Assembly: GCF_039555335.1 (NCBI RefSeq)
Contig: NC_092644.1
Location: 43,076,667-43,140,666 of the forward strand
DNA from: Amphiura filiformis
Taxonomy: Eukaryota; Echinodermata; Ophiuroidea; Amphilepidida; Amphiuridae
Reading direction: 5' to 3'
Length of the DNA stretch: 64,000 nt
Below are positions 1 to 64,000 of the stretch, piece after piece (positions within the stretch are counted from its first letter, which is position 1; every line of letters begins with the position of its first letter). A program made the translations under genes and the position numbers. Below the pieces are notes generated by a model, which saw only the letters and a program-made list of their open reading frames with translations, had not been told where the DNA came from and made no database searches.

Positions 1-79
1 CTGAAAGAGGGGCTTGGTTTGTTTTGGGGGGCAACTACAAAGAAGGGTGATCTACTACTTAAGAAGAATTTTTTGGCCC

Positions 80-605
80 GAACTAATATGCCTCCAAAGT
101 CCAAACTAATATGCCTCCAGGCGCAATTTGACCGTGTTAAAGGTATGGGAGGGAGGCATATTAGTTGGGACTTAGGGTTAGGGTTTAAGGGATATGCTTA
201 AAATTATGTTACAGCTCATGATGATGGCGTACCTAGTCAACCGTAACCCTAATTCAACCCTAACTCTAACCCAAACCCCTTCTACCAAACCTACGTAGGC
301 CTACAGGGATTAAATTGGAAAACAAAATTATATAGGCCTATCTATAAATTATATTGACCTACCCCTACTGCAGCTAACGAACCACAGCGCAATGCATTAT
401 GGGATTGATTTGCTATGCGTTTAATGGGAAGGGTATCACAATCATTTATTAACATGGGTTTCACTGCGGCGTTCAGTCAAGGACACACTCTGTGGGCGTG
501 TGCGTTCAGTCGTAAGCGTAAATATTGATCGGGATGGTACGGCATACAGGTGAACTTTTTTTCAGTAAGCTAGGGGTCTTTTTTTAGCGGAGGCATATTA
601 GAGAA
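80..605. repeat. Inverted copies of an AATATGCCTCC motif
   Basis: AACTAATATGCCTCC occurs twice near 81-119 and in inverted form at about 154-169 and 589-603. This suggests remains of a foldback element, but no clear target duplication was seen. The rest of the first kilobase has no recognisable gene. Confidence 0.4.
165..282. repeat. Degenerate telomere-like TTAGGG/CCCTAA tract
   Basis: TTAGGGTTAGGG at about 172-183 and imperfect CCCTAA units at 243-280 (AACCCTAA, AACCCTAACTC, AACCC). The tract is too short and mixed in strand to be a chromosome end. Confidence 0.5.
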
Positions 606-1048
606 GATGGCCAATATTTTCAATTCTGAAGTGAAAATTGGTCAACCATGGGCGGTCACACACATATAACATCATAGGATATTTCAAGTGGATGTCTAAC
701 TACTTGAGAATAAAGGACTATGAAATAGATGCGACAGGATTACCTACGGGATTATCTCAAGGATATAATTCCGTTGACCCTCCTCTTTATTACATCTTCT
801 CTGCTCGTACTAAACAATGCTAAAGGTTACCCCTGCGACCCCTAGCCGCTTGTGTCGAGTCTTGCATGCTTTAGCGCTGGACACGATTGGCAAAACACAT
901 TCTCATGATTCTGAATACGTCATGTTTTCCAACAGGTTTTACGTTGTGTAAGGCAACATTTAGTGGCATGACATGCATAAGCACGCAATTATTACTCGTT
1001 TCATATTCCTATATCAGAAAATGATGTAAAACATGTACTGACACCGTA

Positions 1049-1552
1049 AATCAAACTCAAAATACACCCACCTTCAGCGATCGTATACACAATCTACACG
1101 CCATTTTTAGATTTGGTAACTAAAAAGGTGCGGTCAAATTGATATTTTGCTGTTCTCGGATCGGATACTGACTTTCGATGACTGACTTTCGATACTAGAG
1201 ATGGGCGTAGCTCGGGGCGTATGCCAAACAAGAAATATCTTTAAAAAAGACAACTTGCCCCCCCCCCCAATTTGAGGGCTCATAATTATTGCACAGCCCC
1301 TAATTTTGCATTGACAAGTACTATGAATGCTACATGTAGGCCTAGCGCATCGCACAGAATTTGTTATATATCAAGAAGTTCAATCTGGGAGCAAAATTCG
1401 CTAGTTTCGAATTGCAATTTTCACGTGCCAGCTGACGCGCTTCGCGCACATTTGTTCCATTCAATTTTCATTCTTGATCATTTAACTTGAAATTGGTATT
1501 GAAATTGGCAGACTTTCTGAACTTCGCGCGGAAGTTATTCAGAGAAACTTAA
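1049..1552. repeat. Dispersed repeat, uninterrupted copy (empty target of the 5.4 kb element)
   Basis: About 500 bp shared with 27017-27080 plus 32506-32940. The two copies agree closely by eye through the GGTGCGGTCAAATTGATA region, the poly-C stretch and the GAAGTTATTCAGAGAAAC end. In this copy TTTTAGAT at 1105-1112 runs straight into TTGGTAAC, so it preserves the pre-insertion sequence. The short coding frames here have no recognisable product. Confidence 0.85.
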
Positions 1553-2779
1553 GGGCCGTGAGGCAGTGAAGCCATAAATGGAAGATAGGAAATCCAAGTT
1601 AAGCCGTTTGTGCAATAGTTTGAGGAATTCGCAAGATTGTTCAAGAAATATGAGTGTTAAAAGAGGAAGGTGTTGGTATTAGAATATGGAAATGGATAGC
1701 TATGCATTATTGAGGAAATTTACAATTCATCACCAGTGGAGGTAGGCCTATTCAATGTACTTTAACAATTAACATAAAAGTCAATTCGGTGTATCAATGC
1801 TATAATGCCAGTGAGGAGAGGTCGACCTAAAAAATTTGGAAGAATTTAAAAAGAACCATAAAGCACCGAACAAGTTGTAAAGGATAATCTAGAAGGAAAT
1901 GGACCCATTAACATTAAGAGATAATCATAAAAAGGCAGTAACCAACGATGGTAACAGAATTGGAGATACAAGGGTTAGCGAGTAGCTGAGTGGCACCACC
2001 ACGATTTGAAGAAATTAAAATCGGAAACAAATGAAGAAGGCCAAATCAATCAGAATACTTGAACTTGATATGCAAATTTGATGCAACTGTTGATGCAAAA
2101 ATTGAAGAAGTTAAAACTAAGGGCATACTGCATGCAGGTGGGATATAGGTGCTTCACAAACAATTCAATATTTGTATATACCTTTCATATGATACTGTTA
2201 AAGAACACTCAGAAGAAGAAAGATGCTAAAAAATGGTGAAATTATTGACAAAGAAAGATGTAGTTGCAGAACTGAGGAGGCATTGTTGAGCAGTATTCAG
2301 AGTATTTCCATAAGTTTTCAGAAATATCTCTCTGATTCACTCATTCTACACCATAGGGGGATGGAGGGATAAATCCCCCCCGCCCCACATAGGGCCTGCA
2401 CTTTGTCTCGACATTTGAAAGGGACGTGAATTCATTTTTTAAATGTTCTGGATATAATGCAAGTTTGCAAGCAGGCAATCCCCATGAGGAAATCATTGCA
2501 TATTTGAGCGATTCTGTATTGTTTTCTCCCAAGCCTTTTTAGCATTTCATTTAAAATTTGCCCCTTATGTGGGTGCCAAAAATGGCTTCCCCCTTTCAAC
2601 CCAGGTTTCAACATGCCAAAAATATCCTTTTGGATTGGCCAAATATTCTTGCCTACTACCCCCCCATCCAATTTTACCCTCCCAGATCTCATGATTTATT
2701 ACACAGCCCTTAGCTTAGGGAATAATTTTTTAACTTTATGGTCAACAAGACAGGTAAAAATGCAAATCAATGAATTTAA
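1553..2779. other. No gene seen
   Basis: AT-rich with many stops on both strands. At 2520-2710 there is a fragment of the repeat family that carries the TAATTATGAGCCC motif and GCCAAAAAT units; the motif is degenerate here. Nothing else is supported. Confidence 0.5.
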
Positions 2780-3679
2780 GGGCTGGGGTATGAACGTTTG
2801 GACAGTATTTATTTTTGGGACATCAGAGCACATCAGACATATCGAATTGCATTCTGAATACGAAGAATGTCATTCTGATATCAAATAATTTTGATTTTTT
2901 GAAATTCACAATTTAATACACATTTTATGGCAAATCATTAAAAATTGATATTTTTGATATTTAACAGTACTTGAAGTAAACTTTATAAATCTGATGATTT
3001 ATACTTAAAGTGTATGTATAGTTTGATCAGCTCATAATCGGCGGGAATTGTTAGGCTTTTACCACTACGCCAAAAAGTAGACCCATGTTAAAAGTGATAT
3101 AGTTGACCTGTTTGGTCTATACTGTGCGTGTTAAAGAAAACAGACAACGTATAGGACTTACATTAATAATTTTTGACGCTTCTGGCGAGATGTCACAAGA
3201 CAATAATCGAAATACAACATTTAAATATTAATCCGCGATGTTATAAGGCCCGCCGATTACGAGCTGATCAAACTGTAGGTGGGATGAAAAGCCGACGATC
3301 AATTGAAAATTTTGACCTTTCGTATTGAAGATATGGATTTTTTTTCCCAAAACACCAAAAAAAATTAGGTCTTTCAATATGAAAGGTCAAAATTTTCAAT
3401 TGACCGTCGGCTTTTCCTCCCTGCTACATACACTTTAAGAATATATCATTAGATTTATATAATTTACTTGAGGACTGTTATATATCAAAAATTTGAAAAA
3501 TATCAAATTTTTATAATTTGTCATAAAATTTGTATTATATTGTGATTTTCAAAAATGAAAATTATTTGATATCAGAAAGACATGCTTCAGTATTCAGAAT
3601 GCAATTCGATGGGTCCGAGGTGCTCTCATGTCCCACAAAAAATACTGTCGAAACGCAATAAATGCTCATTTTAGATCCC
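2780..3679. mobile_element. Foldback DNA element with TTAA target duplication
   Basis: TTAA at 2776-2779 and 3680-3683 bound a 900 bp near-palindrome that begins GGGCTGG and ends GATCCC. The outer arms share GAATTGCATTCTGAATAC. Inner arms pair 3018-3042 with 3250-3273 (around TTTGATCAGCTC) and 3290-3330 with 3376-3416 (around GGTCAAAATTTTCAATTGA). There is no coding capacity. The TTAA target is typical of piggyBac-like or Kolobok-like transposases, which would have to act in trans. Confidence 0.8.
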
Positions 3680-3683
3680 TTAA

Positions 3684-5744
3684 TGACTTGGGGCCAATTT
3701 TATAGCCAATTGGTTGGAAGAAACATGGCAAGTTGAAGATTACGTCTTGTTTCGCTTTGAAGCCGAGCCGGCTACACCACTGGCCTCCTAGTATCAGAGG
3801 GGATATGGCATAATTTTTACTGTCTGGTTTTTTTTTTCTTGTTTTTTCTATGGGATGGAAAATTTAAGGTCAGCTTTGAAGCAAAGCTAGCCAGATGTGT
3901 AAAAATATGAACACGAGATATAATATGTGGAAAAATGATTGATCTTGCGGAAAATTGGAACCTGAAAGTTCTTTCCAATCACCCACACTCCTCTGCATTA
4001 CACCAAGTTTTTAAATGGACAACCCCCCACCCACAGCATCATCTCAGAAGAAGATGAAGGTGTGGCATCTAAGGTATGTCCAAGGTATGTCTATTATAGC
4101 TGGTGTCTATAGAAATGGTACCTTTTTGTGTAATGACTATTGGAAATGGGTACTGTAAGAATTTTATAGTAGAATTATTTTGATTAGCTTTGAAAGATGG
4201 ACCAATGATCAAGCCATTTTCCTCCGCTCCGTTTCTTTGTGCTTCTATCTTCACCATGTGCAGGTGCATATGACATTCATAAATCTTCATGTAGAACAAT
4301 ACACAAAAGATGAGACATAACACAATTCAATTAAAATTTGATTGTCTGCAGGGGACACTTTTATTTCAAACAATTGCTAAATACGGATTCATTCTCCTCC
4401 TCCAAAATCTATTACAAATTTGCATGCAGTTTTGTTCTATTTCAGCAAAGTGCAGCATAAATTGTTTTGAGAAAATATTTGATGTGTTTCTTTGTTGAAT
4501 ACAATCTTGTGTTAAAACTTGAAATTATATGTAAAATCTCACAACACGGAATTATACCATCCCTAATTTTATAAAATAATTATTTGCCATCGCAGTGTGA
4601 CGTCAAAATTGATCAATGCCAGATCAACTGGTTCATGCTATCTGTGTTTGGAACCACAATCAAAATGATCACTAGTAGTCAATAGGTTGCTAGTAGGTGT
4701 GCAAACCCAGCATGAATAATTAAGGTATAATGTATTCACTACGATGGCGAATAACATTCCCCTCTTGCCAAACATTAAGACTAGTATACCTACATATTAC
4801 TAGGTATACTAATCTCACACCAAAAGAAAACCTGTATTTTGGGGTAATATATTATATACTACTAGTAATTTTAATTTGACCAAAATGCTTTCAGAACAAT
4901 TTTTGGATTAAAAGGCATTGTTACATTAACAATACCTTTGAATTATAATAATTAAGATATATGCAGAAAATGGTATGCATGTTGGCAAGTATTCAAAAAT
5001 TATTATCAATTACTACAAGGTACAACACCGACATCTGACATTTCTTGTTTGGTAGAGATGGGTTCGCCTGTTTGATTGATTCTGCATTACCTTTTACCAA
5101 GCAACAGATAAGAAAGAGCTGCTGTTATAAAAGGCTGGTTGATGTGGGCTCAAATTTGATAGCTCAATAAAAGACAGTTGCTACATACATATGGCGGAAG
5201 AGCTGTTAGAACCCAACAATTGCCATATGGGGGGGGGGGGTAGGGCCCCCCCTAAACACCCCTGGATCCACTACTGGAGTAGAAAGCAAATTGGTATTAC
5301 AATCATGCAAAATAAAATGTACAACAAAATGCATTGAAGTGCTTATATAAATACAATATTTACCAAAACATTAGACCTTTTAAAAATCTCCTAAAATAAC
5401 GATATTGCTGTGAGGTAAATACCAGAGATACTAAAAATGTACCATTGTACATCTCTTATGTTTAAAACTGCATACATTATTGGCCCAGGCGTGCAATGCA
5501 TCATAGATTGTGAACGAAGGGTCCATATATGAGCCAGTATAAAGTTTATCATCTGTAGATCCATATATACATGCATTAATCTACACAATATGCTTATTTT
5601 TATTTTTACTTTGTTTTAAATATATATAATTTAATTTATTGAAATTAAAAGTTATTTCACACAGAGCAATTTGCTCTTTCTCACATTCATGTATTTCAAG
5701 ACAGATGTGCTCTTCTTTCCACATGAAATTTTAAAAATTATTCA
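3684..5744. other. No gene seen
   Basis: AT-rich sequence with no convincing exon. It includes a G run near 5228 followed by CCCCCCTAAACACCCCTGG, part of a common-looking repeat. The region may contain downstream or 3' UTR sequence of the ACADM gene near its right end. Confidence 0.4.
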
Positions 5745-5870
5745 AAGTAGGGATTAATCCTACCCCGCTGAGTTGATCACATACGAAGTCCAGATTTTTT
5801 TAAATGATGGATTTCAACACACATGTATATATGGCCCCAGAGTTATCTCTGCATACTGACAAATAACAAG
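5745..5870. repeat. Direct repeat, copy 1
   Basis: Similar to 6784-6915 on the same strand: both hold GTTGATCACATAC or GATGATCACATAC, AAGTCCAGATT and CAACACACATGTATA. Divergence is noticeable, so this is an old dispersed repeat. It lies downstream of the ACADM stop. Confidence 0.65.
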
Positions 5871-6341
5871 ATTACTGTAAACCGTACCTATAAACCCTGT
5901 CAAGCAATTTGCTGTCCTTCGGTAGTGACCATGGCAAGATGACTTTGTACTGCAAGAAATGCCATAACAGTTCACTTACTATAATACATCTCATTACATC
6001 AATGACACTCCCATTACATTTGTGCAGGATCCCTTTGTTATCATTTTGAGAATATTACTGTGCCGATAGTTAAGAAATAAATCCATTTTGCAAGACCTGG
6101 ATGGGCTCTGTGAATTGAGGTACATTTCTTCACTATTGACCCCTTTTGCACTAAATTGCAAATCAGTACAGGATATTGAAATGAAAGAAATGCATTATGG
6201 GCAGTGCAAGATATCTTCTCCGGCCCTCTACAGACAATAAAATACAAAGGAACGGTTTACAGTTATCTGTGATTCATCAGTATGCGTATGAGAAAATCAC
6301 AACAATATAATAATCATAGTCTATATTTGTTGAGTCGTTGA

Positions 6342-6422
6342 TTACATTGCCATCTGTTTAGCTTTAGTGAGGAGCTCCCTGGATATAATCACCCTCTGGA
6401 TTTGGGCTGTGCCTTCATAGAT
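6342..6422 (-). CDS. ACADM: ACADM terminal coding exon with catalytic Glu
   Basis: 81 bp including the TAA stop. It encodes [20 protein letters not shown] and ends AKQMAM. The Glu of IYEGT is the catalytic base in the family. Acceptor CTCCACAG. The C-terminus is slightly longer than, and different from, the vertebrate HIDKYKN ending. Candidate minus-strand AATAAA signals occur at about 5598-5604 and 5635-5640, which would give a 3' UTR of about 0.7 kb; this is not proven. Confidence 0.94.
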   Translation of the reverse strand: MYEGTAQIQRVIISRELLTKAKQMAM

Positions 6423-9400
6423 CTGTGGAGGAAAGAAAACAAACAAACAAACAAATAATATATTAGAATTGGAGAGTGGAGAGTTGTCTGTTATTGACTC
6501 ATTCTTTTCGAATCATGGTCATCCTCAAAAAAAACTGTTAATTGAAATCATTTCCATTTTAACATTAAACTTATTTATATGATTACAACTGAAAGCCGAT
6601 TTGGAAATGGATAAATCCTGTCAATTCCTGTACCAGAAGTAAAGGATGACCACACATTAAGGGAACGGATAGCAACATTTGCACGGTATTTCTTGTAGGA
6701 CATAAGAGCACATCAAAAATATTGAGTTGCATTCTGAATACGAAGAATGTCCTTCTGATATCAAATAATCAAATCATTCATTAAGTAGGGACTGATCTAA
6801 CCTGCTGAGATGATCACATACATTGTACTGTGATAATAAGTCCAGATTCTTTTTAATGGTGGATTCCAACACACATGTATACTGGGCCTGAATTATTTCC
6901 GCATATATTGACAAGCAACAAATTATTGAAATTTGCGATATAATACAAAGTTGATTGCAAATTATTAAAAATTAACATTTTTGACATTCAACCGTCTTCG
7001 AAGTAAACTTTATCAATCTAATGATATGTACTTAAACTGTATGTAGCTGGGAAGAAAAGCCGACCATCAATTGAAAATTTTGACATTTCGTATTGAAGAT
7101 ATACAATTATATCCCAAAAGACCTAAAACTTTGGGAAAAAATTTATATCTTCAATACGAAGATGGACTTATGGTTTTAATTTCATTGCATTTATCGCGAT
7201 AATATCATTTTCCATGCGGTTCTGTGTGCGCCACCATCTTGAATTTGATCCCGGAAGTGAGTGATTCTTCCAAAAGCTTTTTTCACTAAAAATTCACTTC
7301 TACTAAATGCCCCCTTTGGGAAAAATACAACGCCCCTGGGGCATTTATTGTAAACAATACGGTAAGTACAAATTTCCAACTGTTTTAGTGACAAACATTA
7401 TGATCACAGAATGTCCCATTACCTGATAAATCTTGGCATCTCGCATTAGTTTCTCCACTGGATAATCTGAATTGAATCCATTGCCACCAAATATTTGCAC
7501 AGCATCTGTGGCAGATTTGTTGGCCACATCAGCAGCCATGGCTTTGGCTAGGGAGGCAAAATAGGTGTTACGACGTCCTTGGTCAATTTCCCAGGCGCCA
7601 CGCATTGTCAACAAGTGTGATGCCTCGATACCGATAGCCATGTCTGCTAGGATGAAGGCTACACCTTGGTGCTGGGGAAACAAACACAAACAAACAAATA
7701 ATATCAGAGTATCTTACAGGGACTGTGTTTTGGAATTCGCAGGAGAGCATTACATTATACATAGCTCTTCTGAAGAATTCAAAGAGAGCTGTTTTGAGCA
7801 TTTACAATTAAATGTAAGTAGAGATAAAAATCACTCTCCTATATCAGATTTAAGGAGAGCAGTAGAGAGTGATTGCTCTCGCTCTCCTCAAAAGGCATTC
7901 ACTGATCATACACAAATTAAAGCAATATTGTAAGACTTCTGACAAAAATTACTTTTTTTGTTGACAATATATACAACATACATTTATTATCCTATTCAGT
8001 AAAACAGATTTTTGATTGAGGGCATCTATCTTCCTCAGCAAATCTTTCAGTACTGCTTTAAGGTAGGCTCTCTATCTATGGACCATTATGAACTCATTAT
8101 GAACAGATGTTTTTTGTATGTCAAGTACTCAACTAAAAAAAATAAATGTAGATATTTATATAGCGCTTTATGCCGTAAACAGCCTCAAAGCGCTTTACAT
8201 TTATTCCGCCGTCATTAGAATATGTCGGAACCACGTTTGCAGCCTACAAGTGGCGCAGGGTCCATCAGTACAACGACTGTGACTACCCCTAACAGCTTCC
8301 CATTGCACCTGGGTGGGTGGGGTGAACTTATCCACTGTTGCACATAATAGCTCTTTAAAACCAACAATGCAAAGGCAGGTTTTCTAAATATTTTCACAAT
8401 ATTGGTTTATTAGTAGAGAGACATTTGAGAATCTTTTAGAATCTTTGCAATAATAAAAGCAACATATGAACCATTCAAGCAATGTTCCAGGCTATGGAAT
8501 ATATAAGACTGTGCTCAAAATAGGCTCAAAATAAAATGATTTACACGCTCTAAACTTGAGTTCAACTTGGATCTGCACCTTTTGATGACCCAATTCCTCC
8601 TCGCTCTACATATGGAAATGGGTTGACTGCACTTTGCAACAGCTTTAGAACACATCTGTAAAATTGAAAAATCTATATGCTGTCAAGTTATTTAAAATTA
8701 ACAAGTAACCAAACTACCTACCTCACAAATGTACCTGCCAAATGTTTTTCTTTCCATGGAATATTTAGTGGCCTCATCCAAAGCTCGCCTTGCTAAACCT
8801 ACTGCTCCTGCTGCAACCTATGGGAGGAAAATCCAATTAAATAAACAAAATATTATTTTTAAAGCCGTTAACATCCAAAACAAAGAAATAAGATGGAAGA
8901 TGTCATAATCCATTATATATTCAAGCATAATGATATGGGAATTTTCCCATATTGGATTGTCTCTTGTGGAGACCAAATTCATGGCTGGCCTTTGGTAACA
9001 GCTAATCCCATCCCATTTAAATAAGGTTTTAAGTTGTATGATGTGGTGCACATGTCTACACCTTTTTCCAATATCCATTACTTCAAAGTTATAATTTGGT
9101 TCACCTCAAGTTTGGTAGTGACGTCAATGCTTCTTCGCGGTTGCACTGCAAGCGTGCGAACAAAACGCTCATGTATGTGTGCATGCACACTTAGGGTGTT
9201 TAACTTTACATGTGCGATTTGATACTGCGGCACGGGAAATACGCACATACGTTACTATCAAACCTGAGATGAACCAAATTATAGTAAATACATTCCTCAT
9301 ATACTACCAACTTACAGGTGGTCTTGTCTTGTCGAATGCTCCCATGGCAATCTTGAATCCAGCACCTTCACCAAGGAGGACATTTTCTTTGGGTACGCAC

Positions 9401-12400
9401 GACATCTTCAAATGTGATCCCTCGTGTGTCTGATGCACGCTGACCCATGTTCCATTCCTTGAGGTACAATAATAGATGAAAAAGATAAAGTTGAATTGGT
9501 AATATCTAGTGTCCAGCTATTCCTATCTACCCAAGCAACAATTCATTAGTTGGTACCGCACTTGATAATGAATTTAGTCAAATCTTCCAAATCTGTGAGA
9601 AGATTCAATGTTTCATCAATACTAACAAAACACAGGCATGTAATGTGTTACATCATTGCCACAATGAATTATCACACAATTTAGTAATATAAAGCCAATT
9701 TCAGACCTCAATTCAGGTGTTTGAAAGGGCTGCTTGCATTAAGAATGCAATTTATGTTAGGGATGACACCGTTCTAGTAAGGAAGGCTGCCTGTTATAAA
9801 CTAAAGAAATTTTTGAGTACTTCCATGGTCCGGTTACACATTGGTGATCAGCATTCACATAGAAGTGATTGAGGTCTCCTCCCCTTCTAAGCACAAACAA
9901 CCAATGGGTCAACTGTCTTGTTGTCAAGACCATTGACCAGCCAATCAGCGTTATTGTTTATCACTTATGTGTTTGCACTCTTGAACCACAGCACAGACCA
10001 CCGAAGTAATAAAACATTTACTTTATCAGTTCTATATTATACTAACACTAAGTGACTTCTAGATGTGTCTTTTGGTAATCTCAACCTAGTGCTAAAATGT
10101 CATGGGGTACAACTTACAAGACACAATATCTGTACAAATATGATAAAACTCCTGCATATACATCAAGACTTATAACAATCACTGTAGTAAAATCATAACA
10201 TTCACTTTCAATATGATAAATGAATGGCACAGATCATGCAGTGGTGTAAGAGTCAGGTGGTATTCACAGGCATAAATATTTGTATTTGCTGGGGTACAGT
10301 TCTACTCTGTCTAGTTAAACTGCTCCTATACCATTTTCACCGATGTGGCAGTGACGTCAACACGTTGAGGCAGCTTTTTCATGTGTGCATCTTGATTTTG
10401 TGAGAGCTGGTCAAAGCGAGTTACGGCTTTCTGGTTCTGACATATGATTAATTGTTGGAGGCGCAGGGTGCTGCTCACATCAGCTCTGTACATTTTGTAT
10501 GTTTTGACCATATTTTCTATCATCTCATTCCAAATTTGGTGTTGATGTACTGTGTTTGGACCAAGGATTTCAACTGGATCATTTTTATAGTAACTTTGTA
10601 ATCTCTAAAAGTGATATTGCTTGAAGTTTGAATTTTCATACGGACTTGAATCTTTCAAAAAGGGTCTTAAAACATATATTTTCTAATGTATTTTGCTGTT
10701 GTTATTTTTTGTATTTGTTTGTAAAGCACAATGTTCATATTTTTGGTATTGCGCTACATTAAGCGCTGTTGTTATGTTATGTCTTTAAGCATGTGCCTGC
10801 ATACGCCAGCGTCTTAGCTAGAAATTCAGGTTTGCCCGTCATTTGAATAAATTTGCCTGTCCCAATTTGACCTTTACAACATTTAACAGACTTCTACAGC
10901 CCATTGGGGGTTCAAAGATGTGCTGCTATAACCTTATTTTGCAAACCTGGTCTACTAAAAAGGTCAATAGACTTTCTAAACACCTACAATTATAATGTAG
11001 CATCTGTCAAAGGCATTAATTTTGCCCGTCCCAAGAGCAAACTCCCCGTCTAAAATGACGGCCAGACGGGTGGCTAGCTAAGACACTGGCCAGCGCTTTG
11101 AGCGAACGCTTCCTATTCGAAGATGTGCTCAATGAAATCCGCACTGACCTCACTGCCACATGAGAGTAAAAAATGGTATACCCATTATGATAATGACAAT
11201 CTGGGTTCCACTGTACCTTTCTCCCTGGCGTCAACCCAGGTGTGTCTCTATCCACAATGAAGCCAGTGAAAGCCTTGCTAGCAGGTGCTTTAGGGTCAGA
11301 ATCTGTTCTTGCTAACACAAAATACCAGCTGGCTTTTCCTCCATTAGTAATCCACATCTTGTTGCCATTCAGGACATAGTCATCGCCTTTCTTCACTGCC
11401 GTTGTCTTGAGACCAGCAACATCTGATCCGGCTCCTGGTTCTGTGACACAGTAGGCCTGGAATAAGATAACGTTTATTTGTTTTAATGCCCTAATTTAAT
11501 ATACTTGATGCAGACATGATATATTAATAGTATAAGAAAGTTTTAAACGTCAATATGATATAAACTGAGCTCAAAAAGAAACTTATAATTTTTTACAACT
11601 TGAGAATCACAAGGTCATATCTTAAAATAGTGTCAATCAAAATGAACCAAAATTACACACAGGATTACTTTAATACTCTACTCAAAACACATGTCAGTAA
11701 CCAAGCAGTTGTCCAACTGACACAACAGCAAAATGCACTGTCATGGGACAGCTTCCTGGAAGTTCCTCCACTTTCACAGCCCAACATTTGGCACCCAGCA
11801 CAAAAAAATCTGTGAGAATGCACACAAGATCCTTGCACAGATGATAAAACGGTGCTGCTTTCTGCTTTTCATACACTTTTTTCATGAAACAGGGCTGGGC
11901 TGTGAATGTGGTCCAGGATTCCAGGAAGCTGTTCCATGTCAGTGCATTTTGCTGTTGTGTCAGTTGGATATCTGCTTGGTTACTGACATGTGTTAAGAGT
12001 AGAGTATTGAAGTAAACCTGTGTGTAATTTTGGTTCAATTTGATGGACAGGATTTCAAGATATGACCTTGTGAAAAAATATATGTTTCTTTTTGAGCTCA
12101 GTTTAGTTTAGCGGTTCTCAATAGGCGGCCCGAAGCCAGGTACGTCAGGTGCTATTATGACAGGCGCTTATACTAACTAAGCCCAAGTGCCTAAACAAGT
12201 GATTTTGTTTCTAGGATGTGGTATGTCTCTGTGAATAAAATTTCTGTGAAAATAATCATTGGCCTGACTTGAGAGGATTTACAAAAGTAATGTATGGTAT
12301 TTTTTCACTTCACCTGTGATTTCCATTGCATATCTCATGTTATCTAATCAGTGATTTGCCAGACTACGATACCCTACAATTCATCCAAATTCAGATTTGT

Positions 12401-15400
12401 GCATTTTTGGAAATACCCATAGTTGTGCTAATGAAGTGAACAAATGACAAACTCGCAAGCAATCTCATAAAGACACAATTTGACATTAAAATTACGATAG
12501 AATAAAAGTACTTTTATATATACATTTTTATTGTCAAATTTAACATGAGATTTTATGATTAATTGGAATACATTACTTACACACATGATAGGTTCCTCCA
12601 TATGCCATCCTAGGTACTTCTTCTTCTGCTCTGTATTTCCAGCAAGGATCACTGGCATTTGCTACAAAATTACAAGAAAGCAATACTTGAAACAAACAAA
12701 ATCTTTATATCAACATAAAGGGAAACAAGCAGGAAAATATAGGCAAGCATTTATATGGTTCGTTCGTTTGAGGTTGGATAATTAACTATTATACTTGTTT
12801 CAAAAATTTTGTTGCAGATTTTCACATTTCTTACTTTTAGGACTCATTAACAAAAAGAAAATAATCACACATATTTTAAAAAAAAACGTAATTTAATGTA
12901 ATTATCTTTTCTTTGATTCAAGCAGAAAAACCAGGGGTCCATTTCACTCAACTTTACGAAGCTTCGTAAGTCTCAAAATCATTCGTAACTTACGACGAGT
13001 CGTAAGTTCCATTTCACTAAACATACTTACGAATGGTACCCTTCGTAAGTAATAGGGATTTACTACAGGGACCCTTCGTAAAATTACGTCTAGTATTGGG
13101 TATTCATAACTTACGAACGGTTACTTGGGTTACGAAGGGTTAAAAGTTTACTGATATGGACCCCAGGAGTAGACACAAAATATAGCTTACCCCTAATGAG
13201 TTAGCCTCCATTGCCGTACCAATACCAGTACAACCATAGGCAATCTCTTCTGTCACCAAACATGCATCCATGATTCCTAGACCAAGGCCACCTGTGATAA
13301 CAAGTAAGGAAAATACAATAACAATCAATCAGGTATAACTATAACTACCTATCACACCCTGGGATTAGGGTTAGGGTTTAAGGTTAGGGGTCAGGGTTAG
13401 AGTTAGGGGTTAAGGTCAAGGTTAGGGTACATGTTAGGGTATGCTATAGTTCTTCCCACAATCAAAATTCTTTAACCTGGTCTCACCGGCTTTAAACATG
13501 CACTGTATATTACATGTACCAGGCACCTGCAATTGGTCGCTACAGATGCGATCGCTGTTGCAGACTCACAGGTCGACATTGGTTCACCCATTATCCATAT
13601 GATTTCAGGAAGGGGTTAACATACCTTGATGCTGAATATCATGACACAATACAAGGGCTGTTTTACAGCTTCATTAGCACTTCAAGTTAGTGCCTTGATT
13701 CTAAGAGATCTGAGCCATTTTGGAGTACCAACCCTATAAATATGGTTTGTGTGCTTAAATGTACTTAGACCAGCAGTCAAAAGCTGTATAGCCAAGTTCA
13801 TGGTATGATGAATATCTGGTTCTAATATCATTTTAATATCAGGAAGCTGCAGCCATAGCCATAGCCCCTTAGTTTTATAATTATTACGTGCTATAAAGGA
13901 CTTAAACCCCGGGGGATTTTGGAAAAATTTGTAAAAACTAAGACAATTTTGGGTAAATTCGGCCGAAAATTTTGACTTTTGGTATATCAATGGGTCCAAA
14001 TTTCTTGAAAAATTGGTATATTTATGGGTCTACTTCCAAAATCTCAGCGGCACGTCCCTACCAAAACCAAACTTGAGTACCCCCCCGGGACTTAAACACC
14101 TTCAAAAAGGACTTAAAGACGCACCTGTTTAGTTCATGTTAGCTACACACACCATACTTTTGGCGCTGCTATTGCATCGCTATGGAGTTTCTCTGTGCTA
14201 ATAATTTTGTTTCTGCAATTCTGTGTTATTAAAGTTGTTCATAAATAATTTGTATCATTGACTTTTATTGATTCTTAACATAATGTTTCATTCGTAAACC
14301 TATTTAAGTGTATATTTAGTGCATTTTAATATTGTAGTTGACTTTTAATTTTGTTTAATATGTCATTCTCATGTAAATCTAAGGTATATTTTAATAGTTT
14401 TTAACATGTTTAAGCTTGTTCAGTGCTTTGAGTTATTTATTATTATTATAAAGTTTTGAAAATTACAAACTTGGCTTAATCACATCGCATATTGTACCAA
14501 TTATCACCGATATTGAACATTGAATAGCTGTAATCACAGAAACACAAAATATTTTAACATACCAAATTCCTGTGGAATATGTGTGTTAATGAGACCAATA
14601 TCCCATGCCTTTTTGATGATATCCGCTGGGTACTGTCAAGAAAATCACATGACAAAAGATGTTATTGATGGTAATGTATTGAACTGATGTAGCTGCCAGA
14701 TTATAACATTTGTAAACATTCATATTCTTGAAACTATTAAAAGAATTGCACATAAAGTTTACAATTGTGAGTGGACACTACTGGCTTCGCAAATTGTATT
14801 CTGAGATACAGTGCAAAATTAGACTATGCCATAGTCGAATTTTATTAAAAATATGTTATTATTAGTCATGATGAACCCATTTCGTTGAACTCAAAATTAT
14901 ACTGATGTTTATTAAAATTAAAGTATTCAATAGTAAAATGGTCATAAAGAGTTAAAAATATCAGACGATTAGTGACAATAAAAGTAATTGAATGCAACAT
15001 TATCTTTATAACGGCTCACTTTAATACTGAACAATTCTGATTTGGAATCTACCAGTTTATTGATAGCGAACCCCGATAATTCGACTATGAACTTTGAATT
15101 GTAAGCAGAACTTTACCCCTGGACCTTGCTCTCTAAAAACACACTGTCAAGCATACTTGTTTATCAGTCCATTAACCACAAGTACTAAGCATGGACGCGC
15201 TAGATGTTTGATGAGAGATTTTCGCATCAACACAAAAGCGCCGCAAATACCACAGACAGTTGTTTACGGTGTAGTTAATGGTAATGGCGCGGGCCCAGAC
15301 GATTTAAACCATAGCGAGGTATGGGCGACCAATCACAAGACAGATCCATTTAAAGATGCATTACATCATGGCCAATTTTAGTTTGGCCTAACTCTCCATA

Positions 15401-18381
15401 GAGTCCTGTGTTAAAAATCTTAACCGCAAGGCAATGTCAGTAGTCCACTTGGGAAGCTAACAAACAGAGGGAGTAGGGTGACTGATCAGATGTGAAAATC
15501 TATCAATTGTGCACACATTAATTAAATCAGAGTTTTAAAAATACAATATCCAGAGTATGCACAATGGGCAAGTGGACTACGGGGTAGTCTAGTGCAAAAT
15601 GTACGTATTCATAGGTGTCTCAATTAGGCGCGACATGTTTCTCATTTGATAGCGTTTGAACCAATCAATAATCCTATTGCTGAAGAGGATAATAATCTTC
15701 TACATATAGAATCATTAAATAGATCTAGTCTTTGTTTGCTTTGGCTAAATCCTGTTCAAGTGGTGGGTTACAATTGCATTGTATTTTGTCTAAGTATGTA
15801 TAACCAACAATGACAATGAGAGGACATTCCTGAACCTCGTTGACTTGGGGATGATTTGAAATGACCGCCAATTATGACTTTATTACAAGCAATGTGGAAA
15901 AAGAGACATGTGTAGAACCGAAAAAAGGTACCATTTTGTTGAAGGAGCAGAGTTCAAGAAACCATAACCCCGCTTCTGGATATCGTTTGAAGTCAAATGA
16001 TACACTATTTTAAAGCTTATGATATATATTTTCTAAACACGAAATAAAGCAAAATTGACCGGGTCCGACTTTACGGCTGATTCGTAGTGTCCAGTCACAA
16101 AATTGCACAACACCTCAAGTTAAATCTTACACAGACCCAATAATCAGGGTATGTCATTTGTAACATTGAAAAGGGATTATGATTTTGGGGATGCAGGAAA
16201 TATGTTTTTTCTTTTTGACACAAAAATGGCTTGGTGGCGTGAGAGAGAAATTATAGCTGCTGATTTTGTATCATTGTATCAAGTAATCAAAGCTGACACA
16301 ATTGAGTTCTAATAACAAAGCAGCTGTACTTAAGTGTTCAAAAAGAATTTGTGCCAATCCAGGATGGGTAAGTCTTTCAAATCTGCACCATTTCAATGAA
16401 CACTGCCCTGTAACACCCACCTCTCCAGATTTATCATACTCAGCAGCCTTGGGAATAATTTCTTCTCTGGCAAACTTCCTGGCTAAGTCCACATACTCTT
16501 GCTGTTCAGATGTTATCTCTGCAGTAAGCAAAACAACAGACAATATTATATGATAACATAATAATATTAATGTAAATCGGTTTTTTAAGAATCTTATAAG
16601 GATTTTTATGTGAATCAAAGTTGATTCCTGCTTAATTTCAAAGTTAACACAGTAGATAAATTGCTAAGAAACACCTTTACAAGAATCTTGCAGTGTGCAA
16701 ACATCCCATATGGATAGCTACACATATTTTTGTTTAAAGGCTGTGGCACTGGCACTATCATGTTTGCTGGCCCAGTGATGACTTTTCCAGCCCATTTGTA
16801 CACTCTGAAGTCAAGCCAAGACTTGATTGGTTGAATCTTAGAAGTGCATTGCTACTATAACCATGAAAGTACAGTATAATACATGAACAATGTGTTTACA
16901 GTAAACATAATTGAATTAGACCAAGGGCACAGTGGTTACTTCCTAAACATGATGACAGACAGTCATCAAAGGAGCTACCATTTCAGTTGAAGGTACTGAA
17001 TTCCAACTATAGTTAGAACTCATATCATAACAATTTAATCTTTTTCAAGTCAGTTAGGGAGCGCTACCATCCAGCATCCACTACGTTCTGAAAGTTGAAA
17101 TGGACATTTTCCATGTATAATGTTGAAAGAATAAATTAAGGTATTGTTCTTGCCCCTGGAGTGCATCTATCGTCTCATATAACAAGGGCAACATCATTAT
17201 TTTACGCCAAAAATAATGATGTCGCGTGTTATATGAGACGATAGATACAAGACAGCGGCTAAAAACAATACCTTTATTCTCATTCTTAAACACTTCAATT
17301 CAAATAAATATATTATAAAGTATACCAAATTTTAATCAAATTAAATCCTACATTTTACAAGGAATTATCTAGGGCTTAGAATTGATCAGTCCCGTTGTTG
17401 CTATGCACCTCCGATTGGTTCAAATAGCGCGTACGAGTACATCGCTTTGACACACATGTGCTAAAGTGTGTGGCTGTGTGCTATCGTGTCATATCACACA
17501 GGTAAGAACCAATAAGATTGCAAGAACATTCTCAAGTGTTTAAGAATGCAGACAGTATTTTGTGGGACCTGAGAGTGCATCAGACACACCAAATTGCATT
17601 CTGAATATTAGGAATGTCCTGATGATATCAAATTTAAAATGAAAAAAAAAAATTGATATTAGAAGGTCATTCCTTTCATCATGCAATTGTCTGATGCTTT
17701 CAGGTCCCACAAAAATACTGTGCAAATGTTGCTATCCGATCCCTAAACATGACCTTTAAAATGTTTGGCAAACAAAGTTATTAATTACCGTATCCTTTCC
17801 ATTAACCGCCCAGGGCGCTTAACAACATCCTTTTGGGTGGGCGCTTATTTTTGACATTGTTTACATAACTGCAAACATAAGCAATGTCCCAAAATATTGA
17901 TTTTAATTGTACAGATGGTTCCATGCTTGATGTGTAGTTAGTTCCTGCACATAATGGTGGGGGATCACAGTAAAGTCGCTGGGTGGTCGCTTATAGGGGC
18001 ATGGGCCCACTGGGTGGTTAATGGAATGAATACGGTAGGCCTACTTACAACAAGTTTAATAAAAATATCCCCCAAACATTAATTCTGTGTATATACACTG
18101 CATTAGTACACATTAGAGGCTTTTTGAAAAAAAATATGCACATTTCCAATGGATTATACACAACCTTTGAGCCAATGAAGTGATTTTCAGAAATCTATTA
18201 AAACAAGTAAATCAGTTTTTTTCATTTTAATTGAAGACTCCCTAGTGCGAGCAGGTGACATGAAACTCAGAATTGATAACTTACCAAAGTTGAAGCCCCC
18301 ATTGGCAGCACCAGCAGCTGCTGTCTCTGCACTTGTTGCTTTACATCTCACTCCACTCCTGCTTACTGGGCTGGCTAATGC
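6342..18381 (-). CDS. ACADM: Medium-chain acyl-CoA dehydrogenase, mitochondrial (10 exons placed; first exon missing)
   Basis: FAD enzyme of the mitochondrial matrix that performs the first step of beta-oxidation on medium-chain acyl-CoAs and passes electrons to ETF. Spliced exons read continuously from the end of the transit peptide to the stop: [11 protein letters not shown] near the N-terminus, the family signature around [26 protein letters not shown], the second signature [20 protein letters not shown], and [10 protein letters not shown], whose Glu is the catalytic base in this family. About 417 codons are covered, against roughly 420 residues in vertebrate ACADM, so only a short first coding exon is lacking upstream of 18381. 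All junctions are GT-AG and in phase. One exon (9316-9457) carries an extra base that breaks the frame. The protein matches ACADM far better than the short-, long- or very-long-chain relatives. Orientation is divergent from the sushi-protease gene at 38 kb. Confidence 0.95.
6661..7165. mobile_element. Truncated copy of the TTAA foldback element, with inserted repeat
   Basis: TTAA at 6657-6660 is followed by GGGAACGGATAGCAACATTT and then the same order of modules as at 2780-3300, including the segment ending in AAGCCGACCATCAATTG. The right arm is mostly absent. A second copy of the 5745-5870 repeat (6784-6915) interrupts the left arm. The element lies in the last ACADM intron. Confidence 0.65.
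7423..7671 (-). CDS. ACADM: ACADM exon: C-terminal domain with second signature
   Basis: 249 bp, 83 codons, phase 0 at both ends. It runs from [20 protein letters not shown] through [20 protein letters not shown] to the second family signature [20 protein letters not shown] and KIYQ. Acceptor TTTCCCCAG, donor GTAATG. Confidence 0.96.
8140..8360. repeat. Repeat with AGCGCTTTA / AAGCGCTTTACA pair
   Basis: TATATAGCGCTTTATGCC is followed about 30 bp later by AAAGCGCTTTACATTTATTC, a pattern seen in widespread short interspersed repeats of aquatic animals (family memory, not searched). It lies in an ACADM intron. Confidence 0.4.
8722..8817 (-). CDS. ACADM: ACADM exon: C-terminal helical domain start
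   Basis: 96 bp, 32 codons, phase 0 at both ends. It encodes [20 protein letters not shown] and then [12 protein letters not shown]. An inner GT (GGCAG then GTACAT) could also act as a donor, but only the chosen GTAGGT preserves the conserved E-HQ junction with the next exon. Confidence 0.94.
9316..9457 (-). pseudogene. ACADM: ACADM exon with one-base insertion (frameshifted as read)
   Basis: Flanking phases (0 in, 0 out) require a multiple of three, but the exon is 142 bp. The frame reads [18 protein letters not shown] up to about 9398. The homologous continuation, starting [15 protein letters not shown] and ending AFDKTRPP, lies one base later, so an extra base sits at about 9396-9398. Staying in the first frame reaches a TGA after about ten more codons. 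Acceptor is ACCTCAAG and donor is GTAAGT. Every other exon is intact, so an assembly error or an indel allele is more likely than an old pseudogene. Confidence 0.9.
10807..11088. mobile_element. hAT-like MITE, copy 1
   Basis: 282 bp from CAGCGTCTTAGCTAG to CTAGCTAAGACACTG, so the ends are inverted repeats starting CAG and ending CTG. The inside is homologous, in opposite orientation, to the element at 23429-23719 (ATTTTAGACGGGGAG-type segment and CCCATTGGGGGTTC). Flanking octamers match at only 5 of 8 positions. Sits in an ACADM intron. Confidence 0.75.
11217..11456 (-). CDS. ACADM: ACADM exon: beta-sheet domain with family signature
   Basis: 240 bp, 80 codons, phase 0 at both ends, and the second-longest coding exon here. 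It carries [20 protein letters not shown] (acyl-CoA dehydrogenase signature 1), [20 protein letters not shown] (flavin-contacting segment) and [14 protein letters not shown]. Acceptor TTATTCCAG, donor GTACAG. Confidence 0.96.
11563..12103. mobile_element. Palindromic TA-flanked element in ACADM intron
   Basis: TA at 11561-11562 and 12104-12105 flank a 541 bp element whose arms of about 210 bp are inverted copies, starting AACTGAGCTCAAAAAGAAAC. Because the arms match, both strands show similar short frames (MNQNYTQ...); these are products of the palindrome, not genes. A relative occupies 40774-46168. The TA duplication suggests mobilisation by a Tc1/mariner-type transposase. Confidence 0.8.
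12581..12661 (-). CDS. ACADM: ACADM exon: QMPVILAGN segment
   Basis: 81 bp, 27 whole codons, phase 0 at both ends. It encodes [18 protein letters not shown] and then WHMEEPIMC. Acceptor TTTTGTAG, donor GTAAGT. The next exon supplies [10 protein letters not shown], completing the usual substrate/FAD-binding stretch. Confidence 0.95.
12932..13168. mobile_element. Small inverted-repeat element rich in TTACGAA motifs
   Basis: Ends are inverted relatives: GGGGTCCATTTCACTCAAC at the left, and the inverse of AGTTTACTGATATGGACCCC at the right. The inside has several TTCGTAAGT/ACTTACGAA units in both orientations. No clear target duplication. It ends about 20 bp from an ACADM exon. Confidence 0.6.
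13191..13291 (-). CDS. ACADM: ACADM exon: GGLGLG loop and following helix
   Basis: 101 bp, phase 1 in and phase 0 out. It encodes [20 protein letters not shown] and then [14 protein letters not shown], strongly conserved in ACADM. Donor GTAAGC. The intron side next to the donor is occupied by a small inverted-repeat element ending about 20 bp away. Confidence 0.95.
13361..13442. repeat. Degenerate interstitial TTAGGG tract
   Basis: Imperfect GGTTAGGG units across about 80 bp (GGATTAGGGTTAGGGTTTAA onwards). It lies in an ACADM intron. It may be a decayed telomere-like or simple-repeat insertion. Confidence 0.6.
13905..14092. repeat. Repeat bounded by CCCCGGGGG motifs
   Basis: GGACTTAAACCCCGGGGG at the left and CCCCCCCGGGACTTAAAC at the right bound a repeat containing ATTTATGGGTCTACTTCC. 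GGACTTAAAC is in direct order at both edges and could be a 9-10 bp target duplication. ACADM intron. Confidence 0.5.
14563..14632 (-). CDS. ACADM: ACADM exon: N-terminal domain
   Basis: 70 bp, phase 0 in and phase 1 out. It encodes [20 protein letters not shown] followed by QEFG, matching the family segment before the GGLGLG loop. Acceptor TTGACAG, donor GTATGT. Confidence 0.95.
14700..16260. other. ACADM intron sequence, nothing recognised
   Basis: 1.5 kb with no exon signal. GTAGTCCACTTG at about 15440 recurs inverted as CAAGTGGACTAC at about 15570, a possible small foldback repeat. A frame at 15094-15381 has no recognisable product. Confidence 0.4.
16421..16518 (-). CDS. ACADM: ACADM exon: N-terminal helical domain
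   Basis: 98 bp, phase 1 in and phase 0 out, 33 codons with the split Glu. It encodes [20 protein letters not shown] and then [13 protein letters not shown], the conserved opening helices of the mature enzyme. Acceptor is TTACTGCAG and donor is GTGGGT. Confidence 0.95.
17120..17292. repeat. Hairpin-forming inverted repeat
   Basis: Arms around ATCTATCGTCTCATATAAC (17164-17182) and GTTATATGAGACGATAGAT (17228-17246), extended by AAGGTATTGTT against AACAATACCTT. Loop centre is ATTATTTTACGCC. A short foldback MITE in an ACADM intron. Confidence 0.7.
17544..17743. mobile_element. Short foldback element of the TTAA family
   Basis: 200 bp palindrome. Left TTAA at 17540-17543; right edge GATCCC then TAAA. 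Its right arm inverted (GGGATCGGATAGCAACATTT) matches the left end of the copy at 6661. Arms share GACAGTATTTTGTGGGACCT and CAAATTGCATTCTGAATA. ACADM intron. Confidence 0.7.
18285..18381 (-). CDS. ACADM: ACADM second coding exon (end of transit peptide)
   Basis: Acceptor TTGATTTTCAG and donor GTAAGT flank 97 bp that enter in phase 0 and leave in phase 1. The peptide [15 protein letters not shown] is Arg/Ser/Ala-rich without acidic residues, as expected for a mitochondrial presequence. It continues into an Ala/Gly-rich linker ending GGFNF, which lines up with the GFSFE segment at the start of the mature vertebrate enzyme. No usable start codon is within the exon, so an upstream exon is required. 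Confidence 0.88.
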
Positions 18382-18584
18382 CTGAAAATCAAGCAATTAA
18401 TGAAGAAATATAAATAACATACGGTACAAAATCAAATATATATTTTTATCAACAACTTCTCAACTTCATGTTCAGAAGTAGACACAACCTAGCAAATAAT
18501 ACATTCTACATTACAGATAAACCATACAAAATGCCATACACTGGCAGTCAAAGCAATTTATAACACACCATCTCAAATCAATAC

Positions 18585-19059
18585 GGTATCTCATTTTACT
18601 AGAATGCCTGATCAATTTTGTGACTAATTTTGCATTTTTCTCACAAAATAACTATACACACTGGTAACATAAGTTATGAATATTATAGGGGCATTGAGGT
18701 AAGGAATCCAATTACTTCACTGAAATTTCAGTGATTCAAGACAAGTGGTTCATTAGAAATGGGGTACATTCAAGGTAACATACCTCTTTTCTTATCATAA
18801 ATAACGTACCGCTTGTCTCCAGTCACTGAAATTCAATTGTAGAAATTGGATTCCTTGCCCCTATAATATATATAATTTTTGTTACAACAACAGAGCAATA
18901 GTCTGACGATCGCCGTGAGGCGTGAAACTACTAGTTACTAAATGCTGAATATTATTTAGCCAAAATTGTTTTATTAATTTTTGTTACCAGTATGTTATTA
19001 TTTTTGAGAAAAATGCAAAAATAGTCACAAATTTATCAAGGGTGTACTGTAGTACCACC
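18585..19059. mobile_element. Foldback element with TTAA at right end, related to 56968-57331
   Basis: Inverted arms around GGAATCCAATTACTTCACTG and TTTTGCATTTTTCTCA. The right edge ends GTACCACC followed by TTAA (19060-19063). A roughly 90 bp extra segment with GACGATCGCCGTGAGGCG interrupts the right arm. The left border is less certain. It lies just upstream of the first placed ACADM exon. Confidence 0.65.
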
Positions 19060-19116
19060 TTAAAACAGGCAGAGAAATACATAAAAATAATCTGATTATC
19101 TGAACAAAAAATAAAG

Positions 19117-19462
19117 TATATGGAATGCAAGTTTGAAATAATCAAATCTCACTGTTGCGCTAATTTCTCACTATGGTGAGAATGTGAATTCACGCTACGC
19201 AATTAGTCTGTTACAAAAAGACATAAGTTGCATTTTGTTTTGTATCATGTTTAATTCCTTCATTTTGTAAAATATATATTTCTTATATTCTCCAAGTTTG
19301 TTTCCTGTAGCGCGCATTAGCTTTTTGACATCTTATTTTGTGCATTAGAATTTTTTTTTTCACTTCAGAAAAAAATCCCCAAACCGGAAAAAAATCACAA
19401 CAAATAATATAAATTATTATAAAACACTACTGGAGTAAACATTTACACATCACACAACAAAC
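19117..19462. repeat. Direct duplication, copy 1 (346 bp)
   Basis: Nearly identical to 20851-21182 on the same strand, from TATATGGAATGCAAGTTTG to CATCACACAACAAAC. This copy has 14 bp (around CACGCTACGC) absent from the other, plus a few substitutions. The duplicates flank about 1.4 kb. The ends do not look like an LTR. Confidence 0.9.
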
Positions 19463-20850
19463 AAAATAATGTCGGTTCACAGCGGTTGAAAGAGGATTGA
19501 AGTAAGAAACAAAGGCACTAAAGTGACTTTAATTTGCTTAATTGCACACAAATCGCTTAAAACCGTTATTGCAGACTTGTGAAGTCCATCTTGGAGTCAG
19601 TTACGCCTTGTGGCCTTTCATTTGAGGGCAACTACAATTAGCTTTATACCAGGGTCCATCACTGTGTTGTCTAGATCATGAGACAATGAGAACAGTCGTT
19701 TTTTCCATGGTATTCGTAGGTAACCTTAGCGAAAACATCAAAAGTTACCTTGAATAAATCAATTTGGACACAAATTACTCAGAAACCAGAAGGTCGGTAA
19801 ACATTTAAAATGAAGCACACATGACAGTTGACAAATCCAAGTATTTATCCCTCTAATCTTCTTTGAATCTGATTTTTCTTTCAAATGAGCAGACCGTCGT
19901 CTATTTCAGTACATATTTTTCAACAATTAAGCCGTATTGACTTTTGCATGGTGGGCATGTATGTGAATTCGCAACTTTCATTGACATATGATTTGATAGC
20001 AAACATTCAGGCCTTCGTCATGTACCAATATGGGCATTGGCATGAATGGTGGTGTTTCACAATACTGTCATGATGTCAAATTGTATTCGTAGGTAACATT
20101 CGGTTACCGAAATTTACCTACGAATACTTGCTTTTATTGTTGACATCTCAGAAATATTTAAAGGCAGGCTATTGAAACTTGGTAGAAAAAAAGAGTGTAT
20201 TACCCTGCACATATTGCTTAACTATTGTTTACTATTCTCTCACTTTGTGGAAATGACACAGCTTTTAACATGTATTCGGAGGTAATGCATATTTTTTACC
20301 AAACCTACCTTTGTGCCATTTAGAATTTCTGGCAGCTAAACACAATAATAAAGATGTCCGAATGCAATGAATTTCAGTATTGGACATATCAAAGCTTGTA
20401 TCAATTGTGCATTTATTAGTGATTTCCATTTTTTAAAGATATATCTAGTGCTATGAAAAATTGTATTCGTAGGTAATGTAAAAAAATACCACTCAAAAAA
20501 TTATCACAAAAAATTCATAATTATGTACAAATATGTGAAAAATTGAACAGGCAATCTTTGAATACACACCTTTCAGGAAATCAATTTAGATTCAATCCAA
20601 TGACTTCTTTTCATAACTGATTTAGATGTTTTTAAAAATACTTTAAGAAATATTTTGAAAAAAAATGGGTAAAAATAGCATGTTTTGGGATCTCTGTGTC
20701 TAAGTATTTCACAGAAGGGGGTCTTATTATATATGGCGCGAAGCGTATGTTCAAGGTGAACAAACACAATACAAAAAACGAATGCCAATTGATTAATACT
20801 TTTAAGTTATGACCCTGAACATGCCGTGTACACTTTTCGTTGGATTCGAC
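19463..20850. other. Spacer between the duplicates with ATTCGTAGGTAA motifs
   Basis: GTATTCGTAGGTAA occurs at about 19709, 20086 and 20463, with a variant at 20272 and an inverted copy at about 20116-20129 that can form a stem with the one at 20086. No gene was recognised. Confidence 0.55.
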
Positions 20851-21182
20851 TATATGGAATGCAAGTTTGAAATAATCAAATCTCACTGTTGAGCTAATTT
20901 CTCACTATGGTGAGAATGTGAATTAGTCTGTTACAAAAAGATGTAAGTTGCATTTTGTTTTGTATCATGTTTAATTCCTTCATTTTGTAAAATATATATT
21001 TCTTATATTCTCCAAGTTTGTTTCCTGTAGCGCGCATTAGCTTTTTGACATCTTATTTTGTGCATTAGAATTTTTTTTTTCACTTCAGAAAAAAATCCCC
21101 AAACCGGAAAAAAATCACAACAAATAATATAAATTATTATAAAACACTACTGGAGTAAACATTTACACATCACACAACAAAC
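20851..21182. repeat. Direct duplication, copy 2 (332 bp)
   Basis: Partner of 19117-19462; see that entry. High similarity suggests a recent segmental event. Confidence 0.9.
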
Positions 21183-22200
21183 GAGTGTAGTGAAAAACTA
21201 CTGGAGAAAACAACACACATTTTTTTAAATACTTTTTTAATCTAGAGGTTGAAAGGGGATCATAAATATTCTTGAATATGAAGAAATATGATTTTTTATT
21301 GTCAGAGAGACCCACTGTAAATTTCCATTCCAATTTGCAGGAAAAAGGGTGGTTTTTTTTATTTGAAGACATGGATTATAAAAAATAAATGAAAATTAAA
21401 AACAGCATTTCGCATTTGACTTTTTGGGCGAGAAATGCGCAGCATTTCTCGCTCATTTGCGATGGGTTTTGGCCTACTTATTCCTCACAGCGTTGCAGAA
21501 AATAATCGTGCTGTCTATATAATCAGGAAACTACAGAGGTGATAGTGTACATTTAAATTTGTCATTACTACTTCATGTTGATATTCAAACAGTGCTATAA
21601 AGTTGTCTTGCCAAGGAATGTGTTTGTATTAAAAGAAATAATTGTTTTACAACTTGGATGAACTAGAATTACTTTTATGCAAATCCGAAAATTGCAACAG
21701 ATATTTTCATTACTTTCAGATTTAGCGGTATTGCCAGATTTTACGTACAGTTGGGCTACATTAATAGCCTCATTATAGTTTTATTAATACTGGCAAAATA
21801 CTTGCTTGTATGTGCTTGCTGTTCTACTATAGCGTATAAAATCTGTTAATGATACTATAACCGCACAGTCAATTAATTTATGTCAACATCTCCTTTTTTG
21901 AGATCACATGCAAACATTATCTTATTTACATAATGGTTTTGAGTTGACCTCGAGTCATGAGTGGTGATTCATTGTTTAATTGGCATACTCCTATAAATAT
22001 TTTACCGCAAAGTCCTATGGTGGAGGGCTATTTTGTTGTGTAGTCCTACAAATGTGGGTGATTAAAAAGTAGCCTGTTGGTACATGTTTTACCGTACAGT
22101 CCTATGGTGTAGGGTTTTTTATTTTTTTATTTTGTTGTTTTAATTTGATTGCTCTCCTTGGTCTCTTCATTATTTATATAACTTCAAACACAAACCTTCT
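21183..22200. other. No gene seen
   Basis: AT-rich. A perfect short hairpin GCGAGAAATGC with loop GCA lies at 21429-21453. CCGTACAGTCCTATGGTG-like phrases recur at about 22003 and 22091, indicating a small local repeat. Confidence 0.4.
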
Positions 22201-22202
22201 TA

Positions 22203-22451
22203 GGGACGCACCATTAGATTCTCAGGGTGGGGGTAGGAAGTTTTTCAAAAAAAAAATTCACCCACTTGATGAGCAAAAAAAAAAAACTTTCCCCACCAAC
22301 TCTAAAAAAAACCTTCCCCACCTAACTGTGTATAAATGCATGATATTAAAAAAAAACTTGACGCCTTCGGCGGCGATAAAAAAACCCAAAAGAAAACAAA
22401 ACTTTCATCGACCCCAACTTCCTACCCCCTCAGTATCAAATGGTGCGTCCC
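22203..22451. mobile_element. TIR element with TTA target duplication (PIF/Harbinger-like MITE)
   Basis: TTA at 22200-22202 and 22452-22454 flank 249 bp whose ends are inverted: GGGACGCACCATTAGATTCT and the inverse of AATGGTGCGTCCC. The TIR continues into GGGTAGGAAGTTT. The inside is A-rich and non-coding. A 3-bp TTA/TAA target is typical of PIF/Harbinger. Confidence 0.75.
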
Positions 22452-23428
22452 TTATTAGTTTAATTTTGTCAATCAAAATTTCACTCCTCTGCTAATGATG
22501 ACAAGTGATAATCGAAGTAATTAGGCCAAATAAAAAAATAAACATGTTTCACGTCCCCTCCCGCTTCCTTTTTGGAGGTTTCTTCAATTATATTTTTATA
22601 TTTTGCAATTCAGTTATAACTTTTTAAAAATTATGTCTAGGAAGTTGAGATGCTTTCTATAGCCTTCCCAATATACAAGAAACAATTTGGACGGTTTTGA
22701 GATCATTAGAGGGACCTACCCTCAGAACAACAAATAAAAAGAGGCCTCCTCCTTTTGCAGGCATTATTGTGCACGCTAAAATAGCTCTAAATATGGGTAT
22801 TTACATCGATTCTGCGATACAAAATAAAAAGGCCCCTCCTCCTTTTTTTCAAAAACCTGGACGTGAAACATGTTTTTTATTTTACTTGGACTTATCAATA
22901 TGGAACTACACCTTTATCTTGACAATTCATTTGCTCGCCCTATTCCTTTTAAAGGAATTTTTATTTGACCTGCTACAGGAAACAAACATGTTTTTTTGGC
23001 CTTTTCATGTTCATGTAATCAGGTCTTCCAGGGAGACCAGTACATTTGTGGAATTTCCTGAATAAATAACGAATAAATAAATAAATTAAATATTGTTCAA
23101 GCGAATCCTCATTGTATGAGAATTCACATATTTTGGGGTTGGGACTCTAGTACTGTATTTGGGTGAACTGAAGCCTATAATCATGCCTAAACATTTTGAT
23201 TTCCTTTTGACTATCACTTTTAATTTTTCTGTGTAAAAGTATGTGTTTAGGGTGATCCTCGGTTTTAGGGGTCCAAATTATTTTGCCCAAGGTCATTGCT
23301 TTTGCTTACCCGAAACTATTAAATCCTAACCAGTAACCAAAACACTTAGAATAATTATGAGCCCCCCCCCCCCCCCGAGGTAAAATTTCTGAGCGGCTCG
23401 CCAAAAATCGCTTGCCCCCCCCCTCGGC

Positions 23429-23719
23429 CAGGGTCTTAGCTAGCCACCCGTCTGGCCGTCATTTTAGACAGGGAGTTTACTCCTGGGACGGGGAAAATTA
23501 ATGCCTTTGACAGATGCTATATTATAAATTGTATGTTTTGAGAAGCTAAATGACCTTTTTAGTAGACCCAATTTGTAGAACAAGGCCATATCAGAACATA
23601 TTTGAACTTCTTGAACCCCCAATGGGCTGTAGATGTCTAGTAAATGTTTTAAAGGTCAAATTAGGACAGGCAATTTTAATCAAATGACGTGCAACCCTCA
23701 ATTTGTAGCTAAGACCCTG
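23429..23719. mobile_element. hAT-like MITE, copy 2 (nested)
   Basis: 291 bp from CAGGGTCTTAGCTAG to TAGCTAAGACCCTG. Flanking octamers CCCTCGGC (23421-23428) and CTCTCGGC (23720-23727) match at 7 of 8, an 8-bp target duplication as in hAT. Homologous to 10807-11088 in opposite orientation. It has no coding frame. Confidence 0.85.
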
Positions 23720-23805
23720 CTCTCGGCTCACCAAAAATCTTTGCCCCCCTTTTATGCCAAATGTGTGAGATCCCAGTTTGCAAACCTTATAATTATGGTC
23801 TAGAT

Positions 23806-24022
23806 CAGCGTTCGAAATTTTGGTTGTCCGGTTGCCCGGGACAACTAAAAAAGTCGCTGGACAACCAAAAATACTGATTCGGTTGTCCGCCGGACAACCA
23901 TAAATCTAGCCAAAAGTCACATTTGTAGGCCTACGGACAACCAAAAACTTAGACGGACAACCAGAAATTGTAATCTGGTTGTCCGTGGGACAACCATTTA
24001 TTTTTCCTAAATTCGAACACTG
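23806..24022. mobile_element. hAT-like MITE with perfect 8-bp TSD and GGTTGTCC motifs
   Basis: GTCTAGAT at 23798-23805 and 24023-24030 is a perfect 8-bp duplication. The 217 bp element runs from CAGCGTTCGAAATTT to AATTCGAACACTG. Inside, GGTTGTCCG and its complement GGACAACC occur about eight times in both orientations. It belongs to a different family from 23429-23719, and both sit in the same host repeat. Confidence 0.88.
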
Positions 24023-24262
24023 GTCTAGATATATATAAGTGGCGAGCGCAGCGAGCAGGAAAATTTGCATAAACCATTTCCGTACTGTTTTCCGAAGCCT
24101 TTTAGAGCGTTTTAATTAAAACGCGCCCCATGAATGTGTGCCAAAATCGCTTGCCCCCCACACACCGGCTGGCCAAAAATTGCTTGTTTCCCCCTTTCGC
24201 TCGCCAAAAATTTCTTGCCCCCAATTTTACCCTCCCCAGGGCTCATAATTATTGCACAGGTT

Positions 24263-24490
24263 TTTGCAATAATCATGTCTACCCGGGGTGGGCAATTCTC
24301 AAAATAGTCTGCCAAAAATTGCTTCCCCACCCCCTCCCTTTGGCAATGCCAAAAAATCTTTGCCCCTTTGATGTGCCAAAAAACCTGGCTTTGGCACCCC
24401 CTTTTGACATACAACAAATCTATGTCCCAAGGCCCCCCTTTACACATGTGCAAGATGGCCACGTGTTTTTAACTCGCCACCCTTAGCGTT
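24263..24490. repeat. Further fragment of the GCCAAAAA repeat family
   Basis: Contains GCCAAAAATTGCTTCCCC, GCCAAAAAATCTTTGCCCC and GTGCCAAAAAACC units, the same vocabulary as 23349-24262. The short frames on both strands are repeat translations. Confidence 0.55.
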
Positions 24491-24700
24491 ACATCACAAA
24501 TATTATGAATTTTTACACCAATCAAGTTTCAAATTAGAATATCTCCACAACTATCAACCCTAAACTAGCAAAAGTATACATTTTTGGAAAGCTGAAGGCA
24601 TAAGCAATTTAAATATACACATTTCAACTCATTTTACAGGGTGACCTTGAAGTTATACAGGGTGGAATAAAAAAAATCCAAATAAAAAATGGGTCACCTA

Positions 24701-25130
24701 AGGCCAATTACAATTGATCCTTAGTTTCCTGTTTCCCTCACGCGTCCAAAATCAAGAATGGAAAAATATTTAATTATTTTATTTTTATTTAGGTATTTTC
24801 ATCTTTTAATTGACTTTGTAATTACTTTTATTTGCTAATATCTGCTTTTGATCATCTCAACTTTGATTATGAATATAAAACAAGAACATTGTAGGGTCCC
24901 CTACTAATATTAAGGTAAAAAATCAATTATGAAGGTAAAATAATTAAATCCGTAGTCTTAGTCAAAATGACCAAATGGACTGTTGATAATAGTCACGACC
25001 ACATTTTCAAAATAAAGAAAGTAATAGATAATTAATAATTAATAGATAATTAATAATTAATAATTAAAAGTCGCCTCGTCCTTTATTTTCAAACTTGAAA
25101 CAGGAAACTAAGAATTAATTGTGAAGGGCC
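24701..25130. mobile_element. TA-flanked inverted-repeat element
   Basis: TA at 24699-24700 and 25131-25132. Ends AGGCCAATTACAATTGATCC and the inverse of TTAATTGTGAAGGGCC, both followed inward by TTAGTTTCCTGTTTC. 430 bp with ATTAATAATTAATAGAT repeats near 25030. No coding frame. Confidence 0.7.
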
Positions 25131-27016
25131 TAATGCATTGCTTATTACTAACTTGCAGTTATAAACTGAAAGTAAACAACATTGATTTGGTTAGAGGTTA
25201 GGGGGAGCCCACTGATTTTGGAAGAAAAAAAAATCACAGCTGTTTGGTAATCTCGAATACAGGGTGTCCCAAAACATGTTCAAATTTTTTTACAATTCAA
25301 CATATTTTGAACTGAAACATTTTACCCCTAGCCCATACAAAAAAAGTAAGTCCATATTTAGATTCCTCATCAAATTTCCTCTCAGAAAATGTAAACTTTG
25401 ACTATGATAGGATAAGTAATTAAAAATTTAGGGCAACTTTTAGATTTTGAAGACATCCGCATTGCTTACTACAGTGTTTAATATGAAAACAGGTAGTTTT
25501 GCACATAAAAGTTTGCATTTCATAGACTAAACCAATCATAAAGAGTTCAAAATGATTAAAACAATTAGCAGAATAAATAATCTTTCAAAAGAGCTCTTAA
25601 CCATGTCTGTAGCCCATATGGATGCAAAGATATGATCAGTTGATTCAACGCGCACACACAAAATCTTTATTTCCCATAGACTTTGCACATACCGCCACCG
25701 CCTCATCCGCCACCACCTCATCCCCCACCTCGGTCATTCTGAACTCAAACAACTCTAACTCCACTATCTTAGCTGATAAACAATTCTCCTTTGGAGGTCT
25801 TTTAGGGCACACATTTAGCTACAACATGACACCAAACACACTTCAATACCTTTTGTTTAAGCAGAGATATAACAATTTGAACGAGTCTCGATTTGGAAAA
25901 GCGTAACAACACCACCATTTTTGGGTGGCGAGTTCAAAACGCGTGGCCAAAATCCAAATTTAAAACCTGAAATTTCCGAACGGCTTGCCAAAAATCGCTT
26001 GCCCCTCCCCCTCGGCCTGACGTCATTAATCATGCTTAATTGATTGAGCGAAGAAGTAGGATATACAATCATGTAGTCACTTTATGACCCCTTAATGACC
26101 TTAAATAAATTTTTAAATGTTTTAAACATGTTTAGAATGTCATAAGGATCATTGCATTTAAATTTAAGCTCAATCGGAGCATTTTTGATTAAAATAACCT
26201 TTTTTGACCCCTGTGACCCCTGGATGACCTCTGACGTTTTGGAAATATTTTTATTATATTCTTTATGTTTTCCTCTTTCATATGACACCACTCATTCACT
26301 CGGTCGGACATCCGGGAACATTGTCCCCTTTTGCACTAGTGCGCGCATAGCAACCAGCTCGAGAAAGGGGAACTGCACATGCGCTGCACATGCGCTGCAC
26401 ATGCGTACACTGGTTTTACAAGGTTATTTCCACTTTGTGACGTCAGCCCGACCAAGAGAATGGGGTCATACCTTCGTGGCATTTAGAGATATGTCCATTT
26501 CAGACCAAATGGTTAGTCAGTATTAGTAAAGCTAGTAAGCTAGTAAGCTAGTAAACATTCACTCATCATAATATTTATAGGCTGATACCATTTCATGGTT
26601 CAGCAAAAATAATCATAAAGAAACAATACAAGCCCCAATTAAAAACAAATTAAACTAATAAATTAATATAAATAAACTGATAAATAAATAAATAAATCTG
26701 AATAAAGAAATAATTTCGCTCCTGCCTGACTCGACGCCCGGCCCACACACATGCGATGAGTCTGCTGATCATCACTGTCACTGATCATGTCCATCAGAGC
26801 TGACTGCACTGCCTGCTGTGTCCTCTATCGATACGATCAATATAACGGTAGAGTCGGCAGTCCTTTAAAACTTACTCATGTGTTCCTGTAAGAGCTCACC
26901 TCTTGTCAGGGATTATCCCCGGGGATTATCTTGTGAAGACTACTTTATTATCATATGAAAGGATGACATTATAATAACAATAGGCTACGAGTCAGGTTTG
27001 AACGTTTTGTAATCAT
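25131..27016. other. Intergenic, no gene seen; one GC-richer block
   Basis: A fragment of the GCCAAAAATCGCTTGCCCC family lies at about 25900-26010. Three tandem copies of the 11-mer TGCACATGCGC lie at about 26373-26405. The block at about 26710-26870 is GC-richer and low in repeats and might be regulatory. No exon could be assigned; the missing first exon of ACADM may be anywhere upstream of 18381. Confidence 0.35.
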
Positions 27017-27080
27017 AATCAAACTCAAAATACACCCACCTTCAGCGATCGTACACACAATCTATACGCCATTTTTAGAT
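27017..27080. repeat. Left half of the dispersed repeat split by the 5.4 kb element
   Basis: Matches 1049-1112 from AATCAAACTCAAAATACACC to CCATTTTTAGAT. The right half resumes at 32506. Confidence 0.88.
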
Positions 27081-27601
27081 GGTAATTGCTGATTTCCAAC
27101 CGCCGGACCGACTTCATGAATAATTAATCTGATGACGTACATAACAGGTTTTCGAGTATCATTCACAGATTATCAAACACATAGTGGGGGATGTGGTGCT
27201 CGGTGCAGTGTTTCAATTTATAATAGTTCTTATAATATTGCAATCATGCCGAGACTCTTTTGTATTGCATATCTAAATCAATGATGGTCTGTTGGAGTAA
27301 ACTCTTATCTAATTATTTTATTAATTCTAGGGCCTAGACCTACATTCTAGACCTACATTAAAGGCCCATTCCCGGGGCCCATTCAGCGATTTGCTCATCC
27401 GGACGATCGTAAAAATCATCAAAATTCAGATTTAGGTACCTTTGTCATTGTCAAAGATGTGCTAACATAGCCTGCGAATGGTTCAGCCGAAAGCCATGTA
27501 TTTAAGACAAAATAAGACATTTTACACGAATCTGTAATTTAGATACTGACAGTATCTAAATTAGCTACATGCAATTGAATGGGGCTTCAACTTCATCAGT
27601 A

Positions 27602-28643
27602 GGGGAAGGTGGGGCATAACGGACCCCCGGGGCAAAACGGACCCATAGAGAAAAATAGGCCTTGGCAATACTGCCGTCTATGCGAATTATATTGATGAAC
27701 ACAAGTATGGCCACGCAGATTTACAACAAAAATTTGATCAGAAACAATCTACTGACATCCGAGCAAGATCGAGTCAAAAAATTACAACCTGTCTGACGTA
27801 AGATATGTAGATGTTTAATGCGCGGAAATTTTACTTCATTAATATCGGATTCCCAAATAATTGTGTATATTGTAAACACTATAAGGTACTAGTTTTGAGC
27901 TGTATGTACTGTATGGCCTATATGCTACAATGTATTATGCATGCAACCTATTCCTAAAAAATCGGGTATGGGGCAAAACGGAACGCCAAGTGTGGGGCAT
28001 AACGGAACAGGGTTCCGTTTTGCCCCGGGCGTTTTGCCCCACAGATGGGTTCCGTTTTGCCCCAATTGGACACAATACGTCTTCTCTCAAGGAAATGTAG
28101 GCGTTATCTAGGGGCCTACTCGAGCATGGTAAACACTTCGCTGAAACATAGGCATATTAAACTAGGCCTACAGATAGAATTAATGATTAAAAGTTAACTT
28201 ACTCCACAGAGATGGGTAGGCCTACTTAATATTTCTTTCTAATCAAATATTGGTCATACATACATTGGCCTACTAGGTCTATAAGAAGTTAACCACTCAC
28301 TCCACAGAGATGGTAGGCCCACTTAATATTGTAACCTAGACCTACATATAACTAGGCCTAGGGCCTACCGATGGAACTGCTGATATAAGTTTACACCCAG
28401 GGTGCCGTTTTGCCCCATAGGGAGGTTCCGTTTGCCCCGATAGTGGGGCAAAACGGATTTATTTTTTTGAAAATATTTCTTCATTTTTATAAAAAATTGT
28501 AAGATTTAAGTTATATTGGTTAATGGTATATTAAAGGTAAATACAAACTTCAACTGAACATATACCTTTTACAGTCATATTACTTATGGTGACGTCACAG
28601 AGCATCCTCGAAGTTAAGTGTTCCGTTATGCCCCACCTTCCCC
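27602..28643. mobile_element. TA-flanked TIR element with internal GGGGCAAAACGGA repeats
   Basis: TA at 27600-27601 and 28644-28645. Both ends start GGGGAAGGTGGGGCATAACG. Inside, GGGGCAAAACGGA and its complement recur at about 27630, 27968, 28006-28060, 28400 and 28440. A diverged local duplication containing TCCACAGAGATGG occurs at about 28205 and 28303. No coding frame. The TIR start resembles that of 34213-34981. Confidence 0.82.
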
Positions 28644-28779
28644 TACTGCTGTTTTCTTCGTTTTTGGCCAAATTTGTCTTTTTCAGAATGCCAAGTTACA
28701 ATTTGAATGACTTATCCTTCACTTTTAAGCAATTTATATACAATTTTAATTTTTTATATTTGTGCTTGGGATCACTGAA

Positions 28780-29110
28780 TGGGTCTTTAATTAATTAATT
28801 AATTAATTAATTAATTACTTAATTAATTAATTAATTAAACTCTTATCTAATTATTTTATTAATTCTAGGGCATAGACCTACATTAATTAATTAATTTATT
28901 TATTTATTTATTTATTTATCAATTAATTTATTTATTTATTTTTTATTAATTTATTAATTTATTTATTAATCTATTAATCTATTAATTAATTAATTAATTA
29001 ATTAATTATTTTATTAAATATTAAGTTATTAATTAATTTATTTATTCATTTATTAATTTATTATTTTATTAAGATATTAAGTAATTTATTTATTTATTAA
29101 TTTATTTAAT
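28780..29110. repeat. TTAA/TTTA simple-sequence tract
   Basis: Long runs of TTAATTAA and TTTATTTA with occasional interruptions. A 47-bp segment beginning ACTCTTATCTAATTATTTTA lies here at about 28839 and also at about 27301, a direct repeat spanning the nested TA element. Confidence 0.9.
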
Positions 29111-29227
29111 TTATAGGGCCTAGGCCTATACTTATGGTACTTAGGGCCTATGTATCTACATTTTGTATTTATTTGTTTGTGCGTGTATTTATTTATTTAA
29201 TTATTTTTGTTTAATCACCTATCACAT

Positions 29228-30122
29228 CTCGAACTATATGAATCAATCACTCATCCATCACTCTTACTCACCCTTCTCATCACTCACACCTCTTACTCAC
29301 CCCTCTCATTACTCACTCGACTCACCCACTCACTCACTCCTTCACTCACTCACTCACTCACTCACTCACTTAATCACTCACTCACTCACTAAATTAATCA
29401 ATCACTCAATCAATCACTCTACCATCACTCACTCACTCACTATACTCATTCACTCACTCACTCACTCAACTTTCACACACTCGATCACTCACCCCCACAC
29501 TCACACCCCGTCAATCAATCACTCCACTATCATTCACTCACTCACTCACTCACTTAATCAATCAATCACTCAATCAACCACTCCACTATCATTCACTCAC
29601 TCACTCAATCACTCGGTCACTCAATCAATCAATCACATAAAAGATAGTCCTCACTCCACTCACCCCCCCCCCCACACACCCCCACACACACCCACACTCA
29701 CTCACTCAATCAATCACTCCACTGTCATTCACTCACTCACTCACTCAATCAATCAATCACTCAATCAACCACTCCACTATCATTCACTCACTCAATCAAT
29801 CAATCACTCGGTCCGACTCAATCAATCACTCACTCACTCACTCACTAAATTAATCAATCACTCAATCAATCACTCCATCAATCACTCTACCATCACTCAC
29901 TCACTCACTAACTCTCTCACTCACTCACTTACTCACTCACTCACTCACACACTCACCCCCCACACACTCACTCACTCACTTACTCAATCAATAAATCAAT
30001 CAATCACTCGGTCACTCAATCAATCAATCACTACTATTGCACATAAAAGATAGTCCTCACTCACTCACACCCCCACTCACCCCCACACTCACTCACTCAA
30101 TCAATCAATCACTCCACTGTCA
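29228..30122. repeat. ACTC / AATC tetranucleotide array (~0.9 kb)
   Basis: Alternating CACTCACT and CAATCAAT runs with short C-rich interruptions. Higher-order units recur, such as CACTCCACTATCATTCACTC (at least four times). A 296-codon frame over 29163-30053 is a translation of the repeat (THSLTHSLN) and not a credible protein. Confidence 0.92.
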
Positions 30123-30349
30123 TTTTGATTGGGTGAGTAATGAGTGTGTGAGCGATTGCTGAAGTAATGATTGCTTGATTATTGATATGTTGATGGATAG
30201 GTTGGTTGCGTTTGATCGCGTTAGTATTTGAACACACGCCTGCTTGATTGTTTATTGCTTGCTTGATAAGTTATTTAATTATTTATTTATTTAGATGCGA
30301 GCGATTAACAAATAAATAATAGATCAAATAAATAAACAAGCAAATATAT

Positions 30350-30854
<505 letters not shown>

Positions 30855-30859
30855 AATAA

Positions 30860-32395
30860 ATAAGCAAGCATTAAAAGATAAAACAATAAGCAAGCAAGCA
30901 ACAGTTATCAATTAATTTATTAACTTACAACGATTTACACCACTCCGAAGTAACTATAAACAAATAAATAAACAAAAACAGATAAACAAAGTGATTAACA
31001 TAAAATAACAAACAAATAAACAAACTTATAAAGAAACAAATAAACAATTTAATTAACAAAAGATAAACAAATAAACTATCAAATTAACAACAAACTTATA
31101 AGCAAACAAACAAACAATATGATTAACAAAAAATAAACAAATAAATAAACAAATTAGCAAAGTTATACAAAATGAACAAATAATTAACATAATATAACAA
31201 ACAAATAAACAAACTTATAAACAAACAAATCAACAATATAATTAACAAAAATAAATACACAAATAAATAAACAAATTATCAATAAACTTGTAAACAACAA
31301 ATAAACAAACTTATAAACAAATAAACAAACAAACAAACTTATAAACAAACAAAATACAAACAAATAAACAAGCAAGCAAATAAACACACTTATAAACAAA
31401 CAAGTAACATTATCATTAACAAAAATAAACAAATTAATAAACAAATTAACAAACTCATAAACAAACTAATTAACAAACAAATAAACAAACTTATAAACAA
31501 ATTAATAAAATCGTGTTTAAACAAACAAGTAAACAAACTTATCAAAAAAACACAAGTAGACAAAAATAACAAACTTATAAACAAACAAACAAAATACAGA
31601 CAAATAAACAAAGTCGTTATTAAACAAAAGATAAATAATAAATAAGCAAACAAATAAATAGGTTAACAAACTTATAAACAAACAAACAATATGATTAACA
31701 AAAAATGAACAAATAAATAAACAAATAAACAAACTTATAAACAAACTAATTAACAAACAAATAAATAAAAAATCAAACTTATAAACAAATAAATAAACGT
31801 TTAAACAAACAAGTCAACAAACTTTAAAAAATAAACAAGTAAACATAAACAAAAATAAACAAATTAACAAAATAATATAAAATAACAAACAAATAAACAA
31901 ACTTATAAAACAAACAAATAAACAATATAATTAAACAATAAAATCAAATAAACAAATTAACAACAAACTTATTAACAAACAAATAAAATTATACACAAAT
32001 AAATAAACAAACAAACAAAATTCAAACAAATAGTCATTAACAAAACACAAACAAACCAATAAATTAACAAACTTATAAACAAATAAATAAACAATATGAT
32101 TAACAAAAAATAAACAAAGAAATAAACAAATTAACAAACTTATAAACAAACTAATTAACAAACAAACAAATGAATAAACAAACTTATAAACAAATAAATA
32201 AAGAAACGCTGAAACAAACAAGTCAATAACAAGTTATAACAAGTAAACAAAACAATTAACAAAAAAACAAAAAAAAAAATCAAACAAATAAACAAACCAA
32301 ATATAAACAAATAATTACTAAGTAAATAACAAACCATTAAACAATCAAATAAACAATACAATTAACCAACAATAACAAATAAATAAACCAATTGC
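30860..32395. repeat. AAAC/AAAT-rich degenerate array (~1.5 kb)
   Basis: Irregular AACAAATAAACAAAC units, with recurring phrases such as AACAAACTTATAAACAAAC and CAATATGATTAACAAAAAAT suggesting higher-order units. Minus-strand frames are Leu/Phe/Ile/Cys/Tyr-rich translations of the repeat (LFICLFICL) and not membrane proteins. Confidence 0.9.
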
Positions 32396-32505
32396 CCATG
32401 GTGTACACTACTGGTGTACTGCACAGAATACCTAGAACGCTTGTATATACGTCATTTAATTAATTATTCATAGATCGCTCCGGCGGTTGGAAATCAGCGA
32501 TTACC

Positions 32506-32940
32506 TTTTGGATTTGGTAACCAAAAAGGTGCGGTCAAATTGATATTTTGCCGTTCTCGGATCGGATACTGACTTTCGATGACTGACTTTCGATACTAGA
32601 GATGGGCGTAGCTCGGGGCGTATGCCAAACAAGAAATATCTTTAAAAAAAGACAACTTGCCCCGCCGCCCCCCCCCCCAATTTGAGGGCTCATAATTATT
32701 GCACAGCCCCTAATTTTGCATTGACAAGTACTATGAATGCTACATGTAGGCCTAGCGCATCGCACAGAATTTGTTATATCAAGAAGTTCAATCTGGGAGC
32801 AAAATTCGGTACTTTCGAATTCACGCGCTTCGCGCACATTTGTTCCATTCAATTTTCATTCTTGATCATTTTAACTTGAATTGGTATTGAAATTGGCAGA
32901 CTTTCTGAACTTCGCGAGGAAGTTATTCAGAGAAACTTAA
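32506..32940. repeat. Right half of the dispersed repeat split by the 5.4 kb element
   Basis: After TTTTGGAT it continues TTGGTAAC and matches 1113-1552 nearly throughout, including CGGATCGGATACTGACTTTC, with a few short indels. Confidence 0.9.
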
Positions 32941-34210
32941 TCTGGGAGCACTGAACGTCCCCGTGAAAACGCCACTTTCAAATTACAAATTCTCTCCTTC
33001 AATGTTCATTATTTGATTATTAAAAGGTGCCAGATCACGGTATTCATTAAAGAAACGTAATTATGACAGCTAAACACGCTACTTCGCCCCGTTTCAAGTT
33101 CAAAGAAATTTACACCACTGCTGTTAACATGCACAGATATGATGCAAAGTTACCGGTATATGATAGTAATATGTACAGGTCCACATGATTTATGTATTTC
33201 AGAGAGAAATCCTTGGAAATTCAGACCGTATGGTTAAGAAATGTAACATACGTTACCATAAAGTGCAGAATTAAAACAAAAAAGTGGCTATAAACTGTTG
33301 AGCAAATTACAGCCGCAGGTAGGCCTACGTGTACTTAAATTGATCAACTATACTTTATTAATATCATTCCCAACATACATGACGGGCAATTTGAAGTTAA
33401 AATGTAACCTACGTGATAGAAACATACGTTACAATTAATTTTAACACCTTACTAAAATTTACTAAAATCGCGCCCGATTACCCGTGTATTGTTTTCTTAT
33501 AACACCGCCATGATTATACATGTAGGCCCTAAGTACTTAGGAAAGGGGCCGGCATTACAGAAAAATTGGCTCAATGAAAAGTATCCTAATTGTATGTTTC
33601 ATGTAAATTTTTAATTCTTTTTCAACTCTTTTTGAGGCAATCAATTCCCTTTTTGAACTAAAAGGCGACATTGCATTGTTTTATGCCAAACAATTAGTTT
33701 TTGCATTATCAACCAAAGAGCTTGCAGTACCCCTTTCAATGGTAACGTACATGTATGTTTCATATAAGTTACCCATAGAAAACACTATGGGCATTATTGA
33801 AATTGATGTAAAAGTAAAAGTTCACAAGATGTGATCGTCATATTTTCCAGAATGAAAACATGTATGTAGCCTGCATAATATATACTGTAATAGAAGTATA
33901 CGGCTTAGGAACGGTTTGGTCACTCACGGACCTTTAAATTTAGCAGTGAACGGCTCTTTTCAGAGCCATCAGTAGGCAAAGACCGCGGCCTACATGTCTC
34001 ATTCTTAGGTATTTGTTCTAAAGAAGTCAGAGCTATACTTCTGACAAAAGATTGACAGTTCCAAACTTGTCCGACGCGACGGCGAACCCGCTAAAAATTG
34101 TTATGAACTCCCGTCGTAAAAGCCTATCACACAATTTGACAAAATTAATGTTTAAGATATCTCAATTATATCATTCATAACATTTTTAGTCATTGTTATC
34201 CATAGAACGA
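32941..34210. other. Intergenic, no gene seen apart from the histone-type 3' signal
   Basis: No exon, array or TIR element was recognised. Frames upstream of the stem-loop at 33952 do not encode any histone. Confidence 0.4.
33952..33967 (+). promoter_or_regulatory. Histone mRNA-type 3' stem-loop (orphan)
   Basis: GGCTCTTTTCAGAGCC is an exact match to the histone 3' stem-loop: 6-bp stem with a 4-nt TTTC loop. It is followed 10 nt later by CAAAGA (33977-33982), which resembles the purine-rich downstream element bound by U7 snRNA. It is preceded by an A-rich/AAC context (GTGAAC) as is usual. No histone coding sequence was found in the kilobase upstream. Confidence 0.65.
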
Positions 34211-34212
34211 TA

Positions 34213-34981
34213 GGAGAAAGTGGGGAAATCCCGGGCACCTTTCGTTAAGGCTACACAGGTACAAGATTAAATAAAGTTCATCAGTGAAAATCATATCAAT
34301 GCAAAGTAGGAGTAATGTTCTAACTGGTAACCAGTTTTTAATAATTCAACATCTATAGTTAATAAGTTATAATTAAAAAACAAAATGGTAAAAAATGATG
34401 GGGTAATGCCGGACACGGGGTAATCCCGGACACATGATTGCTGCTAAGAGGGAAAGTGGAGTAGGATGATAATCCCCTAGAATGTATTAGGTACTTCTGT
34501 TACCTCAAGCATACAACTATGGGGACTGTTGTTGTTGTCTATATTTTCGAAATAACAAGTGTCCGGCATTACCCCATGTACAGAGACGCATGTGTGTCCG
34601 GGATTACCCCTCACGGTCCCGATTTAATTTTTTAGTGCTTGTTCTACTAATCCATTTTTAAGATACCAAAATTCATACATCCAGCTAACAATCAAGTATC
34701 AAACATAATTTTCATCCATACTTCATCTGTGTCCCTTGTCGCATTATTTTGTCACCCAGCTAATAAATCACTTTTCAGATAAAAAGTCAAAAATTACAAT
34801 TTCTGTTTTTTCGTAATTTTCACAAAGAAAGACGAGACCCAAAGCGCTGGTAGTAGTACACGTGAGGTACACCTTGAGGTAGCTAATACCCCAAGGGAGT
34901 ATAATAGTGCCACCCTTCTCCGTTTAGCTGCAGTCGATGTGTCCGGGATTCCCCACAGTCCGGCATTACCCCACTTTCCCC
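34213..34981. mobile_element. TA-flanked TIR element with GGGGTAATCCCGGACAC repeats
   Basis: TA at 34211-34212 and 34982-34983. The left end GGAGAAAGTGGGGAAATCCC and the inverse of the right end GGGGAAAGTGGGGTAATGCC match. Internal copies of GGGGTAATNCCGGACAC or its complement occur at about 34401-34433, 34562 and 34595. Design is the same as 27602-28643 with a different repeat word. 769 bp, non-coding. Confidence 0.8.
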
Positions 34982-34983
34982 TA

Positions 34984-36337
34984 CAGGATATCATATTAGG
35001 ACCAATGAAGGTTTTAATTCTGTGCACAGAGTCAATATTGGATCTGTTATCAATGTACATACCTACAATCAAACATCCCATGCTGTACTACCAGCATGTC
35101 TACAAATGTAAATCTTTGGAACACCTAATATTCAGGATTGATGAATACCACCACCGAGTACTAATATTATAGAACTTTAAACAGTGGGGATGATTTCATT
35201 TCTTTCTTGTTCGTTAATTCAAGAGAAAATATCATATTTTCATCAAAATGTAACCATTTGGAATGTGTCTGTTATCAATCTGGACTGAAATGGAGTCATT
35301 CACCAAATTTCGTTCATCCACAAGTAGATGACATATCCAGTACATCTGCCTGCAAAACAATATCATCTCTCTTTCTGATAATAGCCACACATCTTGAAGG
35401 CCATCACAAGAACTATGCATAGGCAATTTAATGCAAATGAGGGAAATACCTATTGCCAACTTGGTAAAAGTGTACACTCATAGCCCAATTTAGTCACGAT
35501 AGCACCCATTTGGGGTTTGTGGTCGTGAATTATTGCAATTAAAAATATTTCTCTAAGAAGAAAAACACAATTCTAGTAGAAACAATCTTTACATTTATAA
35601 AGCTATTCGCTACTTGCACGGTTCCGCCATTATGCACTATGTGCGGGGAGAGCCTCGAACTGGCAGCATACATGAAAGGAAGAATTATGTAACCTTACAC
35701 AGAACGTTATGACTAGTTCAATTCCCATTCATGTATGCTGCCAGTTCGAGGCTCTCCCCGCACATAGTGCATAATGGCGGAAACTGTGCAAGCTTACCGA
35801 TATGGACGAATTTTCCATGGGCACTTTTTTAGACCCAAGATACAGTGCACCAAATTAAGTGTAAATTCCTTGTTATACCGCTATGGTGGAAAAAATAAAT
35901 AAGCATTAAAGGCTTAATGTACGATTTCCTTCAAATTTTAAATTTGTCATTATATACTCAAAATGCTGAAATAATTATCGGGAATGGTTTCTGTCCATTT
36001 TGGCGCTGAAATAACGAGGTAAAGTGAAAGAAACACTGCTTGTTATTTTGGCCGTTTAACACGCAGTTCTATGGGAGGACATAAAGTCATAATTTTTTGA
36101 ATTATGACTTTATGTTGAACTTTGCTCTGTTTACCTACAAACACGAACAATTTGGCTGATTCCATTTAGGTGCAAGTTGTGACATGTGTAAACATTACAA
36201 ATATGCCAAAAAATCAGGTTTGAAAAAAATTAACCAAATTCATATTATAAGATCGTATAGGCCTACATTATGACTTTAAATAAAAATGACATATTCCATA
36301 ATTCATATATTCCTTTATTATTTAGTCCCATAGTACA
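34984..36337. other. Intergenic, hairpin element only
   Basis: No exon recognised. Contains the foldback at 35613-35792 and AT-rich sequence. Confidence 0.4.
35613..35792. repeat. Foldback element with ~65-bp near-perfect arms
   Basis: Arms contain CCGCCATTATGCACTATGTG and GAGAGCCTCGAACTGGCAGC in one orientation and their complements on the other side, with a loop of about 50 bp. Very few mismatches, so it is recent or conserved. Confidence 0.85.
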
Positions 36338-36345
36338 GCTCAACC

Positions 36346-36863
36346 TAGTCACGATTATCGCACTTTCAGTTTCCCACGCGTTTGAACGGGAATTGGATTG
36401 CGTACTTTTTCGATGTCTAGTGAGCAAATTTTTTCAATATTTTGAGAAAATGATGTCAAATTTTCTATTCTGTATTGTTTGGTAATAATGTCTTTTGCCA
36501 ATAGTATGTTTAAAGTTGTAATTTTGTGTTTTTGATCGCAAAGATCGGATATTTTCGTTCCCGATTCGAATTCTGAACCCTTCGCAAGGGTGCCGATTTC
36601 AGCAGAACTTTGACGATAATTTTGCCTTTTTGGACACTAAAATGCTTTCGATCTTTAATTTTGTTTCAACCGAGTCTTAAATTAGCAAGCACAATACGAT
36701 TGGTACCACTTTTATATACATTGATGAAATTTTAAAGATTTTTTTTCAAGTTTCTAACCGGCGCAAATCGTTAAGTGTGTATTTCCCATTGACATCCAAA
36801 ATGGCGTAAGCCAGTCCTCAATATACATAGGTACGGCGTATATAGGACTGGCAAGCGAGTCTA
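36346..36863. mobile_element. TAGTC element copy 1, perfect 8-bp TSD, 3'-terminal hairpin
   Basis: GCTCAACC at 36338-36345 and 36864-36871 is a perfect 8-bp duplication. The 518 bp element starts TAGTC and ends GAGTCTA (5-bp imperfect TIR). Near the right end GCCAGTCCT and ATATAC pair with GTATAT and AGGACTGGC around the loop ATAGGTACGGC (36810-36853). Nearly the same sequence as 49029-49539 apart from this stem. It has no coding frame. Confidence 0.88.
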
Positions 36864-36871
36864 GCTCAACC

Positions 36872-38003
36872 CGGGAGCTCAACTGATCGTACTTTTCCTA
36901 CATTCGACCTTGCATAATTTTTGAGTTGACACAGTCATGAAAATAACTATAAATACTTGACAGACCATTAGTAGCCCAGTTCTGAACCTTTACATTGATC
37001 ATTCATAACAATAGGTATCTGATGGATCAGTGAAGATAAGAAGGGATTATAATATATCCGTAACCTTGATATTTAGTACATCTCGAGGAAAAAGTGCAAT
37101 GGATATGTTTTCATTTTATGTTTCAAATATCCCGCGCATGAAAATTGAGTATTTAACCCAAAATGGAAAATGGAACAATTTATTGGAAATCTGTTTTAAC
37201 AGATTTTTTTGACATCTTTTTCTGCACTGTATTATTATATACCTAAATTAAGAAATTGATTTTTACACATTTTGGGGCAAAAAAGGAAAAAATAAGCAAA
37301 AATATCAAAATCTAGTTTAACAGCTTCATTCATCAAGTCATAACAAACGGCCTACATGCTTAATTTCTAATAAGATATTGAAATTGTGAAAAATATAGGT
37401 ATTTATTGATTTTCATGTTTTTTCTTGCAAATATGCTAATAATATGCAAATTATGAAATTGCAAAATAAAGTTTCTACATAGCATACATCTTTCAAGTGT
37501 GATGTTCAAAATGACCGGGAAAATGACAGACATCAAAAAGAGATTCGATGAAATGTAAAGGTGTAGTAACAATTTTGGCATGGGTGGACTGTCTGGTTAG
37601 GAAAAGTACGGTAAGTTGAGCTGTACAATGAATCTTCTTCATCACCGATACTGACATTCGTGGAAACGTAATAAAGATAACATCATGTCGAGGTTAGAAG
37701 GTTAAGAACTTCCTGCCAAGCAACCGTGCTCCAAGTCTGACGAAGCGATTCAGAGCCTAGCAATACGTCAAACCGCATCTGCGGGTCATCCCAAGTGTTA
37801 AGGTCGAATCGTGGTTGGCAAGCAAAAAATCTACAATTACAATGATTCATATACACATAAAAATTGACAGAGTTTGCATTTATTTTATTGCACATGGATA
37901 AGTCATGTTCTGCAATTGTTTATAGCTTGATCTGTTTTGAACGCCTTCGCGACATCGGACCGTGAAAACTACCTGCTCAGTTCTGCCAAGTTCCTACGCT
38001 AAA
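36872..38003. other. Upstream region of the sushi-protease gene
   Basis: Nothing firmly recognised. A minus-strand frame at 37683-37895 (45 residues after a possible acceptor, ending NLLTST) has a coding-like look but no identified family. TTTATA at about 37918 is a possible TATA element for the 38004 start. Confidence 0.3.
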
Positions 38004-38082
38004 ATGCTGCTTTGTCTCCGAATAGTTTATGTTCTTTATTTGCTTGTCACTTCATGGACCATTATTATCGCACTGTACGTTC
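38004..38082 (+). CDS. Candidate signal-peptide exon of the sushi protease
   Basis: ATG at 38004 opens 26 codons of a strongly hydrophobic peptide (MLLCLRIVYVLYLLVTSW then TIIIALYV) followed by a good donor GTAAGT. The exon leaves in phase 1, the phase needed by the first sushi exon at 48569; the split codon becomes CCT (Pro). A TTTATA stretch lies about 80 bp upstream of the ATG. The link across 10.5 kb is inferred from phase and content only, and the peptide could be a signal anchor. Confidence 0.5.
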
Positions 38083-41000
38083 GTAAGTACTACTTTTAAA
38101 CATATTAAAGCTAACATCAAACTGATATGTAGTGTTTGCATCAATATGTATTTTGACACTATACGGTATCTACATATACGCCTAACTCTAACTTTAATGT
38201 TTTTAATCATGTTATATTGTTTAGTATGCATCCACCAGACCCTACAAAGGTATAGGCCTTCACTACATGGCCCCGGTACATGGCTACAAAATGATGGAAA
38301 GTCCAGATATTTGATATACATATTAATTATTATGCGATATGGAAACGGAAATGTTAAAAAACATTAGTTTTCTCCTCCCCACCCCTACCCTCTCCCCTTA
38401 AACATTGTTTAATCCGGCAGCACTACTGATAGGAATCGAACTTTTCGCTGCTCATATAGGAACATAATTATGTCATACCATAGACTCTGAATTCAGAGTC
38501 TATGGTCATACACAACAACACTCTGGAAAACACTACACCCCCCCCAGACTATGTGTCACCTATTTTCATGTTTTATATTTTAGGCCTATGAAGGAAACAG
38601 CTGTTTAAAAAAAAATCAAGTATACAAACAGTGTGACTGTCGCAATTGAAGAAGGAATATTCACAAAGCGACATCATCACGGTTAACTGACATAAGGAAC
38701 CGAAACTTGTTTCCTCATAAAAACGCTCCAACTGAAAGAAAACATCCTTTCTTTTTCTTTTAATTGAATTAGAAAACGAATTTATATCCAAGAAACCATA
38801 TCTGTTTAAAACGTGACTTCAAATGGTTTCTAACAAAGCTATAAACAAGTCTGTAATTGTATAGGACAATTTTTGAACAGATTATAACCAACTTACTTGA
38901 TTGGGGTAAATTATTTTGTTCCCAAAGTCAGTACACAATATTGCACCCCAGTAAAATAGTGATTACTTTTTGTCATACAGTAGGCCTACATCAGTCATCA
39001 TGTTGGCCCATTTTGGATGTTTGCCCCGGGGGAGGAACTCGAATATGAAAGTGACGTACCTGTGCCCACCAGCGTACGAAACTAGGGGTCTATCAGTGTA
39101 GAAATTTTCAGAAAAAAGCCTGTGTTGGCAATGTCCAAAATGGGGTGATTTTGTATGGGAGCGCCCAAAATTTCACATCATTAACAATCAAAAATAGCTT
39201 TTTACCCAATTTTACAGTACAAATTAGACAAAACTCATTTATGTTTTTCAAAATGCGAGCGAAGCGCGCCGAAATTTCAATTTTTAGGACTAATTGTTCA
39301 AAAAAGGGGGTCATTCAGTGTAGGCTACTGAAAAACGGGGTCATTGAGTGTATAGGATTTGACAAAAATAACGGGTCTTTTCATGGGCACATAAGGTATG
39401 TACATATATTCCCGGGTTTTTCGTTATTTCTTGTAAACTAAAAGAAAATATACTAAATATACGAAGCACTATACTAAATGTTTTTGAGTGGCAAACTCTG
39501 CAATGTCATTCAAATATTTAAATACAAAATAGACAAGAATAGACAAAGGTATCAAATAGTGGAACGGGTACACGGTCATAATGTGTCAACCAATTTACAC
39601 TGATATAATTGTTTTAAGTTTACACTAACGCTTTAAATGATTAAAGTTGTTAGGCAAATGTTAATCTTAATTACCATGGTCATCACTATTATGTAATAAT
39701 TGTTTACAACGGTCAACAAGCTATTAGTCAATTTCCGTGGTGGCCTTAGGCCTAATACCCATACCCACACATAAATAAGTTAGTAAAAAGCTGGTAAACA
39801 AACGTGTTTATACATCTAAATCTTCTTTTTTTTGTAGGGCTGAATGTATGATATTGAAAAATCTGTTTTTACGATCAAATATTATGTCAGTGACAGCTTG
39901 GAGCACAGTGGATTGAAGTTTAGAAAAACAGCTGATTATTCCAAAACACTGTCAGACAGCATGTATATAGACCTATATAGGTCATTTATATACAGGATGT
40001 CGTTGTCGCTGAAACTTTTGAGAACTGTATCGTCGGAAACTTCGGGGGGGGGGCAAAATGTATATCAACAAGGGTTTTTTCAGCATTAGAGGTGGTACAC
40101 CCCTCCCTCTCCCCCTCCCATTACACCCACAGCCTCGAGCTGTGGCCCTGTTGGCGACCAAAAAGGTCCAGTTACATTTTCCATAATATTCCGCCCTTTT
40201 TTCATGAAAAATTCTTCTTGCAGCCCCTTTTGTCCCGCCCTTTTATCTTTAATAATTCTTCTTGCCACCCCTTCATCTTCTTTTTGCCGTCGCTGCTTTT
40301 ACCCCGGGAGACTCGCGCCCCCAAAGCCCCCCCAAAAAAAAAAAAAACGAGTTCAAACCTTTCCACGTCTTCAAATATCAATCAATGAGTCAATTGTCAA
40401 AATTCAAAAAGCATGTGATAGCTGATTTATTCCTCAAACACATTTAGTTATGGTTGGTTCTGGCATTAAATTTAAGTGTTCGACAATACAATTTTCAGGA
40501 ACATCCCGTATCATTAAACCAGATTGCTGGGAAATTAGCTACAATACCGAGGGTTCAATATCAACATATTCTATTTCTACGCACGAATAAATGTTCAAGT
40601 GATGTGAACATGATGGTAAATGCATAAATGGCACTCTCCCATCCCATACAAAACCTGTCTTCCTGATAATGAAAAATACAACTGGTACATCAATAACATC
40701 ATAATGTAGCTGTACTGTAGGACATTTACCATACTAGTATATTGAAAATGTCATGTTCATCTCAATAAAAATACACAAAGCCAAAAAAGAAACTTATTAT
40801 TTTTCACAAGGTCATATCTCAAAATCCTGTCCATCAAAAGTAACCAAAATTACACACATGATTGCCTCAATACTCTACTCTAAATACTTGTAGATGTAGG
40901 TAACTGTGACATAGTTAAAGTGAAAATACTAATTGCTGTACAATATTTGATAAAATATTGGGAAAATATCTAAAGACCAAATTTGATAGTACTGGTCACC

Positions 41001-44000
41001 TTTGGTGAGAAAAACAAGTTCTTTAAAAAAACATAAGATTTTGGCATCAATAATATTTCTATAAAAGAGAGGTTGACCCAGAGAGCTTATGGGTGGATCT
41101 CAGTTTATCACAATGAAAAGTAAAAGTAAAATGAATAGTAATAATATAGAATGATCTTCATGAAGTTATTAACCTCTTTCATGAAGTTATTAACCTCCTC
41201 AAGGCTTTGAGGACAAAAGAAATGCTATCGTCATTCCTCCCACATTTCTATTTGTTAAAGTAGTGAAATTGGCATTATGGTGTAAATTTGAATCCAACAT
41301 TCAAATTGGTGTTAGTCACACTAGGCCTCGCATTAGAAGATTTAGTTTCAGTCAAGCATATGGCAGATGCAAATTTAAATTTTGGCTTTGATCGATTCAC
41401 CTTTTTATGTAATGATGACCCCGATGATGACCTGTCTTCACCAACAGGTAATAAAATAAATTTTGAAAGAAAATGGCCAAGTGTGCCGGATAAACTAAAC
41501 AAGTCACTTAAAAAATTTAATTGTACCCACTTACAAGCGATTTTAAATTACTAAAGAAGCAACATTTTAATATGATATTGTATCTATTTCATTCAAATAT
41601 AAAGATAGCCATTTGGTACCCCAAATTTGGGTACACCATTTTATCAGGGAAGTGCCACTTCCCTGATTTTATCACTAAAGGACTACAGTTAGACGGACTG
41701 TGGAGTGATGAGTTTATTTTGTTTTCACTTTAGTCAGGAAGACTATTGTGACGTTTTGCCGTACAGGCACTTGTTGGGTACCTCCAAGGGTATACCATTT
41801 CATCAGGGAAGTGCCAATTCCTGATTTATCACTAAGGACTAGGGTCACACGGTGACGTGATGGGTTTTACTTTATCACTTTAGTGAGGACGACTATTGTG
41901 ATGTTTTGCTGCACAGGCACCTTTTGGGTACCTCCAATTGGGTATGCCATTTCATCAGGGAAGTGCCACTTCCCTGATTTTATCACTAGGTACTAGGGTC
42001 GCACGAGACCTAATGGTGATGTGATGGGTTTACTCAGGAAGACCTTTGTGATGTTCGCCGCACAGGTATTTTTGGCTACTTTTATGATTTGGCTCTGTAA
42101 GATATAATATTGAATTGTTGATGTTAATTTAATATCATGATAACTTTGAATTAAAGTTAGGATCTTTCTTTTTAGTGAAAAGAAAGTTTAATAGCAATTA
42201 AACTTAATACCTAGAATTTACATTTCATTGAAATAAAGAGTTTGAAGTGATACTGAAATGAATCAGTACCAGATCTTGCATATTTTACAATAATGCAGAT
42301 CTACTTGTTGCATATCTATTGAAAGCATATAATTAAGTTGTAACCCAGGACGGTTGGGTGCAATTTATCACTAGGGTTTCAGAAAAACCTACTGGTGATG
42401 TGATATTGTTATTGCCACAAAGGGCAATGTTTTGGCCACTCTGATGTGTTCTTGAAGAATTGCAAGAGATGCTAATCTAAAACATAATGAGACTTGTTAT
42501 GCAACCAATTTGAAAAGAACTGCCATGCTAAAATTTTAGAAAAGCAACTTACCTGCTAATTAAGATGGAAATTTTGACTGCCGACAACAAAGGCAAAACT
42601 TACTATAATAACATGTTTTAACATATTATACACATGTTATAGGAAATGTCAAACTCGAAACTGTTCTAATTTAAGTGATCATTAAAATTTAAACCATTTT
42701 GGATATATGATCAATGAAATTTAAGAAGTGAAGAACCAAGAAAGTAACAATTAAGCAAGCAGGAAAGCAAATGAATAACAAAATTACACAAAGAATTACT
42801 AAAGTTGTGTGACTAATATTAAACTTGAATGTTGAATGATATTTAACCACCATTTGCCGCTTTCAGTGCATAACATATGGGTGGCTATACTCTAAAGTTA
42901 TTTGGGTGACCAACGGTCTTCCAAAACCATACCGTCTTACGTTAGGCATGAGACAGCAAGATAATGTAAGATAGTAAATGTAAACCTGTATTTTAGCTAG
43001 AGTATCTCGAGCTAATGAGACCCGGGGCATGAGATAACTTTGTACATATTCAGTCACGATACAAAAGACTGTTGTACATAGAACTGTTGAAACTGGATGG
43101 TGAAAAACGACTCCAATTGCTTAAACAACGGAGATGAGACAAATATTTGAACTTATGATGATGATAACTAATTTCAGAACTTTGTCCATGTACATTTATA
43201 CAAATACATAGTACATGTACAGTGAACTGCCTCAGATGCAAAATATAAACAGCCCTGCTGAGATAAAACTAGAAAAAACTTTAACGACACTTACTGCGAG
43301 TTTCTATGGAGGAATGCACATAGTCAAGAACATTTGCTATATGAACATGTATCCAGAATGAACTTGAATTATATTTCCAGCGAAAAGGAAGAGTATATTC
43401 CATGATATAAATATTCCAGTTTGGATAGACTTTGCAAGCAGTGTTTATTTTAACTATATACCAGTATTATTTATATTCCATGCAACATTGCTTTCAATAA
43501 CAAGAAGAATACAAATGATCATCTTTACATCGTCTCAAGGACATGTAACCTGCTTACCACAGAGAACCTATTCTTGAGAGGGCACTCTATTCACGTGGTT
43601 TCTTTTCCAACGCTAAAAGATAACGAATTTTGGTGGTTTGCAAGTGAAAAGTGTCCGCACTTTCGATTGATTACGTAACTGTTATGAATAATTTATTAGG
43701 GTTTTCAATGCAATCGCCTCGACCCATAAGTACATATTATCTGTATTGTTAAAGTACTTGCAATAGCAATCCGGTGAGTTCAATGAACTACGCTATAATA
43801 CTGATGGAGTTTTAATGGCGTTTAATTGCGTTAATCCTCTCCATACACAGATGCACAAATACAATAGATGCAGGTCAACACGTATGACCTCCTATGTGAC
43901 GTGTTATATTTGATGTACAAAAACCTGAATATCATAAAGATCAGTATTCGTTTGTGCATATGGACTGCACATATACGATGCTAAATATTACTCATTATAC

Positions 44001-47000
44001 ATTATGACAAATATTGGTATTATGACAATACGGTATATAAGCTTATATACATTGTATATAAAACGACTAATAGATCCTACTATCATGGCGTCAGGTCAAT
44101 GGTTCATCATATCCCGTGTGTTTCTTAAAATTCATTCATATTTGAGACAACTTGCTGTGCCCAGTTTATAGGTGCAGGTGGCTCCGTGTTTTTGTTTTTT
44201 TTTCATTTCTTTTTAATGAAAGAATTAAGGTTTTCCACTGCACGGGGCCACAAGGGTGATACTAAATTTAATGCTATATTTATAAATTGAATACGTGTTC
44301 CCGATTGGCTCTATAGCGATTTCACAGAAAAGGTATTTCTAGTACGATGCAGCGTCGGACTCTAGCTGAGAGCGTAGCCTAAGTCATTATGGACTGCCAA
44401 GAAAGGCTCTCCATACACAAATGCACAAACACAAAGGAGGGTAGTCTCCTCCATGGCCAGCTTGATTTCGATGGAGCGAAACCAAATTGGCTGCGGAGGA
44501 GACGGGTCATTTTGCCATGCAAATTATTCAGTGTCAGGGCTCTGCTGCTTACTTAACAACTTTTTCTATTTTCTGAGCCTAATCCAAGATAAATGGATAC
44601 TACAAGGCAACCAGAATTACAAGGGATCATCTACAAAATTGTAAATAAACTTTTGCTGTCTACATGTACATTACAGCAGTTTGTCTACAAAACATCAGGC
44701 TGTATGAACACTGGTATATTCAACGCTCATCATGAACTTTTTGTCGATGTGGTTCGCTTTGTCTTCAATCAAGCCGAAGAACTGAAAACTATAATTCTCT
44801 AAAGGAACACCACAAAGAAGAGCATGGATCACGAAGACGAACTTAAATGACGGACAATGAACCAATGAATAAATTCATATTATATAAAGAATGAAGATAC
44901 CACTTCATTTTTCGAAGAGGGGGCATGTGACATAGTTAAAGTGAAAATACTAATTGCTGTACAATATTTGATAAAATATTGGGAAAATATCTAAAGACCA
45001 AATTTGATACATAGTACTGGTCACCTTTGGTGAAAAAAAACAAGTTCTTTAAAAAACATAAGATTTTGGCATCAATAATATTTCTGTAAAAGAGAGGTTG
45101 ACCCAAAGAGCTTATGGGTGGATCTCAGTTTATCACAATGAAAAGTAAAAGTAAAATGAATAGTAATAATATAGAATGATCTTCATTAAGTTATTAACCT
45201 CTTTCATGAAGTTATTAACCTCCTCAAGGCTTTGAGGACAAAAGAAATGCTATCGTCATTCCTCCCACATTTCTTGGTAATGGAAATGTGCCAAAAACGA
45301 AGAAAGACAATAGATGGCAGTGGACCACAATTGTTCCTACTTGACCACTTGCTCATCTTGGAAATCATACATGATGAATATTAATTATTAATATGATTGG
45401 CTATTAAAGGGACACCCTTACTTTTGAGAATCCTCATTGGTTAAAAGTATATTTTGGGGTGACCTATTATTAACATTAGTTCCATATAGTTTTATATCAA
45501 TCCCAAATTAAGTTAGTCTATTGACTCAGAGAGCACCTCACTGAGGTGTTCGAAGAAGATTTTAAAACGCCATCGAAATGTGAAAAGCTTATCTTCAGAA
45601 ATAAAATAGTTATGCTTAGAGATATAAACATCAATAAGTGTACTTGTGTGTTAATGGCCACGCTATTCGTTCGTCACAGTAACCAAGCACAAATGAAGCA
45701 GTTGACCAACTGACACACCAGCAAAATGCACTGATATGGAACTGCTTCCTGGACCACATTCACAGCCCAATAATTGGCACCCAGCAAAAGAAATCTGTGA
45801 GAATCATTGAACAGATGATAATTTTCAAAACGGTGCTGCTTTCTGCTTTTCGCGCAGTTTCTTTAAGAAACAAGTCTTGTTTCACACTATTCCATTTACT
45901 CCTTGGGAATTATCATCTGTGCAAGGACCTTGTTCACATTTTCACAGATATCTTGTGCTGGGTGCCAATTATTGGACTGTGAATGTGGTCCAGGAAGCTG
46001 TTCCATGTCAGTGCATTTTGCTGTTGTGTCAGTTGGACAACTGCTTGGTTACTGACATGTGTTTAGACTTTAGAGTTAAGTATTCAAGTAATCCTGTGTG
46101 TAATTTTGGTTCATTTTGATGGACAGGATTTTAAGATATGGATTTTAAGTTTCGTTTTTGGCTTAGTGTAGTTAGATATGATATAATATTCACCAGTTTT
46201 ACTTTTAATGAATTGGGTCAGTCTGTTCCAAAAGTATTTGATTTTATCACAATCACAATAATAAGTTCACCAAGGATTCCTCAGAATTATTATTTTGTGT
46301 AATCATGGTAATTGGCTCACGGATTCACTTTTCTTGCTGTTTCTTTCTAAAAACCGTTTTCTTTTATTACTTAGTTGATATATAAGTTATTTCAACCATG
46401 GACCCTTTTCCAGGGTCCATGTTTCAACTAAAATCTGTAATTTTGTTTGAAGTTGCTTGAACTGGTTGATAAATCGGGAAAACAAATTTCACAGAAACAC
46501 CGGCAAAATTATGAAGAAAACTGAAAGGTTATGTCCGTCTGTTGAGATCGCGTCCCATTATTTGATACATTTTTGATGAAGAAATCAAAACTCGACCACC
46601 GGTTCCGTCTGGTTTCTATTGTTCTAAACAATGGAAAGCAGACGGAACCGGCGATTGAGTTTTGATTTCATCCCATATGTCCGTAAAAAACCAAATAATA
46701 ATTCAGGATTGACGGATCTCTGAATGACCCATTAGCTCAGAGGTCATTGACGTACAAAACCAGTATTGAAAGAAGATAGTGAGATTTGACAGCTAGCACA
46801 GAATTTGGTTGCCATGACGTAAGAGCTGCTTGTCATGGTCATCTTTCTAATGTTCGAATATTAATATTTCCACAGATTTCGAGTAAAATATTTACCTCAA
46901 ATAATGAGTATTGCGTATAGGCTAACAATTCGATCGGGACGAAAATTGTCTTGTAATTTATGACCATTTTTATTTCACCGAAGACCCCTGCTTTTTCATG

Positions 47001-50000
47001 GTGGAGAGGGTACATTAGATTTTCGGAGCAATCAAGGCACTTTCCTCTGTCGCTTTAAATTATCTTTGTGCAGACCTCTGACAATAAAATAGGCCTATAA
47101 ACATGCTCTAAATGGTATTTATTCCAAAATACGTTAGTCCTAGGTTTGTTCCGAAAGATCGTCGCTCCGAAGAAAGAATAGTTGGACTTCGGAGTTCATC
47201 AAAAACATTGACCATTCGTGTTTCAGATTAGAGAACTCACGTCTCGCAACTGATGACCGGCACTACTAGCCTTGACGACGAGTCATCGAAGAGAGCCCTT
47301 CAAAAATGTGTTTCTAGAAAAGACCCTGAATGTTGACCGTCAGTCGTCAGAACAAAACCAATGGGCAACCTTAATTGTTACTCTTCAATTCAAATTGTCA
47401 TCTGAACTTACAATTTGACTACCTATATATTTTGCTTTAAAAAAATCGGCACTGCCATTTTTTGTACCATTATGTTTACTTGCCTTCGTTACACAGGACG
47501 ACGCTTCTCTTCGCTTTCCTACAAGTCATCTTCCACCCCCATTCCAGTCTACCTTGTGCCTGATGTACAGCATTCTGTATTCATCTCTATACCGTGTTGC
47601 ACAACTCGTACTGGGTCTCCCCAGGACCGTTATCCGGAGGGTCGTTATTCCAAGGGTTATACTCCGAATTTAAAATAAGGCTTGTTATTCCGAAGGTTCA
47701 TTACTCCGAAGGTTAGTTAATTCCGAAGGGTCAATACTTCAAAGGCCCGTTACTCCGAAGGGTCATTACTCCAAATTTCGGCATAATTGTCCTTCGGAGT
47801 AACGATCTCTTCCGTAAATTCGGAGTACTTTGTAGTATTGAGTCTTCATAGTATTGAGCCTTCATATAGTATTGACCCTTCGAATAACGAACCTTCGGAG
47901 TAATAAACCCTCGGAATAACGACCCTTCTGGCAAGCTCTCGGAGAGGAATTAAGGCGAAGTTTGGGTATAAGGGGGGTATACGGACAACATGACAAATCC
48001 ATTTCATCCGACATGGCCTTTGGATGGTCCCCTCATTTCTATCTTTATTATAGACCAAGGCCAAGGATGGATCGAAGACACACTCATCACAATACTGCAA
48101 GCTCACGCTGGTCAAATTTACGCAATGTCAAAGATTCTGCTCCCGGTAGATGGCATTAGGGAGAATAACGGCTCTGTAAATCCTCACTTTGAGTGGCCTT
48201 GAGATGTCTTGGTTCGACCAGATAGTGCGTTTAGACGCAGGCTTTCACCAATTAACTCATTGATAGACTGGACATTTTGAGCTGTTTCGAATATAAGGGC
48301 CGTGAGATTGTATCTCTCATCTTCAAGGTGTACAGTAAGGTTGGATAGGCTTGGCGAGAGGACGTATATTAAACCTGGCAGACTCAACACTGATAAAGCT
48401 TCACCCTGACAAAGCTTCAACCTGATGGCTTCTGCCTAGTTGTGGAGCCCTTGCCGGACCATTAACACATTGTTACATTTTTGTACCTATTTATCAGTAG
48501 ATTTAATGTATATATTGCATATTTTCACATCTTTTTAATTTCAGTATTTATCTGCGATTCTATTTCAGCTTATTGTCCGGACGAAAGAGAACTACCTTAT
48601 GGCTTTGTAAAATACTCAGTAGGCAAAAATTACTACAGTCAGACACAGTTAGTTGATGGAGTAAAGAAAAGATTTAGGTGTTTCAAAGGCTATTCGATAC
48701 GGGGAGTAGACACGGCAGAATGTATCGGAGGAAGTTGGTCGGCACCTGCACCGGATTGTATGCCAGGTAAGGACATTATTAACAACTTCTCACCACTGTG
48801 GTCTCACATACTATTTACTGGTACGGTTGTTTGATATGGTGATTTATTAATTTTTCTAACAAACATTATAATTATAATCATGATAAGGTTCAATTGTAGA
48901 CATGAACACTGCCAACAGATATCACACTAATAATATACACATAATTTTTTAGCTCTATATAACATATACGCTTCTCTCTTTGAATAAGTTCATCAGGACT
49001 GATATAGTTAAATTTAATATGTACAAGTTAGTCGGGATTACGCACTTTCAGTTTCTCGCGCGTTTGAACGGGAATTGGATTGCGTACTTTTTCGATGTCT
49101 AGTGAGCAAATTTCTTCAATATTTTGAGAAAATGATGTCAAATTTTCTATTCTATATTGTTTGGTAATAATGTCTTTTGCCAATAGTATGTTTAAAGTTG
49201 TAATTTTGTGTTTTTGATCGCAAAGATCGGTTATTTTCGTTCCCGATTCGAATTCTGAACCCTTCGCAAGGGTGCCGATTTCGGCAGAACTTTGACGATC
49301 ATTTTGCCTTTATGGACCCTACCATGCATTCGATCCTTAATTTTGTTTCAACCGAGTCTTAAATTAGCAAGCACAATAAGGTTGGTACCACTTTTATATA
49401 CATTGATAAAATTTTAAAGATTTTTTTCAAGTTTCTAACCGGCGCAAATCGTTAAGTGTGTATTTCCCATTGACATCCAAAATGGGAAATACGAGTCTGA
49501 TGGACATAGGAACGGCGTCCATGAGACTCAGCGAGTCTAGTACAAGTCCAGAATTTTACTTACGTTTTAGACGTTTCATCTTCCGTGCGGAAGATTTCAT
49601 CAGTAATGCGCCGATACAGCCGCTGCATCACCTCTGGTCCTCATCCCCAGGATGTGTTGTTGTTTTCAGTAGCTGATCGTATACATGACTCAAAGAATAT
49701 GTTCCTTCATTGCGATTGATAACGTGCCCCCCAAAAAAACAAACAGAAAAAGATAGACGAGGGACAATATAAATTGTTCTACCCAACTGTCATGACTGTT
49801 GAGAACACACCGCGCATCTACTGCACCACAAAAATCCACAAAGAAGGATACTCGGTCAGACCAGGGACCTTGTATGGAGGGACTGGAAACGCCTTCCATC
49901 CATTGTACCATCAGAGAGTTGATATTCTTGAGAGGGCACTCTATTCACGTGGTTTCTTTTCCAACGCTAAAAGATCACGAATTTTGGTGGTTTGCAAATG

Positions 50001-53000
50001 AAAAGTGTCCGCACTATCGATTGATTACGTAACTGTTATGAATAATGTATTAGGTTTTCAATGCAATCGCCTCGACCCATCAATACATATTATCTGTATT
50101 TATCAAAGTACTTGGAATAGCAATCTGGTGAGTTCACTGAACTACGCCCTAATACTGATGGAGTTTTAATGGCGTTTAATGGCGCTAATCCTCTCCATAC
50201 ACAGATGAACAAATACAATAGGAGAAGGTCAACACATATGACCTCCTATATGACATGTTATATGAGATGTACAACAACCTGAATATCATAAAGATCAGTG
50301 TTCGTTTGTGCATATGAACTGCATATTTACAATACTAAATATTAGTCGTTATATATTATGCCAAATATTGGTATTATGACAACACGGTATATGCATTGTA
50401 TATAAAACAACTAATAGATCCTGCTATCATGGCGTCAGGTCATTGGTTCATCATATCCCGTATGTTTCTTAAAATTCATTCATATTTGAGACAAATTTCT
50501 GTGCCCATTTTATAGGCGTACAGGTGGATCCGGTTTTTTGGTCATTTTCATTTCTTTTGATGAAAGAATTAAGGTTTTCCACTGCACGGAGGCCACTATG
50601 TGATACTAATTTAATGCTATTTGTAAATGAATGCGGATTCCCGGTTGTTGTTTTTCCACAGTGTGACAACTGTCCACCCATCCAGACAACATCATAACAT
50701 AATAAAACGTCTGTATTTGTACGATGAGTAAATATTAAACTGAACTTTGCCTTGGAACATTGTGTAAGACGGTGTAAGATTTTGTGGGCGCCCTCAACAT
50801 TATTATCCTCTTTGAATCCGTAAATGACATGGCATAGACTGTGTGAATTCTATGAAGACTACTTATACATAGGGTCATATCCATGGACACAAGTAACGAT
50901 AATTGACAACACGATACGCGACTGTATTTAGGGGCTAACCACTAATAATTAATAATGCCGGGTAGGGCCTACTCCTGGGCGACTCGTGTGGGCAAGGACG
51001 CTTAGGACGGTGACCAAATGAGTCCCAAATTTCACCGGGGGTGGGGGGCACTCAAGTATGATAGTGTAGGCCTAAACGCATGACTTTTTTAAACACCCCC
51101 TAAAACGAGTTTTACCCTACCAGCAAATTTAGGATCAATAGGCCTAAGCTAACTTAATACACTAAAGGAAGTTTTGGATGAGAAAACGGACATTTTGATG
51201 AGAAACGGCCAAAATGGTGAGAATTTAAATTTTCTCATTCTTTTGGATGAGAAACTTCCTGGTGTGTGTGTCAATCATTATTGTCTTATTAAAACTGGTG
51301 AAAATTGGTAATCCCCGCTGAGCTCAAAATAAACATTATTATTTTGTCATCCAAAAGAAGAATGAGAAAATTAAATTCTCATCAGTGGCCGTTTCTCACC
51401 GATCGCATCATGTGTCCGCATGTGATCAGATCGATGTCATGTTGACGGCAAAATCCGGGACTTTGGTTGACCTGTGCTAGACTCCAGCACATGTTAATGA
51501 CGCAAAGACAGTTGTGGTAACACCATGGTCGCAGACATGCAAAAAAGCTCAAAAACAGATAGTAATGAAACCAGTTTTATTTTCCTTGCTCTAGCGAATT
51601 CAAAGAGAAGGTGTTTCTAGTACAATACAGCGTCGGACTCTAGCTGAGAGCGTAGCCTAAGTCCAAACGGACTCCAAGAAGGGCTCTCCATACACAAATG
51701 AACAAACACAAAGGAAGGTAGTCTCCTCCGTGACCAGCTTGATTTCGATGGAGCGAAAACAAATTGGCTGCAGAGGAGACGGGTAATTTTGCCATGCAAA
51801 TGAGGTGAGTGTCAGCCCCCTGGTACCATGCGAGTTGCTGGTTTACAAATTATCCTCAGTTGAGCAAGCATGAATAATACGTTGATCAATAGACCAGAGA
51901 GTAGATATTCTTGAGATGGCACTCTATTCACGTGGTTTCTTTTCCAACGCTAAAAGAGCACGAATTTTGATGGTTTGCCAATGAAAAGTGTCCGCACTAT
52001 CGATTGATTACGTAACTGTTATGAATAATTATTAGGTTTTTCAATGCAATCGCCTCGACCCATTAACAGGGCTACGACACTCAGCTCATTTGCATGGCAA
52101 AATTACCCGTCTCCTCCGCAGCCAATTGGTTTCGCTCCATCGAAAACAAGCTGGCCACGGAGGAGACTACCCTCCTTTGTGTTTGTTCATTTGTGTATGG
52201 AGAGCCATTATTGGAGTCTATAATGACTTAGGCTACGCTCTCAGCTAGAGTCCGACGCTGCATTGTACTAGAAATACCTTTTCTGTGAAATCGTTATCGA
52301 GCCAACCGGGAACACGTATTCGTTTTGAAAATATAGCATTAAAATTAGTATCACCCCTGTGGCCCCCGTGAAGTGGAAAACCTTAATTCTTTTATTAAAA
52401 AGAAATGAAAATTAAAAACAACACGGATCTACCTGTGCACCTATAAAATAGGCACAGCAATTTGTCTCAAATATGAGTGAATTTTAAGAAACATACGGGA
52501 TATGATGAACATTGACCTGACGCCATGATAGCAGGATATATTAGTCGTTTTATATACAATGTATATACCGTATTGTCATAATACCAATATTTGTCATAAT
52601 ATATAATGAGTAATATTTAGCAACGTAAACGTGCAGTTCATATGCACAAACGAATACTGATCTTTATGATATTCAGGTTTTGTACATCACATATAACATG
52701 TCACATAGGAGGTCATACGTGTTGACCTTCATCTATTGTATTTGTTCATCTGTGTATGGAGAGGATTAGCGCCATTAAAACTCCATCAGTATTAGGGCGT
52801 AGTTCAGTGAACTCACCGGATTGCTATTCCAATTACTTTGATAATACAGATAATATGTATTAATGGGTCGAGGCGATTGCATTGAAAAACCTAATAAATT
52901 ATTCATAACAGTTACGTAATCAATCGATAGTGCGGACACTTTTCATTTGCAAACCACCAAAATTCGTGATCTTTTAGCGTTGGAAAAGAAACCACGTGAA

Positions 53001-56000
53001 TAGAGTGCCCTCTCAAGAATATCAACTCTCTGCCATTAATATACCGTGTGCAATAAGTTCGTTCCGCCCCTACCCAAAAGCATTTATAAGATGTTTAAAA
53101 TGAAACCAGGAATAATAGACAAAGGGATAGGCATCCTAGTATGCTGCCCTCTTTCGAAATATGTATCCTAGGTCTCACAATAGGCGGATTTGCGGCCATT
53201 TTGTCTTCAACATGATTTTATTCACATGTCCTTATATTTTAGTACACAAATATACAAGTTAACAGGTTTACAATTTTAAAATTATATTTTGAGTATACAA
53301 TATATTCTGTAGTAAATAGATCAAATGACAATGATTGTTCAGGTATTATATGCTTGATAGAATTAAACTGTTTGACCAGCTAGTATTCTCCTCCGCCGTC
53401 AGTGTGATTCCAGTCACTCCACGTACCGTGTTGCGAAGGTGGAGGAGTCTAAAGCTGTATTGACGAACACGCATGCGTTAAAAATATGTAGTCTAAGTCG
53501 AACAATAGCGTGACGTAGCTTCCGGCATTGTTCCTATGCACTTTCACCCTCCTGATGAAACTCACACAATGCATTTAAAGGCTACTTGTTATTTGTTATG
53601 TTGTTACATGAGTAGAGATGTTTGACAAATTTATTTGAAATCATAGGATCCTTGGTGGTCAATCACCATGATACCTCCAAACCACGCTTGCCACAGAAAT
53701 AATGTCAACTAATGGCACAAGAAGTTCCTAATTCTTATCTAGGCTTTGCCATACACTCTGGACTCTATCTGTAAGTGGTATTATGATTTTGCAATAAGGA
53801 GTTTCAAAAAAACTTTCTTTTAGACTAGACCACAACATTTCTCTATTGGGTCAAGACCTTCTTCTTCCATTCTCTTGCAATCTCTCTCTCCTTGAACAAG
53901 CCATTGTTGGTTTTTTTGGACGCCATCTTTAAATTCTCTGAGGTTTGGGGTTCTTTAAATTCCTCAAGACACACGTCTGTCCGCACTAGAAGAAAATTAA
54001 AATGGCTGGATAATTTCTACAGTGTGTATGCCTTAAGAACATTCATAGCAAGTAATCCTGAGGGCAAAAGCTGATGGTGCTCTAACTATAGTGATAATAT
54101 GCTCAGAGCAAACCGGACATAAGGGCGGAACGAACTTTTTGCACACCGTATACATATTATCTGTATTATCAAAGTACTTGGAATAGCAATCCGGTGAGTT
54201 CACTGAACTACGCCCTAATACTGATGGAGTTTTAATGGCGTTTAATGGCGCTAATCCTCTCCATACACAGATGAACAAATACAATAGATGAAGGTCAACA
54301 CGTATGACCTCCTATGTGACATGTTATATGTGATGTACAAAAACCTGAATATCATAAAGATCAGTATTCGTTTGTGCATATGAACTGCACATTTACGTTG
54401 CAAAATATTACTCATTATATATAATGACAAATATTGGTATTATGACAATACGGTATATACATTGTATATAAAACGACTAATATATCCTACTGTCATGGCG
54501 TCAGGTCAATGTTCATCATACCCCGTATGTTTCTTAAAATTCATTCATATTTGAGACAAATTGCTGTGCCAATTTTATCGGGTGCACAGGTAGATCCGTG
54601 TTTTTTTAAATTTTCATTTCCTTTTAATGAAAGAATTAAGGTTTTCCACTGCACGGGGGCCACTCCAAGGGTGATACTAATTTTAATGCTATATTTTCAA
54701 AACGAATACGTGCTCCCGGTTGGCTCTATAGCGATTTCACAGAAAAGGTATTTCTAGTGCAATGCAGCGTCGGACTCTAGCTGAGAGCGTAGCCTAAGTC
54801 ATTCCGGACTCCAAAAGGGCTCTCCATACACAAATGAACAAACACAAAGGAGGTAGTCTCCTCAGATTAGCTTGATTTCGATGGAGCGGAACCAAATTGG
54901 CTGCGGAGGAGACGGGTCATTTGGATATGCAAATTAGGTAGTGTCGCTGCCCTGAATAGACCCTAGTACGAATCCAAGTACAGTGCCAGGGCAGCGACAC
55001 TACCTCATTTGCATATCCAAATGACCCGTCTCCTCCGCAGCCAATTTGGTTCCGCTCCATCGAAATCAAGCTGGTCACGGAGGGGAGATAGCGGAAGAGC
55101 TTGCTACGGTTTATAGGATAGATGACGAGGACATTTTCAATTTGCATGACGTGGTGTCGCTTTTCACAAATACCCCCATTAATATTAGACTTTGGAGATA
55201 GTGAGAGAGTATTTGGATAGGGGCGCCACCTTAAAACAAAGAACCCTTCTTGACACCAAAGAAAATAATCGAGTTTGTTCTAACAACAACATACTTTTCA
55301 TTAAGGGGCGAAATTGACATTTTTCCCTCTATCCCACAATGCACTATTCCAGGGGGGTATGACGTAGTTCATCAACCTCATAGATCGTGTGCATCCGATG
55401 GTCTTTACCAGGCCTTTGCAATTATTTTGTCTTAATATGGGCATACTGATTCCATATATGCGGATTATCGTAAAGGCCATCGATGTTTCTAATTATGCAA
55501 TTATTGAATACACGAGTGATGCAGTTACGGAGCGATGCAGAACATCTGTGTAAGAGATTTTGTTTTCGTTTTATTTTCAACTTCGAAAAAAAGTGAAACG
55601 GACGCCGGTAAAATATCACTGCGTGTCCCGTAATCAGTTTTTCACCATTAGGTCTATAAAATGTATACAAAGTTAGGTTTCAATAACAGGAAACTTTTTT
55701 TGGCGACGACACCATGTCCATAAGGCATACAAATGTTGTTTTTGCCCCGAAAGGTATTAGTGATCGCGCGCCATTATCGTGATGATCGGGGATTCCTTTT
55801 TTGTGATGAAGGCACCAGCCGAAATGTCCGTATTCCAGAATGTAATGAACATAACTCTGTACTCCCCCGGGGAGATGATGTATTTTGCGACACTCATACC
55901 CCCCTGGAATAGTGCATGATGGGAAAGAGGGAAAAAGGTCTATATACAAACAGAATTTCGGAGCAGCTATGGGCAGCCCTTGTAGCGCCATTATCGCGAA

Positions 56001-59000
56001 TATCTTCATGGAATGGCGGGAACAACAAGTGATCGCGAACGCGCCCATTGCATGTCGACCCAAGCTATGGAAAAGACGTTGACGATATATTGGCGATAAT
56101 ACCCGAGGGCACCACTCAACAATACGGACCCTACCAATAACATCAAATTCACCTTCGAGAAAGACGCGGAAGGCAAATTGCGCTTCCTTGATACGCTGTT
56201 GACAAGGAAAGAGGCCAAGCTAACAGTTTACAGGAAAAAGACACACACCGATCAATATTTGAACTTTGGATCACAACACCCCCGACACCAAAAATTAGGG
56301 GTAGTTAGAACACTTTTAGATAGAAAGGACGCAATTGTTACAGAAGAAGAAGACAAACAACAAGAGGAAGCGGATCTCTTAACCAATGTGGGTACCCCAA
56401 CTGGACAATCGACGAAGTTAAACAGCAAATGATAGACAAGACCAAAGAGAAAAAGAAACAAAAGGATAAGAACGCGGAAAAGAGCAACGGCATGGTAGTA
56501 ATCTCATATGTGCAAGGTGTGTCGGAAAGGTTGCAGCGAGTTTTCAAAAAACACAACATCCAAATAGCCATGAAGCCGCATAATACACTGAAAAACAACC
56601 TTGTGCACCCAAAGGACAAAAGAGAGAACACAAAAACGTGTGACTGCGTATATGAAATACCGTGTATGAATTGTAACATGTCATTATAACACGACTTATT
56701 CCTTACATTTCATGATAAAAAGGTTTTTTTTAAAATATCCTTGCCATTTGTTTGATTTGTTTTTCTGATGTTGTGTCCAGGAAATATCCCTGGTTGTGTC
56801 TAACCCTTTTAAAGATGAAAACAAGATTTAAGATAAATAACGCCCTCATTGTTCACCTTTACTTAAAAATGACTAGATAACCGTGTTGGGCATACCGTGC
56901 TAATATATGTTGCTGTTACTCCGTTCCCATGTCAAATGAAAGAATTGTCAAGAAACAGTAGCTTTAAGGTAGTATACACCCCTTGATAAATTTGTCACTA
57001 TTTTTGCATTTTTCTCAAAATAATAATAACACACTGGTCACAAAAGTTATGTATATTATATAGAGGCAAGGAATCCAGTTACTACACTGGAATTTCAGTG
57101 ACTCAAGACAAGCGGTACGTTATTTATGATAAGAAAAGAGGTACCGCTAGAATGTACCTCATGTCTTAACATATATTTATTTATTTATTTATTTATTTGA
57201 ACCACTTGTCTTGAATCACTGAAATTTCAGTGAAGTAATTGGATTCCTTGCCCCTATAATATACATAACTTTTGTTACCAGTGTGTAGTTATTTTTTGAG
57301 AAAAATGCAAAATTAGTCCCAAATTTGCACCTTAAGGCTCCAAGTCCTAAGGAACTGTGTCCCAGAGATTGTCATGTTTGAGGAAAGCCTGTATACGTCA
57401 GTTTGAGTGTATCCCATGATCAGAAAACATCTTCCAGCTCGTCCAATTTTATCATTCTGCCATTTTGGACCACATTAGGCTTTAAATTCTCTCCTCCAAC
57501 ACATTTTAAATTGAGAAGTGAGAATCTCGGTGCCATCAAGGTACATGGAAAATGTCATGAATGTGCCTGGAAAGATGTGCATGGAAAATGTGCCTTGTAA
57601 TGTGCCTTTGCCTGGAAAAATGTGTACGGAAAATATGCCATGTAATTACTTGCACTATGAGCCATTAAATGATGTATCTCCAATGGCATAGCTCAGGTCT
57701 TATTAAGATTTTGTACGTCATTATCGACATTACATGTATTACGATTTTTGTTCTCTTTCAGATCCTTGCTCACCATTGGCTGCTGAAGCAAACAATCTTG
57801 AAAACATCGTATATGATACAGAAGTATTGGATAACGGGAAATATATGTCTGCAACCACCGCACACATCACCTGCTCAATTGGGATGACACTGGTATACGG
57901 TCGAGGTATGCCGATATGTAATGCAGGGGAGTGGGTACCAGAGATACCATTATGCCTGCGTAACGCAGCTGCTGCTAATGGAGACGTAGACGGAGCAACA
58001 GGTACCATCCTAGGTGAGGATATAGAGTGAAATTAATTCATGAAGAAAAGAATGGGTGAGGATTATCGGCAAGCGCGTACTGAAAACCGAAATGATGTCG
58101 GAAAACATTCCCACTTCCCTCCAATAAGAGGCTATAACTGGAAAATGATATAATGAAACTTTCTTATAAGCGACTTATAAAAAGATACACCATATACATG
58201 TAGAAGGTGGCCCCAAATCACCGCCTCCGGCCAATATCTAACAATCAAGTTTCAGAGGTTCAAAGCACCAAATCTCTTGTGCCCCAAAGGAACTTCATCA
58301 TATTCATATCAGCTCATATCGATAGAAATACCGGCAAAAGCCGCACAATTGACCACAATTTGCGATAGGTCTAAGTTCCTTTTGGACTGTTTCAGACCAC
58401 AATTAGGCCCAACCACCTTTTTGTCCCATTGTAGCACTAAATCGGAAAACTTGCATTTGTCTTGGTCTTGGATGGTTTTTTTTTCCGCCCTTGGAAATGT
58501 CAGCCGGTATGCCATTGCACAGGATTCGCAGATTGCGCGACCCAAAATAAATTTCTTTATTATTGTTCACACTGATTGGATGATCAACAGTGGCGGCGCC
58601 ACGGGGGGGCATGGGGGGGCAAATGCCCCCCCAGTCAGAACTCTTGCCCCCCTGTTGCGAAAAAACCCAAAATTACGAAAATTTCCACTTTTTACGGTAA
58701 TTTTGCGCAAACTTTGTTGATTTTGCCCCCTGAAATTCACTTTGCCCCCTAATGCCCCCCGAAAAAAATGTCCTGGCGCCGCCACTGATGATCAACAGAC
58801 AACAAGACGAAATGGCCCATTGGTCATCAAGCGAAATGAAAAATATAGATGTATGATTTATGCAATTTAATAATTATGCCTATTTACACTTTCGCGAAAA
58901 GCTGTCTTTTGTTCAAAACCCCGATAATACTTACTTATTTTAAATGTCTCTGTGTTTTCTCTTTCCTTTTGTATTACATAGGTTCATGTGAACTACCCAG

Positions 59001-62000
59001 TATCTGGGCAGGAACTTACTCAACCGATTACCCAGGCAACTTTGTCCGTGAAGGGACTCAAGTGTTCTACGAATGCGACGACGATTACGCTGAAGCTGTT
59101 ACAGAAACACCTGTCACTTGCTTTCAAGGAAGGTGGCATCCGGGAGACCCTGACTGTATAGAAAGTAAGTTATTCAACCAATAACCTCTTGTCTACCGGA
59201 GGTATTTTTTATAACACGTCTACTGAAGGAGTGGTTGTTGTAACCCTCTACCTGAACTCCGTACAGACCAATCATAAAATAGAGATATTGCGATTTCCAA
59301 ACGTACGTATCGAACGTACGTGGAATCGATTTATTCAAAATCACTCTCCTGTGACGTGATTTTGAAAAGATTCCACGTACGTTCAATGCTACGTTTGGAA
59401 ATCGCAATCTCTCTATTATCTTGTTGTCTTTGGTATAAATACGGGTCTCCTCTATACCCATTGATACCAAATTAAATACCAACAGTCTCCATATTATGTC
59501 ATTATGATGTCATGTCATTATATGAGTACGCCGTCAAGAATTGTACCGAAAATCCCACTTCTACATAAACTTATGAACCAAAATCGATTTTTGGTAAAAA
59601 TGTTTATAGAAACATACATGTTTGTGGCGCGGCTACATATGAAACGAATTCAATAGCCCTTAGATTAGAATGTTTTCATAAGACCAACACAGATCAGTGG
59701 CTTAGCGTCATATATGGGCACGGGAGGACGTATCCCCCAATCGATTTGATTGTGTCTTGACCCTCCCCTCCCCCCTTCAGACCCGATGCGCTCCACCCTC
59801 CATCATGAGCTATCATGGTTGGTGCCTCCAATAGGATGACCCACGCTACCGGCCCGGGCTACGCCACTGAAAATGATGCTGAAGTTGAACCACATCCTCT
59901 TGGGCAAAGGTAAGGTGGTATGTCAATATATTTCTCGCAAAAATAAGTGCCAAGGATGGGCCCACAATTTGCCCAAGTCGGTTGGCGGTTGGCTTTTTAG
60001 CGTGCAAGTAGACAAGGGTTAAAGAAATATCAGGTCGATGCAAGGTTGCGCTATTTTCAAACACGTTTCAAACTAGCCTGCACACTTTTGGACAGTGGGC
60101 GTTGTTTTAACATCTAAAATTGACTTATGGTCATCTTTCCACACTCGCCAGGTTGAACGCGCAACTCCGATAATCTTCGTTATCTTCGTTCTCCAACATG
60201 TCCAAAGAAATACAATCTTATTGCAATTTCAAATTTTTATTTTTTTGACAAATCCAATGAAATAAGTACTCGCGGTTTTAGCTTTGGCCGTCTGGGCTGA
60301 CGGCTTGATACGCGCAAGTGATCTGGCGAAACTAACCTGTTGTTGACGTTTTCCGGAATTTGACGTTCTTTGAGTAGTGGATCGTAATACGTGAACGAGA
60401 GAATTCCGATCTATATTTTTGATTGATTGCCTTGGCTCCCTTGTTGCGAATTTTGGAAGGAACCAAATTTTCTGGTGAATGTTTCCTCCCGGACACCATT
60501 CAATTATTTGATTATCGATTTTCTTGAAATTGAGCAATATGGTCGATAATGACTGATTTACGTCGTTCTGCAGTTGGTTCGTTCTAGATCAAATGATCAA
60601 AAAGGATCGTCACTTCGCAACAACAGGTTTAGTGGGAATTAAAGGCAGTTGTTCAGATCACTTGAGCGCGGTCAAGCACAGACAACCAAAGATTAAGCAG
60701 TGTGTTCATGACCTACTCATTTCATTGGATTTGTTAAAGGGGGACTCCGGCAATCATAACATTATGCCTTATATGTTAGAAAAATAATTATCAAGCACGA
60801 ATCACATTGTTTTATTTAAAACAAACTCATATTGACCATAAAACGAATAAAACAGTCGGCTCTCAACACGCGATATTCAAAATTCCCGCGCCGAAATTGT
60901 CCAAGTGTAATGACGTAATGGTTATTTGTGTTCAATTGTCGTCAGCCTTCATTGTATTACTGGGACGTCATTGCACTCGGCGCCCGGGAATTTTGAATAT
61001 CGCGTGTTGAGAAACGGAGGTTTTTATTCGTTTTTATGGTCACTATGAGTTTGTTTTAAATAAAACCATGTGATTCGTGCTTGATAATTATTTTTCTAAC
61101 ATATAAGGAATAATGTTGTGATTGCCGGAGACTTCCTTTAAGCTCAAGTAATGTTTGAAATATCAAATCCCCAATCCTACAAATGCATCTAGTGACATAT
61201 TGCCGGGTGAGCAAATGGGGGTCGAATACTAATCACCCATTGAACCGGGCCATTGAAGCATGTACAAACAGTCAACTCATGGGGTGGAAAACGGGGATTG
61301 TGATTTTGTTAAACCAGCGCGATTTCCCTTTTGTTATTCTACTGAATTTTTGGCTTCCACAGAGGGATGTGCATTACCATCAATTCCTAGTTATCTAACA
61401 ATAGAAGAAGAAATCACTGATTATCATGTGGATCATGGAACATGGCTACATTTCCATTGTATACCAGGCTATCGGATGAGCGAAGATGGTTTCTCAGAGT
61501 CTAAATGTTGGTATGGTGAATGGGAAACAGAACCTCCACTTTGTGTCCCAGGTCAGTTGTGATGTATTCATTATGTTGATCATGAGAATTCTCCTCTTTT
61601 GCATGGAGAGGAGGCATATCCTTTTTATGCGTACAATAATGTTATCTGCATAAATTACACGGTACATACGATTGTGTATCCGTATGTATCCTATCCTGTG
61701 ACCAGTCACTGTGCAAATGCTAGATAAATTAGTATATTTAAAACAGTTGGTAGAAAAACTTTGTACAGAATAACATTTTGCCATCAAATGTCCACATCCG
61801 TATTCTTCTGCTATAAGTCGTAATACCCCGATTTATAAGTCTTACCACAAACAGATCGGAAAGAAGTTCGATGAAGTCATGTAACTGTATAAACGAAAAG
61901 TCATTTCGTTAGGAAGCTGTCCCCCCTTGAAAGTGTTAGTGTTCAAAATTCCAACCTGAAAGCTAGGTCGACTTTGACCATAGATAGTGTCTCCTTCAGT

Positions 62001-63146
62001 ATCTATGTTTTGACCAAACGTAATCGGACTTTTGACCCCTACTAATGAAATGACTTTCGTTTACAGGACATCATCGAACTTTTCGCTAACAAATCACAAC
62101 ATTGCACATTTATGTTACACGTTCAATAATGTTTGTGTGGGATTCTTTTCCCCCCAGATGACCGCATTGATTTCAAATCTTGTGGTAGAGCAGGTGACAC
62201 CACCCCGCCTTTACGTGGACGTATAGTTGGTGGATTTGATGCAAATCCGGGAGCTTGGCCTTGGCAAGCAGGAATCTGGTGGCAGAGAGCGGATGGAACG
62301 GTTTGTAATACGATTTAGATATTTACTTCCGCAATAAACTCCTCAAAAAAGGGGGAAAAAGATTTTTTTTCAAGCATATCTGAGATAATTTGTGACATGT
62401 TCACATCATATGTTGCATATTATTTAACAGCTACTTTATTCCTCTTAACAATGACACCACGTTTATAACAATCACCATTTCTACAGCCGAGTACATGTGT
62501 TGTGAATGTAGTGGGGTCTCAAACAGCATGTGACAATTGACCATTATTCTGTGCTCAAACAACACTATAGTCACTATCCTCAATAGCAGGTGGAAAAACC
62601 ATACGCAGCCACAACAGCCAGGCACCCCCTCCTCTTGCTGCTCACCAACCTGGTCACACGTTACTGTGGGATTGCATTCCATTCCTCAACCAGGACTCGT
62701 CGCAGGTCTTTCAATGTGGTTGCATTGTTTATACTCTGGCACGCACAGCACGACCAAGCTGGTCCCACAAGTGTAATCGGGTTGAAGTCTGGGCTGACGG
62801 CATGCCATTCAATTCTTTCTACTGCCATATTCTCTAGGTAGTCGCTGGTAAACCTGGCTCTGTGGGGGAGAGTATTCGTCATCTTGGAGGATTGCATTAG
62901 TTCCCAGTCCCAGATTGCGAAGAAATTGGATTGTAGCTCGCTGCACAGAATAATGGTCAATTTGGCACGTTCTGTTTAAGACCCCACTACATTCACAATA
63001 CGTGTAATCTGAGCCGTCGATTTGTTTGTTATTTTTTCAGTGGTTTATGTTTTGTGCTGGATCGGTGATATCGGAAGAGTGGATTTTGTCAGCTGGGCAT
63101 TGCTTTGCTTATGATGAAGATATAGCAAGACTACAAGTACGCGTTG
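38004..63146 (+). CDS. Secreted sushi (CCP) repeat / trypsin-like serine protease, complement or clotting type, 3' end outside window
   Basis: Predicted secreted multi-domain protease: signal peptide, four sushi/CCP domains, then a chymotrypsin-fold domain with a GR-IVGG activation site. Each sushi domain sits on its own phase 1-1 exon with four Cys and a Trp between Cys3 and Cys4. The protease part shows IVGGFDANPGAWPWQAG and the catalytic His in ILSAGHCF; exons for Asp and Ser lie beyond the right edge. Architecture resembles MASP/C1s-like or limulus factor C-like proteases, which act in extracellular activation cascades by cleaving after a basic residue; no CUB, EGF or VWA domain was seen. 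No exact name is justified. The roughly 10.5 kb and 9 kb introns are packed with transposons and could hide further exons. Expression and target are unknown. Confidence 0.85.
38083..40771. other. Intron 1 of the sushi-protease gene (left part), no exon seen
   Basis: Holds a 30-bp perfect palindrome at 38477-38506, a repeat bounded by CCCCGGGGG and CCCGGG (39022-39416) with the GAATATGAAAGTGACGTACC segment, and a C-rich/T-rich stretch at 40045-40350. The frames here are not credible genes. Confidence 0.4.
40905..41249 (+). repeat. 5' LTR, truncated
   Basis: About 345 bp aligned with 44926-45274 from TGTGACATAGTTAAAGTG to CCTCCCACATTTCT. Then it departs completely, so more than half of the LTR is lost or replaced. 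Confidence 0.8.
41617..42074. repeat. Three-unit minisatellite with hairpin, ~150 bp period
   Basis: Units begin at about 41617, 41778 and 41928, each with GGGTAC(A/C), CATCAGGGAAGTG, a TATCACTA phrase and GTGATGTTTTGC-like ends. Units 1 and 3 contain the palindrome ATCAGGGAAGTG/CACTTCCCTGAT (41643-41667, 41954-41978); unit 2 has lost it by small changes. A partial fourth unit lies at about 42340-42440. Confidence 0.8.
43569..44545 (+). mobile_element. Penelope-like terminal repeat (pLTR) copy A
   Basis: Starts TATTCTTGAGAGGGCACTC and ends GACGGGTCATTTTGCCATGC. It is collinear with copies at 49922, 52074 and 54151. Inserted within the LTR element interior. Confidence 0.75.
44926..45678 (+). 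repeat. 3' LTR, full length (753 bp)
   Basis: Runs from TGTGACATAG to TTCGTTCGTCACA, with 6-bp inverted ends TGTGAC/GTCACA. It follows the polypurine tract directly. Confidence 0.8.
46574..46674. repeat. Hairpin-forming inverted repeat
   Basis: Arms contain GAAATCAAAACTCG and ACCGGTTCCGTCTG, with complements CAGACGGAACCGG and GAGTTTTGATTTC, around a loop of about 25 bp. Confidence 0.75.
47623..47935. repeat. Array of GTTATTCCGAAGG units in both orientations
   Basis: The left half has units such as TTATTCCGAAGG and TTACTCCGAAGGGTC. The right half has the complements CCTTCGGAGTAA and CCCTTCGAATAACG. The centre is around 47785. At least twelve imperfect units of about 16-20 bp make a large imperfect palindrome. 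The frames seen are repeat translations. Rest of 46169-48568: no exon recognised. Confidence 0.75.
48569..48766 (+). CDS. Sushi/CCP domain 1 exon
   Basis: 198 bp, phase 1 at both ends. Acceptor CTATTTCAG, donor GTAAGG. One full CCP module: the four Cys lie in YCPDERE, FRCFKGY, AECIGGSW and PDCMPG, with Trp after Cys3. Such modules usually mediate protein binding in complement-type proteins. Confidence 0.88.
49029..49539. mobile_element. TAGTC element copy 2, perfect 8-bp TSD, 3'-terminal hairpin
   Basis: GTACAAGT at 49021-49028 and 49540-49547 is a perfect 8-bp duplication. The 511 bp element starts TAGTCGGG and ends GAGTCTA. The stem near the right end is GAGTCT and ATGGAC with GTCCAT and AGACTC around the loop ATAGGAACGGC (49493-49530), different letters from copy 1 but still paired. 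It lies in a sushi-protease intron. Confidence 0.88.
49737..50647 (+). mobile_element. Penelope-like fragment: RT N-terminal piece plus pLTR copy B
   Basis: 49737-49921 encodes a piece with PRIYCTTKIHKEGYSVRP, which resembles the start of the Penelope-like reverse transcriptase (finger motif with KIHK and RP). It runs directly into the pLTR sequence from 49922 (TATTCTTGAGAGGGCACTC), which breaks off at about 50647. Confidence 0.7.
51190..51402. repeat. Inverted repeat with TGAGAAACGGCC arms
   Basis: AAACGGCCAAAATGGTGAGA and TTTCTCATTCTTTTGGATGA on the left reappear inverted at 51350-51402, with an intervening sequence of about 90 bp. Likely a foldback MITE. Confidence 0.65.
51593..52072 (+). 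mobile_element. Penelope-like pLTR copy C in two pieces (tail, then head)
   Basis: 51593-51822 matches the pLTR tail (GTCGGACTCTAGCTGAGAGC to CCATGCAAATGAGG). 51905-52072 matches the pLTR head (ATTCTTGAGATGGCACTC to CGACCCATTAA). Tail-before-head order is what tandem copies would leave. Confidence 0.7.
52074..53031 (-). mobile_element. Penelope-like pLTR copy D, full length, inverted
   Basis: On the minus strand this reads from AGAGAGTTGATATTCTTGAG to the CAAATGAG / GTGTCGTAGCCC end. It is the most complete copy (about 960 bp). Neighbouring copies are in the opposite orientation. Confidence 0.8.
53042..54150. mobile_element. TA-flanked TIR element inserted in pLTR copy E
   Basis: TA at 53040-53041 and 54151-54152. 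Ends TACCGTGTGCAATAAGTTCG and the inverse of CGAACTTTTTGCACACCGTA share about 28 bp. Joining the flanks restores the pLTR phrase CCATTAATACATATTATC seen in other copies, which confirms the borders. 1109 bp, non-coding. Confidence 0.85.
54151..54960 (+). mobile_element. Penelope-like pLTR copy E (continued)
   Basis: Continues from TACATATTATCTGTATTATC to TGCAAATTAGGTAGTGTCGC. It ends about 25 bp before copy F, which is inverted, so the two tails face each other. Confidence 0.78.
54978..55085 (-). mobile_element. Penelope-like pLTR copy F, inverted tail fragment
   Basis: About 108 bp complementary to the end of copy E (GCAGCGACACTACCTCATTT). It runs directly into reverse-transcriptase-like sequence at 55086. 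An inverted terminal piece at the 5' side is a known habit of Penelope-like elements. Confidence 0.75.
55086..56690 (+). pseudogene. Penelope-like reverse transcriptase / GIY-YIG fragment, decayed
   Basis: Segments in order: HDVVSLFTNTPIN and FVLTTTYFSLRGE (55139-55314), then after an insertion YKQNFGAAMGSPCSAIIANI, the VDD catalytic motif, FLDTLLTRKEAKLTVYRKKT, HTDQYLNFGSQHP and GVVRTLLDRKDAI, and finally CDCVYEIPCMNC, the usual start of the GIY-YIG endonuclease. A frameshift lies just before VDD, with others elsewhere; the endonuclease is cut off. Penelope-like elements copy RNA using this RT and nick targets with GIY-YIG. This copy is dead. Confidence 0.85.
55315..55941. mobile_element. 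TIR element inserted in the Penelope-like RT
   Basis: Ends TGACATTTTTCCCTCT and inverse TAGACCTTTTTCCCTCT. TIRs extend inward through GCACTATTCCAGGGGGGTAT. Removing 55315-55943 rejoins the RT frame (GE-I-YK). The target duplication is two bases (AT). 627 bp; its frames are not genes. Confidence 0.82.
56968..57331. mobile_element. Foldback element with TTAA target duplication
   Basis: TTAA at 56964-56967 and 57332-57335. Arms share GCAAGGAATCCA, TTTTTGCATTTTTCTCA and CAGTGACTCAAGACAAG. A TTTA run of about 30 bp lies in the loop region. Same family as 18585-19059. It lies just upstream of sushi exon 2. Confidence 0.8.
57762..58013 (+). CDS. Sushi/CCP domain 2 exon
   Basis: Phase 1 entry after TCTCTTTCAG. 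Cys residues lie in DPCSPLA, HITCSIGM, PICNAGEW and IPLCLRN. Two donors, after 58001 (GTACCA) and after 58013 (GTGAGG), both leave phase 1, so they would differ by four residues. The second matches the donor consensus better and was chosen. An Ala/Gly/Asp linker follows the domain. Confidence 0.87.
58588..58787. mobile_element. hAT-like MITE with perfect 8-bp TSD
   Basis: ATGATCAA at 58580-58587 and 58788-58795 is perfect. The 200 bp element starts CAGTGGCGGCGCCACGG and ends CCTGGCGCCGCCACTG. GCCCCCC runs fill the inside. Located in the intron between sushi exons 2 and 3. Confidence 0.92.
58982..59164 (+). CDS. Sushi/CCP domain 3 exon
   Basis: 183 bp, phase 1 at both ends. Acceptor TATTACATAG, donor GTAAGT. 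Cys residues in SCELPSIW, FYECDDDY, VTCFQGRW and PDCIE, with Trp in the expected place. The central part is acidic (ECDDDYAEA). Confidence 0.89.
59277..59422. repeat. Hairpin with AACGTACGTGGAAT arms
   Basis: ATTGCGATTTCCAAACGTAC and GAACGTACGTGGAATC on the left reappear inverted on the right (ATTCCACGTACGTTC, GTTTGGAAATCGCAAT). Short loop with CACTCTCCTGTGACGTG. Intron between sushi exons 3 and 4. Confidence 0.8.
60738..61137. mobile_element. Foldback element with TTAA target duplication
   Basis: TTAA at 60734-60737 and 61138-61141. 400 bp with arms of about 160 bp containing AAAATAATTATCAAGCACGA, CAACACGCGATATTCAAAAT and CCGGCAATCA. Centre near 60940. Lies between sushi exons 3 and 4. Confidence 0.85.
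61363..61551 (+). CDS. Sushi/CCP domain 4 exon
   Basis: 189 bp, phase 1 at both ends. Acceptor GGCTTCCACAG, donor GTCAGT. Cys residues in GCALPSI, FHCIPGYRM, SKCWYGEW and PLCVPG. It directly precedes the protease exons. Confidence 0.89.
62158..62300 (+). CDS. Serine protease domain exon: linker Cys and activation site
   Basis: 143 bp, phase 1 in and phase 0 out. A short linker with FKSCGRAG supplies the Cys that usually pairs with the catalytic domain. RG-R-IVGGFDANPGAWPWQAG follows, a standard trypsin-type activation site cleaved after Arg. Acceptor TTTCCCCCCAG, donor GTTTGT. Confidence 0.92.
62494..63004 (-). mobile_element. Tc1/mariner-like element with decayed transposase remnant
   Basis: TA at 62492-62493 and 63005-63006. 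Ends share about 60 bp of TIR including TTGTGAATGTAGTGGGGTCT and GACCATTATTCTGTGC. The minus strand at 62661-62960 keeps a damaged C-terminal transposase piece (SPDFNPI, ATTLKDLRRVLVEEWNAIPQ). The catalytic core is internally deleted. Sits in the protease intron, 36 bp before the His exon. Confidence 0.85.
63041..63146 (+). CDS. Serine protease domain exon with catalytic His
   Basis: 106 bp, phase 0 in and phase 1 out. It encodes WFMFCAGSVISEEWILSAGH and then CFAYDEDIARLQVRV. The Cys before AGS and the Cys after the His form the expected disulfide around the catalytic His. Acceptor ATTTTTTCAG, donor GTAAGA. A Tc1-like element ends only 36 bp upstream of this exon. Confidence 0.93.
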
Positions 63147-63321
63147 GTAAGAAAAGACATTACATCATATACGGTGACATTTGAGGACGTTATACCAGAC
63201 GGATATGTGTAGAGCTGGGTATCATTTAGAGATAATGAAAAACTTGTCACAAAGAATGGCATTTTTATCTTAAAAGAGCTTTGAATATCATGGTATGCTT
63301 AACAAATGATTTTAAATCGTT

Positions 63322-63493
63322 CAGTTTGTTAATAAGTAAACATAATTATCATGAGACATGTAACATAGTTATCCAAAACTAAACTCCCCCAAAATAGTTT
63401 GGAAACTTTTCAGTTTGTTAATAAGTAAACATAATTATCATGAGACATGTAACATAGTTATCCAAAACTAAACTCCCCAAAATAGTTTGGAAA
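63322..63493. repeat. Tandem duplication of an ~86-bp unit
   Basis: Two adjacent copies from CAGTTTGTTAATAAGTAAAC to GTTTGGAAACTTT, differing by about one base in a C run. Intron after the His exon. Confidence 0.9.
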
Positions 63494-63599
63494 CTTTCCA
63501 AAACGGCTATATATCAGAAATATTTGAAATCTATTTCCATATTGTTTCATATCAATACAAACATTGTCTTCCCTGTCAAAAATGACACCAAATTTGTGA

Positions 63600-64000
63600 C
63601 CATAACTTATTCCATGGTTGAGTAACTGTCTCTGAAAGACAAGGAGGTCTCAAACAAAATGTGCCAAATCTGCCATTGTCTGCGCCATTTGCATCAGTAA
63701 ACATGATTAAAGAATATCACACTGTTTCATTAAAACAATCGCCACTTACCTGAAATCAGTAACGCGTAGAGAACCCATATCCGTTCACAACAGCATTACA
63801 CCTTCTTCTCATGCTTCTTATCAACCTGGCCACTCGCTCCTGAAGGATGGCATTCCACTCTTTAAGCAAGGTCTGTCTTAAACCAGCTAAGGTGGTTTGA
63901 TCTGTCACTCTAGTGCGCACAGCCCGACCAAGTTGGTCCCAGAGATGTTCTATAGGATTTAAGTTCGGGCTATTGGCTGGCCGCTCCATTCGTTGAATTC
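63600..64000 (-). mobile_element. Tc1-like transposase, C-terminal part, cut by the window edge
   Basis: The minus strand at 63756-63989 is open and reads SPNLNPIEHLWDQLGRAV, TTLAGLRQTLLKEWNAILQE, and RLIRSMRRRCNAVVNGYGF with a STRY end and stop. This is the typical C-terminus of Tc1/mariner transposases; NLNPIEHLW is near the last catalytic acidic residue. A left TIR probably includes GGAGGTCTCAAACAAAATGT near 63645. It is better preserved than the relative at 62494. Confidence 0.88.

Follow-up and report, generated by a model that had tools for sequence, protein, structure and literature searches.

Paired changes in a right-end hairpin of two copies of a short transposon with 8-bp target-site duplications from Amphiura filiformis

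Two copies of a short, protein-less element are present in the 64,000-nucleotide stretch of Amphiura filiformis DNA analyzed here (hereafter, the window). The element is a non-autonomous DNA transposon, represented in the window by two copies of one family, and the stem of a hairpin close to its right end has undergone paired change that exceeds what independent mutation gives. That pairing has been kept despite the changed letters hints that the shape of the hairpin matters, two copies being too few for proof. The reading of the whole that we tentatively adopt, as a possibility that falls somewhat short of being probable, is that the copies belong to one short family with 8-bp duplications, that the hairpin-bearing right end may serve as a structural signal, and that this end may have been exchanged as a block between source lineages. 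Counted in its support are the differing, perfect 8-bp duplications, the folding of the right ends, the clustering of 21 of the 41 differences between the copies, and the retention of pairing to a degree reached in 11 of 5000 controls.

The sequence-only reading of the window had already reported two copies with 8-bp target-site duplications; its boundaries, which are those listed in Table 1, are exact, and the flanking direct repeats are perfect in both copies (GCTCAACC around copy 1 and GTACAAGT around copy 2). Among lengths of up to 15 bp, no direct flanking repeat longer than 8 bp and anchored on the element ends was found at either copy. Because the two duplications are unlike each other, the copies represent two insertions with target-site duplication. 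The duplication may alternatively be 7 bp long, with the element ending in CTAG, as G is the first base of both duplications (n = 2 copies). When the two 11-base ends of a copy are compared, 8 of 11 positions agree in copy 1 and 6 of 11 in copy 2, and this end-to-end match is too weak to settle whether the element has terminal inverted repeats. Five other repeat pairs of the window were compared for flanking duplications: four of them, including the pair at 1049/27017, had no shared word of at least 6 bases at either copy, and the pair at 10807/23426 had shared flanking words of 7 and 9 bases.

Table 1 Coordinates of the two element copies, their flanking duplications and their right-end hairpins (positions within the window).
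Feature	Positions	Strand	Sequence or pairing
Copy 1 of the element, 518 bp	36346..36863	+	TAGTCACGATT...AAGCGAGTCTA
Left target-site duplication, copy 1	36338..36345		GCTCAACC
Right target-site duplication, copy 1	36864..36871		GCTCAACC
Hairpin H1, copy 1	36786..36804	+	5 pairs CCATT/AATGG; loop GACATCCAA
Hairpin H2, copy 1	36805..36857	+	CGT/GCG; AA/AA internal loop; GCCAGTCCT/AGGACTGGC; CA bulge; ATATAC/GTATAT; loop ATAGGTACGGC (36827-36837)
Copy 2 of the element, 511 bp	49029..49539	+	TAGTCGGGATT...CAGCGAGTCTA
Left target-site duplication, copy 2	49021..49028		GTACAAGT
Right target-site duplication, copy 2	49540..49547		GTACAAGT
Hairpin H1, copy 2	49460..49492	+	GTATTTCCCATT/AATGGGAAATAC, 12 perfect pairs; loop GACATCCAA
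Hairpin H2, copy 2	49493..49529	+	GAGTCT/AGACTC; G/G mismatch; ATGGAC/GTCCAT; loop ATAGGAACGGC (49506-49516)

The right end of each copy contains two hairpins, with H1 abutting H2 on its left side. The sequence-only reading had described H2 and lacked H1; the stems it named, AGTCCT/AGGACT and ATATAC/GTATAT in copy 1 and GAGTCT/AGACTC and ATGGAC/GTCCAT in copy 2, are all found in the sequence together with the kept loop ATAGG(T/A)ACGGC, and the hairpin pairs in both copies. For H1 of copy 2, a perfect arm of at least 12 bases was obtained in none of 500 first-order Markov copies. Folded as single-stranded DNA, the right end reaches -13.6 kcal/mol in copy 1 (z -4.19, a value reached by 1 of 200 shuffles) and -10.4 kcal/mol in copy 2 (z -2.66, reached by 3 of 200 shuffles), and the strongest 45-nt DNA folds of each element are located there. 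Between the copies, the H2 loop ATAGGWACGGC is changed at 1 of its 11 positions, and the last 9 bases of the element are identical.

The extent of covariation in H2 was evaluated on three maps of the 18 pairs of copy 1. On the MAFFT map, 8 pairs are unchanged, 8 are not kept at the aligned columns, and two adjacent pairs have changed on both sides (double changes), one from A-T and the other from T-A, each into G-C. Two further maps were made by hand, with gaps shifted to favour pairing: the first yields 9 unchanged pairs, 3 double changes, 1 pair missing from both arms and 5 pairs not kept, and the second yields 8 unchanged, 4 double and 6 not kept, with one T-A to G/G change uncompensated. 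On none of the three maps does copy 2 keep the outermost five pairs of copy 1, which involve 36805-36807, 36810-36811 and the bases opposite them; the H2 stem of copy 2 itself consists of 12 Watson-Crick pairs out of 12. The earlier statement that the stem differs in sequence but keeps pairing therefore describes paired changes that are real, but it passes over the facts that most stem pairs are identical and that the aligner's map holds only the two double changes. When the arms of copy 1 were mutated at random with the observed load of changes, the energy of the copy-2 hairpin was reached in 11 of 5000 trials, and shuffled copy-2 arms reached it in 3 of 5000. A full-text literature search found no published report of covariation in transposon ends of this kind.

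The differences between the copies are arranged in a block. Of the 41 differing columns, 21 fall within 49 of the 518 aligned columns (columns 460-508), and none of 20,000 random placements was as clustered; the difference rate is 0.43 in this block and 0.044 in the body of the element. The earlier description of the copies as near-identical outside the stem passes over differences in the bodies, at 20 of 459 columns. Within the body clustering is weak, with 8 of the 20 differences lying within 54 columns, which was equalled in 760 of 20,000 random placements; this mild clustering fits a mosaic history, to which it lends no strong support. The block starts inside the right arm of H1, directly past AATGG, and the left arm and loop of H1 are the same in both copies, a pattern that an exchange breakpoint at this place would leave.

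Two explanations for the paired changes had been offered from the sequence, namely, selection on the structure or a joint rewriting of both stem arms. The density of change (0.43 against 0.044) is too high for slow pair-by-pair compensation, which is thereby disfavoured, and it favours an exchanged or rewritten right end. Selection for pairing slows the change of stems or leaves its pace alone and should not produce a tenfold speed-up, so that selection on the structure is weakened as an explanation. It is weakened further because H1 is perfect in copy 2 and mostly unpaired in copy 1 (12 pairs against 5, so that the structure was not conserved throughout) and because five outer pairs of H2 were lost. 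Joint replacement gains in a broad sense: this comparison of two copies, with neither outgroup nor polarity, favours a replacement of both arms together that may have occurred via exchange or via template switching.

In the exchange reading, the two abutting hairpins would together form a structural signal, either addressed to the mobilising enzyme or marking where DNA synthesis ends, in which the loop and the pairing would count and the letters of the stem would count little. The copies would derive from source lineages that differ blockwise in their right ends, one of which might have gained a diverged yet pairing end by recombination or gene conversion within the family, both the exchange and its direction being inferred. 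With a breakpoint in or beside H1, copy 1 would be expected to carry a chimaeric, broken H1 next to a complete H2 of foreign origin. A functional precedent is offered by Helraiser, for which replacement of the hairpin stem was reported to leave about 90% of activity and a changed loop to have an effect like that of deleting the hairpin (PMC4778049). When the window was searched, with up to 2 mismatches allowed, for the H1 arm expected of a donor, GGCTTACGCCATT, the only match was the right arm of copy 1 itself, on the opposite strand. Other observations also speak against the exchange reading. It is drawn from only two copies, with no outgroup or donor sequence seen; clear covariation amounts to 2 pairs on the aligner's map and to 3 or 4 only with hand-placed gaps, with 8, 6 or 6 of the 18 pairs not kept on the three maps; and H1 is not maintained in copy 1, while the clustering in the body is weak (760 of 20,000).

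The same block of changes could have arisen by template switching without selection, which we consider unlikely. While the element was being replicated or a gap in it repaired, DNA synthesis would have stalled at the hairpins and one arm would have been copied from the other, and H1 would thereby have become perfect in copy 2. Both arms of H2 are indeed altered in a dense cluster with the loop unaltered, and the 7 extra H1 pairs of copy 2 (GAAATAC against GTATTTC) are what copying of the left arm is expected to give. Hairpins have been reported as products of template switching, with an enrichment of multiple compensatory stem changes in rRNA data, in a study that also regards the case for short stems being maintained as circumstantial (PMC8794818). 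The template-switch hairpins of RNA genes described there resemble the element in their clustered paired stem changes and kept loop, but they are placed on phylogenies with polarity (PMC8794818), whereas the element is represented by two copies only. However, one switch only matches arm to arm and supplies no new letters for both H2 arms, so at least two events would be required; moreover, the loop is not inverted, and the bulge and the mismatch of H2 were left unrepaired. A nearby source of the new stem was not found either, the longest reverse-complement match being 6 or 7 bases, lengths reached by 63% and 28% of shuffles, in a search whose copy-2 block began two bases late and missed the H1 arm. 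It is improbable, in our estimate, that the hairpin has no role at all and that the copies show a hypervariable recombining end, paired by history, in an ordinary non-autonomous transposon with 8-bp duplications. The decay of H1 in copy 1 agrees with this explanation, as does the fact that the kept pairs are mostly just unchanged, and with n = 2 sequences a single inherited event could account for everything; it is opposed by the double changes and by the retained folding energy, which was reached in 11 of 5000 and 3 of 5000 controls.

We compared the element with transposon groups that have structured ends or similar duplications. The 3' end of Helraiser has been described as a palindrome 11 nt before a terminal CTAG, in an element that starts with 5'-TC, with the hairpin acting as terminator and its stem being exchangeable (PMC4778049). 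As in the Helraiser and Helibat 3' ends of that report, a right-end hairpin precedes a CTAG end, by 11 nt in copy 2 and by 12 nt in copy 1, and the natural pattern seen here, with the loop kept and stem letters varying, agrees with the reported result of the Helraiser stem swap (PMC4778049). An element of HUH type (Helitron- or Replitron-like), with a single-strand mechanism that stops at CTAG about 11 nt past a hairpin terminator and belonging to a group that also makes 8-bp duplications, is nevertheless a very doubtful assignment. It would account for CTAG at 36861-36864 (12 nt past the last main-stem pair) and 49537-49540 (11 nt) and for the location of the strongest hairpins at the right end; as in Helitrons, the left end has no hairpin of similar strength. 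The CTRR-after-hairpin feature is present in both copies if CTAG is taken to include the base that opens the right duplication, and it is weak alone. If the duplication is 8 bp, the G of CTAG belongs to it. Hairpins before CTRR are also not rare, since 16 of the 1413 CTRR sites in the window have strong ones, three of these inside the two elements. Helitron insertion takes place between A and T and leaves no duplication. The perfect 8-bp duplications thus argue against an ordinary Helitron, and the element has no A/T insertion site: TC occurs only at element position 4, preceded by base +3 (TAGTC), and C or T follows CTAG. Its loop is longer (11 nt) than in Helitrons, and it has two abutting hairpins. 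A scan of 59 frames of the window found no HUH gene and likewise no RepHel protein, the only matches being to the sushi and acyl-CoA dehydrogenase families.

Replitrons, as characterized in a review, are 0.9-4 kb long, lack inverted repeats, and have 2-8 bp duplications and direct terminal repeats of 5-11 bp (PMC10741241). The element is similar in having no clear inverted repeats and in its 8-bp duplication, but it differs from the Replitrons of that review in its length of about 0.5 kb, the lack of a detected HUH gene and the absence of a 5-11 bp direct terminal repeat (PMC10741241); none was seen by eye in the 20-base ends, which have only AGTC in common, at unlike distances from the ends. 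Non-autonomous hAT elements share with it the 8-bp duplication (2 of 2 copies), the short size and ends starting with TAG. The hAT terminal consensus is YARNG, whereas the element ends in TAGNC (TAGTC, TAGAC) and its terminal repeat is imperfect (8/11 and 6/11). The reported hAT target preference, NTNNNNAN (PMC3878927), is fitted by GCTCAACC at 0 of 2 positions and by GTACAAGT at 1 of 2, values that concern a preference and two sites only. The hAT group thus agrees with the element in duplication length and not in terminal bases. Tam3 of Antirrhinum, another transposon with 8-bp duplications and a strong subterminal hairpin, reportedly has end hairpins that halt gap repair; unlike in the element, these are said to be present at both ends, with uniform copies. 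An origin as a SINE or RNA family was rejected: in the window, Rfam gave no match at the gathering score, with three chance-level matches around copy 1 (E 0.91-4.3), and ARAGORN gave no tRNA genes, a count that diverged tRNA-like heads could escape.

No third copy was obtained from pattern scans of genome and viral contigs, from distant blastn of copy 1 against plasmids or from that of copy 2 against phages, in collections of bacteria, archaea, viruses and plasmids that have little bearing on the host. A protein-pattern scan of the viral contigs matched 9 stretches, none of which was confirmed by tblastn. Within the window, short-word blastn for weak relatives returned the two copies and otherwise mere fragments, in none of which the loop and the end were present, and scans for the right end and the loop returned the two copies plus one loop-like, mismatched site at 56919 on the minus strand. 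A 93-residue frame on the minus strand of copy 1 (36355-36636), with a similar frame in copy 2, was rejected as a coding remnant. Its Pfam matches all fall short of the curated cut-offs (the best, to DUF7219, having E 0.062 and 0.11), its comparison with PDB gave one match at E 1.4, and of the nine substitutions 5, 1 and 3 affect the first, second and third codon position, respectively, which does not indicate coding constraint.

The surroundings of the copies contain probable exons and other repeats. Sushi-domain matches above the curated cut-off, in 3 of the 59 frames, mark probable exons at 48574-48759, 59017-59157 and 61434-61544 on the plus strand; copy 2 follows the first of these at a distance of about 270 bp and would sit in or beside a sushi gene. 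The acyl-CoA dehydrogenase match or matches (best E 1.4e-22) came from one or more of the 59 frames, the frame concerned being outside the 20 that were rescanned singly. The sushi and acyl-CoA dehydrogenase matches are in line with animal DNA. Direct repeats of about 160 bp at 41612-42079 present another hairpin-plus-CTAR layout, in which a hairpin ATCAGGGAAGTGCC(A)CTTCCCTGAT precedes TTTATCACTA in every unit; the 11-pair stem is present in two units, and the middle unit is damaged. A different repeat family occupies 43556-55086 as several direct and inverted copies that are about 90% alike, in palindromic arrangements. The repeat pair at 40905-41249 and 44926-45274 is 97% alike, and no flanking duplication of at least 6 bp was found at its blast ends. 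Long degenerate repeats of tetranucleotide type (TTAA, TCAC/TCAA, AAAC/AAAT) extend over 28754-32400.

There is also a slim chance that the element represents a new transposon group, in which a Helitron-type structural 3' terminator, whose loop sequence and pairing are read and whose stem letters can be replaced freely, is combined with an 8-bp duplication, perhaps through a single-strand mechanism outside the known Helitrons. Such a group would be the natural counterpart of the tolerance to stem swaps engineered in Helraiser. At present, the data consist of a single, suggestive pair. Should the paired changes prove general in the family, they would stand as a rare example of a covarying transposon end, one in which shape and not stem letters is read, and would provide a natural test of models of Helitron-type terminators.
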